NCBI RefSeq assembly: GCF_016859285.1
Contig: NW_024401807.1
Location: 361,156 to 425,155 of the forward strand
DNA from: Xiphias gladius
Lineage: Eukaryota > Chordata > Actinopteri > Istiophoriformes > Xiphiidae
Direction: 5' to 3'
Length of the DNA: 64,000 bases
Each line of letters starts with the position of its first letter. Position 1 is the first letter of the stretch. Position numbers and translations under genes: made by a program. Below are positions 1 to 64,000 of this stretch, in pieces. The notes beneath the pieces were generated by a model. It saw nothing but the letters and a program-made list of their open reading frames with translations, did not search any database and had not been told where the DNA came from.

Positions 1-2100
1 GCATATTCATCATTATCTGCCATCTTATGCCTTTGCTCAATTTTGCTGTGAGCTGGAACAAGCTAGGGACATGAAACTTGGTACCATAACTGGATATGAT
101 GTGCTAATGCTTCCGATGAAATACAATTACAATTGGCCTGATGGTGGCACTATAATTAAGATATAACAGTCAAAAAAGTGAAAAAAAAACAAACTCTGAG
201 TCCTATTCACTTCAAATTTGACTCTTATCTATAACTCAATATACTGTACAAAAAGCTTCTTGAACCAGAAACATCTGCCATGATGGATTTTCTACCATTT
301 TGAATTTTTTGAAAAACATTTTTTACATTTCCTAAATGGTACGTCCAATTGCTACCAAATTGTCTGCAGATCATCATTGGATCAAATTTATAAAACATTT
401 TCTAAAGCTTATCGATATCTTTATTAGTTTTCAAGATATTGACCAATAAACTGAAGGATTTTGAAGCCTGACCAATAGGGGGTGGAACACACACCAATAA
501 TGTCTATCTCAAAACCACTTGGACAGAGTTTCAACAATTCAGGTGTGAATCCTCTGGTGGCAAGTATGAACCAAAATCTGAAGTGCCGTATTGATTGGTG
601 CTGGTGTAAGTGAAATCAGGGCAGATATAGAATGGTGCACACATCAGACACCAAGAACGACGTATGTCCACCAGCAGGGGGTGTTATACTCAAGGTAAGC
701 GCGGTTTGGCCAGTAATTCCCACATAGTATATCGCATTTTCAAAAACCTCACATACATGCATTCCCTGAATTTAGCTGAAACTCATGATGCATTGCCATT
801 TCTGCACATTTCCCGCCCATTTTTCCCCAACATTGTTTAATATGTGAAACCTACTTTCCGAACTCCTCCTAAATTGTAAATCCAATCTGCATGAACCTTT
901 GCACATAAAATCTATGGACTCTCATGATAAAAAAGTTATTAAAATAACTTTTGTAATCCAAAAAATTAACAATTTATAAAGGCACAATTTCCTGTAGGTT
1001 GCAGTCAATCAGAAGGTTTTGCATATCTTGGCAACAGTCATTCCTATTACAAAACTCAGCTCAGTAGTTTCCCATGGTCCACTGAGGCTTTGTGCAAAAT
1101 TTGTCACCAATACGTCACAATATTGTGCTTTTGGTGCAAAATCATGAAATATTTTAAGTTATTTTCCAAATAATTCTTAGAATATAAATACAATCTGCAT
1201 GAATATTTGCACGTACCATCTATGTACTCTCATGATCAAAAGTTATTCATAGAGTTTTGATACTCAAAAATATGCTAAATTTATAACGGAAAAACATGTA
1301 CTTGTACAAAGGAAGTGATGTCATATCTTTACATAGGTCTGTCTGATTAACACAAAACTTGGACCAGTAATTTGTAGTGCCAAACTAGGATTCTATGCAA
1401 AATTGGTGCGTATTAGCCACTAGGTGGCGCTTTTACACAAATTTGAAAAATTTGCAAAACAAGGTTCACCATAAGTCCAGGGTTTATGCCAGGCTAGTTT
1501 AACCATGCTTTCTGGAATACCCCAAAAAAATATTCAAACTTTGGTGGAATAAGTCCGATTGATTTGAAATTTTCCAAAATCCAGCTCAATGTGCTCTAAA
1601 AAAAAAGGCTCATGGACCATAGAAGTCCACCATGATTGATTTTCCACCATTTTGAATTTTCTTAAAAACACATTCTTGACATCTGATAAACCATAGGTCT
1701 GATTGCTACCAAATTTTCTGCAGATAACCACTGGACCAAGCTTATTAAAAGCTGTATAAAGCTTGTTGATCTTATTTACTATTCAAGATACTGACCAATA
1801 AACTTCACAAGGGCTGGGGCTGGGCAGGAAAATGGCCAAAACACATTAACGATTTTGCCAATCATCATAAATCTGGGTACATATCTTCCGGCTGTGTTCG
1901 GGATTAAGTCTGCTAAAGCATTTTGAGACTGACCCATAGAGAGCACCACAAATACCAAAACCCAGTGGACTGAACTTCACAAGTTCAGGTGTGCATGGTC
2001 TAGGGGCAAATATTAACCAAAATCATAAGTGCCATATTGATTGGTGCAAGTGGGTATGGCCTATCATATATTTGCTCATAAATCAAGATGCCTTTGAGAT
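1..2100. repeat. AT-rich dispersed repeat with an internal ~1.35-kb duplication
   Basis: No gene is seen. Two segments are diverged direct copies: 277-470 and 1627-1815 share the order 'ccatgatggatttt', 'ccattttgaatttt', 'tctgcagat' and 'tgaccaataaac'. A second repeated phrase, 'caatctgcatgaa' followed by 'ctctcatgat', occurs at 880-940 and 1190-1245. This fits old transposon-derived DNA rather than unique sequence. The superfamily cannot be assigned by eye. Confidence 0.55.
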
Positions 2101-2897
2101 CCTGATTAAACTCACTAAAGACATCTTCTGCTATCTCCTGAACATACACACTAAGTTTCATCACATCTGATGGAGAAGGGACAAATGGCGGAACTTCGAG
2201 TGGGTAATTACTGAAATGCTGCAGGCTTTGTGATGATGAAATAAGTGTGTGATTATTTTCACTCCTTTAAACAGAATTAAACTAGCTGAAGAGACTTTGC
2301 TCGGCTTTGTGAAGACTGCAACCCGCTCATTACGTCTCACGACTTTAATTTTGGCCAATTGAGCTGCTTCATTCTGTTTAGGGCAAAGAGACTTGAACCT
2401 GGAATCACCGCTTACGACTATATTCATAAACTGATTTTACCCACTTCTGACTGCTGGAGAAGGTGACATCATCTATCTGCAAAAAGGTTTATTCTCCTCA
2501 AAATTATTGTACTTAAACAATGGAATTCTCCAGAAAATATCTTCTAGTAACTCTCATCTACAGGTGATACAGAAGGCCTCACACAACACCAGGTTATTGG
2601 CTAATATATCTGCAATAGAATGAATATGCCAAAGCTGTTACATGCTGTGCAGCAATTTATTGTCTGTAAATCAGTTGGAGAACACATTGTGAGACAACAA
2701 ATGTTAATGTCTTTGAAACCGTGGATCCATGGACATGGAGCTCAAACATCTTACACATCTCAGCAGAAAAATAATAAGGCAGCCTTTGAGTCTTTCGTAA
2801 AAACAGTGCCATCCATGTCCATGACTCATGGATGGCTCATTATCTGTTGGGCAGTTAATTGCTGTTGTTCCTCAGGGTTGGTGAGGAGCAGGGAGAG
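2101..2897. other. 3' flank and probable 3' UTR of cnot9
   Basis: No protein-coding exon is seen. The part next to the cnot9 stop (2898) is probably its 3' UTR. The short open frames here have no recognisable domain. Confidence 0.5.
2656..2661 (-). promoter_or_regulatory. Putative cnot9 polyadenylation signal
   Basis: Reads AATAAA on the minus strand, about 240 nt past the cnot9 stop codon. That is a plausible distance for a short 3' UTR. Another AATAAA lies farther down near 2487, so the true site is not settled. Confidence 0.35.
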
Positions 2898-3066
2898 TCA
2901 CTGTGGGGGGAGAGGGATGCCCCGGGGATCAGTGACCTGACCCTCCTGCAGGTTCTTCACCAGTTGGGCCAGCCAACGTTTGGTAGTGGTGTCGTCCTTC
3001 AAGACCTGGGCGAATGTGGTGTCTTTGAGCTGGTCTGGGAGGCACTGCCGCAGAGCTTCCCTGGCT
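2898..3066 (-). CDS. cnot9: cnot9 exon 8 (terminal coding exon)
   Basis: Encodes the last 55 residues plus a TGA stop, ending [12 protein letters not shown]. Acceptor is 'cttgtgcag', phase 2 (AG|A completes an Arg). Contains [19 protein letters not shown], diagnostic of CNOT9. The open frame continues upstream to 3188, but that extension is intron. Confidence 0.97.
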
Positions 3067-6000
3067 CTGCACAAGATGGAACAAACACAGGTTAGGCATG
3101 GATAAAATGGACCTGCCACACGTACGCATGAATACATGTTTTCTATAAACATCATTAGGGTTGAATAGTAAAACGATGTATATGACATGATGTAAATTTG
3201 TCTACAGTCAGAGATTTCACCATAGAGTTTAATACTGTGTTATGTGTTATGTTTCTGAATTAATGGGGGTGTTGGTGAGATTGCTGTGCTCTGATTTTTT
3301 CTATTGTAGTCTTGTTCTCCAATTAATTTTACAGTTCTTTTGCCGGTAACTTGATATGACTAATACAGCTGTTTCAGTTTGTGGCTCTTCAATTGCTTCA
3401 GAAAGTATTTAGACCCCTTCACTTTTTGCACACTTTGTGATGTAGATTTCATTTTAAATTGATAAAATGTCCATTTGCCCTTCAATCTGCACTCAATAAC
3501 CCATAATGGTGGAGTGAGAACATGTTTTTAGAAATTTTACCTATTTATTAAAAATCAAAACTGACACCTCATTTACAAAAGTATTCAGAGGCTTAATTCA
3601 GTACTTTGGAGAAACCCCTTTGGCAGCTATCACAGCTTTGAGTTTCCTTGGGTAAGTCTCTACAAGCTTTGCACACCTGGATTTTTCAGTTTATCCCATT
3701 CTTCCTGACAGATGCTCCGTTAAATTGGATGAGAAGCGTCTGTTAACTGCCATCTTCAGGTCTCTCACAGATGTTCTGTGGGGCTTAAGTCTGGGCTTTG
3801 GCTGGACCACCAAAGGACAGTCAGAGACTTGTCCCGAAGCAACTACAGCATTGTCTTGGCGGAATGCTTAAGGTCATGGTCATGCTGAATAGTTAACTGT
3901 TGCTCCAGTCTCAGGTCATGTGCACTCTGGAGCAGGTTTTCTCCAAGGACCTCTCTGTATTTGGCTGTATTCATACTTCCTTCTGTTGTGACCAGTCTCC
4001 CTATCCCTGCCGCTGCGAAGCACCGCCATAGCATGATGCTGCCACCACAACGCTTCAATGTAGGAAGGGTACTAACCAGGTGATGAGCAGTGCCTGGTGT
4101 TCACCAAACATGATGTTTGGAGTTCTGCCCAAAGGGTTCAATTTTTTTCTCATCAGACCAGATCATCTTTCTCCTCATGCTCTCAGAGTCCTTTCAATGC
4201 TGACTGACTAACTCCAAGCATGCTGTCGTCTACCTTTTACTCAAAGTGACTTTCGTCTTGTCACTCTACCATGAAGGCCTAATTGATAGAGTGCTGAGAT
4301 GGTCATCCTTCTGCAGGTTCTCTCATCTCCTCAGAGGACTTCTGAAACTCTGTTAGGGTGACCATTGGGTTCTTGGTCACCTCCCTGACCTAGGCCCTTC
4401 TTGACCGTTTACTCAGTTTGGTAGGATGGCCAACTCTAAGAGTCCTGGGGATTCCAAACTTCTATTTCACAATTATTGAGGCCACTGTGCTCCTGGGGAG
4501 ACTCAAAGATTTACAAATGGAGTGTAGTGCACTGTGAATTGTGGGACATTATATACACAGTTGTATGTGTTTCTAAACTATGTCCAATCAATTAAATTTG
4601 CTACAGGCACTTTATTCCTTTTACTACTATTCCTTTTACAGATGTGTCAAGTTCTAAAAAAAATTCAAGGGTTATTAAAACAAAGATTTAAAGTTAAATC
4701 AACAAAAAAAAAAGTGTGCAAAAACTGAAGGGGTCTAAATACTCCGTGAAGCCACTTTACCTCCGTACTGTGGACAGTTTGGGTAAAAATGGGCATGTTT
4801 AGTGTTGTAGCTGCATTTTACCGCTTTTCACATTAGCCAGATGTTTAATTGAAAATTGTACAAAAGTGTACATTTTAACCATCAACCTCTCCTTCAACCT
4901 AGGCTTACTGACTCCTCCTCTCACAGCAAGCTTGCCAAATGCAGCTACTACCCTGAAAGATGATAGATGAGGTGATGTGATAGTAATATATCACTCACTA
5001 GTAGTCCCCGTCAGGTTGCACTGAAATTTTGTTAAGGGTTGGGTCTGGATTAAACTGTATTTTGGTCCGGATTCCTATCAGAGTCCGTCTGTTGAGCATG
5101 TGGGCTCTACCTGTATTAGGTGATTGATGGCAACTGAACAAATTCAATGAGCAGTACTCATTTATGGGAATATTGGATTTCTATGTGACGTTTGCGTCAA
5201 AGCGATGATGTACCTTGTCAGGTACTTAATTCACCAGCTAAATGAAAACAGACTTTGCTAACTGTCTATAAACAGATTTTCTAACAGTTTTTGTTTTCAC
5301 ATTTACAGTAGGTATTTGGACAGTGACACAATTTTTGTAATTTCTTCTCTGTACACCAGCACAATGGATTTGAAACAAAGCCATCAAGAAGTGATTTTTT
5401 TTTTTTTTTTTTAAATGAACCATTTAGAAATTACAGCCATTTTTATACATAGTCCCTCATTTTAAGAGATCCAAAAGTAATTGGACAGTTGGCTGATAGT
5501 CAGTTTCATGGCCAGGTGTAACCCGTTCCCTCGTTATTTCGTGACAAATTAAGCAAATAACAGGTCTGGACTTGATTCTACGTGTTGAATTTACATTTGA
5601 TACGGTTAGTGGGAACTCTCAATATATGGTCCAAAGAGGTGTCGATGGAAGTTAAGGAGGCCATCATAAGGCTGAAAAAACAAAACAAACATATTAGACA
5701 GATGGCAGAAATTCTAGGAGTGGCAAAATCAACAACTTGGTACATTCTTAAAAAGAAGAAATGCAATGCAAGCTCAGCAACACCAAAAGGGCTCAAGACA
5801 ATGGAAGACAACTAAAGTGAATGATCGCAGAATTCTTTCCTTGATGAAGAAAAACCCCTTCACAACATCTAGCTAGGTCAAGAGCACTCTCAAAGAGGTA
5901 GTTGTATCATTGTCAAAGTCTACAATCAAGAGACACCTTCATGTGTGTAAACACAGAGGGTTTACCACAAGGTGCAAAGCACTGGTAACAATCAAGAACA

Positions 6001-9000
6001 GAAAGGCCAGTTAAGACTTTGCCAGAAAACATCTAAAAAGCCTCTGGAACAAGATGATCCTGGTTCTGGAACAGATTCTTGGGAGAGATGAAACCGAGAT
6101 TAATTTGTACCACAATGATTGGAAGAGAATCGTATGGAGAAGGAAAGAACAACTCCTGACCCAAAACATACCACAGTGTTATGGCACAGACATGTATGGC
6201 TGTTAATGGAACTGGAACACTGGTGTTTATTGATGATATGACTGCTGATGGAAGTAGCAGGATGAATTCTGAAGTGTACAGAGCTATACTATCTGCTCAA
6301 ATGGAATATTCTTCAATGGCCAAGTCAGTCACCTGTACTCAACCCGATTGAGCATCAGAAAGGCCTGGCAATAAGAAAGGCCTGGCAAAGCATCTCAAGG
6401 GAGGAAACGCAGCATTTGGTGATGTCCATGGGTTCCAGACTTCAGGCATTCATTGGCTGCAAGGATTTTCATCCAATTATTAAAATTACCCTTTATGTAT
6501 AATTGGGTTTCTTTGTCCATTTACTTGTAAGCCTCTGAAAATGAGGGACTATGTATAAAAATAGCTGTAAACAATTAACACAGTATTTTTGTTATATATA
6601 TATGAATCATGGCCAAAACTACGGAAGTAAATTCAAGTTGTAATAAAGCAGAACATAGGAAACCTGTTCCCTTTCATTTGACTGTTAGGCACAATATGTT
6701 AGACGATGTGCCATCGTGGCTGGTCTGTTTAAGTGGTTCCTTTCCCACTGTTTCATTTTATTTGTGTGCTGCATTGCACTGCATTATGTTACAGCTCCAG
6801 AGACAGAAAACATTTTTGGAGTAATTCGTGTAAAAGTACCTGGAGTTGTCAGACAGGCGTAAGTAACAGCGAACTACATGCTTGAGCAGGCGGGCTGATG
6901 GCTCTTTGGACAGCTGGAGGACCATTTTACCCTGAAGCAGAAGAAAAGAGTGTAAGGCCAGACAGAATAACTAAATATAAATATATTACATTATAATCGT
7001 TAGGATAGAAGTGACTTACAAGAATCATAGCAACATGGGAGAAGCGCTCATATGTTTGACAGATGTAGGCCAGTCCTGTGTCATCCAGGAGAATCTTCTG
7101 TAATATGAAGGTTGCAACCTGAAACACATCCGGATCCTTCAATTATTTTATTTTTTTCTGAGCCAATGCTACAAGTATCTTTTATTTGTTGTTTTCAAAA
7201 TGACCATTACTTACTCCAAAGAAACAAAGCACACATTGAGGCTGAAATTAAAACTGACACAAACATTGAACTGAGCTGCCTGCACATTTTTTTCTTCCAA
7301 TCACCAGTGGAAAAATAGCCTGAATGTCAGTCCAGCGCAGATCATACCACTGGACATACCACAACTAGACGCATCTGGAAATAACACTACTGGATACATT
7401 GGTAAGAATAAAGTCAGGTCAGAGTACCGTTTTGGAGAGCTCGCTGCCAGACTCCATAATCCGAAGGCATAAGGGAATGATCTCTGTGGTCAACAGGAAG
7501 TTGATCACTTCCTGCTCATCTGTTTTCACCAAAGCACCTAGACAGTGCGACAGTGGAACCAGTGAGAATGCAACACTAAAAAAGAGATTATTTACAGAGG
7601 CATTACATTTCATTTCAGCAAGCTGAGCAGAACTAGGGATGTTCCTAATGACTAATTTCCCTGTTGATTAATTGGAAATTTAAATTTAGACTAGTCGACT
7701 AGTCTAAAAGTAAGAAAACACTCAGAAAACAGTCAAAATTGCAGTGATGAGCTGTGTTACCTTTTCAGACTGAGCAGGATTACAGCGTCTGAAGGTAAAC
7801 AATGTCATATTGGTTTACCGAGTGTGGCAAATTTAGGAGTGCTAGCACCAGCAGCCTTCTTTCCTCGCTGATTAACGTCCAAATACCTGTGCCGAATGTG
7901 GTTACACATTGCTCTGGTAGAGTGGTTATATGCAAGTTTATTCTGACACAGCCTACATACAACCTTATTTTCATTTTCTAGATACCAATACTGCCAAACC
8001 ACACGGGTTTAATGAGATGTCATCAGTCTCACTTTCCAGCTTGCTTGTTTACAACATCCGGGCATTAGCGTAGGGAGAGGAGGGCTGCCATCTGCCTAGT
8101 GTCGACTGGCTAGTGTCTGGTGGCTGCTTAACATCTTATCCGGTGTTGTACATTAATATTATATTTATGATTAGATAGAGAATTAGCGAGGGCAGCGGTG
8201 GAATTGTTTAGTCGACTAATAGCACACATCCCTAAGCAGAGCAGTAAATAAATACATTGGAAAGGTTACATTTGTAAATGTGCAGTCATAAGATACTGGG
8301 ATGATGTTTTTAATCTTTTAATTATAAATCATCAACGGTATGAAGATTTCTTACCTATGACTCCTAAGCTGGTGAGGCGGAGGTACTCAAATGGTCTTGT
8401 TTTACTCACTGTATGTAAGAATGGGTAAAGGAAGAGTGGGATGTGTGCAGCCAGGAAAGCTGACCTGTGAAGGACCATATAGTTCAAAATGTAATCAGTA
8501 TTTGTCAGTCAGATGGCTTTCTTCATATTTGTTTTGCTGTTTTCTGCCCAGCTCATTCCATTGGAATTGCATTGCTTCAATTTAGCTTACTGACTCCCAC
8601 CATGTTGCAAAACTTTTTATTAAATGCCTCATGAGTGAGTTATCATTGATGACATAATGCCAACCTATACTCATTACTGAAAAGTAACAGAGAGAACACT
8701 GACACACCTGTCAGTGGACATGAAATTAAGTTACCTTGTCTCTGGATGGGAGGCTACACACTGGAGGAGCGCCAGGGCATTGCATACTCTGTTTGACTGA
8801 TGTGCTGTTAGGGTGGGGGGGTTGATTGATGGGTAGATGTTGACAATTTCCTAGCAATCACAGAGATGCAAGTATAGCTTAAGCATGAATTGGCATCTTA
8901 GGGTTGTTTAGAACCAGTTAAAAACTTATAAACTTTGGAGAATAATCCATCAACATTAAAAGCGTTAGAACCGCTTCTTTCATTCTTTGTACATCCCTTG

Positions 9001-9796
9001 CCCACCCTGGTGTGACTCCACCACATGTAAATTAAGCCCTGTGGAAAACACTGCTCTAGCTCACCTGCAGTAGAGCTGCTATGGTGCCACAGGAGTGCCA
9101 CAGCATGGGAGCCAGGTCTGGTACCGACTCCCTCTTCTTACTGAGCTCCAAGAGGGCGTTTTCCCTGGTCTCTGGACTGGACAGCTCATTGATCCACTGA
9201 TAGATCTTTTCTCTGTCCACTTGTGCCAGTGCTGTGGTCACAGCCTACAGACAGTACAGAAAATGTAGAACCAATACTACCTGTTCTCGCTTGTACAAAG
9301 ACAATTTCCGGCTCTTACCAGCTGCTGCTGCAGTTTGCATCTTGTAATTTCTTAACATAAAATGCACTTCTTTAGTTAACTTCGTTCGTTATATCATGGA
9401 CGTTATTCGCCACTTTATGATGGTTTTCCTGTTTTTCTTGTCAACAACAAGCTTAAGTTGACATTACACAGATGAGAAGGGTGTAAACCCTACACCAAAA
9501 GGGATAATTGTAAACGAATATGCGATGCCTAGTGTACCAGATGCATTCTGAATTAAAAAGTGGCCATCAAGCGTATTTATGCACAGCCCATTTTAAATAC
9601 ACTGCATTTACACATTGAACACTGAACTGGGGAAAAAGTGAGTTTGGAGAGAATGAATTTCTAGCTTAGCAATATGGATATGGTAAGCATTAGACAGCAG
9701 GGCTAACCTATAAACATGTAGGTTAGCTCACGCTAGCTAACTAGCTAATATTTAAAGTTACTACTCGTGTCTGCTTACTGCTCCTGTGGCCAACAT
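2898..9796 (-). CDS. cnot9: cnot9: CCR4-NOT complex subunit 9 (RQCD1/CAF40)
   Basis: Whole gene, minus strand. Coding exons in transcript order: 9779-9796, 9065-9244, 8735-8850, 8355-8464, 7428-7537, 7020-7118, 6840-6931, 2898-3066. All junctions are GT-AG and the phases agree, giving 297 residues against 299 for human CNOT9. The product is an armadillo-repeat protein of the CCR4-NOT deadenylase, which shortens mRNA poly(A) tails. It docks on CNOT1 and binds tryptophan-containing peptides of GW182, NOT4 and similar partners (known for the family). Seen here: the near-invariant stretches [40 protein letters not shown] and [20 protein letters not shown]. No frameshift or stop interrupts it, so it should be functional. 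Intron 4 carries a hAT element. The last intron (3067-6839) carries two Tc1-like elements. Confidence 0.97.
3391..4758 (-). mobile_element. Tc1-like DNA transposon, decayed
   Basis: Lies in the last intron of cnot9. Ends are inverted: 'agtatttagaccccttcact' near 3405 and its complement near 4725. The transposase is on the minus strand and broken. The longest remnant (3843-4058) contains [18 protein letters not shown] and [14 protein letters not shown], typical of the Tc1 DDE domain. Several stops and the lack of one long frame mean it is dead. Confidence 0.85.
4759..5303. other. Intronic sequence without recognised features
   Basis: Part of the last cnot9 intron between two Tc1-like insertions. 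No exon or structured element is seen. Confidence 0.5.
5306..6595 (+). mobile_element. Tc1-like transposon with long terminal inverted repeats (copy 1)
   Basis: Starts CAGT after a TA dinucleotide (5304-5305). The left inverted repeat is about 200 bp, and its inner part ('atgagggactatg' in complement) recurs near 6542. The outer right end is eroded. The plus-strand transposase is fragmented: 5582-5815 reads [20 protein letters not shown] then [11 protein letters not shown], the Tc1 helix-turn-helix. Same family as 34988-36229. It lies in the last cnot9 intron. Confidence 0.85.
6840..6931 (-). CDS. cnot9: cnot9 exon 7
   Basis: 30 codons plus 2 nt: [20 protein letters not shown] and then [10 protein letters not shown]. 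Acceptor 'gcttcag', donor 'AG|gtactt'. Late armadillo repeat. Confidence 0.96.
7020..7118 (-). CDS. cnot9: cnot9 exon 6
   Basis: 33 codons in phase 0, [20 protein letters not shown] through [10 protein letters not shown]. Acceptor 'gtttcag', donor 'CTT|gtaagt'. Confidence 0.97.
7428..7537 (-). CDS. cnot9: cnot9 exon 5
   Basis: Encodes [20 protein letters not shown] and then [16 protein letters not shown]. Phase 1 in, phase 0 out. Donor 'ACG|gtactc' is a weak match to consensus, but the protein join to exon 6 (KT-VATF) is exact for the family. Confidence 0.96.
7634..8234 (-). mobile_element. hAT-type element with BED zinc-finger remnant
   Basis: Ends TAGGGATG and CATCCCTA form short terminal inverted repeats, with 'tagtcgacta' motifs just inside. 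The flanking 8-mers 7626-7633 (agcagaac) and 8235-8242 (agcagagc) match at 7 of 8 positions, as expected of a hAT target-site duplication. A minus-strand frame (7805-8002) reads [15 protein letters not shown], then [13 protein letters not shown] residues, which is the C-x2-C...H-x3-5-H pattern of a BED finger. At about 600 bp it is a non-autonomous derivative. It sits in cnot9 intron 4. Confidence 0.85.
8355..8464 (-). CDS. cnot9: cnot9 exon 4
   Basis: Encodes [20 protein letters not shown] then [16 protein letters not shown]. Split Arg at entry, split Gly at exit. Acceptor 'cttcacag', donor 'ATAG|gtaag'. Confidence 0.97.
8735..8850 (-). CDS. cnot9: cnot9 exon 3
   Basis: Encodes [20 protein letters not shown] then [18 protein letters not shown]. 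Acceptor 'ttgctag', donor 'CAAG|gtaact'. Confidence 0.97.
9065..9244 (-). CDS. cnot9: cnot9 exon 2
   Basis: 60 codons, [20 protein letters not shown] through [11 protein letters not shown]. Acceptor 'ctgtag', donor 'CAG|gtgagc'. An internal ATG is not the start, because exon 1 supplies the family's MLATGA N-terminus. Confidence 0.97.
9779..9796 (-). CDS. cnot9: cnot9 exon 1, start codon
   Basis: A six-codon exon, MLATGA, spliced with donor 'GCA|gtaagc' to exon 2 (AVTTALAQ...). The resulting N-terminus is the fish form as I remember it; human has a slightly different leader. Too short to be found by open-frame scanning. Confidence 0.88.
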
Positions 9797-10794
9797 TGCG
9801 TGCAACACTTTGATTTAATCCAGTAAGGACTTTTAAAACGCTGTTACAGAAGTTAAAGTCTATCGAAGAACTAAAACGGAAATACTCTTCTGAAACACCG
9901 ACGATTTTTGGCAACATTCGCGTCAAGTTTCTGTCAGCCGGAACAACTACAACACTTCCTGTTTTGTCTTTTCAAATTAAAAGAACAAGCCAGTGCTTCA
10001 TCAGTAGCCTGTTAACTCAGTCACAAGCTGTCCATTGTTATTGAGATAAGAAATGAGATTTCCATCGTGTTAGATGTTTTGAAATTAATTTATGACACTG
10101 TAGTTAAAAGTTAGTCTTGCAATCTGAATTGATCTCATACTGAATAATATTGTCCATTCAATGACATAAAATAAAAGAATGGTAATATAAACTTTGCAGG
10201 GCACAACATGCTTTTTTTGCTGTTATTGTTTTACTGGAGTTTGAAACATTACATGTTATTTTGTTAATTGCAGTACTCTTCAGTCTGGCACTTTACTTTC
10301 CGAAGCGGTTTTCCACTTTAGTCATATATCCTACAGTTCTTGATGATTTGCCATTTGCTCAGCTCAGTAATTTTTAAGTCTGTCAATACAAATACATAAT
10401 TTCACGTTTCATTGATGAATCCTGATACAACACCCATAAGTGTAAATTTGACAACTGTACTTGAAATCATTTAGGCAAATACAAGCCACACACTGCATTT
10501 ACGACCATGCAACTACTACCATGTGTGCTAAAATACTGTCTACATTCAACAGTAGATGATTTCCAGTTTGTGAGGTGAACATTTTATTACACCAAACTAA
10601 ATACATGCATGTATTTGGTTACATGTATATGTGAACAGTATATACAGAATCATGGCATGTGATGATTCCTTATCCGGTTCCTGGAGATGAAAGAGACTGA
10701 CAGTAAAAATGTATTTATTTTTTCATGGTTACAGTCATGATAATATTAATAATCTAAATAACATTTAAAGTAAATTACACTTTATAATACTACG
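9797..10794. other. Intergenic spacer carm1l / cnot9 with cnot9 5' UTR and promoter
   Basis: Only about 1 kb separates the putative carm1l poly(A) signal from the cnot9 start, both genes on the minus strand. The cnot9 5' UTR and promoter must lie in its left part. No clear TATA box or CpG island is seen. AT-rich, no other gene. Confidence 0.6.
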
Positions 10795-10814
10795 GTTACT
10801 AAAATAATTCAGAT

Positions 10815-10820
10815 TTTATT
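10815..10820 (-). promoter_or_regulatory. Putative carm1l polyadenylation signal
   Basis: AATAAA on the minus strand, about 280 nt past the proposed stop at 11100. Its position supports a last exon beginning at 11147. Confidence 0.45.
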
Positions 10821-11099
10821 TCTAGAGTCTCAGCTAGTCCTTTACAAAGAAAGAGCATATGATCAGTAAGAGACACAGCAAACCAGTCACAGCAAAAATA
10901 AAAAAAATTACATAGGAGGTGTTCAGGGTAGGATAACAAGGAGGTAAATAGAAAGCTGCATATGATTAGAGATTTTAAATTAGATGTCTGTTGAAAAAGG
11001 TATGGGTTCCCTTCACAAAATAGCATCTCAGTGGCCAGCTGTGTGCCCCTGGCCCAACATATGACCCCACTACTTTTTCTGGACACAGTACTGATGCAG

Positions 11100-11147
11100 C
11101 TAAGCAAAGGAAGATATGAGAGCTTCTTCTGGCTCAAGGTCACAACA
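11100..11147 (-). CDS. carm1l: carm1l exon 15 (proposed terminal exon)
   Basis: After acceptor 'attattttcag' an in-phase stretch [15 protein letters not shown] ends in TAG. It is supported by phase, by a good acceptor and by the AATAAA downstream at 10815-10820. I know of no homologous tail, so this is inference. Reading through the exon 14 donor instead would give an unrelated tail ending at 11444. Confidence 0.4.
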   Translation of the reverse strand, partial: CCDLEPEEALISSFA

Positions 11148-14100
11148 CTGAAAATAATGGCCGCCCAACGAGAACACAACCAATCTTTAAATTAAAGGGC
11201 TGACAAAATACAAACTGCCAACAGTAAGGCAAAAAAAAATTGACTGGAAGACAAAGAAATAAAATCTAAAAATCATTTTGCCATTCCATTGAATCATTTA
11301 TTCATATCCATCAATTAGAGATAGTAATTCAATTAAATTACTGTTCTTTTTTAAATATTTTGATATACATTTCGATTTATTTTTTCATTATGTAATTTAT
11401 CAACATCATTTTTAATATTAAAATGTATCAAATAAGTATTTCATCATAATAATTCTTTAAAAAATATCTTCTGATTTTTAAAACTAGATGTTAATGCTCT
11501 AGTGGCTGACGCCTGCTGCCCCCCTGTGTATCTTTCAGGAAGCTGCTCCATCTGCCTACAGTGAGTAAGCTGAGAACCTGTGCAATAATCAAGGTTTACC
11601 TTTGTTCTCCTCACCTTGCATCCTGGAGGAGAGAGGCCACCAGCCTGGACCATTGGTAACCTACCAGTGTTCTGGAGGTATCTAGTTGTGGAACCAGGAT
11701 TGCATCCTGCACACAGAGCCACAGTTACACTTACAGTAAAGAGAAAAAGTAAGTGAACCCTTTGGAATTACCATAAATTAGCATTTATGTATAAATTTGT
11801 CTTAAAATGTGTTCAAATGTTCATCTAAGTTAAAATAATGAATAAACACAATCTAGTTTAACTGATAACACACAAATTGTTGTATTGTTCTTGTCCATAC
11901 TGAATACATCTTTCAAACTCAGTTTGGGCTGGAAAAAGAATGTGAACCCCTTGGCTAATGATATCAACAAAAGCTAACTGTACTAGGCAATGAAACCCAA
12001 CTAAATGTGTGGGTTAGATCTACTTTGAGTTATGTAACACACTCAAACATTTTGAGTTTGCTATTCACAAGAATCATCTGCTGATATGAACCATGCTCCA
12101 CAAAAAAATATCTCAGAGGACTTATGATCAAGAATTGTTGGTTTGCATAAAGCTGGAAAGGGTTACAAAGTTATCTCAGAGAGTTTAGATATTCATCAGT
12201 CCACAGTCAGACAAAATGGAAATGATTTAAGTCTTTGGCTACTCTCCCTAGCAGTCGGCCCCAGCAAAGGTGACTCCAAAAGAACAACGCAGAATGATCA
12301 ATGAGGTAAAAAAAGACTAACAGCTAAAGGCTTATGGAAATAATTGGAGCTGTTTAACATCTGTGTTCATGGGTCTAACGTACGCAAATCATGGTGCATT
12401 GTTGCATGGAGCATGGTGTCCATAGCAGGAAACCATGGGGGAAGCTGCTACTCTCCTAAAAAAACATCACTGCACACCAGAAGTTTCAAAGAGCAGCTTG
12501 ACACACAACAAAACTTCTGGGAAAATGTTTTGTGGACTGATATAACCAAGATTGAATTATTTCAGAAGAACATGCAGCACTAGGTCTGGTGTAAACAATG
12601 TACAACATACCAACATGAAAACATCATCCCAGCAGTGAAGTAAAGTGGAAGGAACATCATGATTTAGGGCTGCTTTGCTGCCTCTGGGCCTGGACAGCTC
12701 GCCATGACAGAGGGGAAAATGAATTCCCAAGTTTATCAAGGTATCTTACAGGATGATGATGGAGTGGCTGTATGCCAGCTGAAGCTCAGTAGAAGATCGA
12801 TGACTCAGTAGGATAATGACCCTTAACATGGAAGTAAATCTACCTCAGAATGACTTCAAACAAAGAGAATCCACCTTCTGGAGTACCCGAGTCTGAGCCC
12901 AGATCTTAACCAAATAGAGATGCTGTGGAATGAGTTCAGAGGGGCGTTCACACCAGACATCCTAAGAGTATGGCTGAGTTGAAGCAGTTCTGTGAGGAAG
13001 ACTGGTCCAAAATTATTCCTGATCATTGTGCAGGAATGGCTACACGAAGCTGTTGTTTGAGGTTGTTGCTGCCAAAGAAGGTTCAGCCAGTTATTAAATC
13101 CAAGGGTTCACTTACTTTTTCCACCAGAACTGTGGGGGTTTAACGGGTGTGTACAATGAAAACCCTAAAGACTAGAAATTGTTTGTGTGTTATTAGCTTA
13201 AGCACATTGCGTTTGTCTATTGTTGTGACTTAGATGAAGATTAGATCACATTTTATGAACAATTAATGCAGAAAACCAGGTCATTTCTAAGGGTTCACCT
13301 ATTTTTTGTTGCCACTGTTAAGTGTTTTTAATGTGATCTTTACACATACAGTCTGTATTACAAATATTAAAAGAAGGGTTCTCCCATCACCATCAATGAA
13401 AACCCAAGATTTAGACCTGCTTTCACTCTCAAATTAGATGAAAAGGCCAACTAGTAGTCTAACTGTATCTAGTCTAACTATAATTACTACTGAAGTCTCT
13501 ATAACCCTGTCAAATCCCAGTTGGAAGAGAATGTTCCCTGGAGTACATTGAAGCAATTCACCAAAAATACCCATTTTCAAGACAAAGCTGAATTACCATT
13601 AATATCATATTCCACTATATGTCACTTTGTGATAAAATAAAAAATTATGAAATGTAACGAATGTATCAGAAGGGAGACATAAGTGACCTGAAGAAAGGGT
13701 CCTTGAGGTGCAGGATGTTTCCAGATCTGAAGCCAGATTGATCGACTGTGGCTGTAATGTGGATGTCATAGCTCTTCCTTGAATGAAGAAAAGGTAAATG
13801 CTGGGGATTATTTCTCTCTGACCTCTCTGGACCAGTTCTGAACCAAACAATAGAAGAGATAAAACAGTAAAACGATAACAGAATACTGCCACTGTTCCTA
13901 CTGTCCTACTCCACTCTGTGTGGTGTTTGTACACACAAATGGGCGTGAGCACATGTGTACCTGTTGTTAGCAGCCAGCAGAACAGTGCCGGACAGAGTTT
14001 GTCCCAGCTTGGCAAAAAGCGGCGTCTGAAGCAAACATCTGACCTGATACCAGCGGGTCAGAGGTTCAGTAGGAGCTGTGGAGAGCCATACTGCCGACCT

Positions 14101-14936
14101 GCAGTAACAGGGGCGGGGGTATGGGGGAGGGTGGGCGATTTAAAGAGATTACATCATTACACTCTGAATTCGAGTGAATATTTTATGTTGTGGGAGTTTT
14201 GACTCAACATGACTTTCAACTGCTAAGAAGCAAACTGTTGTTATGGAAAGGTTTTTATTTGTTCAAATAATTACTGTATGGAAAAGCCTTTGCTGTAACA
14301 TTTTTCCATTCCTCTTGTCTTCCCTGTCACTGTATATTAAAATCAATCAAAGCAACACAGTATTTCAAACTAGAAGAAACTAGAAGGTCAGAGTTGTGTA
14401 TCTCTTACTTGGATCCCAAATAAGCCACATCAAACCAGAAGGCAAATCCATGAACCAGACCAGACTGCAGCAGTGTAAACACAAAGGGAATCTCCATTCT
14501 GGAAGAAACACACAAACAAATGATTTTCTTGTCTCAGAAAGCTCTGCCTCTTTTGACAATGATGTGCACAGTTTTTATGCATATATTTTGGGAATTTCTT
14601 CTTAGCATGTTTGAATGTTAAAATTATTGGTACCTCCTGTGTACAGTAATATCCTTATAAAAAGTATTTCTCATGTTCTGTATGTCCTTTGTTGAATCCT
14701 TTTACTATCTGCTACTGTACCCGAACAAGGATTAATACGTCTGTGTTTGCAAAATCCTCAAATATTTGATGTTGGAAAGTGGCACTTCACAAATATCATT
14801 GGTGGAAAGTAACTGTAAAAGCATAATGTACATTGACTCAAGTACTGCATTTTAGCACTGTTTACATGTACTTGTACTTTACTACTACTTTACTATATAT
14901 ACACACACACACACACACACATATACATATATACGT

Positions 14937-14971
<35 letters not shown>

Positions 14972-17723
14972 GACACATGTACACACACACACACACACGT
15001 ATGTATACACACACGCACGTACACACACGCACACACACACACGCGTATATTCACACGCACACACAAATGTATATACACACACACACACACACAAACACAC
15101 GTATATACACACACGCACACACACGCACACACACACACACACAGACACACACACACACACATATACATATACACACATATAGATCGATCTATAGATAGAT
15201 TCTCGCTCTCGCCTACTCTCTATCAATCTTTATAGATAGCTTGATAGATATCTATATCCATATCCATCTATCTAGCCATCTATATGCATGCATGCATAAC
15301 ACTCTGAAAGGGTCCATTCTATAATAATATAATAATGAGTACTTTTACTTTTGTGATTTGAGGTAAAACTTGTTGAAAATAGTTTTGTAAGTAAAATTCA
15401 AATGCTGGACTTTTACCTGTCATACGGAATTAAAGTTGGTATTGTTACTTTAACTAGAGTGAAAGGTCTCCTCAATTTTTCCACCACTAAGTGTATAAAT
15501 GCAACTTTAAGATCTTCTAAAACAAATTCAAACCTTGAGCCTTGATAATAAACAATGATAACCTTTGCAAATCCTCTATTTTAGCCTCCGTGAAGTTGAT
15601 GCAGTGCTTGACAGACCTGGCCATCAGGATCTGCACATCAAATGTGTCCTAAAAAAGACATTAAATAATTAATAATCTGTTGTCAAAATACAGTTAAAAA
15701 ATAAGTACTACATGTTTTTTGTTTTTTTTTAACTCTACCTACAACTATTTGGGGTATTTAGCTGATAAAGCGAAAGGTCAAAATAGACCTTAATTTAACT
15801 AATATTATGGGTTGCTAAAAAATCTGGTTAATGACTTGAGTACTTTTCCTCTCTGAGTAGTTCCTGTCTGACAGCTGTCTCTTACTCCCTCTGCAGTCAG
15901 CCAATGAGCAAGCAAAAATTATAAATACACGTGACTGTCACACCAAACCAATCCAAACTAAACATTGTGGGGACATTTTAGATGCCTTCTGCATCTCTTT
16001 ACACATATCTCCCCAAAATTCAGCCTCATAAATTTTGTATCTTTAAAAAGTTTGAAATCTCCACTAAAGTTATAAGCTATGTTCTGTGAGTATAAACACT
16101 GTCTGGGTGTATCACATAAAAGTGTGAGAAGATGCTGACATTGGAGGCAATGCAACCGGTTTGATATATACAGTGAAAGAAGTTTTGCTACACCTTACCA
16201 CTATAGGCTGCCTGAAAAACTCATCCACTGCAGCACTGTGAAGCGCACTCAGGTTAACCCCACAGAAGCTTCTCTGCTGCCTGATGAAAGAAAAACAAAC
16301 AGGAGACACTGAGGCCATTTACAGAGTCAGCTGATTAATACAGCGGGTAGTTCTTGAGGGTAATTATTTTAGCTGACACATTTAAACAAGTTTTTATCAT
16401 GTGACCGCTGATTCTTTGCACTGTATGCAAACTTGATGTCAGTACAGTATTTTTTCAACTTTTTAAAATCAAATACTGTTAATCTTTTGTTGTTGTGATT
16501 GTGATTCTTGTAGTTTCTCTTGCATGTTGTGAGAATCTACAGGATTTGGATTATTTGTGGAAAAAGCACAGAGCTGTAATACATTACATTTTTTGCAATT
16601 AATGCTGTTTACTTCTTGGATTTTATAGTTCTTGTATGAAAAGAAAGCAACCATGGAACAAGTAATGAGTTTTAAGCTTTCACAATGACATACATCAGGT
16701 AGGCAGAAATTGTATTTTTGAAACTTCTTCATTTGGAGAATCTGTATTAATACAAATCTACATAGGAACTTTATAAAGCTTCAGACCTTCAGTGTTGCAG
16801 CTGTTATTAATATAAACACCTAAGTTAATTGAATCTTTCCCACAGTGTCACTGCTGAAATAGCTTTGGTGAAAAACATCAGTTTACAGTTTACCCTCATT
16901 CTTCAAGGCTGCTTGAGCCTGACCTGCACATAGTGGTGGACCAGTGAAGGGCACAGACCATGGCAACACACACACGCGCACACACGCACACACACAGTTT
17001 GCTCAAACAAACTGCAATACAGGGGATGTATTGTTTGCATGAATTTTCTAGAAATACAGGAATATAGCAGAATACATACTCTCAAAATACTCTGTAGAAC
17101 TAAACAAATGAATAAATTAGTATATCAAAAAATGATTCTCAGCTTTATGTCTATATATCACTCATATGGGTTGCATGAGTTCATATCACTACAGCAAGGT
17201 TTAGCTGTTTGTGCCAAATACTGATATGCACTTTTACACAGATGACACTGGCATGCATTGTTCAGTCTAAATGGGGTTCTTAGCTGCTGTCCAAAAATAT
17301 TCTATTTTAGTAGTTCCTAATAAACATTTGCATGCAACAGCAGTTATATAATACTTTTTCATCTGGATGAATTATTGAAGTACTGTACTATATACTGATA
17401 TCAATAATTTACATCAGTTATAACATTATAATTTTCTTATCTTAACTTCTATTTATATTACTTTTTAGATAAAATCTTACAAAACCATTTTAAACAATAA
17501 TGTTTCAAATAATAAAATTCAGAGAAAAACAAAAATTTCTAACAGAAAATGTTCAATATCTTTACTTTTAAGTAGAAAATATCAGCCTCAACCAAAACTT
17601 ATCGGCCTGCAAAAAAGTCCCTATCAGTCAAATCTTAGTTGGTCTGTATGAGTCAGTACTGGACTGAATCCAAGCGTTTTACACCCAACAGGAAACATGC
17701 CTGACTGAGGTCAAGCAATGAGA

Positions 17724-17770
<47 letters not shown>

Positions 17771-17823
17771 AGTGTATGAGTGTGAGTGTGAGTGTGATTG
17801 TGAGTGTGAGTGTGAGTGTGAGT

Positions 17824-17855
<32 letters not shown>

Positions 17856-20800
17856 AAATGGGAGCCAGTGTTTTTGTGTTCTCGTGCATGGATTTATGCC
17901 TGTGCATGCTTATGTGTGTTGCGAGAGAGACCAGAAACTGGCTCGTGCGTAGTGTTCAAAGTAGAGCTGCTCATCACTGAAGGGAGCCAGATGAATATCA
18001 CCTAAGGAGGGAAACATCATACCTGGAGAGAGAGACAGAAAATTAATAGGAGAGAGACAGACATTAAATATGAGAGCTAAAGTGAGAGACACAGAAAGAC
18101 ACAGACAGACATATACTGTAGATTGACAATGGAGGACCCAAGGGAAAAAAAAAAAAAAAGCCTATATTTTTGGAACTGGTATGCCTTTAATAATTATTCT
18201 ATCCACAAATAGAGATGGTTCATTACATAAAAAAGCATGATGTACGCTCTCCCTTTTATATCTTTCTTTTATAGTCTGCTTGTCATCATGAGAATAAAAT
18301 ATTTAAGATTCAAAATGAAAGTCTTCATCTTTAGACCTACATACTACAAATTGTCCTACATTACTTAATAAAAATTCCAGTTTATAAAAACATGGATCTT
18401 ATTTTTGTGGTTTTTATCCATCATTTATATAATCTAACTAAAACTACAAAGTAAAACCCAAGTTGTAATAAACCAAAATCATCCCTTAACCTGACATTTC
18501 TCCGCTCCTACCATTGGGTTTGAGCCATTTCCTGGCATACAGGAAGCTTTCCATGAGCCTTTCATTCAGCAGCATGTAACCTATTGGCTCAGAGACAATG
18601 ATATCCACCATGTCAGGACAGCTGACCTCCTCCACCTCCCCCTTTAGGACCCTGATCCGCTCAGACAGACTGTTACTCTGGACCAGGATCTGCACAGGAG
18701 ACAGAAAACATCTGCTGCATTAAATTACACACTGTAAAACCACATAACCACTAAAGAAACCCTTAAAAGTGAAGCCTCCACATGCCATCAGCAGAGTGTG
18801 AAACAGGATACTACTAAGGATATACTACTAAGCTCAATGGGTGGGTGGTAAATGGACTGCACTTATATAGCGCTTTTTAAAGTCATATCAACGACTCAAA
18901 GCACTTCACACTACTGCCACATTTCACCCATTCACATTACGCTTTTTCTATACAAACAGCACTTTCTACATTCACACACATTCACACACCGATGATACAT
19001 CAGAGGCAATTTGGGTTTCAGTATCTTGCCCAAGGACACTGACATGCAGGGATCGAACCACCGACCTTCCAGTTAGTGGACGACCTGCTCCACCTCCTGA
19101 GCCCAGATGCATTCCAGCTCTTTCTAACTGAAAGGCACACTGGGAGTCGTAATTAACATCTACCTTGAAGTTTTTATGTCCACAGGCTTGTGCTGTTGAC
19201 TTTTTATAAAAAATTAAAACTATTTTCTAACATATATCTTGTTGTTTCTAACACTTATCTTTTGTACTGATGATTTAACCAGGAGAATGTCATATTGTTT
19301 CAAGTTGTAGAAGAGCAACTAGAAGTGTATGCAGTGCATTCAGACCCCCTCACTTTTGCACATTTGTTATGCTGCAGACTTATGCTAAATTCCTTTTATA
19401 TTAATTTTTTCCCTCATCAATCTACCCTCAGTACCTCATAATGTCAAAGCGAAAAAAAAAAAATTGAGATTTTTGCACATTTATTAAAAAGAAAAAAACA
19501 AATACACACACACACACACACATACACACTTGTAGTACTGATTGAAATTATTGGCACCCCTAAATTTTACGTCCAAATTTTAGAATATCTTCAGAAATAA
19601 TATTGTATAATCAAAATATTTTAATAAAATTTCCAAGGATACTGAGCAAATGAAATTACAAAAGAACTAAACTTGTATAATAGTGAAATAATATAAACAC
19701 AAAATGTATCCCAGACACAATTATTACCACCCTTCACTAATATTTAATTGCAGAACCTATTTCAACAATGACAGCCTCTAAACGTCTCTTCGAGCCATCT
19801 AGAATCTTCTTGCACCTGGCTAGTGGTAATGTCTGCCACTCTTGCATTGCTGTGTTCAAGCTCTTTCAAGTTTGCAGGAGTCATTTCTGCAATGGAGGAT
19901 TTCAGCTCTATCCAAAGGTTTTCAGTGGGGTTGTTGTTCTTTTGTACTGCTGAATATGTGCTTTGGGTCACTGTCCTGCTGAGAGAACCAAGACCTTCAT
20001 CTCAAACCTAGTTTTATGACACTGGATAACACATTTTGCTCTAAAATGCCTTGGCAATCTTCTGATTTCATCATTCTTTTGATACATTCAACGCCTCCAG
20101 TACCAAAAGCAGCAAAGCAGCCCCGCAGCAGAGCCTCAACCATATTTTACTGTAGGTAAGGTGTTCTTTTCTTTATGGGCTTCATTTCGTCGCCTATAAA
20201 CAAACTGATGCGCTGCATTCCCAAAGAACCCAGTTTCATTTGTCCACAGAAAATTATCCCAGAAAGACTGTGGCTTATCTATGAAAGTTTTTGCAAACAT
20301 TAGTCTTGCCTTTTTGTGCCTTTCAGTAGTGATGTCCTCCTTGACCTTCACCCTACTTGGTTTAGTGTCCGGTGTATGGTACTAGATGAACCAACATTCC
20401 CGATTGCTCCAGGTCAGCCTGAAGCTCTTTAGAAACCACAATCCGCACCAACCTTTGCAGACTTCTCCTGTTAAATTTCTTCTTAGCACCATGTCCTGGA
20501 AACGTCTTAACTTTTTTATGACAATGAAATTTCTTGATATCATTACAAACTGTTGAAATAGGGATTTCAAGATATTTTCCGATTGATTTGTTGCCTTTGT
20601 AATTGTTATGTTTTTTGATTATAGCATTTCTGATGCTCTCTTGTATTCGCCATTGTGAAAAAGAAACAGGAAACAATCAGCCCCTTTTCATGCAGTAAAA
20701 CCACCATTCAAAAACCCCATCAAAAGAGTGACACCAATTGTGTCAAGTGTACATTTTATGTCTGGATTTTTTATTTCACTAATTAAAAGCATTTTTGTTG

Positions 20801-23800
20801 TTGTTCAGTAACTGGGCATTTTTATTACATTTTGTGATTATACGAAATTAGTTAATTTGTATTTATTTCTGAAAATATTCTCAGTTCTGTACTTAAAATT
20901 CAGGGGTGCCAAAAATAATTTCAATCAGGAACGTTTAGGCACTCCTGCCTGGAGTAACATCTCCAAGAGGAGGTAACTCAGCTGCTGGGCCAACCCTGTC
21001 TCTTAGGAATTATGTTTCTATACAATTACACTGCAACAGCGAATAGGTTTTTTAGTAAAAGTATTCACTGTCTGGATTATGTTCAGAGGCAACACATTTT
21101 TAGAATGAATAGCACTACATTTATTAAGAGCATAGAGGCAGAAAACAAATATGTGTCTGAACATTTTACCATTATGTTCAGTAATCACCTCATCACCATC
21201 ATTACGTCCGATAAGAGTGTTTACCCAGTCAGTGTTTGCTCTTGGTGGAAATCCAAGATTTTCATCATTCCTGCCCCTGTCCTGTTAATTTTGCTCATTC
21301 TGCTTCTTTCTGCCTTCACCCATATCCTCACCTCCTCAGACCCCTGGTGTTCTGTGAGAATTTACATGAACTGCCATTCTCTATCCAGCCACCAAATGTT
21401 CCTAGACTTTCCCTCCATTTCCAATGACCTGACCTTTCCCACCCACTCACACATTTCCAGTTCTATTTCAAACATGCTCCGCCCTCAAACAGGTTTTGCT
21501 ATTAGATTACCCCTTTGAGACTCCACCTCAGCACCCTGAGACAGATCATTGCACTCATCGCCCAGTTAGTGTGTGGCGACTGCAAACTGCAGTCTCCTAT
21601 AAAATCACTCACACTGGCCCCATTGATGGCTGGAAGTGGGTCAAAAGCTTCATCTGCAGTCAGGGTCTGGCCCCTCCCCCCAATTCCCTTGTGGTCTAGC
21701 AGTTAGCCGTCACTTCCATCTGAGAATGCCATGCTCGACCACTGTTACATCCGCGATGCTCAGGTAGTGGTGCTGGCCAGCAACATGTCTTTCCTGCTGG
21801 CTCTCTGGGAGGTCCAAACAACAGCTTCAACGTTCTTCCGTATGTCTCAGGCCTTTGCCATAAATGGTGGCCTGTACATGTGTGCCACTGGTGGATCAGA
21901 GGCACCTCTGGCAGAGTGTCTCCACCCGGAAGGGGAATGAACGCCGCCAGCTGCTGAATATGTCACTCTCCACTGTGTCCCTCTTCATCCCAGCCCTCCA
22001 GCTGATGATTGACCAAATAGAGATGTCAAGGAAGGCGTCAGAGTAACTGAGTTCCCACCTTCACCCCCAGCAGCCTCCCCCTCAGGAGCCTGAGCTTTGG
22101 CAGCCACTGGCCACCTAACCACATCTCTGCTCCTGCCCCCTCGCTTGATCTTAGAGCAGGAGGATGCGGGGGCACTAACCCTGGAGCCTCCGGCTCTGGC
22201 AGGCACTATGCCAAGTAATTTACTGTTAATAAAAGGGTGTTAACCAAAAACCTTACATTTCCCCTAAATAGCAACATTCCTACACTTTCCAAGTATCATA
22301 TACTAGCTTCATTGGGGAGGAGAGGCGCCTTGTCAGAGAAAGGATGCCTCTCTCTCTCTTCCTGGCCAACATGGAGCTATCGGTGAGGGAACGATGCTTT
22401 AAGCCCGCGTCTCCTGGATGCCTGGATATTCCAAGAAAAATATGAATTTTTATGTGGCAAGGCATGCCATACCTGCACCTGGGTGTAGAGTTCAAGATCT
22501 GGTGTCACTAAGGTAATTTGATGAGAATTCGACAAGAAAGAAATTCTCCTTTAAACTCAGTGACAGTCACTGCTCTAATGGTGTGGCTGTTTCTGATTTA
22601 CTGGTGATGTCCGAGATGACATGGCACCAGGGCATGAGCGGTTGTGCTTCACCGTGCTCAAAGAGAAAAACACAAATTTTTCAGTGATGAAGCAAAAGAG
22701 GAGATTTACGCCATGTAAATGTAGCATCCATCACAGCACTTGCTGCCATGGCCCCGCAAACCTCCATCCCAACGACAATAGGGATGGGTGGGAGGGCTCA
22801 TCCTTTCTCTGTGCATCAGTCTCCCCTTGCTCCCAATGACAGATCTTTACCCAGAGTGGGTGCATCTATGTGGCCCTTTCCCTCCCTGGCTTGACAGGAT
22901 GCTGAGGAAGGGTTACACATTACAGTTCCCCCATTAGATCCACCTTTCAACAGTATTATGCGCATTGCTCTCCCCATCCCTGCAGAGAGAGCAGCATTGG
23001 AGGAGTTGACTGGATAACAACCAGGTGACTGGATGACATCCATGGACCTGATGGACACTTATTTTCATGTTCCCCATTCTGCTATGGAACAGAAAGTCTC
23101 TGCACTTCGCATTGGGGGAGGGAGATTTATCAGTACTGTCGCATCCCTTTTGGTTACTCGCTGTGGGCAGTACCACTCATAGAACAGAAGTTACTTCCAG
23201 TAACTACTGTTTTTCTCATGAGCTCTCCCACTGTCTAAATTGGCCTGTTTCACCAGCTGTTGTTTAGATTGTCAAGTTCTTCATGTTCATTGTGAAGATA
23301 TTGACGAACAAAATAAGCTTGAGCTTATTTTGTCTTTTTCTTGATTGTATTCCTGAACCTCTTCCTGTTGTCTCACCTGTGCCTGTTTGCCCCTTGGCCT
23401 GATCATCTGTAAGTCTTGATTATTTTTGAAATATTAATGCCACTCCACTGCATCTGCATGCATTTCTGCATTTGGGTCCTTCCTGTTGCCTCGTTTACCC
23501 CTGTGACAGTACAATCTTGCCAGGATGAATCAAGTAGACATGGCATTTTTCACAATGGTCCTTGGTAAAAGCACCATGGAACATCTGAAATCTATTGCCA
23601 AGAACACTGCAGATCATGAGAAGAGAATTTCTGCCTGGACCCTGTTGGAGAAGATATTGTCTTCCAGCTCGTGGCTAAAGAAGATTCCTGGCGTTGCGGA
23701 ATTGGTTGCAGATACTGCAGCCCTCAGGATGAGTTTGAATGGTATCAAAGAAAAAGATGCCAGCCTTCCAGTCAGGTAACAATGGGCCTGTTAGCTGCCA

Positions 23801-26337
23801 GCCTGCTTCCCAACTGACTAGCATCAGGCCTGCTAGCCTCCAGCCAGATCCTGCCTTTGAAGACCTCCAGCAGTCACCTTTCCTAGGGATTCGCCTTGCC
23901 ATTTCCAGGAGTAACGTCCTACTTACTCCTGAGTCAGCCTTGTTCACCCCTGTGACAAAGGCCCCTGTCAGCACTAAGAGGTACAGGCATGGGCGAGAGA
24001 GCTTGGGCAGTGACAACAGTAGAAAATCCCAAAATAAGGTACTTTTTTTTTTAGGTTCATTTTCTAAATGTTGAATGCTCTCTTGTAGCCGTGTATAGGT
24101 TCATATGCAATTTGCACTTACAGCCATTGACCATACCAGACAGATGGTAAAATGATAATACTCTAAAGGCTGTTTCAAGCACAGATTAAAAGCCAAAAAA
24201 ATTATTGGAGCGGCCAAATAAAACACAGATGAGAAACTGTTTTTCAACAGATTGAATAAATAATAAAACTAACTACTAAAATAGGAACAAACCCTTGGAG
24301 AACCCAAATCCTTGGAAGCAGTCAAGTACCAGAACCAGAAAATGAAGGAATTGACAATTACTTTAGATATTAAGATTCTTATCCATTATGTAACACCATG
24401 AGGGAGGCGCCTGGTCCCAAATGCAGCATGACAACAAGTCCAAACATACAGCTGGATTCATGAAGATCTTATCTTTAGTGACAAGAAGAAAAAGGAGTCC
24501 TGTAACAGATGGTCTGGCCCCCACAGAGCCCTGGTCTCCGCATCATGGAGTCAGCCTAAATCCACAGAAGAACCGTTGCAAGTTTTCCAAGATGCTTGAA
24601 CAACCTACTGCCAAGTACCTTGAAAACTCTGCAAGTATACCGAGGAGAAACGGTGCTGTTTTAAAGGCAAAAGGTGGTCAGCAAATATTTAGTTTAGTTG
24701 GTTTTCCTCTTTACTGCACTTTATATGTAGTTAAAAGATAAATTAAAAACTATTCATGGCATTTTTTTTGAGTGCATGCTCATTTTACATTTAGAGCCTA
24801 GAACTTTTATGATGAAAAAAAACAAAATATCTGAAAAACAAGATGTTAAGCTGGAGTGCGGGACTTCTACATATAAATGAATGTCTGGTCAGTCAAACCC
24901 TTGCCAAACGAGTTCACACAATAATGATTAAGCCTGTCAATGCCAGGTAAATCTGTCTGTATTTCGCAGTATACTGGAGTTTTACATCTGGTGTCTCTGG
25001 CGACATTCCTGCATTGGTGTGCTGGTAGTGATGCGTTTGCCAGGGCTGAAGAGGGGAATACCTGTAACAGAGATGGAGTTTGCAACAACAACTAGGAGTA
25101 TGATGGAGCGTATGGTGGAAAAACCTAGGAAGTGTCCAAGAAAAGTTTCTGATATTGCAGATTAAAAAAAAACCAAAAAAAAACATTGCCATTCAGAGGA
25201 AGAATAATAGTCCAAAAAAGAACGTAATCAAACAACAAGGACAAACACGAAATTACCATTGGTGTGGCCTTTTTCCTCACTGGAGAGTGCTGAAAGAAGA
25301 GAAAGGACTGTAAGCAGACAGATGTCTGCCTTACTGCTCTTGGACAGGTTGGTATTTGTGAAATATTTGGAGTAGGCTATGTAGCAATTACATTTACTCT
25401 ACCTAAATAATGGATTATTGTCTTGGAACTGTGGAAATGTCTCTGTATTTTTGTAACTATATCTAAACATGAATCTGGGAGTTTCCAGGCATATGCAATA
25501 AGCATCTGTCAACAGTGTTTGTGTAATTACTTTGAAGGCCAGAAGAGGAAGACAATGTTCTGCATTGTAGGTTTAAATGGTCAGTATATACAAATTACCA
25601 GAACACATTTCCTTATTTATCTTTAGTGGTAGATATTCATGCAGAGAGGTTTGGTTATGTTTGTCTGTCTGGGTCTTTGAGAATACTGTCTCTGAGATTT
25701 CTGCCTCCACCTCGATACAATGGAGATAAATGAGATATAGTGTTGTGATGCCCACAGCATTTAAAAATATTCAAGAGTTATGTCTTTCCAGAAACCATGT
25801 TATGGTCGCTCTGTTTGTGATCTGTGGATTATCCAGAATAATGGGGACACTGTTGGAAAGAGACACCTCAAAATGTGATCATTCTGGGATAACCTTCCAT
25901 CTGTTAGGACTTTGTGGAGCCGGTAGGATTTGATGCATTGAGCAGTTCAGAACACTTCATTATGATTACCTACTGTGGTGCAGATGAATGTGACACTTTG
26001 TCAAGTTGTTTTATTTAGCACCCATGTCAACAGTTCGATGGGACTTCTATTATTATATTCAAAATATTTTAAAGGGAAAAAATCCTACTTAAACCCAGCC
26101 AATGATTAAGAAACTTGAGTGTATGTTAGGCCTTTTGAAATTGTTATATCTCCATTATATGGGAAACCTGTGGATATTCAGTATAAAAGGCAGATATAGT
26201 CCCCATATATCGGTCTGCCCTCTGTTCTGTGTGTTTCAGCATCTCCCTGCAGCCCCTATCCTACTGAACTGTGAGCCAGATGTTGCTGCATTCCATTAAC
26301 TCCCCAGAATGCCATGCTATGCATGTGATGTATCTAC

Positions 26338-26407
<70 letters not shown>

Positions 26408-29400
26408 TGTGTGTGTGTTCGCTATCTAGTGCATGACTGTGGTTTCTCTTTAGGCTCTAGCAAAGCCAATACACACAACATTATTCTCCAAACCTACATG
26501 TGAGCTCAGTTTTGTTATAGAGACCTAAACTATGATTTGATTTCTGCAGAGAATAAGACCATCTTTAAAACCTGTGTGTACAGTTACAGTATAATCCAAC
26601 TGTGCTGACGTTATAATGGCAAAGATGGAGGACAGAGGATTTAAATGTACTGACCTGTGTATACTTGGCCATGGGGCTGGACTCAACAGCATACACTCTG
26701 GTGGCTCCAGCCTGGATGGCAAAGAAAGATAGAATACCAGAACCACAACCAACATCCAGAACTACCTACAGAAACAGGAAGAGAGAGGGAGACCAGGTCA
26801 CGCTGCTGTCAGCTTCTAATGCTGATTAAAAACCTAAAAACCTAAAAACCTTTAAATCAATGCAAACATATGCACTACTGGATTTTGTTATGTCCCCCAT
26901 ATCCGAAAATATTCTGCAGGACACGCAGCAAAGGTTGTTGCGGGATTTAGAACCGGGGATGTTGCTGATAAATGGTATGGGTTGGAGACTACCAGGACAC
27001 CGTGATGCTCCCATCATTTATTTTCTAGATTGTTTCCTTAAATCCAAGTATGAAATGCATGGCTCTTTATCTGTCTCAGTAAACCACATACATTTACTTT
27101 CCAAAGAACATGCACCCTATATGATAACAGCATTAATTTTGTTGATTAGACTTTAAGGATAATTCCAAATATATAACTTGAGTGTTATTTTTGTATTTTT
27201 GGACATTGTTTTTGTTGGTTATGATAACACACTGTAGTCACTAAAGTAATATGTTAACATGAGAATGTTGTTACATTGAAGTTTAATGGAAGAAGAAACA
27301 CAAGCATTCATACAATCAGGTAATAAACAAACATTTTATTTTTTTATTTACAGCATTTAGCTAGAACCAGTCTCACTAGATTATTTAAACCACCTAAAGT
27401 AATTTGTTGATTTGGCTCATATGTATTTGGATCAAAGTGTATTTGTCATTGTAATGGCATATCCTAAAGGGTACTTTCAGTCTTTGTGTATTTGGTGTAT
27501 TTTCCAGAATAATGAGTACAGTGCTTTTGGAAAGAGACACCTCAAAATCTGGAAAAATAAAACTAGAACTCCCAAAATCTGTTAATTTGGGATAACCTAC
27601 CAGTCTTCCAGAACTTAAAGGGTAAATTCAGTTAATTTTAAATTAGGTCTTTTATCAGTTATTTTAACATTGTACTCAACAGGGTAAATAATGCGGTCTG
27701 GGAAAGTGGTGACATTGTTGGTTGGAAACTAGACAGCCGATTATCTAAACCACTTTATTTGTAGGTCACACTGAAAGTGACCTGAAATATATATAATCCC
27801 TCACTGTACAGGAAAAGTTTGTACAGTTACAGTAAATACAGTAGTTTACAGTTTAAACAGGAAGTGAGCCTATAAAGTGTGATGGATGTCTACATCAGAC
27901 ATTTTGGGTCAAAAATTACTGTTCAATTTCTGCCCCAAATAACTTTGACAAATCTGTTGACAACCTGTTTCATTGTCTGACTGACTGTGTCTTGACCCAC
28001 TGGACTTCTTGTCACAGTGGGTGTTTGGAGCAATGAGGACCAAAGCGCAGACACACAGGTAGATAATTTAGGAAAACAATGCTTACAGGCCGAAGGGTGG
28101 ATAACCAGACAGGTGAATTCAAAGGCAGGCAGGCAAGCAAGCAAACTGTAACAAACAACAGGAGTCTTCTCACAAGGAAAACAAGAGAACATTCCGGGAA
28201 CAAAAGCAGACAAACTGACCAAGAGTGAAGGGAACACACAGATTAAATAATGCATGGGTAATTGGGAAGAGGTGAAACTAGGGGGTGGGAAACACACACA
28301 TGGGCAGTAAAACAAGTAAAACAACCATAGACACAAAAAGATAGGGGATTTCAAAATAAAACAGAAGACATGGAAAACACTGATGACAAAGCAAGCTATA
28401 ACCACAGGAGCTGGGCAGGATGAAACACTTCTAAGTGATCCAGTGGGCAGCTATTGTTCAGGTGGTAGAGGGTTGGCAATTAATTGTACTGTAGGTTTAA
28501 CATCTTTCATTGAGACACTGAACCCCATTTTGTTCCCAGTGTGTAGAGAAAATAAGTTGCTGTGGACAAAACATCTGTTGCTTTGGTCCAGATGTCCACT
28601 ATTACTCTGGTGAATACATGGTACCATACCTGATAGAAAGGATGGACAATACTATGAAAACATTACCTGACATGCCTGAATTAACCTTAATTTGCTCCAC
28701 ATATTATTGGCTTGCTTGACTACATTTTAATAAGACACAAAAAAAAGTTAACTAAATTGTACTTGGGTACTACACTACGTTACTCTACTCCTCTGCTATT
28801 GACATGAATAAGGAAACCAATGGGCTGTATAATTTTTGAAATGGATGGAATTAATAGACTTAATAAAGGAACATTCTACAAAATACAATGTCTCCAACAA
28901 AAGCCATGTGTGTCTCGTGTGCTGTCACCTTATCTCTGAAGTCAGTCTCATTGACTAACATCGCTCTCTGATAGGTGGCGGTCCTCAGGTAGTCCTGAAG
29001 CAGGCTCTGCTGCTGGGACAGACAGCTGTGGAACTGCACACACACAACAATCAACTATTTCTATTTCTACTTCTTTTCTGGGTCTTTTTCAAATGTATTT
29101 ATAAAAACAGTCAGAATTAAAGCTGCAAGCAGCATTGATTGGGCCCTCGGGGGTACTGGCTTGGGATGTTACATGTGCCTGCCAAATTCCGTACATCTAG
29201 GTGAACCGTAATCAGTTTTCGCCACTTCTGACGTGTGTGCCAGGTTCTGTGAGTTTTCGAGCATCCCTACTTAACCCCCCCAACAACTACATCACAATGA
29301 GGGCAACGCCATGCGATGAAAACTAAACATTTTCACCATAAACCATCATCGAGATCTTAAGGATTTTCTGACCATGTTTTAGGTGGATCTGGTAAGAAGC

Positions 29401-32400
29401 TAATACTGTGATTCAGTATTGGACTGTAGATGTCTTCAGGCCGGAATTCTTATCAAACAAGTGAAATTTGAGAAAAATTCACCCTGGCTGTGCAGTGATT
29501 TTCAAAAATCACTGCACAGCCAGGGCAACACCCTTAAATGAAAACTCACATCTTTACAATACAGCCTCATCAAGGTCTCAAGGCTTTTCTGACCACATGT
29601 GAGGTGGATCTGGCGACCCACTAGGGGGCAAAGTTTCGTGCAGATTGTACTGACAACATAGGAGGAATTTTAAAAAGTAGGTTTTGCATATCTTGCAATT
29701 TCTTAAAAAAAAATTACAGGTGGAAATGAACGCATGCACGTAAGGTTTTTGAGTATCTTACTTGGTATTCTTGTGTTTGGGTATGTTCAGCCCTTGCTTC
29801 TAGCATAGAGGGATGTCTCTTAGAAGGTATTTGGCTCTCTGCACCCATGCTTCCTCTCTCATTTCTTTCTGTGCAACCTTTCATGGTCTCTTCATCATTG
29901 CTTCTTTTTAATAACTGCTGGAAGTTCCTCATATCTGGACGACCGAAGGGTACACGACAACATGTGTGAGCTCCTGACAAACTAACCAATCCCCATGACA
30001 ATGAGCAAAATGTATCTTACCATTTACTGTACATACCAGTTGAACTTTTGAACCACAGCAGAAGACTCTGTTTGCCAATGGAGATCAGGAAGGACTGACT
30101 TCCAACCTGGCAGCAGTCCATCTCTTTGGAAACAGCAAACTGGAAGACTGATGCTCTGTTGCCTAAAAAAACATTTAGACAGAAGGAGGCAAAAATACTA
30201 TAGATGAGATTACTATCAAACCTGGCACAGTATTTATGATACTGACGATGATACTTAAAGTTTTTGGTGACACCCCCTGATCTTTGCTTTAATTTAAACA
30301 CAGGTCAAAATTTCCACTTGTGCACAAGAAACTAACATGCTCCTGAATGAAAGTCATTTTTGGTTCTACTACTGGTAAGTATCTTTGGATAAAAAAAGTC
30401 AAAGTACTCTGTTTGATCAGTCCAACATTTTTATAATATGTAATAGAAATCTGGGAACCAGGAAATGATAATCAGCTCTTTAGTCATGTCTTTGCAATAA
30501 TTAAGATGTGTCACCATTTTTTTCTGTATGTGTGTTCATTTGTGTGTGAATTTGCTGTCAAACAGCTGACAGCAGTTTTATCATACTCCAACTTATGTTG
30601 GCCTACAAGCTTCTTTTGTGCAAAGTAACTGAGGATAAATACCCTATTAATCCAGTGCAGTAAGTACACTTTCGAGATACTTGGACTCAATTTGTTACAT
30701 GAAAGAAAATTGTACATTCATTATAATGTTACAAATTAAATGTCTCAATTTTCAACAAATTTCCAAAACCTTCCAAAAATTTGTTTTAACCTTACTGTAG
30801 TGCTGAAATCTGTCTCTTTCTGTCTTTTGAGATCAACTTTGCACTGAATGGGGATGAAAAAAATTCACTTTTTTTGGTTCAAGAAGACTTTTAGGCTGGA
30901 ATATTTCACTTGTGATTACTTTGTAAATGTAGATTTTTTTTAACTACAGTGCAAAACAATCATTTTATAAAATATGAAGCTGTGTAATGGGCTGAACAAT
31001 CCAGCAGTATAAATAGTAGTTACTTCCACCAGCCAAAATCACTGTCACTATCTTGCTCCTATATATTCAAATTGTGCTTGAGTAAAGGACAAGATAATAT
31101 CAACATAAGATATTGATAAGTGGTGTTATTAATGATCAGAGTTGTTTGATGTGATTCTAACATTCCAGCTGTGGTTGTGTCCTCAGCTTTATCTAAACTC
31201 TCCATGTCTGGCACACATTCTTTCCACTAGTACACCCTTATTCCATGGTATTCTCTAAATAAGCGAGCATTGTGTTAAGTGAGTGTGTACTCCTTCAGTA
31301 CTCACCATCCTGTACAGTGAGCTGCTGAGCCTCCAGTCCTGTGGTGAGGTGGAGAGTTAGCTCCTGCTCAGCTCTCTGTCTGCACACACTGACACGCTGC
31401 TCTCTGCTTACCTCCTCCTGGACCTGGACCTCCTTCAGAACACAACCAGACCACAATCTTAAACCAGATTACACCACATTAACCTGATTAGATCCAAATT
31501 AATGCGAAATCATGGGATTTGTCTCAGTTAGTGCAATACAATTAGATTGGTCTAGGGGCCATAAAATGAATTGCACCTTAATGGAGGGTTTTGCGTGTTT
31601 TAGCCAATTTACTACAAATCATATACACATTATATCACAGCTAACCACTTCACAAAACATTTAATTACATTTTTTGAATTAATTTCATTTGTGACCATTA
31701 TGGGCATTCATTATTTTCCATTTATTTAGCTATGGCATGAAAATCAATTATCTTATAAATACGTAATCCATCAAGATTAACATCATCATTTTTCATTCTG
31801 AAAAGTTTGTTGAGTTACATTATAGAACTCTGACTGACAAATCAGTCAGCCTTTAAACTGCATTATCGGTAAAAGTTCTAACTGACAAAAACGAAGGCAG
31901 AGTTGATGTTAACTATGATGGATTACCAACCTAAAGATTGGGTTTATTTTCTACTACAAAGTTTTGCCTAAAAAGTTTTGGAGAAAATTAAATTGCTACC
32001 GGTATTATGATAGCTGTCAACTTTTTTTCCACTTCAGGAGGTATTTCACTCTTGTACTGCACCAAAATCATATGGGCACAGTTGGTATGGATGATATATA
32101 TACAAATTGAAGCACTCTTGTCATTACACAACTTCAGCAAGTTTCATCAGTCTGTTAGTTGTATAGAAATGAATGGAAACCAATGGCTGACTAAAATGAT
32201 TGGAAGAATACATAAAACCTATCTTGCTTGTGTTCAATAATGATACACACAATTTTAGTGAAGAATCTTTACCTTACAAACACACTGGCATGTCATTTAA
32301 TGCACTTCTTTCACTTTGGTTATAGCTTCAAACTTGGTGATTGCAACGTAGTAAATGTCAGATAAATGCCACATAAATTATATGCAATAAAATACTCTAT

Positions 32401-33246
32401 ACCTGATATATCTGAAACATAAGCAGACATAATGTGGGATCCCATTAGGTTAAAGGGATATATTGGCACACATTTCTCTGGGAAAACATCTTTGTACATT
32501 GTGTACTATGTTGGAACTACTTTTAAAAAAGTGCAAATTAAAGCTTTGCACACTCACAACACCACAGTAACATAATGAAAGAAATGGTGGCTTCAGAGTG
32601 AACAAGGTAGAGAAATTCAGACATAGCTCCATGGTGTGAAAACCAGAAATATCAATTCTATAAGTAACTGAACATTTTCATTAGAGCAATGTGTTATTAG
32701 CTACAGTCTGATTATTATGTTCATACAATCATAGACAGTGACCATGTTTAAATGCACACAAGAAACCAGATTACATTGAGAAAGCTAGGCAGAAAATTGG
32801 ATATACAGTACTCTGTAAAAATTTGTGAATTTATATTTGATTGTCTTTGTGGGGGAATTTGTCCCCCTAGAATTTGTTCCTTAGGGCAATCAGTGACTGA
32901 AAATCTGATCAAGCTCCTGAAACAAACCTGAGGTGTAATCTGACTAATTAAAGGCATGTATACACAGTGCATACTGTATCCTGCCCTTACCTGACCATGG
33001 TATAGTTATGTTGTGTTTTCTGATAAGAGTTTTAGTGTGCCTACAAGAAAAATCTGCATTAAACCAAATCAGATTCAAATTAAAATTGGAAAGTTTAGTA
33101 CATCATAAATTAGATGAAACAGACAAGTATTTGAGAGTGCGCCCTCTGCAACCTAGTATTACCTCCTCGTGCGTCTTCATGTACTCCTCCTGCAGAGTGA
33201 AGACCCTGACAGAGAAAACTAATGACTCTTCACTTCTCTCCTCCAT
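11100..33246 (-). CDS. carm1l: CARM1/PRMT4-like protein arginine methyltransferase (probably carm1l)
   Basis: Whole gene, minus strand. Exons in order: 33163-33246, 31306-31432, 30037-30162, 29762-29934, 28929-29033, 26655-26765, 18512-18689, 17932-18022, 16199-16280, 15563-15648, 14409-14498, 13961-14098, 13688-13777, 11615-11681, 11100-11147. Phases agree at every junction; about 531 residues. The family transfers methyl groups from SAM to arginine on histone H3 and coactivators. Seen: PH-like N-terminal region (about 1-140), motif [16 protein letters not shown], post-I AVESS, double-E loop [12 protein letters not shown], and the beta barrel. Odd: YFxxY reads EYQFH and THW reads TRW. The C-terminal tail (over 100 residues in CARM1) is reduced to about 38. 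Divergence from CARM1 throughout suggests the CARM1-like paralogue rather than carm1. The two last exons are the least certain. Confidence 0.9.
11615..11681 (-). CDS. carm1l: carm1l exon 14 (C-terminal tail)
   Basis: Encodes [20 protein letters not shown] then CK. The join FFR-Y and the PPG echo FFRYTGTTPSPPPG of CARM1. The acceptor is 'caactag'. A stronger-looking acceptor 'gtgtgcag' lies 25 nt upstream (exon start 11706), but it brings a stop after eight residues. Which is used decides the C-terminus. Confidence 0.55.
11734..13318 (+). mobile_element. Tc1-like transposon, decayed
   Basis: Begins CAGT after TA. The ends share 'aagtgaaccctt' and 'agggttcac'. Plus-strand transposase remnant 12344-12583 contains [17 protein letters not shown], the Tc1 'W-TDE' region with the key acid region altered. 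Stops interrupt the frame. It lies 52 bp upstream of carm1l exon 14 in transcript terms. Confidence 0.85.
13319..13687. other. carm1l intron 13 sequence
   Basis: Intron remainder between the Tc1 insertion and exon 13. Nothing else seen. Confidence 0.5.
13688..13777 (-). CDS. carm1l: carm1l exon 13
   Basis: Encodes [20 protein letters not shown] then ILHLKDPFF, matching CARM1 QSYDISIVAQVDQTG...LDLKNPFF, the last strand of the beta barrel. Acceptor 'attcaag', donor 'CAG|gtcact'. Confidence 0.94.
13961..14098 (-). CDS. carm1l: carm1l exon 12 (THW-loop exon)
   Basis: Encodes [20 protein letters not shown] then [13 protein letters not shown] and [15 protein letters not shown]1 has PLTHWYQV here; the histidine of the THW loop is arginine (codon CGC). 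Acceptor 'ctgcag', donor 'CAG|gtacac'. Confidence 0.95.
14409..14498 (-). CDS. carm1l: carm1l exon 11
   Basis: Encodes [20 protein letters not shown] then WFDVAYLGS, the family's [26 protein letters not shown] segment (barrel). Acceptor 'ttccag', donor 'CAA|gtaaga'. Confidence 0.95.
14898..15290. repeat. Compound microsatellite (CA)n then GATA/TCTA
   Basis: Long imperfect (CA)n from 14898 to about 15180 with CACG and TATACA interruptions, then 'tagatagat'/'tctatc' repeats to about 15290. The long open frames on both strands here are low-complexity artefacts. It lies in carm1l intron 10. Confidence 0.97.
15563..15648 (-). CDS. carm1l: carm1l exon 10
   Basis: Encodes [20 protein letters not shown] then EAKIEDLQ, matching CARM1 [23 protein letters not shown]. 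Acceptor 'tttttag', donor 'AAAG|gttatc'. Confidence 0.95.
16199..16280 (-). CDS. carm1l: carm1l exon 9
   Basis: Encodes [20 protein letters not shown] then FFRQPIV, matching CARM1 [23 protein letters not shown] (dimerisation-arm region). Acceptor 'tttcatcag', donor 'GTG|gtaagg'. Confidence 0.95.
16966..16996. repeat. Short (CA)n microsatellite
   Basis: Alternating CA with CG interruptions inside carm1l intron 8. Confidence 0.8.
17728..17855. repeat. Compound (TG)n - (GAGTGT)n - (GA)n microsatellite
   Basis: Starts as pure TG, changes to 'gagtgtgagtgtg', then pure GA. On the transcript strand it reads (CT)n then (CA)n and starts 77 nt past the exon 8 donor. Confidence 0.97.
17932..18022 (-). 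CDS. carm1l: carm1l exon 8
   Basis: Encodes [20 protein letters not shown] then FEHYARASF, matching CARM1 [29 protein letters not shown]. Acceptor 'ctctccag' is good. Donor 'TTCTG|gtctct' is weak, but the split Trp with exon 9 (TG|G) restores the conserved FW. Confidence 0.93.
18512..18689 (-). CDS. carm1l: carm1l exon 7 (double-E loop exon)
   Basis: Encodes [20 protein letters not shown] then [20 protein letters not shown] and [19 protein letters not shown]. Both glutamates of the double-E loop that hold the substrate arginine are kept (SEP and NER). CARM1 has SEPMGYM; here Met is Ile. Acceptor 'tgtgcag', donor 'AATG|gtagga'. Confidence 0.97.
18850..19085 (-). mobile_element. SINE-like dispersed fish repeat
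   Basis: Contains 'cttatatagcgctttt' and 'caatttgggtttcagtatct', phrases familiar from a very common teleost dispersed repeat. 'gggatcgaaccacc' in complement is GGTTCGATCCC, a good tRNA-type B box, so a tRNA-derived SINE read on the minus strand is likely. No protein. Confidence 0.6.
19539..20927 (-). mobile_element. Tc1-like transposon with frameshifted transposase
   Basis: Terminal inverted repeats read 'tgattgaaattattggcacc' at the left and its near-complement at 20901-20927. The transposase is on the minus strand in three pieces: 20362-20676 (helix-turn-helix, [20 protein letters not shown]), 20136-20351 ([20 protein letters not shown] then WTNET, near the first catalytic Asp region) and 19762-19971 ([12 protein letters not shown], with the NPIENLW-like DDE motif). 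Not active. Lies in carm1l intron 6. Confidence 0.9.
21500..22210 (+). mobile_element. GC-richer transposon-like segment, possibly the gag part of the adjacent DIRS-like element
   Basis: Composition and open frames (such as 21731-21940 with [20 protein letters not shown]) differ from the AT-rich intron around it. No motif identifies it. Assignment to the DIRS-like element downstream rests only on proximity and orientation. Confidence 0.3.
22600..23190 (+). mobile_element. DIRS-like reverse transcriptase fragment
   Basis: Plus strand, three frames. '[15 protein letters not shown]' is the RT block usually seen as DLxDAYFHVPI, and a shifted frame nearby reads [10 protein letters not shown], the usual YQYxVLPFGL. 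Upstream '[15 protein letters not shown]' fits the DIRS RT approach region. Frameshifts and stops show a dead copy. Lies in carm1l intron 6. Confidence 0.65.
23525..23779 (+). other. Unidentified 84-codon open frame in carm1l intron 6
   Basis: Starts [20 protein letters not shown]; helix-like and Lys/Leu-rich. No family recognised. It may be transposon-derived (it sits between DIRS-like and Tc1-like debris) or chance. Confidence 0.2.
24380..24740 (+). mobile_element. Tc1-like transposase C-terminal remnant
   Basis: Frame 24421-24741 begins [14 protein letters not shown], the QxDNDPKHTA motif of Tc1 transposases, then [13 protein letters not shown]. No intact inverted repeats were found around it. 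Confidence 0.6.
26339..26420. repeat. (GT)n microsatellite
   Basis: About 40 GT units with one CT interruption near 26407. carm1l intron 6. Confidence 0.98.
26655..26765 (-). CDS. carm1l: carm1l exon 6 (SAM-binding motif I)
   Basis: Encodes [20 protein letters not shown] then [17 protein letters not shown]. The GxGxG SAM loop and the acidic residue of post-I (AVE) that binds the ribose are intact. Acceptor 'tctgtag', donor 'CAG|gtcagt'. Confidence 0.97.
27960..28400. repeat. Unclassified dispersed repeat, purine-rich
   Basis: Carries phrases such as 'aggcaggcaggcaagcaagc' typical of repetitive non-autonomous elements in fish. The minus-strand frame 27923-28405 is Cys/Leu-rich without a motif and is not believed. 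Confidence 0.3.
28929..29033 (-). CDS. carm1l: carm1l exon 5 (helix X/Y)
   Basis: Encodes [20 protein letters not shown] then [15 protein letters not shown], matching CARM1 [25 protein letters not shown]. The SAM-contacting RTxTY segment is retained. With the end of exon 4 the YFxxY motif reads EYQFH. Acceptor 'gtgtgcag', donor 'AAG|gtgaca'. Confidence 0.96.
29110..29700. repeat. Dispersed repeat with internal duplication and a palindrome
   Basis: Begins 'aaagctgcaagcagc' and 'gggccctcg', a phrase common in fish repeats. 29360-29395 and 29588-29622 are diverged direct copies ('ttttctgaccac/atgt' with 'aggtggatctgg'). A perfect inverted repeat is noted separately. carm1l intron 4. Confidence 0.55.
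29482..29525. repeat. Perfect 21-bp inverted repeat with 2-nt spacer
   Basis: Arms 29482-29502 and 29505-29525 are exact reverse complements and can form a hairpin or cruciform. Confidence 0.95.
29762..29934 (-). CDS. carm1l: carm1l exon 4
   Basis: Encodes [20 protein letters not shown] and a poorly conserved linker ending TQTQEYQ. It aligns with CARM1 DFCSFYNILK...ERTEESSAVQYFQ. Acceptor 'cgtccag' at 29934 gives the best fit. An in-frame acceptor 39 nt upstream (exon start 29973) would add 13 residues. Donor 'CCAA|gtaaga'. Confidence 0.85.
30037..30162 (-). CDS. carm1l: carm1l exon 3 (PH-like domain)
   Basis: Encodes [20 protein letters not shown] then [21 protein letters not shown], matching CARM1 VCVFKCSVSRETECSRVGKQSFIITLGCNSVLIQF. 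Acceptor 'ttttttag', donor 'ACTG|gtatgt'. Confidence 0.94.
30163..31305. other. carm1l intron 2
   Basis: AT-rich intron. No exon, RNA gene or clear mobile element seen. Confidence 0.6.
31306..31432 (-). CDS. carm1l: carm1l exon 2
   Basis: Encodes [20 protein letters not shown] then [20 protein letters not shown] and QD, the PH-like strands aligned with CARM1 HAEQQALRLEVRAGPDSAGIAL. Acceptor 'tctgaag' is weak in pyrimidines. Donor 'GATG|gtgagt'. Confidence 0.85.
31433..33162. other. carm1l intron 1
   Basis: AT-rich. No recognised exon or element. Confidence 0.6.
33163..33246 (-). CDS. carm1l: carm1l exon 1, start codon
   Basis: Opens [20 protein letters not shown] then EYMKTHEE in phase with exon 2. 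An SVRVFTL-type strand matches the CARM1 ATVSVFPGARLL start of the PH-like fold. Chosen as start because the open frame upstream has no other ATG and CARM1's low-complexity leader is not seen. Donor 'GAG|gtaata'. Confidence 0.78.
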
Positions 33247-34200
33247 TCTTCAATGTGAAAGCAAGCTGCTCTTTGGGAAGAAAGAAGAGGAGAGAACAGA
33301 GGGGAGGAGGTGGTGAGGAGGGGATAGAGGAAAGGGGGAGGAGAGTTGGAAGAAGGATTACATGGGGAAAATTGGGAGAAAAGTAGGGGACAGAAGTTAA
33401 CACCGAAAGAAAATGAGAAATCTAGAGCTAAATGCAGCATGTCTATACTAGAACTTTACATTTCTACTCCAGCCTGATTGGACTCAACAGTGTTATGATG
33501 AAAATTATTTTTCCTATTTACATTTTGCTTTATTGGATGGTTTTGCATCATGTATATGTGAAAAAAAGATTACAACACAAAGTTGAAAACCAAATTGGAA
33601 CATAAGTTGTTGATTTTGGTATTCTTACAGAGTTCAGAGCATCAGGGCTGAATGTAAAGTTTGTCCTGATGGTGGTATTAAAAGGAAATGTCTAAGGGGT
33701 CACCAAAATCCTTTAGAATCATCCTCTGAGGACAATGACTATCAATACCAAATATTATAGCAATCTAGACAGTAATAGAGAAAATACATGACAAAAACAT
33801 GACAATACCAGACAAACACACAAACTTCCACAAATAAACTTAAAAAAAATGGCAACTTAGCACATTAAGACTGGCTGACATCATTAATTTACAGAACCAA
33901 GGTTTTGTAACCTGAGGGTTCCATTTAGGTCAGCATCCCATTTGATTTCATGGGCTTAAGGCTACTGTGATTTTTGTTATTTATCAACCAATTAGATGAA
34001 CAAACTTTTATAAGATCAGTCCATTTACAGTACCCACACTCCCTCTGTTGGATGATAAGTATCACTGAAAGAGCACAGAAAAATCTCTAAACCCATCTAA
34101 TTTTACAACAATGTTGAATTATGTCAATGCTGATTAAACATTACTGGGAGGAAATTGAGAGTTTTACTAAACAGATAACACACCTGTCTTAACTGCTGAT
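33247..34200. other. carm1l upstream region
   Basis: Contains a purine-rich stretch (33280-33350, GGAGAGG-type) next to the start codon, perhaps 5' UTR or promoter, then AT-rich DNA. No TATA box assigned. Confidence 0.4.
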
Positions 34201-34551
34201 CAATTTAGTTGATAATTTTCAAGAAAAATTACATGACTCAAGAAAATGGATTCCGACAACATAAAAGGTCATGTTTTCAGTTTCATTGTAGAGTCTGTGA
34301 CGATTCTCAGTCATCCAGGTCATGGTATTCTGTAAGTGCCATGCAAAGGCAACTGGACTTCGCATACAAAGTTAGTGAATATGATGGAGCATTTTTGCAG
34401 CTAAATAGCCAGATATTTCCCTCAGGGGTTGGTAGAGACACATGTATGTATATAAAACTCCATTCTTTATTTCCTCTAGAATTAAATTCTGTAAGTGCTA
34501 TACGAAGGCAAACGGACATGTTTGAAGTTCTTGAAGATATTTCGCCTCTAA

Positions 34552-34966
34552 TCCGAAAAGGCTTCTTCAGTTCTAACTGACTAGTGGGGGGGTTTGGGTA
34601 TTTATCCTCTGGTGAGATCAGCAACACTTATGAATCGTTGAGGTCACATGAGTCACCACCTGTCAGCCACCTACAATGCAGTTTTAAGTTCACTCCCCAG
34701 ACAGCTGAACACCCATCCACACCAGGACACGTCCCCACTCACATGTTGGCAGGGTGGATCAACGACTCACTTGTCACCCTAACGACCCTCAAGGTGTTAG
34801 CACCCATCCACACCTTGAACCATGTGATCCTAACGACTTCCATGATGACCGGGAAGGTCAATGACTCATGTGACTTTTACGACTCACAAGTGTTGCTGAT
34901 CTCACGAGAGGATAAATACCCAAAACCCCCCACTAGTCAGTTAGAACTGAAGAAGCCTTTTCGGTA
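34552..34966. mobile_element. MITE-like fold-back element (~415 bp) with ~80-bp inverted repeats
   Basis: Left arm 34552-34630 (ccgaaaaggcttcttcagtt...) and right arm 34884-34966 are near-exact reverse complements. The interior has no coding potential. The right arm ends about 20 bp before a Tc1-like element begins. Confidence 0.8.
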
Positions 34967-34987
34967 CTGGGTCCATGGAACTGGGTC

Positions 34988-36229
34988 CAAGTATTGAATT
35001 TACATTTGGTGGCTGCTAATGGGAACTCTCAATATACAGTCCAAAGAGGTGTCGATGCAAGTGAAGGATGCCATCATTAGGCTGAAAAAAAAAACAAAAA
35101 CCTATCAAACAGATCGCAGAAACTTTAGGAGTGGTCAAATTACCAATTTGGGTCTTAAAAAGAAGGAATGCAATGCAAGCTCGGCATAACCAAAAGGCCT
35201 GGAAGACCATGGAAGACAACTAAAACGGATGATCGCAGAATTTTCTTTCCTTGGTGAAGAAAATCCCCTTCACAACATCTAGCCAGTTCAAGAACAGGCA
35301 TATCATTGTCAAAGTCTACAATCAAGAGACACCTTCATGAATGTAAATACAGGGGTTTATTACAAGGTGCAAATCACTGCTAAAACTCAAGAACAGAGAG
35401 ACCCAGAAAAAATATTAAAAAAAGCCTGCACAATTCTGGAACGAGACTCTTTGCAGAGATGAAACCAAGATTGACATGTACCAGAATGATAGGAAGAGAA
35501 GAGTATGGAGAAGCTCATTATCCAAAGCATACCACATCATCTGTCAAACATGGTGGAGGCAGTGTTATGGCATGGGCATGTTTGGCTGCCAACAGAACTG
35601 GGTCACTGTTGTTTATTGATGATTTGACTGCTGATATTAGTATCAGGATGAATTCTGAAGTGTACAGGGCTATACTATGTGCTCAGATTTAGCCAAATAC
35701 TGCAAGGCCAATAGGACAGTTCCTCATAGTACATATGGATAATGAGCCAAAAGATACTGCAAGCAACCCAAGAGCTTCTCAAGGCAAAGAAATTGAATAT
35801 TCTTCAATGATCACGTCAGTCACCTGACCTCAACCCAACTGAGTATGCAGAAAGACCCACAAACAAGCAGCATATGAAGGCGGCTGCAGTAAAGGCCTGG
35901 CAAAGCACATCATGAGAGGCAACTTGGCATTTGGTAATGTCCATTGTAGTAGACTTCAGGCAGTCATTGGCTGCAAAGGATTTATATTCTAGTAATAAAA
36001 ATAATCCTTATATTTATAATTATGTTGGTTTGTCCAATTATTTTTGAGTCTCTGAAAATGAGGGACTATGCATAAAAATGGCTGTAATTCCTAAACGGTT
36101 CATTGGATATTTTTGTTAAACCCCTTGAATAAAACTGAAAGTCTACACTTCAATTACATCTTGATGGCTTTGTTTCAAATCCCCTCTGGTGGTGTACAGA
36201 GGCAAAATTACGAAAATTTTGGCACTGTC
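34988..36229 (+). mobile_element. Tc1-like transposon (copy 2 of the family at 5306-6595)
   Basis: Same order as copy 1: 'tacatttggtggctgctaat', 'caaagaggtgtcgatg', 'agcatcaga'-like regions and the same right inverted repeat out to 'ggcactgtccaaa'. The left inverted repeat is missing. The transposase is broken; frame 35459-35692 contains [20 protein letters not shown] and [11 protein letters not shown] of the DDE domain. Confidence 0.85.
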
Positions 36230-37880
36230 CAAAGTGAAAAGGCTACAGTGGGACCTAAAGAAGCTGTGGCCTGTTCTGACAATCCTTTGACGTCTGCATT
36301 TCTTATACAAAAAAAAAATGTTACCTCACACTCATGGATGTTAACATTCAGTTCTATAGCTCTAAGCAAATGCTGTCTGTGTCTGAGTGTGCTTGAAAGA
36401 GATAGAGTTGATAAGCTGTATATGGCACCAGTTTACAGTGGTGTAACAGGTGTATTCCAAGGCTTCTAAAGCATTTGTAGTTAGATTAACTTCTTTTTCT
36501 GACTATTGCAAGCAGTTTGAGCAGGCCTTTCTTCTGGAGCCAAACAATTAACTCTAACACTGACTTTTCAGTTTCATTCACATAAACTTATATAAAATTA
36601 GTTGCCTATGCAAACCCATCTTTCTGTGCAATGCACATGAAATGTTACCTTATCGACTGGTTTTCCAGATGGGTGCTAACATGTGCACTAACATTATTGT
36701 GAAAATACAGGCAGAGGAAGAAGAAAAGAGAACATGCTTCTGCTGTTCACTCGACAGCTCCCCCTTCAGTTGCACTAGTCTATGAAGTGGTTGCATCGAA
36801 TTATACTTATTGAGAATCTGTAATAAAATTGCTTTCAAGTTAATGATGGTGGAGCTTGTTAATAATTGTAACATTCTTTTCCATTCTGAAATCCAGTCTT
36901 TGTTCTCTGGTCGGAGCAGAAGATAAATGAACACCTGACCAGAGAAAACACTCCAGCTGCTGTAAATCGCATAGGTAACCAGCCAGCTGTTAACTAGCTA
37001 GTGATGTTAACCTACTTTTTTTTAGGTGGTTAGTAAGCAAGCAATACTTAACAGTTCTCGCAATGGGTTACTTGGTAGCTATTTAGCCTTTATTGGTAAT
37101 TTGTATGAAAAAAACAAACACACAAATTCAATAGCTAACTTTGTAGACAGTTTTTAAGAAATAATAAACTAAAATTATTGCTCTAAACATAGCTTGAATA
37201 TTCATATATAAAGTTGGCCAGTCCTAGGTGACTAACTAACAGATGTCATGGAGATAAGGATTTTCAGTAGTCACTAGACCATAATTGTATTGATTAACTG
37301 CTTTCATTACACTTATATTCACTAATAACTATAATGTCAATTTTGCAGCTTATGTGGAGTGGGGGAGCAAGTGCTAGTGTCAGTGCTAGCAATGGAGGGG
37401 AGGCGTAAGTGAGCATAGCATACAAGATCCTGGAGAAGTCTAACTTTAGAAAAAAGGATGGATAGACAGACAGAGAAGCAGTACCCCCCTTACCTGATGT
37501 ACGTTCTTGTTCATGACATCACACATACACTAGAATTACAAAACAATAGATAGATTTACACAGTTTGAGTAATATATAGAGTAAAATGCAATAATGCTTT
37601 TGTCGTTATTCTCTGGTAGTGCAAATTATACAAGACACCCAATTAATTCAAGGGAACATAGGCCGACTATGCTATCAGGCAGACCACAGCTGATATCTAG
37701 TTGTGAGTAAAGTATTTATTCACACAATGTCTGGGCAGTTGCTCTAACTATAGTCTCTTCACAAACAAATACTCATTGCATATAAAAATAAAGTCAAAAC
37801 AGTTTGTTTACAGTCACAAGGGTTGTACATTTCATATTCACAGTTAATATTAATATCAGTCTGATATTGTGTAACTAGTT
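36230..37880. other. Non-coding stretch
   Basis: AT-rich. The minus-strand frame 36650-36934 has no family resemblance. No exon with supporting splice sites was recognised. Confidence 0.5.
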
Positions 37881-37889
37881 CAAATTATT

Positions 37890-38544
37890 TCAATTATTAT
37901 TTGTAGCTTTGACAAAGGCCAAGAAGCCATTCAGAGAAAAAATTATGAAGTGGAAATCCAAAGCAGAGAGCCTGCAAAGCCAATTTGAAGAATTTATGGC
38001 AGATAATCCCCCCCCCCACTCCCACGCTGAGAGCCCTCGTCTCAATCTGTCTCTTTGTCCTTCTTCTTCTGCTCCTTGTCCCCAGTAGCACATAGAACCA
38101 TCCTCGGGCTGGCTTCTTGAACTTCCCCTTCTCCTTCCCCTTCGCTGACTTCTCCCTTCTGTCTTTCCCTCCACTATTCTCCTTTTTCCTCTTGATTTTC
38201 CCATCTTTCTTCGCATTTTAGACTCTGCGATGTCTAAGGAAATATCTTCATTTCCCTCCTGCCCAATCTCATTTTTGACGGTGACACCTTTCCCCGCTTC
38301 CCGACGCTGTGAGGACCATTCCACCATTGATATGCCGGGACAATGTAGCGCACAGAGTGGTGCAGATGCCGCCCAGGAGCAACTTGTCTATCTGCAACAC
38401 AGCAGCTCTCAATATGACCAAGAGTTTCTCCAGCTCCTGTGACCAATGGTACAGCGCTCCGCAGCACAGGACCGTAAGGATATCGGCCCAGTAGAGAGCC
38501 GGTATAAAGTCTTTGGTCAAAGTCCTTCCTGCGGACCTGGTCAC
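37890..38544 (-). CDS. Unrecognised overlapping open frames at the edge of the CpG-rich block
   Basis: Two minus-strand frames overlap. 38269-38544 (91 codons) has an Leu-rich, helix-like sequence (ELEKLLVILRAAVLQIDKLL). 37890-38327 (145 codons) carries a very basic run (KMRRKMGKSRGKRRIVEGK) and a pyrimidine-rich coding strand. CpG frequency rises sharply here. No family is recognised. They may be the first genes of the virus-like segment or chance frames in skewed DNA. Confidence 0.35.
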
Positions 38545-38899
38545 CTCTAAACCTGTGTTTAGAGCTTCATGTTTTATGATTATAACAAATAATGAAGGAA
38601 CAAAATGTTTGTATATATTGGAAATTTGCTGACTGCCTCACCTATTCTCTTTTGCAGAAGAGCGGATGTCTAAATGTGCGAAAATGTGACCGCTTGCTGG
38701 AAACGGGTTGCTAAGCTACATGTTTTGTCTAACCTCCGGTTGCTGTATGCTCTGAACAGACAAAAGGAGGTGTTGCTGAGTGCGGTTGAGTGTGTGTGTG
38801 TGTGTGTTTGTGCAAAGACATGTGCTTACTCCACAGACCTGAGCGAGAAGACAGGAAACAGAGAAACAACTGAGGAAGCCACGTCTGAGCAACTAATTT

Positions 38900-39110
38900 T
38901 GCGTCTCAAAAATAATTGTACGCTTATATATCCTGGGCGAGGGAGAGACAGTCAGACTTCGTGAACTGAACCTTGTTGGCACTAGGGATAGACGACAGCC
39001 CAGAGCTCTGTAACCATCATTTTTGCTTTTAAATAAATATATTTGAGGATTCATCAGCTCTCCTGTCAACTTCATTTTGAACACGCAGAGTTGTGTTTAA
39101 TTTGAGCAAC
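38900..39110 (+). promoter_or_regulatory. LTR-like promoter / poly(A) module
   Basis: Plus strand: a TATA box in 'cttatatatcctgggcg' at 38925-38941, then 'aataaatatattt' near 39032, a spacing seen in U3-R-U5 of retroviral LTRs. No primer-binding site was recognised after it, and its mate was not found. It could also be a promoter within the virus-like block. Confidence 0.3.
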
Positions 39111-39179
39111 AAAACGACTTCTCCGACAATGCATAATCACTGATCTGAAAGTGGGCCTGCTGACAGGTCCGTTTGTTGG

Positions 39180-39974
39180 TTAACAGTTGCACGCGAGAGA
39201 GTGCGTTGATTGAAGTCCAGCTCCCACAATACGCATGTTCCCCAAACTGCGTCTGCTGGGAAGGACAGAGATCTCCCCGTCTTCGCTGCGACATTGCACT
39301 TGCTCCAGGGTTAGCCTGCTCTGCTCGTGGAAGGCCTTGAAAGCCAGCGGAGCCCCAAGTGCGGACAACGTCCTGCTTGCCAACTTGGAGGTGAGAGTCT
39401 CATTTTCCAAGAACGAGGTAGAGCCCATGGTGTACAACGACGAGACGGGTGGTGGTGTGGACGTACCAGTTCATATTGACGTATATCCTTGACACGATTG
39501 TACCGTGGTGGTATCCGAGAACCATGTCCCACGCGAAAGGGTACGTCGAGTAGCACCCTGCAATCTCAGGAGGCGAGATCAACTTCACGAGATCATCATG
39601 ATCAGCATTTTAGCCAACGGTGCTCTGGCTAAAACGCTGATCTTATTCACCGTGTGGCCCTTCACGTCTGTGTACATGTCGGAAAGGTGTTAAGCGATAA
39701 TAAAACCGTAACTGTCTCCGCTGTGCATGTATATGACTCGGAGAACAACATAATATGTACCTGGGATCACACAGGGCTCGACGACTATGCGAAAGACCCC
39801 GTTGGCCCCTGGTTCTTTCAGAGTTACAGACATCGGTATCCGTTTCTCTATATCGAACATTTGCACCCAGACGTACTCCACTTGACTTATAGTGTATAAG
39901 TCGTCGAACATTACGGCCATGTGCCGGGTGCCGAGCTCCAGTTGCCTCGTTGATGGGGCTCCATTTTCAGCCAC
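39180..39974 (-). pseudogene. Broken gene of unknown, virus-like origin
   Basis: Read from 39974: 94 open codons containing HMAVMFDDLYTISQVEYVWV, a stop at 39690, about 35 further open codons in the same frame to a second stop, then apparently coding sequence shifting between the other minus-strand frames down to 39180 (39400-39588, then 39180-39437). At least two stops and two frameshifts. Codon-like composition and CpG content are unlike the AT-rich introns. I recognise no family; a capsid-type protein is only a guess. The breaks are described but not repaired. Confidence 0.5.
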
Positions 39975-40026
39975 TCTACGGTCGAGGGAATAGGTTGGCT
40001 GGTCGCTAATATAGAGTTGAAGTAGT

Positions 40027-40032
40027 TTATTA
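40027..40032 (-). promoter_or_regulatory. Putative poly(A) signal after the two intact minus-strand frames
   Basis: AATAAA on the minus strand about 105 nt past the stop at 40135, as expected for a compact viral transcription unit. Confidence 0.4.
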
Positions 40033-40134
40033 CTTCCAGTGTGACAAAAAAAGACGTCTTTGAAAGTCTATAGTATAATAACCAACAAATTGTACACAAA
40101 CATAAACACACATTATATACAAGTTTATACAGAG

Positions 40135-40510
40135 TCACTCGTCATCGATGATAGTCTTAGGTCTATCGACAGTCTCGTCTTCGAATAAGACCTGATGTCC
40201 TTCTTTGTCTCCTACTCTCACATCACCTTTGATGGGAGCCAATTCTGAGCCCTGTTCCTCCCAATCCGAACACCAGTCGTCGTCCTCGTCGGATTCGTCT
40301 TCATTGCACTCCTCTGTCCCGATTCCGACAGAGTAGCTGCGAGTGGTATTGCATTTGAAGGCATCCAGAAAATTGCTCAGATGCTCGCTGTCGTCGAGTT
40401 CGATGATGTTCTCGGCTAGCTCAATCATGCAGTTAGCAAACACGGAGGGATCTGCGAACTCTTTGAGAGGCATTTTCGGCTGCGAGGCTAAGGTCCCGAC
40501 TTCGTCCATG
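40135..40510 (-). CDS. Acidic unknown protein (~124 aa), intact
   Basis: Starts MDEVGTLASQPKMPLKEFAD; the start chosen is the ATG at 40510. The middle is strongly acidic (EECNEDESDEDDDWCSDWEE). The end is TIIDDE then stop. The start lies 2 nt after the stop of the preceding frame, a packing typical of viruses. No homologue is recognised. The acidic patch suggests binding to a basic partner, but function is unknown. Confidence 0.6.
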
Positions 40511-40511
40511 C

Positions 40512-40835
40512 TCACCAATTCCTTTCAAGCGATAGCCATACACTCATAATTTCTTCGGGGACCTTGTCTTTTCTGCCGGGCTTGGCGGTGATGTTTATGT
40601 ACAGGGAGAGATTTTTGTTATTGCCGGTCAGATGCTGACAAGTCTCTTGTATACTCCGCCAATCCGGGTCGACATTCTTGGCGCCGTAATGTTTGCAGAT
40701 GATCCCTTTCAGCACGGCCAAGGGGATATTGTGGATGGCTCGGAACAATGCAAAATACTCTTCCACCTGGCAAGGGCTGCTGTTAGTGGCGGTGGTGGTA
40801 TCTACCATAGCCTCGCCGTCTTGATATGAGGGCAT
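40512..40835 (-). CDS. Unknown protein (107 aa), intact
   Basis: Opens MPSYQDGEAMVDTTTATNSS, then a likely folded region (EEYFALFRAIHNIPLAVLKG, then CKHYGAKNVDPDWRSIQETC). Ends at a TGA (40512-40514) immediately followed by the next frame's ATG. Fully open with balanced composition and frequent CpG, so a real recently active gene is plausible. No family recognised. Confidence 0.6.
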   Translation of the reverse strand: MPSYQDGEAMVDTTTATNSSPCQVEEYFALFRAIHNIPLAVLKGIICKHYGAKNVDPDWRSIQETCQHLTGNNKNLSLYINITAKPGRKDKVPEEIMSVWLSLERNW

Positions 40836-40920
40836 CTATCGGGTAGATCAGGAATGTCTATCCTTGGTATATCAGAGACTTTTGGACACGCAGACTATAC
40901 AGTGTGAGTAGAGTGTTTTT
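40836..40920. promoter_or_regulatory. 85-bp divergent intergenic spacer, possible bidirectional promoter
   Basis: Separates the minus-strand frame starting at 40835 from the plus-strand frame starting at 40921. Contains 'ctatacagtg', a possible TATA-like element. Confidence 0.3.
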
Positions 40921-41397
40921 ATGTCTACTAGTACTTCAGAAAAAATGGATTGTTTGCATTTCACACAAGAGGTGTACATCTGTATCATTTCAGTGAATGA
41001 GCAAGTGTTGACAGTGCTAGTGCAGAGCGGCACGTTGATTGTGGGCGCAGCACAGCACGTACAGCCAAATTACATCTGCAATACGACATCTGTGTCGTAT
41101 CGTCTGCTGTGGTCCCTCCGCGGACAAGATTTTGACGATCGTCCATCGTACATCTACTTTATGCTCTCAGCCTCCCATACATCCAAGAGACCCCACGCTT
41201 CAACAGAAGCTGCGAACAGCCGAAGATCCAAAGAGTTGGGGCTGCTTGATGATGTGAACGAGAGCGACCTCCCCATTGACTCCCCCGCGGCCAGCTCCTG
41301 CTCCTGCTCCTTTTCATCTTCACATTTCACGTCCGAAGGCCTGACACCCAGCTTGTTGGCCAGCAGTACCCCTTACGCTGTCGAGACTCTCGTGTGA
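40921..41397 (+). CDS. Unknown protein (158 aa), plus strand, virus-like block
   Basis: Opens MSTSTSEKMDCLHFTQEVYI; first half beta-rich and ordered-looking (VNEQVLTVLVQSGTLIVGAA), second half Ser-rich and low-complexity (PAASSCSCSFSSSHFTSEG). Its right part, from about 41170, lies opposite minus-strand sequence that also looks coding, so either the plus frame is real only in its first ~85 codons or the two genes overlap. No family recognised. Confidence 0.45.
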   Translation: MSTSTSEKMDCLHFTQEVYICIISVNEQVLTVLVQSGTLIVGAAQHVQPNYICNTTSVSYRLLWSLRGQDFDDRPSYIYFMLSASHTSKRPHASTEAANSRRSKELGLLDDVNESDLPIDSPAASSCSCSFSSSHFTSEGLTPSLLASSTPYAVETLV

Positions 41398-43040
41398 GCA
41401 TGGTCTCGTTGACCGTGAGTGAGGCGTCTGGTTTTCTCCCAAACAGGCTGTAGCTAAGGTAATGCCCGATGTGTTCAAGACTGTCACCGGCATACAGTGG
41501 AAAATGTGCCAGGCAAACCAGATTCTAGCTTTCTCATCATATCCCTGTTGTTGTACTGGATGGTATTGTGTCTCCTGTTGAACTGGCTGAATCCGAACAG
41601 AGTGCTCCTCCAAAAATTGTTCCACATGCTCAGGGTCTTCTCCAGGTAGGCCACGCTGACCGAAGACGGGTAGTTGCGTGCGAGTTTAACTTCTGATCTG
41701 AGCTCGGTGATGGGCTTGTGGGACGTGATGTGGCCCCGGTCGCTAGCCTGTTCCAGCTGCCTCACCTCCGATCCAAGGCCAACCGAGGATGCCTGGTCAC
41801 CTCCCCAACAAACTGTCTCATGAACATAATCTCAATTTGGCCGCATTCTGGCCGAAACTGTCGGGCTGCCGGTCGCTGGCCAGGAAGCAGGAGATGTTGT
41901 CAAGCAAAGGTTTACCAAACATGTTACCTGTGGCCGAAAACCCTACACGCTGCTGCTCTCCGCGAAATGAAAGCATTACGTCCGCCAGGTGCGTCAGAGA
42001 CAACCGGTCTATGCCCTACCCTTAGGTGAGCTCTCTTGGGCAGCGAAGATACATGGGAAACCCCTGTCGAGCAACTATGGAACGTGGCCATCAATGGGGT
42101 CCTCTACAGACATATCGAGATGTGTCTGTAGAGGACCCCATTGATGGCCGCTATCACCAGATCTGTTTCCGTATCAAGCCCTGCACTTGGGTATGACCGG
42201 ACCCCTGCCGTGCTCAAAGGTTTTCATCACACCCCATAGGGCAACAGTCACCATCTTGAGCTTGGTTTCTTTGATGGGGTCTCGTACCACCATGACATCC
42301 TGCCTGACCCAGTCTCGGACAATCTTGCACAATACCTGCGTCTTGGGGACCGAATTGCTCATCAGCAGTTTCAGCGTGTTCACCAGTTGCTCAATTGTTC
42401 AACACCGAGGGCAGAGCCCGTTCATGAGCCTCTTGTTCCTGCACAGCTTCAGACACGGCATTCGGCGGGCTAAGGCCATCCTGCACTGTCCTGAAGCAAG
42501 GTTCGTGTTGCTTGTGTTTGACTCTGCCGACAAGCTCACGTAGGGCTACGTGACCGGATCTCCATGGCCTCTCGTGCGTCTCAGTTCTCCTCCGTTTACA
42601 TCGGTTCGGCTTATTATCATCGTCCTCTCCTGGCTTCCTGTACTTATCTCCGTGGACAACTGGGTTAGATGAGACAAGGTTAGTGACGGCCACTTTCCCG
42701 GACAACCCCAAGCAAGAGAAAGCAAGAGCTCCATGGAGAGCGCGGGGCTGAACGTGTTGACGATTTCCTCTATCACGATGTTCAGCTGCAGAACCCCGCT
42801 CACGTATATCCAGACCCCGACGTCTCGATAGAGGGGATCAGCCTGTACCGCTTGTAGTCAACGTCATCGGACTGACCCCATAGGTGTTTACAAAACTCTC
42901 TTTTTTGGGAGCTCTCTGGGAGCTGTAAGTGCTCGCTCTGTTTTACAAAGCGGCTTCGGCTAGCTCCTTCTCGCAATGGGTCAAGTGTTCCCTGGACACA
43001 CTCATCATAGGTCTCGCCATCTCCCTTAAGCCCGCTCACG
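41170..43040 (-). pseudogene. Large broken gene of unknown, virus-like origin
   Basis: A run of minus-strand frames follow one another with shifts and stops, together spanning about 1.9 kb: 42800-43039, 42546-42803, 42391-42711, 42174-42383, 41818-42003, 41484-41765, then shorter stretches to 41170. Examples are GASRSRFVKQSEHLQLPESS and ARNYPSSVSVAYLEKTLSMW. Each is coding-like and non-repetitive, as for one decayed gene of 500-600 codons. A 27-bp inverted repeat (42086-42149) interrupts it. A structural viral protein is a guess. The breaks are left unrepaired. Confidence 0.45.
42086..42149. repeat. Perfect 27-bp inverted repeat, 10-nt loop
   Basis: Arms 42086-42112 and 42123-42149 are exact reverse complements. 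The right arm is in a coding-like frame on the minus strand; the left arm is its inverted copy. Confidence 0.96.
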
Positions 43041-43149
43041 CAGCATCAGGCCTTGGTCCTGGTAAGCGTTGATGTCTAGTTAATGATACCAACATACTTT
43101 CTCGCATACTTACAAAGTTCCCAACTAGGAAGTAGACCCGAGAAGATGT

Positions 43150-43403
43150 TCTGGATGCTGTTCAGAGCCTTGTGTTGTCTGTGTAGCAACAGACAGAGCC
43201 TGAGTAACCTAAACCAAGATGGTTATTATTACTATCAGGATGACGCTTTGGGCGACAAAGACCTATCCTTCACCAACGAGTCGTCCTTCCAGGACAGATC
43301 GATCGACATGAACGTAAACTGCATTTGGGTCGGAGGAAGCCCTACCAACCAGATCCCCAGTTTGCATGTGGACGGGGTTCAGATGGAGCATCATCATAGT
43401 TAA
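43150..43403 (+). CDS. Small unknown protein (~84 aa), plus strand
   Basis: The second in-frame ATG (43150) gives MFWMLFRALCCLCSNRQSLS. The hydrophobic, Cys-rich N-terminus could be a membrane anchor or palmitoylated. The rest is acidic and Tyr/Asn-rich (QDGYYYYQDDALGDKDLSFT), ending HHHS. The open frame starts at 43083. No family recognised. It lies between the virus-like block and the retroviral gag remnant. Confidence 0.4.
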
Positions 43404-43472
43404 GGTTTTGTACGCTTCAGAAGTTAAATGTGCAAATATTCTTACTATTGGTGTGTTTTGTATTTCCTTAAG

Positions 43473-44500
43473 CTATTCTGTGGCTTGGTTCACTAACTCT
43501 AAGTGTTTCTGTGTTTGTGTAGGGGTGTTCTCATGTGTGGTCGATTGTGCAAGTTTCTTCCTGACCCTTCGTGGCCCCCTCAGCCAGTCATTCGTCCTCT
43601 TCCTCAAATCGTTTGCCCTTTCATTTTGGACAGTCCCTGGTCCAATGTCCCATTTGACCACACATGTAGCAGGCATTATCTTTTCTTCCCCCACACGCAT
43701 TGTGTTACTCTGGCAAGATAATCAGATCAGCTTTCTTCAGGTTGTTGGACGGACTCTGCCAATTTTCTCAGTTCGATTGTTTGTGGGAATGCTTTTCTGC
43801 TCCATCAGTCTGAAAACAGCATTGCTGCAAGCTTGATTTCCCCAGGAGTTGTTGTCACTTATTCATGTCACTCTTGGTCTCATTTCTCCCATGGGGAAGT
43901 TTTCTTCCACACTCAACCAACTGAGGCCCAGTATGTGAATCATCAGGTGGCTCAGTTCCACTGTGGTGGGCTTGAAAGCGGTTATAATTTCTGTCAAGTT
44001 GTGACAGAATCTGTCCTCATTGTCTCTGGGATGGCCCAAGTCTTTTGCCACCACCTTCATTTCATCCAATGTCCATGGCCCGTGCACCAGGACAACTTCA
44101 ATATCTTGTCCCACCATTTCTAGCATGGGGAGGTTGAGTACCCCAGGGCTGTTGGGGGACGGAGGAGTGGGTTAAAGGGATCCTCCATGTCTGGTGCTCT
44201 CAGTATTATGGCCTGCACATCTCTGGGAGCTGTTCCCAGCTGGGGGGTCCTCCATGCCTCCCTCTGCACTAAGCAGTTGCAGATCCTCTTCTCATTGGGT
44301 CTGTTGATTCAGGCGTTTGTGCTGCTGAGGACCGTCCAGTTCGTGAGCTGCATATTTCAGACACTGAGACACTTTGTTATAATCCCTACCTTTCCCTGCC
44401 TGACAAGTTTCTTTGCCCCTCATTGGGGCTTCTGTGTTCCAACTGTTCCATGCCTTCCATTCAGCTTTAAAGGCTTATTTACAACAGCCAATACATCCCT
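43473..44500 (-). pseudogene. Endogenous retrovirus gag remnant
   Basis: Minus strand. One C-x2-C-x4-H-x4-C knuckle (CYMCGQMGHWTRDC, 43630-43671) is followed almost at once by a TGA, the usual place of a gag stop. Upstream, frame 43863-44126 (HGPWTLDEMKVVAKDLGHPR) resembles a capsid domain. Other frames are broken by stops and shifts. A single-knuckle gag fits gamma- or epsilon-like fish retroviruses. No protease, RT, integrase or env follows, so it is a fragment. Confidence 0.7.
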
Positions 44501-45930
44501 TCCTTTTTCTTTCATCCTTTTTCTCCTACATCCTTTCCTTAAGCTGATTTAATTGTCTAACACAAACTTCCTCCCTCTGGGAACCCAAAACGAGTTACCC
44601 ATATGTGCAACCGGACACAACTGGACACAACTATCAGCATAATTTTTTTTCCTCTTTTTCTCTTTTTCTTTTCTACTCTGACAATTTGTCAGGTGCCAAA
44701 CCTCCCCAGCCAGTTCGATGGCCATGTTTGGCCCATGTATTTTCTAACAAAAGAACAAGTCTGTTTTTTATACACAATAGTGAGCATGTAAAGGAGGGGC
44801 TGTCACACAAAGGTTAAAAGTTCATCAACTTTTTACTATCTCATCTTAACTGCAACTTCCTGATACCTAGATGTCAAATGAAAAGAGGAACTGGGTTATC
44901 AGTACACTTCCTCAAACTTGTACAAGAAGTTAATACAAGACATTAATACATTGATCAAAGTTATATTTTGTCATAACAGTCAGCATTTGTGATTTGAGAA
45001 TGCTGAATCCAAGTCATACAATCATTAGCCAATTGTACAATAAAAGAAAAAAAAAACTTCAGTGAACATCTGAGATTTGATTTTTAAAAATGTATTCATT
45101 TCATCATTTTGGTCTTTATGTTATACACCATGACAAAAAATAACACGTACTGAAAAAATACAAACTGAAGCCAATAATACACCCAAGAGCTTAACCAGCT
45201 TTAAAATGAATAAATGCAAAAAAAAAAAAAAGTATGAACTGTTAATTTTTGCTTTTCGAAGACGCTACCCTGTGATCAGACCTCTCTATTAATTCTGAGA
45301 TCTATGGTTCTATACTGAATACATATCTGTCTTTGCTCTCTGCTATCTCTAGTTTCTGAGTATAATCATTTGAAGCACATGAATTTGTAAAATGCATTTT
45401 ATTGGTTAAGGTTTATTATACAGTCCTGCAGATCACAAGCTGTGATCGCAAAGACTTGATTGATAAACCTAAGGACCTCATGGAGGCACAAACGACAACT
45501 AAACTCAGCTGTTTAAAGCTGAATCCAAATGTCTCCCTCCAACAGCCGACAAGATCCTCTGCCACATTTAGGGGAAAAAACACCCTGACGTTTGGCAAAG
45601 ATTGCAGTGGACCAAGCCTAGTGTGGACTTGGGGATGGTCACCACCTTCCTCTAAAGGGTAAAGACAATTATTCGTTTTTGTTAAACTCAATACATATAT
45701 AATCTCAAATTTAACAAAGTGGTGAGAAACAATGAACAATGAAGTAAAACTACAAATAACAAAAACAATTGAGTTCCTGCAACTTGAATGAATTGTGAAT
45801 TTCTTGGTCAAATTAGACATTAATGAAAAATAAGGGCTTGTGTATTGTGTTGAAAGGATTTGAAAATCACATATAACCATATCTTTAATTAGGATTTCCA
45901 TAACAGTTTAACACGTTTTTTAGAAGTTAA
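44501..45930. other. Non-coding, possibly remains of the retroviral leader/LTR
   Basis: Minus strand shows AATAAA twice near 45396-45415, preceded by a GC-richer stretch (45420-45660), which could be an LTR or a terminal exon. No primer-binding site was identified. The 161-codon minus-strand frame 45416-45901 has no family resemblance. Confidence 0.3.
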
Positions 45931-46049
45931 AGTTCACAACACCTGGTATTTGGAGGCGGTCTCCCATTCAGGTACTACCCAGGACCGATCCTCATTAGCT
46001 TCCTCGATCACACAAAATCTGGTGCATCCAGATTTGTATGGCCATTAGC
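45931..46049 (-). rRNA. 5S rRNA gene copy A, diverged
   Basis: Minus strand, 119 nt, from GCTAATGGCCATAC-like 5' end to a ...GGTGTTGTGAACT 3' end. 'GGAGACCGCCTCC' stands where the box C GGGAGACCGCC belongs. Several substitutions in the box A region ('AAGCTAATGAGGATCGG') suggest a pseudogene. A TATA-like 'ctatatatc' lies about 25 nt upstream. Confidence 0.8.
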
Positions 46050-46541
46050 ACCACTGTCTGATATATAGAGGCTCTTTGTACATTCAATAAACACTACGAT
46101 CTTCATACTGCTAAATACGGTAATCAGTGATTTATATTCGTATAATACTCAACAAATCCTAATGCAAGACAAAAACCAAATATGAATGAATCCATCCAAC
46201 ACATGATCTCTTCATGACCACAGTCTGATAAAGCATGTAACTCTGTTTTATATTTTTATATAAACTTAATTTTCCAGACCTCTTTACTGGTGACATGTGC
46301 GTTCAGAATAAGGAGAACCTCCAATACATATACCCCCATATACAGCAGCAGTGCAGACTTTATTCTGGTAAATTCTCAACGCCTAAAATATGATTTCTGA
46401 AAGTGACATAAATTACGATTGAAGTACATACTAGAGCATGAAATACACTGCAAAAAAAAAAAAAAACATAGTGTTGGGTTTCCTCTGTCCAGTCTCACTA
46501 CATGAGCAACATCGCCTTCTGTTGATGAAAGATGGGTATGA

Positions 46542-46620
46542 AAAGCTTACAACAACTCATTCCCGGGTGTTATCCCATTCAAGTACTAATCAGGCCTGAC
46601 CTTCATTAGCTTCTGAATCA
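46542..46620 (-). pseudogene. 5S rRNA copy B, truncated
   Basis: Only the 3' two thirds remain ('GCCTGATTAGTACTTGAATGG' and a GTTGTAAGCTTTT end, split here for length). The 5' third and promoter are missing, so it cannot be transcribed normally. Confidence 0.8.
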
Positions 46621-47073
46621 TTAATAATGATTAATATTGCTCTAATAATCAACAAATCCAAATGCAAGACAATAACCAAATGTGAACTGATGCATCTAAC
46701 ACCACATTTCTTCATAACCAGAGTGTGATAGAGAATTTAACTCTGTTTTCAAAGTTAAAAGTAAATTTTTATCCGAAATTTACTAAAACAGTCATCCACA
46801 CTTATTATTGGTGACATGTTCGTTCGGGAGAAGAAAACCCATAATATATATAATCATTTATCAACCCGCAGAAATGCAGACTGCATACATGTAACTTATC
46901 ATCGCCAAGGTTTGATTGGTGAAAGTAGTATAAAATACAGTAGAAGTACACAATGGAGCGTGAAGAATACACTGCTAAACAAAACACGATAAAGCGGGGT
47001 TTCCCCTGATTTTTAAGTTCTGTCTCAACTACATGAGGAGCATCGCCCTGTGATGATGAAAAATGGGGATAAA

Positions 47074-47193
47074 GACCTTAGAGAATCTGGTAATCTCAGG
47101 TGGTCTTCCAGCCAAATACTAAACAGGCCCAACCCTGCTTAACTTCCGCGATCTGACGAGATCCGGTGTATCCAAGTTGGTATGGCCATAAGA
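47074..47193 (-). rRNA. 5S rRNA gene copy C, diverged
   Basis: 120 nt. Retains 'GATCTCGTCAGATCGCGGAA' and 'AAGCAGGGTTGGGCCTG'. The last 20 nt are altered (TACCAGATTCTCTAAGG). Probably a pseudogene. Confidence 0.82.
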
Positions 47194-47670
47194 AGGCATA
47201 TCTGACGTACACAGCCTCTTTATACATGCTAAAAGATCATTAACAATTCTCATACCGTTAAATACAGCTATCAATGATTAATATTCCTCTAATAATCAAT
47301 AAATGCAAAATCCAAAAAAGAAACACACCACATTTGAATTAATCCATCTAACATGGCATTTTTTCATAACCAAAGTCTGATCAACCATGTAGCTCTGTTT
47401 TAAAGGTTAAAAGTCAGTGTTATTCCGAAATGTAATAAAAAATACATTCATGATCCAGACCTCTTTACGGGAGACATATTCATTCAGAATAAGGAGAACC
47501 CAAATTACAATACTGTAAGTGACATAAAGTACAATAGAAGTACACAAAGTAGCATGAAGTACGCACTGCAAAACAAAACTCCATAGTGTGCAAGTGGCCC
47601 CTGTTTTTACAAGTCCTGTCTCAACTACATGAGCAGAATCGCCATCTGCTGATTACAGAAGGAGATGAAA

Positions 47671-47792
47671 AGTTTACAGCACCTGGTATTCCCAGGCGGT
47701 CTTCCATCAAAGTACTAACCAGGCCTGACCTTGCTTGACTTCTGAGATCTGACGAGATGAGGGGTATATCCAGGTTGGTATTGGCCGTAAGC
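47671..47792 (-). rRNA. 5S rRNA gene copy D, best conserved
   Basis: 122 nt, starting GCTTACGGCC and ending CCAGGTGCTGTAAACTT. It keeps GACCGCCTGGGAATACCAGG and GGCCTGGTTAGTACTTTGAT. One inserted A (CCAATACC) and changes in box A (AAGTCAAGCAAGGTCA) may reduce function. Confidence 0.88.
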
Positions 47793-48055
47793 AACCGTGT
47801 TTGACATAATCGGGCTCTTCATACATGCTTAAAAGAACACTAACAGTTGTCATACCGTTAAATATGGATATCAATTATTTATATCTCTTTAATACCCAAC
47901 AAACCGGGAAAGGCAACAAAAAAACAAATGTGAATTAGTCCATCTAACAAGGCTTTTCTTCATAACCACAGTCTGACAAAGCACGTGACTCTGTTTTAAA
48001 AGTTAAAAGTTAGTGTTTTTCTAAAATGTATTAAAATAGACATCCATCATCCAGA

Positions 48056-49262
48056 TATGATATAGTTACTCTAGATGGCATTGCCCTGGCCTCCAGCACC
48101 ACTGTTTGGAATCTCGGCGTTATCTTTGATCAGGAAATGTCCTTTAACTCTCACATAAAACAAACTTCAAGGACTGCCTTTTTTCACCTACGTAACATTG
48201 CAAAAATCAGGCACATCCTATCTCAAAAAGATGCAGAAAAACTAGTCCATGCTTTTGTTTCCTCTAGACTGGATTATTGTAATTCCTTATTATCAGGCTG
48301 TCCCAACAAATCTTTAAATACTCTCCAGCTGATCCAGAATGCTGCATTGCGAGCACTGACAGGAACTAGGAAAAGAGATAACATTTTTTCTGTGTTAGCT
48401 TCTCGGCATTGGCTCCCTGTAAATTTAAGAATAAAATCTAATATCCTCCTCCTCACCTACAAAGCCCTTAATGGTCAGGCACCATCATATCTGAAAGCGG
48501 TCATAGTGCCCTATTACCCCACTAGAAAACTGCACTCCCAGAATGCACGCTTGCTAGATTCTCCAAAAGTAGAATGGGAGGCAGAGCCTTCAGTTATCAA
48601 GCTTCTCTACTGTGGAACCATCTTCCAGTTTGGGTCTGGGAGGCAGACACCCTCTCCACATTTAAGAGTAGGCTTAAAACCTTCCTTTTTGATAAAGCTT
48701 ACAGTTAGGGCTGGCTCAGGCTTGTCTTGAACCATCCACTAGTTATGCTGCTATAGGCCTAGACTGCCAGGTGACTTCCCATGATGCACTGAGCTCCTCT
48801 CTCCTCCTCTTCCTCCACTTGCATGCATTCATGAGGCATAAATGCTCGTTACTAACTTGACTTCTTCTCTCTCCCGTAGTTTTGTGCTTTCTGCAGGTAT
48901 TTCTGCCCCTGCTGCTAGAGAGTCTGGATCTGTGACTGCAAACCACATACTGCCCCAATGATCCTGCTCAACACCCTCTGCTTCAAATATTATGATTATC
49001 ATCTATTATTATATTTAGTTTTATAAGTACTATTATTCACCCTTTTATTATAATTATTACTTTTATTATTAGTCTCATTATTGTTACACATCTTTATGGT
49101 ATACGTCTACTGTGCTATGTCTCCCCCGGCCTCTCTTTTCTCCCTCTCTCTCTATCTCTCTCATTCAACCCAGACAGTCGGGGCAGATGGCCGCCCCCCA
49201 TGAGCCGGTTTCTGTTGAAGGTTTCTACCTGTTAAAAGGGAGTGATTGATGATTTTTTCACC
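48056..49262 (+). mobile_element. L2-like LINE 3' end inserted in the 5S array
   Basis: Plus-strand frame 48137-48730 carries the C-terminal RT region of L2/CR1-group LINEs: HAFVSSRLDYCNSLLSGCPN, then LQLIQNAALRALTGTRKRDN and LHWLPV-like (RHWLPVNLRIKSNILLLTYK) and ALNGQAPSYL. A frameshift follows; the 3' end has 'ctcccccggcctctctt'. Only the 3' 1.2 kb is present, typical of 5'-truncated insertion. Confidence 0.88.
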
Positions 49263-49744
49263 AACAAAAGAAGCAGGCTCTTTATACATGCTAAAAGATC
49301 ACTAACTGTTCTCATACCGTTAAATACACTAATCAATGATTTACATTTCTCTAATACGCAACAAATTAAAAATGCAAGACATATATCAAATATGAATTAA
49401 TCCATCTAATACGACATTTCATTGTAACCACATTCTGACAAAGCGTGTAACTCTAAAGTTAGAAGTTAATTTTTATCCGAAATTTGTTAAAACAGACATC
49501 CATAATCCACAGTTATTTATGGGTGACATGTTCATTTAGGATAAGGAAAACCCACAATACATGTACTCATTATCAACCGGCAGCAGTATGGCCTTTATAC
49601 TGGTAACTTCTCAATGTCTAAAATGTAATTGCTGAAAGTGAAGTAATAACAGAAGTACACAATGGAGCATGAAGTACACTTTGCAAAACAAAACACAATA
49701 AAGTGAGCAGCATCACCCTGTGCTGATGAAAAATGGGGCTGAAA

Positions 49745-49863
49745 AACTTACACAACCTAGTATACCCATGTGGTTTTCCATCCAAGCACTCACCAGGCAT
49801 GACCCTGCTTAGCTTCCGAGATCAGACAAGATCAGGCGTACCCAGGTTGGTGTGACTATAAGC
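49745..49863 (-). rRNA. 5S rRNA gene copy E, diverged
   Basis: 119 nt. Box A region AAGCTAAGCAGGGTC is perfect, with GATCTCGGAAGC just upstream. The box C region (GGATGGAAAACCACATGGG) and the terminal stem are changed. Confidence 0.86.
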
Positions 49864-50070
49864 CATACTGTCGCACATGCGCGGGATCTCTACACATGCT
49901 AAAAGATGACTAACAGTCATCATATCTTTAAACACAATTATAAGTGATTTATATTCCTCTAATACTTAACAAATTCCAATCCAACACGAATACTACGTCT
50001 AACACATTTCTTCATAACCAAAGCCTGACAAAGCACGTAACATGTAACTACTGATGAAAGATGGGGGTGA

Positions 50071-50169
50071 AAAGCACACATCACGTGGAATTTCGACGTG
50101 GTCTCCCATCCAAGTACTAACCAGGAATGACACTGCTTAGCCTCTGAGATCAGGCTAGATTGGGCATAT
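50071..50169 (-). pseudogene. 5S rRNA copy F, 5'-truncated
   Basis: Retains CTTGGATGGGAGACCACGTC (box C nearly intact) and GTTAGTACTTGG, but stops before the first ~25 nt of the gene, where unrelated AT-rich DNA begins. End of the array. Confidence 0.82.
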
Positions 50170-50489
50170 TTTTGTTTTCTCTTTTATGATCAAAATGTAC
50201 TCATTATACATCTTATACAGATTCAAATGCTATTTACATGACAGATTTTTGCATAAATATTTACTGTGCTGTACAGAAAATAAACATTTGGCCTCTAATA
50301 AAAACAGTACCTTCACCAATTATTGGAAATAAAAAAAGGAAAAAATGAGACAGAAATGTAACAAACTTAAAGTAAAATAAATGAATAATAAATGAAATTA
50401 AATCAAATAGTCAAACTAAACTAAATGCAAAACAAATCAACAAATATAGATCAAACAGAACACCAACATTGTTTTAAATAGTAATTCCA

Positions 50490-51340
50490 AGTCAATATTT
50501 TTTTATTATTTCCACCACCTCTGGTCCATTTACAGATATTTTTTCAAAAAGCCTTCTATTGGCTGTATACATGGCCAGGCTGTACAATAGGGAGGAGAGG
50601 AGACAGCCTTACCTCTCTGACCTTTGGATTGGAAATTTTCCTGCGCTATGTCCATTATATTTGATACAACTGTATGTGTTATTGTAGAGTAGTTTTATGC
50701 AATTAATGAAGTTATTGCTGAATCCAAATTTTTGTAGAACCTCCCATATGAAATTGTGTTACCCTCTGTGGAATGTTTTTTCCAGATCTATGCCTAAATA
50801 AATGCCTCCCTGTTTTGTCATTTGATTCATTGTTTTTTTGACTGATACGACTGTGTCTGTGAGGGCCGGCCTAGGAATGCTGTGAGGTTGGGCCCAATTA
50901 ACTATTGATCCTATGACTGATTTCAACTTGTTTGCTAGTATATTTCTTAGAATTTTTTAATCTGTGTTTAATAAACTAATAGGTCGGTAGTTTTCTAGCA
51001 ATGTCTTGTCCCCTCTATTCTCATTTAATATAGTTATCAGGCTGCGGGTCATAGTCCTGGGAGTGCGACATCTACTCTCCATGTTATTGTAGATGTTTAA
51101 TAAAATGGGAGCCAAACTGCTTTTAAAGGCTTTGTAGAATTCTCCTATTAAAACAATCGGTGCCTGGGCTTTAATTTTTGTTTAAATGATCTGTTGCTCT
51201 CCGTATTTCTTTTGCAGAGCGTGGCGAATCACACCACTCTCTATCATCCTCCGATATTTCCCTTTTCATGCTATTGTTTCTGTCATATTCGTCTTCTGTT
51301 TTGTTGCTTCTGAATAGATTGTTATTCTCAATATTTTTAT
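50490..51340 (-). mobile_element. L1/Tx1-like LINE reverse transcriptase fragment
   Basis: Minus strand, with shifts. Near 50985-50950 it reads LLENYRPISLLNTDYKILRN, then IYLGIDLEKTFHR (catalytic RT block A region) and later LYNNTYSCIKYNGH. The NYRPISLLN block is diagnostic of non-LTR RT. Dead copy. Confidence 0.85.
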
Positions 51341-51930
51341 TTTTTCAAAAAGAGTAAATTGATACAATACAAAGACCTACCACTGTAGGTCTTACACATT
51401 ATATCGGAAACCACTAAACAAGAACAAACACATTAACAACAGCAACAAAAATAAAATAAAAAAAAGGGCAAAATAAGCAATAGTAATATTCACAACCAGG
51501 TAAATTTACAACATGTGGATTGTATGTACATATTCTATTATACTATAGACATATGTTTTTCATACCACACAGAAATATCAAGGGGCTCTTCGTCTAAGAA
51601 TTTCTGGAATATTGTGAGCCGTGCAGCGTACAAACCGATTCTAAAAATGTACCTGTACCTACATAAATAATTGGAGACTAATCCCAGTACAATATAATGT
51701 GGATTTAGAGGTAGCATATCTACCTCAAACACTTTCTTAATCTCAATCTGGACTGATAACCAAACAATTACAATTTTAGGGCACATCCACATAAGGTAGG
51801 TTCCTAACCACTGATTTCCCTGTAGATTAAAGGCATTAACATGCTTCCAATGAAAGTGATGTAAATATATGAAGTAAATATGAGGCTTCAGCAGTCCGAG
51901 TTCCACAAACCAAGTGGATATCTTTCTAAG
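51341..51930 (-). mobile_element. L1/Tx1-like LINE ORF2 C-terminal fragment
   Basis: Frame 51538-51906 (122 codons) contains YLMWMCPKIVIVWLSVQIEI and LPLNPHYIVLGL, resembling the HxxWxCPxIxxFWxxV...DPxxxLLG C-terminal region of L1/Tx1 ORF2. It may belong to the same or another insertion as 50490-51340. Confidence 0.6.
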
Positions 51931-52380
51931 TTACAGTTATTGTAGCACAGAATTCCCCTTTTGTGTTTCCCCACATAGTGTTTCAGTGCTGAGCTTTTAA
52001 TTTATATCTATTTTATTATCTACGTGTAGGTAAAACGAATTCAGTCTAATACAATACATTTTACCTCCATTAAGGTTATAAAATTCAAGTTATAATTTAT
52101 TCATTTTAGTTCACTTTTGTAAAATCAGGCTCACGATTGTCCTGGCATGAAGTTCACATGTAACAGGAGATTGGAGAAAACAATATATAAATATAAGAGT
52201 TCCATCTTTCCACTTTGTCAAGTATTTCAGATCAAGCATGCACTCCTTCGTTTTCTTCACGCTGACTTTACAATCTCAAACAAAATCACAAAATGTGTGG
52301 TGTTAAAAGTTAAAACAAAAGTTTTCACTTTTGTATGTGGTGTATGAAAGAAAAGTATGTTCGATTCAACTCTATTACAT
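51931..52380. other. AT-rich non-coding sequence
   Basis: No exon or element recognised. Confidence 0.5.
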
Positions 52381-52545
52381 TTTATTTATATAGCACCAAA
52401 TCATAATAGAGGTTATCCCAGGGCACTTATCATATACAGCAGGTCTAAACCGTACTCTTTATAGTTATATTTACAGAGATCCAACATTCTCCCATGAACA
52501 AGCACTTGGCAATGGTGGCAAGGACAAACCCCTTTAAGTATGTGA
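52375..52545. repeat. Dispersed fish repeat (SINE-like)
   Basis: 'attttatttatatagcacca' followed by 'ttatcccagggcactt' and 'gatccaacattctcccatga' is a phrase order common in teleost dispersed repeats. No coding capacity. Confidence 0.45.
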
Positions 52546-52689
52546 ACGCTTAACAATGAGAAGATTGTACTGTTATAATACCAGTATTGTTTTGGCACAT
52601 TATGTCATCTTTTTCCACCTCAAGGGGGTGCTAAGATGTTTGTGGGAGGAATTTATAAAAGTGAAGTGCAATGGCAGCAGTGGTGGTCA

Positions 52690-53035
52690 AAAGTAACGGT
52701 CCAGCATTACTGGGAAGAAAGTAGATCAAACGGTTAAAACTGGATTTCTCGTCTGTAAACAGATTAGTAGCTGAGAGTGTGGAGGAGTTATGTGATAGAT
52801 ACCCAGAGGTGTTTCAGCCCAATCTAGGGAAGGTGACTGGGATTAAAGCCAAACTCCATATAGTACCAGGGGCTATCCATAAATTTTGCAAAACACACTC
52901 TGTTCCTTTTTCAGGTAGGGAGGCAGTAGCAGCCCAGATAAGCAAAATGGAGAATGGTAGTATTATTATACCTGTAAAATACAGTGAATGGGCTGTTACA
53001 ATGGGAAGCTCATATCTAACCAAAACCAAATCCAG
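52690..53035 (+). mobile_element. Ty3/gypsy retrotransposon fragment (protease-RT junction)
   Basis: Frame 52779-53060 reads LCDRYPEVFQPNLGKVTGIK, then VPGAIHKFCKTHSVPFSGRE and IIIPVKYSEWAVTMGS. This is the standard gypsy order (DYxDVFxxGLG..., HxIxxxPxxxPxRxxP, GxIxPSxSPWAxPVVxV). The domain is cut off right after the SEWA block where telomeric repeats begin. Confidence 0.88.
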
Positions 53036-53096
53036 TGTTAGGGGGTTAGGGTTAGGGTAAGGGTTAGTGGGTTAGGTGTAGGGTTAGGGTTAGGGT
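53036..53096. repeat. Interstitial telomeric repeat, degenerate (TTAGGG)n
   Basis: About ten units, most GGGTTA with variants such as GGGTAA and GTTAGTG. A second short block lies at 53164-53177. Confidence 0.9.
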
Positions 53097-53252
53097 GCCC
53101 CCCGGTGGACAATTCTCTCTCCTCTCCTCTCATGCACTATGCTTCCATCATGCATAATGTAGGATTAGGGTTAGGGTGCCCCCCAGTGGACCATTCTCTC
53201 TCCTCTCCTCTCCTCTCCTCTCCATCAGTACGCTTCCATCATGCATAATGTG
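53080..53252. repeat. Tandem duplication (~87 bp) including telomere-like start
   Basis: Two copies run from 'ttagggttagggtgcccccc' through 'ctctcctctcctct' to 'ttccatcatgcataatgt'. They differ in the number of CTCTC units. Confidence 0.9.
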
Positions 53253-55004
53253 ACAGGTGTCACAACCCCCTCCGAACCAATAAGCGATTGTCTTGTATTT
53301 TGGATGCTCCCGCAGACTCTTGACCAATCCTGTCCAGTCAAAGAACCCTCCATCGACCAGGCTACATGTTGCAGGCTAAAATGTAACATCCTCAGCTCAC
53401 ATCAGCTCTAGGGAGCCCCCTGCTGGGGAGAGGTGCAACAGGTGAATAGAAAATTAATGGGAGTTAGAGCTCGGCCCTCTGGGCACTCTTTACACAACAC
53501 GAGAAAATATACTTGGAAAAGTTCTTTATTTCTTTTATTCTTTTCAACACATAGATACAAAACACGCTCATGACATGTATCATACAGTGAAACTCTCCAT
53601 CACATTCGAGAATGTTGACTCTTGGTGCAATTAACAAATAAACTCTCTTACTTATTGGATACAAAGCAAGAGCTCCCGAGAGGGAAATGAGCTCTCCTGT
53701 ATCAGCTGTCACAAAACAGACAGTGTTTTGAAAAGTAAGAGAAGAAAGCTCAGAGTATGAGAAGGTTGTACCAGTCCAAGCCACTTTTTGAAGCAGCAGG
53801 AGCAGCAGAACCGGTGTTATGATTGAGATGGGAGGAGGATGCGACAGGCTCGAGTGTTGCTCTATCATTCTTGAAGTGCTGGTCCTAAGGTTGTTGTTTG
53901 TAAACATTTATCAAGAAGGAACAGATGACCCTTTTAGTTTTGACATCTGGGCGTCTAGCTGTGGTCTTCAGCGCTGATGTCTCTGATGATGAGAGAGCAG
54001 TGTTGGGCTTTCATTTTTTCCTCACACCTTAAACTTCTCGTGCTCTCACAAAACAGTTCCTCTATGCTGGTACAGTGGCTCCTTGAGGTCGGACCACTGC
54101 ACGTGAGGCTCGTATCCTTTTGGAGGGGTGAAGATGCGTGGATAGAGCAGGTTTCTAATCTTTCCAATAATCCGGCTCTCACAGGACTCCAACTCTGCTC
54201 CAACTCTGCTCCAACTCCGCTTGTCAGGCTCCAAGTCCAGTCAGGCTCCGCTCTGCTCGTCAAGCTCCAACCCCCGCAGTGAGGTTCCAACCCCAGTCAA
54301 GCGCCGATTCTGTTTCAACTCTGCTCCAACTCTGCTCCAACTCTGCTTGTCAAACTCCAAGCTATCTGGCAGGGTTAGACCCGCAGGCTGCCTGCGGACC
54401 CGTCCAGGTAAGGTTGAGGCTTTGCATGGTATATTTCTCTACAGTATAATCCTGTAAAGTTGTTATATCTTGGTTCACAAGGCCCCGGCTGCTAACAACG
54501 CATTCAGGTGATGGTAATGTGTGAGATCTATATCCTTGGAACCGAGAACCCTTCAGTCCTATCATGTCATCTCCTTCATTGTTTTGAACACAGTCTATAC
54601 AAGCCTTGCTGAGACTCTGGATCTTGTGCTTGGTCAGTTTCCTATTTCGCAACAGTAAGCAATCATGCCAGCCGTCCATGTCGGATAGGTTGGAAGTGAG
54701 TTCAGCGTGCGTGGATGAAAGGGGGAGGGGTCAAGTCGGTTCATGTTAGTATCACTGCGGAGCTATTGGGTCCGCATCGGGTTACTCACTCAATCATTCA
54801 CTCACTCACTCACTCACTCAAAGTGCTCAGCAGGTCCCTCCTTTTAGATCAGTGCTCTTCGGTGAAACATTTAGCTAAATCAACCTCAAGCGCCCGTACC
54901 CATGACTTGAACCTCTCTCTGTCGACCAAAGCCTGCATCCACTCCCCTTTTCAAGCAGCCCGACACATCTTGCATGTAAATATGGGTACGATTTTGACCA
55001 CTCT
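53253..55004. other. Gene-poor region with short tandem motifs
   Basis: Open frames on both strands (the largest 53464-53907 minus, 147 codons with a Leu run) have no family resemblance. 54165-54355 repeats CTCCAACTCTG units on the plus strand, and 54786-54820 is (CACT)n. No exon recognised. Confidence 0.45.
54165..54355. repeat. Minisatellite, CTCCAACTCTG-type units
   Basis: Units of 11-12 bp recur at 54188-54215 and 54318-54350, with related 'caggctccaa' units between. Confidence 0.75.
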
Positions 55005-55073
55005 ATGAAAGTGAACACTACCTGGCTTTTGATTGTTCTACTCGTCTCGCATTTCTCCTTCCACCTTTGCGGA
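55005..55073 (+). CDS. Candidate signal-peptide exon
   Basis: MKVNTTWLLIVLLVSHFSFH then LCG is a textbook signal peptide (charged start, hydrophobic core, Cys-Gly end), followed by a donor 'GGAG|gtacgt' near 55074. First exons of secreted or receptor proteins often look so. No partner exon was found downstream, so it may be chance. Confidence 0.25.
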
Positions 55074-58000
55074 GGTACGTATCTCGAATGTTGTCTGCAA
55101 GGACGGAAGAGTCTTCTTTCTAGCCCCATTCGATATCCTTCGCCGCAGCCTCCCCTCACCCTTTGTCTCACTTCTATTACTGTCGAGTTCCATCTATTGC
55201 TTTGCCTGGGACTGAGTTGAGCTTTGTTCAAAAACAGATATTGTTTCCTTTCAGGCCGACTGACGAGCATTTAATTAACCTAAATACGCATATGGAAGGG
55301 AGAGGGGGTGCCCTGTTAGGCTAATGAAAAAGTTTAAGAAAATACAGAGTGATTTCACACCAATCATTCAACGATAAAGTGAGGAATGCTTTTTTCGTTC
55401 CTCTTGTAACTTTGGTTCCAGCAGACCTTCTTTCAGTGATTAATGGTGGCTAAATATTACAGACTGGGGGTTGTTAGCTATGCCAGTTGAAACCTAACAG
55501 AGGGGTATACTGAGATTTCGACCACTCAATTAGATGTTCTTGTACAAGATGTGGGTTCACGGCATCTGACCTTTTATTAGATTTTAAAATGTGTAGTACC
55601 GTAGGTGCATCTCATAAATTTATTACGACATATTAGGTTTTAGTATGCAGAGACCCAACGAGTAGCACTTACTGAATTCAATAGTCAAGCCAGTGCTGAA
55701 GTTTGGGTAATAGCATTGACTTTAAAAAACCTATCAAAAAATTTTTCTTAAGTCCAAATTCATGTTATAGAATTTCTGTCCTGATACATTTTCTACAGGG
55801 AACGAGGACTTCTGAAGTCAGCAACACTACCCCAACAAATAGCACTTACTGCTTTTAGATGTCAAGTCAGTGCTCGAATTAGGGTACTGTGGTGAAAAAA
55901 TTGATGCACTTAGTTAGTCATGTGAACATGATGGCAAAACTGGCAGTTCATACATTTGTCAAAGAACTCACAACCAGGAAAAACCCAAAGAGAAGCACTT
56001 ATGTACAAAAGAATTGTGAGTGGCTCTATTTGAATTGATATGAGTTGGATTCCCATAATAGTATTGCTTCCAGTGCATCCACTTGCTTTTGTCAATGAAA
56101 ACTGCCCCAACGAGTAGCACTTACTGAATTCAACAGTAAAGCCAGTTTGGTTAATAGCATTGACTTTAAAAAACCTATCAAATTGATTTTCTTCAGCCAG
56201 ACTTCATGTTATAGAATTTCTTTCCTGATACATTTTTTTAAGGGGAACAAGGACTTCTGAGGTCAGGAACACTACCCCAACAAATAGCACTTACTGCTTT
56301 TAGATCTCAAATCAGTGCTCGAGTTAGGGTACTGTGGTGAAAAAATCGATGCACTTTGTTAGTCATGTGAAAATGATGGTAAAACTGGCAGTTCATACAT
56401 TTGTCAAAGAACTCAAAACCAGGAATACCCCAAAGGGAAGGACTTATGTACAAAAGAATCGTGAGTGGCTCTATTTGAATATATATGAGTTGGATTCACA
56501 TAAGAGTATGGCTTCCACTGCATCCACTTGCTTTTGTCGTGAAAAACTGCCCCAACGAGTAGCACTTTCTGAATTCAATAGTCAAGCCAGTGCTGAAGTT
56601 TGGGTAATAGCAGTGACTTGCAAAAACCTATCAAACTGATTTTCTTCAGCCAGACTTCATGTTATAGAATATCTTTCTTGATACATTTTTTTAAAGGGAA
56701 CAAGGATTTCTGAGGTCAGCAACACTACCCCAACAAATAGCACTTACTGCTTTTAGATCTCAAGTCGGTGCTCGAGTTAGGGTGACGTTGTGAAAAATTG
56801 ATGCACTTAGTTAGTCATGTGAACATGATGGCAAAACTGGCAGTTTATACATTTGTCAAAGAACTCACAACCAGGAAAACCCCAAAGGGAAGCACTTATG
56901 TACAAAAGAATCAAGACTGTCTCCATTTGAAGTGATCGGAGTTGGATGCCTATAAGAATATGACTTCAAGTGAATTCAGTTCCTTTCTCAATTAAAATTC
57001 CCCATTCAGGAAGCATATTATCGACTTTATGTTACACTAATGACTTACGAAATGTGGCTTCCACTGCATTCACTTGCTTTTATCAACAAAAACTGCCCGA
57101 ACAAGATAGCACTTACATAATTCAATAGTCAAGCCAGGGCTGAAGTTTGGGTAATAACATTGACTCTAAAAAACCTATTTAACTGATTTTCTTCAGCCAG
57201 AATTCATGTTATAGAATTTCTGTCCTCATACATTTTTTCAAAGGGAACGAGGACTTCTGAAGTCAACAACACTACCCCAACAAATAGAACTTACTCCTTT
57301 TAGATGTCAAGTCAGTGCTCGAGTTAGGTTACTGTGGTGAAAAAATTGATGCACTTAGTTAGTCATGTGAAAATGATGGCATAACTGGCAGTTCATACAT
57401 TTGTCAAAGAACTCAAAAGCAGGACAACCCCAAAGGGAAGGATTTATGTACAAAAGAATCGTGAGTTGCTCTATTTGAATAGATATGAGTTGGATTCCCA
57501 TAAGAAAATGGTTTCCAGTGCAACCAATTGCTTTTGTCAATGAAAACTGCCCCAACGACTAGCACTTACTAAATTCAATAGTCAAGCCAGGGCTGAAGTT
57601 TGGGTAATAGCAGTGACTTGCAAAAACCTATCAAGCTGATTTTCTTCAGCCAGACTTCATGTTATAGAATTTCTTTCTTGATACATTTTTTTAAAGGGAA
57701 CAAGGATTTCTGAGGTCAGCAACACTACCCCGACAAATAGCACTTACTTCTTTTAGATCTCAAGTCGGTGCTCGAGTTAGGGTGACGTTGTGACAGATTG
57801 ATGCACTTAGTCATGTGAACATGATGGCAAAACTGGTAGTTCATAAGCTTGTCAAAGAACTCACAACCAGGACAACCCCAAAGGGAAGCACTTATGTACA
57901 AAAGAAGCATGAGTGTCTCCATTTGAAGTGATCAGAGTTGGATGCCTATAAGAATATGACTTCAAGTGAGTTCAGTTGCTATTTTCAATTAAAATTCCCC

Positions 58001-58754
58001 ATTCAGGAAGCATATTATCGACTTGATGTTACACTAATGACTTACGAAATGTGGCTTCCACTGCATTCACTTGCTTTTATCAATGAAAACTGCCCCAACG
58101 AGTAGCACTTACTGAATTCAATAGTCAAGCCAGTGCTGAAGATTGGGTAATAGCATTGATTCTAAAAAACCTATCAAATCGATTTTCTTAAACCAGAATT
58201 CATGTTATAGAATTTCTTTCCTGATACATTTTCTAAAGGGAACAAGGATTTCTGAGGTCAGCAACTCTACCCCGACAAATAGCACTTTCTGCTTTTAGAT
58301 CTCAAGTCGGTTCTCGAGTTAGGGTGATGTGTTGACAAATTGATTCACTTAGTTGGTCATGTGAACATGATGGCAAAACTGGTAGTTCATAAGCCTGTCA
58401 AAGAACTAAAAACCAGGAAAACCCCAAAGAGAAGCACTTATGTACAAAAGAATGTGATCAGAGTTGGATGCATATACGAATATGACTTCCAGTGAATTCA
58501 GTTGCTTTTTTCAATTAAAACACCCAATTCAAGAAGCACATTCTCAACCTAGTTTAAGAGCTTTTACTTACAGAAACATCTCAATATATGAATTTGATTC
58601 TAGAAACATGTAGCTTCAGTTGAAATCTCCAGTATTTGTAATGTACAACCAACCCAACTAGTAGCATTTACCAAGTAAAAATAAAAATATCAGTACTCAA
58701 GTTGAGCCAATACTACATCATTTCTGTAAGAACTCCACGTCACTCATGACTTAC

Positions 58755-58816
58755 CTTATCGTCCAGACGTTTCTTTCTGGGACTTTCTTTGTGGTGTCCC
58801 GGTCACAGTGGATTTT
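58755..58816 (-). other. Exon-like module X2 in the tandem array (copy 1)
   Basis: Minus strand, 62 nt between acceptor 'ggtgctag' and donor 'AAG|gtaagt'. One frame is open through it (HCDRDTTKKVPERNVWTI). Repeated at 62555-62616 with the splice sites kept. Confidence 0.4.
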
Positions 58817-59539
58817 CTAGCACCAATTTTCCCATCTTAAGTACTGAATGGAGGCAATTCAACCCAAATAAACCTTCATTTTCGTGAAGTTTCATTGGTC
58901 TTGATAACGGTTGTAAAAGAATCACACCTTTTGTCCTCCAACAAAAACCCATCGTCGCCATTCATTCACATTCATGCAAGCCTTTAGAGAAATTGATGTG
59001 TGGACAATTAGACACGTATGAGTTGTCATTGTGCAACTGATTACAACATGCTAGCGTCCATTTGCATCTCTACAAGTGTTTCGAAGCAATTAAAAGAAGG
59101 AGGACATATTAAAACCAAATGGCACATTTTACCAAAAGCTACAAAAAAGCTTCCAAGACATCGGGTATATTTGCGAGCGTTTAAAAAAATAAACCTACAT
59201 AAAATCTACGCAGAGAATGAGTAAAAAATGCAATCCTACTTTCATTGCTCTTCCCTTAATTTTTTCCAAGAGATGTGATCAATGTTGCAGTGAGCCGCTT
59301 CCTGAGGTTTTACAATAAACTTCCTGCTTAAATAACTAAAGAAAGAGAGTTCATTAAAACTTCCTCGGCAAAAAGTACTTGCTTTACTGAGAACCAAACA
59401 CAGTGTTTTTCTTAGTGTAATAGTAATGACCTTAGATCTTTATGAGAAAAAGTTCATTGTGGTTTGCAATTTATATTCAATCCAGTGAGATATGCCTTAA
59501 CCATGTGGCAGATTGTTTTGATGTTTGAAAGTTACTTAC

Positions 59540-59606
59540 CTGAAGTGTATCTCTTGCTGAAATTTCTCTATGTTGTAGAAGTAATTTGTAGATTCCTTTA
59601 CCAGCT
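59540..59606 (-). other. Exon-like module X1 in the tandem array (copy 1)
   Basis: Minus strand, 67 nt between acceptor 'tatccacag' and donor 'TTCAG|gtaagt'. One frame is open with coding-like content (LVKESTNYFYNIEKFQQEIH). Repeated at 63343-63409, where the donor is 'gtaggt'. No family recognised. Confidence 0.45.
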
Positions 59607-61632
59607 CTGTGGATATCTTACCAACCAAGGGAACCCCAAAGAGAAGCACTTATGGTGAAAGGAATCATGAGTGGCTCTACTTGAGGTGATAAGAGGTGGA
59701 ATCCCATAAGAGTATGGCTTCCAGTGCATCCACTTGCTTTTATCAATGAAAAATGCCCCAACGAGTAGCACTTACTGAATTCAATAGTCAAGCCAGTGCT
59801 GAAGTTTGGGTAATAGCATTGATTCTAAAAAACCTATCAAATCAATTTTCTTAAACCAGAATTCATGTTATAGAATTTCTGTCCTGATACATTTTCTAAA
59901 AGGAACGAGGACTTCTGAAGTCAACAACACTACCCCAAAAAATAGCACTTACTGCTTTTAGATGTCAAGTCAGTGCTCGAGTTAGGGTACTGTGGTGAAA
60001 AAATTGATGCACTTAGTTAGTCATGTGAAAATGATGGCAAAATTGGCAGTTTATACATTTGTCAAAGAACTCACAACCAGGACAACCCCAAAGGGAAGGA
60101 TTTATGTACAAAAGAATCGTGAGTGGCTCTATTTGAATAGATATGAGTTGGATTCCCATAAGATAATGGTTTCCAGTGCAACCAATTGCTTTTGTCAATG
60201 AAAACTGCCCCAACGAGTAGCACTTACTGAATTCAATAGTCAAGCCAGGGCTGAAGTTTGGGTAATAGCAGTGACTTGCAAAAACCTATCAAGCTGATTT
60301 TCTTCAGCCAGACTTCATGTTATAGAATTTCTTTCTTGATACATTTTTTTAAAGGGAACAAGGATTTCTGAGGTCAGCAACACTACCCCAACAAATAGCA
60401 CTTACTGCTTTTAGATCTCAAGTCGGTGCTCCAGTTAGGGTAGCGTTATGACAAATTGATGCACTTAGTTAGTCATGTGAACATGATGGCAAAACTGGCA
60501 GTTTATACATTTGTCAAAGAACGCACAACCAGGAAAACCCCAAAGGGAAGCACTTATGTACAAAAGAATCATGAGTGTCTCCATTTGAAGTGATCAGAGT
60601 AGGATGCCTATAAGAATAGGACTTCAAGTGAGTTCAGTTGCTTTTGATAATTAAAATTCCCCATTCAGGAAGCATATTATCGACTTGATGTTACACTAAT
60701 GACTTACGAAATGTGGCTTCCACTGCATTCACTTGCTTTTATCAATGAAAACTGCCCCAACGAGTAGCACTTACTGAATTCAATAGTCAAGCCAGTGCTG
60801 AAGTTTGGGTAATAGCAGTGACTTGCAAAAACCTATCAAGCTGATTTTCTTCAGCCAGAATTCATGTTATAGAATTTCTGTCCTCATACATTTTTTTAAA
60901 GGGAACAGGGATTTCTGAGGTCAGCAACACTACCCCAACAAATAGCACTTACTGCTTTTAGATGTCAAGTCAGTGCTCGAGTTAGGGTACTGTGGTGAAA
61001 AAATTGATGCACTTAGTTAGTCATGTGAAAATGATGGGAAAACTGGCAGTTTATACATTTGTCAAAGAACTCACAACCAGGACAACCCCAAAGGGAAGGA
61101 CTTATTTACAAGAGAATCGCGAGTGGCTCTATTTGAGTGATCAGAGTTGGATGCCTATAAGAATATGACTTCAAGTGAGTTCAGTTGCTTTTGTCAAAGA
61201 ACTCACAAACAGGACAACCCCAAATGGAAGTACTGTGTAAAAAAAGAATCATGTCCTCCATTTTTGAAGTGATCAAAGTTGGATGCCTATAAGAATATGA
61301 CTTCCAGTGAATTCAGTTGCTTTTCTCAATCAAAATTCCCCATTCAGGAAGATTATTCTCAACTTGATGTTACACTAATGACTTACGAAATGTGGCTTCC
61401 ACTGCATTCACTTGCTTTTATCAATGAAAACTGCCCCAACGAGTAGCACTTACTGAATTCAATAGTCAAGCCAGTGCTGAAGTTTGGGTAATAGCATTGA
61501 CTTTATAAAAACCTATATAACTGATTTTCTTCAGCCAGAATTCCTGTTATAGAATTTCTGTCCTGATACATTTTTTTAAAGGGAACAGGGACTTCTGAGG
61601 TCAGCAACACTACCCCAACAAATAGCACTTAC

Positions 61633-61669
61633 TGCTTTTAGATGTCAAGTCAGTGCTCGAGTTAGGGTA
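61633..61669 (-). other. Exon-like 37-nt module inside the monomers (example)
   Basis: Minus strand, acceptor 'tttttcaccacag' (excellent), donor 'AGCA|gtaagt', open in one frame (YPNSSTDLTSKS). The same module is present in monomers near 55880, 56320, 59985, 60985 and 63790. In others (56780, 57780, 58320, 60440, 62105) the acceptor AG is destroyed. Confidence 0.35.
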
Positions 61670-62554
61670 CTGTGGTGAAAAAAGTTAGTCATGTGAAAAT
61701 GATGGCAAAACTGGCAGTTCATACATTTGTCAAAAAACTCAAAACCAGGACAAACCCAAAGGGAAGGACTTATTTACAAAAGAATCGTGAGTGGCTCTAT
61801 TTGAATAGATATGAGTTGGATTCCCATAAGAGTATGGCTTCCAGTGCATCCACTTGCTTTTGTCAATGAAAACTGCCCCAACGAGTAGCACTTACTGAAT
61901 TCAATAGTCAAGCCAGTGCTGAAGTTTGGGTAATGGCATTGACTTTAAAAAACCTTTATAACTGATTTTCTTCAGCCAGAATTCTTGTTGTAGAATTTCT
62001 GTCCTGATACATTTTTTAAAGGATACAAGGACTTCTGAGTTCAGCAACACTACCCCAACAAATAGCACTTACTGCTTTTAGATCTCGAGTCGGTGCTCGA
62101 GTCAGGGTGAAGTGTTGACAAATTGATGCACTTAGTTGGTCATGTGAACATGATGGCAAAACTGGCAGTTCATACACTTGTCAAAGAATTCACAACCAGG
62201 AAAAACCCAAAGGGAAGCACTTATGTACAAAAGAATCATGGGTGTCTCCATTTGAAGTGATCAGAGTTGGATGCATATACGAATATGACTTGCAGTGAAT
62301 TCAGTTGCTTTTCTCAATTAAAATTCCCAATTCAAGAAGCACATTCTCAACCTAGTTTAAGAGCTTTGACTTACAAAAACATCTCAATATATGAATTTGA
62401 TTCTAGAAACATGTAGCTTCAGTTGAAATCTCCAGTATATGTCATGTACAACCAACCCAACTAGTAGCATTTACCAAGTAAAAATAAAAATATCAGTACT
62501 CACGTTGAGCCAATACTACATTTTTGTAAGAACTCCACGTCACTCATGACTTAC

Positions 62555-62616
62555 CTTATCGTCCAGACGTTTCTTTCTGGGACTTTCTTTGTGGTGTCCC
62601 AGTCACAGTGGATTTT
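62555..62616 (-). other. Exon-like module X2 (copy 2)
   Basis: Second copy of the 62-nt module, same splice sites, one substitution seen (CCGGGAC to CTGGGAC in transcript sense). Confidence 0.4.
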
Positions 62617-63342
62617 CTAGCACCAATTTTCCCATCTTAAGTACTGAATGGAGCCAATTCAACCCAAATCAACCTTCATTTTCGTGAAGTTTCAATGGTC
62701 TTGATAACGGTTGGAAAAGAATCACACCTTCTTTCTTCCATCAACAAAAACCCATCGTCGCCATTCATTCACATTCATGCAAGCCTTTAGAGAAGTTGAT
62801 GTGTGGACAATTAGACACGTATGAGTTGTCATTGTGCAACTGATGACAACATGCTAGCGTCCATTTGCATCTCTAGAAGTGTTTCAAAGCAATTAAAAGA
62901 AGGAGGACATATTAAGACCAAATGGCACATTTTACCGAAAGCTACAAAAAAGCTTCCAAGACATCGGGTATATTTGCGAGCGTTTAAAAAAATAAACCTA
63001 CATAAAATCTATGCAGAGAATGAGTAAAAAATGCAATCCTACTTTCATTGCTCTTCCCTTAATTTTTTCCAAGAGATGTGATCAATGTTGCAGTGAGCCG
63101 CTTCCTGAGGTTTTACAATAAACTTCCTGCTTAAATAACTAAAGAAAGAGAGTTCATTAAAACTTCCTCGACAAAAAGTACTTGCTTTACTGAGAACCAA
63201 ACACAGTGTTTTTGTTGGTGTAATAGTAATGACCTTAGATCTTTATGAGAAAAAGTTCAGTGTAGTTTGCAATTTCTATTCAATCCAGTGAGATATGCTT
63301 TAACCATGTGGCAGTTTTTTTTGATGTTTGAAAGTTACCTAC

Positions 63343-63409
63343 CTGAAGTGTATCTCTTGCTGAAATTTCTCTATATTGTAGAAGTAATTTGTAGATTCCT
63401 TAACCAGCT
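63343..63409 (-). other. Exon-like module X1 (copy 2)
   Basis: Second copy of the 67-nt module; the frame stays open (VKESTNYFYNIEKFQQEI). Confidence 0.45.
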
Positions 63410-64000
63410 CTGTGGATATCTTACCAACCAAGAGAACCCCAAAGAGAAGCACTTATGGTGACAGGAATCATGAGTGGCTCTACTTGAGGTGATCAGAGGT
63501 GGAATCCCATAAGAGTATGGCTTCCAGTGCATCCACTTGCTTTTATCAATGAAAAATGCCCCAACGAGTAGCACTTACTGAACTCAATAGTCAAGCCAGT
63601 GCTGAAGTTTGGGTAATAGCATTGACTTTAAAAAACCTATTTAACTGATTTTCTTCAGCCAGAATTCATGTTATAGAATTTCTGTCCTGATACATTTTTT
63701 TAAAGGGAACAAGGACTTCTGAGGTCAGCAACACTACCCCAACAAATAGCACTTACTGTTTTTAGATGTCAAGTCGGTGCTCGAGTTAGGGTACTGTGGT
63801 CAAAAAATTGATGCACTTAGTTAGTCATGTGAAAATGATGGCAAAACTGGCAGTTTATACATTTGTCAAAGAACTCAAAACCAGGGCAACCCCAAAGGGA
63901 AGGATTTATGTACAAAAGAATCGTGAGTGGCTCTATTTGAATAGATATGAGTTGGATTCCCATAAGATAATGGTTTCCTGTGCAACCAATTGCTTTTGTC

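What the first reader, a model, noticed from the sequence alone, without database searches (positions are those of the whole stretch)
38230..43403. CpG-rich, gene-dense virus-like block of unknown identity
Seen: within AT-rich, CpG-poor fish DNA, about 5 kb turns CpG-rich. It carries tightly packed frames: 40512-40835 and 40135-40510 intact with 2 nt between stop and start, a divergent plus-strand frame at 40921, and long broken frames at 41170-43040 and 39180-39974. None resembles a transposase, RT, integrase or host exon, and no splice pattern explains them. Inference: an integrated fragment of a DNA virus or large virus-like mobile element, recent enough to keep CpGs and two intact genes. 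I cannot name the group.
Basis: partly seen in the sequence, partly recalled or inferred. Interest (0 to 1): 0.88.

Follow-up and report, generated by a model that had tools for sequence, protein, structure and literature searches.

The report
Unidentified virus-like fossil in fish DNA
A 4.3-kb stretch of fish DNA carries tightly packed, partly broken genes that look as if they came from a DNA virus, but they match nothing we could search, so the virus cannot be named.

Summary
Partly confirmed. A foreign-looking block exists but is shorter than claimed: 39129-43390 (4.26 kb). Its CpG observed/expected is 0.78 against 0.30 in the rest of the window, and its period-3 coding signal is strong (rank test p 7e-6). 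Two intact minus-strand frames (107 and 124 aa) lie 2 nt apart. The left part of the claimed interval (38570-39128) is an LTR of a retroelement with fuller copies elsewhere. The right edge abuts the gag of an older, CpG-poor endogenous retrovirus. Between them the block is single-copy in the 690.8-Mb genome by DNA search. The pieces searched gave no credible relative in Pfam, PHROGs, PDB sequences or IMG/VR; in the protein set only an identical and a near-identical entry appeared. Best reading: a decaying insertion from a non-retroviral, probably dsDNA, virus; group undetermined. A Teratorn-like alloherpesvirus is the likeliest named source but no test supports it. Contamination looks unlikely but reads were not available. 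Fold search was off and several genome searches did not complete. New member of a known kind; moderate interest.

The parts
39129..43390 (.). The virus-like block proper, single copy in the genome by DNA search
   Evidence: CpG o/e 0.78 against 0.30; single copy; period-3; edges from LTR and ERV matches
40512..40835 (-). Gene A, intact 107-aa frame; possible small DNA-binding protein (inference)
   Evidence: single-sequence model with helices then strands, mean pLDDT 56.7, too low to name a fold
40135..40509 (-). Gene B, intact 124-aa frame with acidic middle part, 2 nt behind gene A
   Evidence: strongest period-3 of the window at 40132-40482; weak low-complexity match to an acidic XPC segment, E 0.038
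39180..40067 (-). Gene C remnant, broken; strand less certain
   Evidence: Pieces 39690-40067, 39400-39609, 39180-39470; period-3 up to 4.0; plus frames score about as well in places
40921..41397 (+). P1, open 158-aa frame divergent from A across 85 nt; weak coding signal
41154..43045 (-). M remnant, broken: 12 stop-to-stop pieces of 55 aa or more in all three frames
   Evidence: period-3 up to 4.6 at 42238-42588
42086..42149 (.). 31-nt foldback (97% complementary, 2-nt spacer) inside M
43083..43403 (+). P2, open 106-aa frame; 82 aa of it match an outside protein with one difference; its last 13 bases lie in the gag match
38570..39128 (+). Solo LTR of an RT/RNase H/integrase-coding retroelement; not part of the block
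   Evidence: 15 genome rows, 8 nearly full-length; ends and flanks; Pfam of interiors
43391..44983 (-). Old endogenous retrovirus fragment: gag part 43391-44645 and LTR 44765-44983; not part of the block
   Evidence: 81-83% to C8 copy; domains of that copy; CpG o/e 0.24 in gag part

Best explanation
39129-43390 is a fragment of a non-retroviral, most likely dsDNA, virus genome captured in the germline of a teleost and now decaying. In the virus it would have been a compact cluster: genes A and B read as one unit from the minus strand with a poly(A) signal behind B, gene C behind them with its own TATA box, P1 divergent from A across 85 nt, M and P2 beyond. A may be a small DNA-binding protein and B an acidic regulator (both inferred from weak signs). 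The fragment most likely entered by end joining next to an older retrovirus remnant; an LTR element later landed at its left edge and left a solo LTR whose 5' side was rearranged. Today it is most likely a non-functional fossil, A and B surviving by chance or because the insertion is not old. Shown: composition, coding signal, gene packing, single copy by DNA search, neighbours. Inferred: viral origin, dsDNA type, route of entry, gene roles, present lack of function.
For: CpG o/e 0.78 against 0.30; period-3 p 7e-6; two intact frames 2 nt apart and a divergent frame 85 nt away; minus-strand AATAAA at 40031 and TATATAA at 40119, not tested against chance; single copy by DNA, and A and the 125-aa C piece single by protein, against a repeat family or host gene family; no acceptable Pfam match in the block pieces scanned; P2 has a near-identical protein from an outside dataset.
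Against: No homology to any virus: eight pieces in eight IMG/VR scans gave no relative, ten pieces in PHROGs gave none, and A, B and P2 found only an identical and a near-identical protein or nothing. These libraries cover animal viruses thinly. The longest frame is within what shuffles give. No viral terminal repeats or integration signature was found; both edges lie on retroelement sequence. M, P2 and PF00136 genome searches did not complete.
Confidence: 0.58

Rival explanations
1. Narrower version of the best reading (its probability is inside that one): the block holds lineage-specific, non-core genes of a Teratorn-like alloherpesvirus, a dsDNA virus group often integrated in teleosts.
For: Teratorn-like sequences were reported in at least 22 of 77 teleost species (PMC5822658, passages) and most integrated alloherpesvirus sequences of ray-finned fish were assigned to that lineage (PMC11089739, passages).
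Against: No alloherpesvirus gene was recognised; the block is single-copy whereas such elements are often multi-copy (PMC5822658); no alloherpesvirus proteome was at hand, and the DNA polymerase B family search did not complete.
Confidence: 0.15
2. An unknown non-viral mobile element, or cargo carried by one of the neighbouring retroelements.
For: Both edges lie at retroelement sequence: exactly behind an LTR 3' end and at a gag/protease junction.
Against: No copy of the block elsewhere; the other copies of both retroelements compared do not carry it; the genes lie on both strands; no transposase, RT or integrase match in the block pieces scanned.
Confidence: 0.15
3. A decayed host locus (rapidly evolving single-copy genes with CpG-island character) rather than a foreign insert.
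For: Single-copy host genes can be orphans, and CpG islands keep CpG; the libraries used hold few fish proteins, so a fish-only gene could be missed.
Against: The CpG-rich stretch is 4.3 kb with tightly packed frames on both strands, two of them 2 nt apart; A and the C piece have no second copy or exon elsewhere in the genome. No transcript or orthologue data were available.
Confidence: 0.15
4. Assembly artefact or contaminating free virus joined to the contig.
For: The window is the end of a 425-kb contig, while contigs named such as C4, C7 and C8 have 26-33 Mb; no related sequence elsewhere in the genome.
Against: Frame breaks and partial CpG loss in M are unlike a living virus; both edges meet retroelements with copies in this genome; the block ends 20.6 kb inside the contig.
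Confidence: 0.07

Closest known systems
Teratorn and Teratorn-like alloherpesvirus integrations of teleosts (PMC5601938, PMC5822658; passages read)
   Same: Compact viral genes inside teleost DNA
   Different: Those carry recognisable herpesvirus core genes, are often multi-copy and often linked to piggyBac; here there is a single 4.3-kb piece with no recognised gene
Adomaviruses, adintoviruses and adabscoviruses (PMC11071296; opening part, section 15 and passages read)
   Same: Small DNA viruses found in fish datasets, some with unrecognisable replication genes
   Different: They are defined by virion, replicase or integrase genes recognisable by search; none was recognised here, though direct comparison with their proteins was not possible
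Endogenous retroviruses and LTR retroelements
   Same: They make up 38570-39128 and 43391-44983, on either side of the block
   Different: The block itself has no RT, RNase H, integrase or protease match in the pieces scanned and is absent from the other copies compared

Membership tests
Endogenous viral element (non-retroviral) | Embedded in host DNA, flanked by host sequence | tested here: met
   Assembly joins the block to retroelement sequences with copies in this genome, inside a contig with miR-430; reads not available
Endogenous viral element (non-retroviral) | Homology to a known virus | tested here: not met
   libraries cover animal viruses thinly, so viral origin stays an inference
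Endogenous viral element (non-retroviral) | Foreign composition and compact gene packing (supporting, not defining) | tested here: met
Teratorn-like alloherpesvirus | Core genes: DNA polymerase, helicase, terminase, major capsid protein | tested here: inconclusive
   None recognised in the block; Pfam may not cover alloherpesviruses well (recalled); own-genome PF00136 search not answered
Teratorn-like alloherpesvirus | Linkage to a piggyBac-like transposase or its terminal repeats (frequent, not universal) | not tested
   No transposase matched in the pieces scanned, but terminal repeats of piggyBac were not searched for
Adomavirus / adintovirus / Maverick | SF3 helicase or PolB, adenovirus-like virion genes, adenain, or rve integrase | tested here: inconclusive
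   No such Pfam match in the block pieces scanned; broken genes were searched only in pieces
LTR retroelement | Paired LTRs with RT, RNase H and integrase between them | tested here: not met
   The block lacks all of these in the pieces scanned; the LTR beside it lacks its interior
Host gene family | Paralogues or exons elsewhere in the genome | tested here: not met
   A and the C piece match only themselves at E up to 1; M pieces and P2 not answered

The most novel reading that the evidence does not exclude
The block is a fossil of a vertebrate DNA-virus lineage with no described member: a divergent P1/A-B module and a large gene M, none related to known replicases or capsids. If so, it is a first genomic trace of an unknown fish virus family.
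Probability: 0.2. Interest if true: 0.8.

Novelty: new member of a known kind. Interest (0 to 1): 0.42.

Why it matters
The fish virus fossils in the papers seen here were found by homology to known viruses. A block recognised by composition and gene packing alone would be the kind of fossil that such screens miss, and its intact frames could serve as bait to look for a related virus in sequence archives. It also shows how an LTR and an older retrovirus can sit at both edges of a foreign insert.

Tried and rejected
Rejected as part of the block: the frames 38230-38442 and 38674-38964; the second lies in an LTR and the first has little coding signal. Segment 37881-38569 (GC 0.48, CpG o/e 0.50) is single-copy and may or may not be more of the insert; undecided.

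Weak Pfam matches set aside: Stork_head E 0.058 on 42174-42398; EIAV_Rev E 0.0016 and IRF-2BP E 0.17 on 43473-43721, which lies in the gag remnant; all three are below their cut-offs. PDB sequence matches were weak: gene B to an acidic XPC segment E 0.038, others E 0.89-1.5, none for A, P1 and the M piece 41484-41831. A 28-residue match of A to a Sporosarcina contig and one to a cyanophage clamp loader at E 0.3 were treated as chance. Block DNA against phage and plasmid records: no match. Rfam on 36-46 kb: only a 5S copy. Bacterial promoter/terminator scan: at chance level and not relevant. The single-sequence models of A (pLDDT 56.7) and of the C piece (40.9, strand-rich) are too poor to name folds. 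In one search the codon-position row for B was out of frame (my coordinate slip) and is not used; other rows there are not used as evidence either. The frame scores were trained on A, B and P2, so they are no independent evidence for those three. Paper searches (capped listings) showed no report naming such a block; one search was a side search on the host and is not used.
Full report
Setting. The window is teleost DNA: ten miR-430 precursors at 55.8-63.8 kb and four 5S rRNA copies. It is the last 64 kb of contig C467 (425,155 bp) of a 690.8-Mb assembly in 1298 contigs.

The observation. The CpG-rich block is real but narrower than described. CpG o/e is 0.84 (39129-39689), 1.07 (39690-40070), 1.06 (gene B), 0.75 (gene A), 0.79 (P1), 0.70 (41398-43045) and 0.64 (43083-43390), against 0.24 in the gag remnant to the right and 0.30 in the rest of the window. 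The period-3 signal peaks at 40132-40482 (7.6; mean of all windows 1.16); of the five best 351-nt windows of the 64 kb four lie in the block and the fifth overlaps its right edge; 9 of the best 20 are centred in it. Non-overlapping windows differ with p 7e-6. ATG frames of 100 aa or more are more frequent than in shuffles (5 against a mean of 1.36), but the longest is not exceptional: 19 of 200 shuffles match it. Frames A (107 aa) and B (124 aa) are intact and 2 nt apart.

Boundaries. A DNA search of 38000-43500 in the whole genome returned 18 rows: the window itself, 15 rows of one repeat that begins at 38578, one retroviral match from 43391, and the block's own palindrome. Eight of the 15 rows cover nearly the whole repeat. 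The repeat is an LTR: copies run from TGTT to GACA. On C338 two copies bracket an interior with RNase H and integrase matches above Pfam cut-offs; the C243 interior gives RNase H, integrase and RT-associated domains above cut-off and RVT_1 just below it. The C338 element has a 4-bp duplication GTAT and a solo copy on C4 has GTAA; solo copies on C7 and C22 agree at 3 of 4 positions (flanks). The window's LTR (38570-39128) has its normal 3' end but an altered start and no duplication (TTCA and ATGC agree at 1 of 4), so its left side was probably rearranged, while the block follows directly on the LTR's 3' end as target DNA would (inference). To the right, 43391-43694, 43697-44645 and 44765-44983 match at 81-83% a retrovirus on C8. 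Pieces of that copy match an RT-linked RNase H model above cut-off and protease, RT, RNase H and integrase models below theirs. The window copy stops close to where that protease frame begins, and the block starts there. Its CpG is much lower than the block's, so the block is probably younger than this retrovirus (inference; unequal methylation could mimic it).

Anatomy. On the minus strand: the M remnant (43045-41154; 12 stop-to-stop pieces of 55 aa or more in all three frames, not all need be coding, with a 31-nt foldback at 42086-42149), A, B, an AATAAA at 40031, a TATATAA at 40119, and the C remnant (40067-39180). On the plus strand: P1 (40921-41397), 85 nt from the start of A, and P2 (43083-43403). 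The poly(A) and TATA words were not tested against chance. The strand of C is uncertain because plus frames there score about as well, and P1 has a weak signal.

Relatives. Ten pieces were scanned against Pfam and ten (E up to 1), four more block pieces (E up to 0.01) and ten (E up to 10; some repeated). None reached a cut-off; the only matches were three weak ones. Ten pieces against PHROGs gave none. Eight scans of IMG/VR with eight different pieces found no relative. Three frames were searched in the 5.8-billion protein set: A finds one protein identical to itself (two contigs, longest 1113 bases; sources are not shown for proteins the window encodes), P2 finds one 82-aa protein with a single difference (two contigs, longest 2080 bases, source 'lgn'), and B finds nothing at E up to 10. 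The P2 hit shows that closely similar DNA exists in an outside dataset; which animal it came from is unknown. In the host genome A and the 125-aa C piece occur once by protein, and the left flank 37000-38575 occurs once by DNA.

Interpretation. Tight packing, divergent orientation, host-atypical CpG, and the lack of paralogues (two frames tested) and of transposon domains point to an integrated DNA-virus fragment. None of these is proof: homology to a virus, the defining evidence, was sought and not found in libraries that cover animal viruses thinly. I put 0.58 on a non-retroviral viral fossil, and within it 0.15 (absolute) on lineage-specific genes of a Teratorn-like alloherpesvirus, since such sequences were reported in at least 22 of 77 teleost species (PMC5822658, passages). 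The functional reading (A as DNA-binding, B as acidic regulator, A-B as one transcript) is inference from a low-confidence model, a low-complexity match to XPC and signal positions.

Limits. Broken genes were searched only in pieces.

Noticed in passing
55822-63798 (-): Cluster of ten miR-430 precursors, all on the minus strand.
   Followed up: no
45931-49863 (-): Four scattered 5S rRNA copies, bit scores 42.7 to 73.6.
   Followed up: no
42086-42149: Near-perfect 31-nt foldback with a 2-nt spacer inside the broken frame M; folds far better than 200 shuffles, z -11.4. Perhaps a templated repair scar.
   Followed up: partly
2898-3239 (-): Exon-like piece matching Rcd1 (Pfam PF04078, E 2.5e-11, above cut-off).
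   Followed up: no
36000-36233: Part of a high-copy repeat: 40 further rows, nearly all 88-90% identical, from 3840 first-look candidates, so a lower bound.
   Followed up: no
L020 1471-9608 (G000:C338): Three copies of the LTR on one 12-kb contig: two bracket an interior with RNase H and integrase matches, and the third begins a repeat of the contig's own start at about 98% identity. Could be a tandem copy or an assembly duplication.
   Followed up: partly
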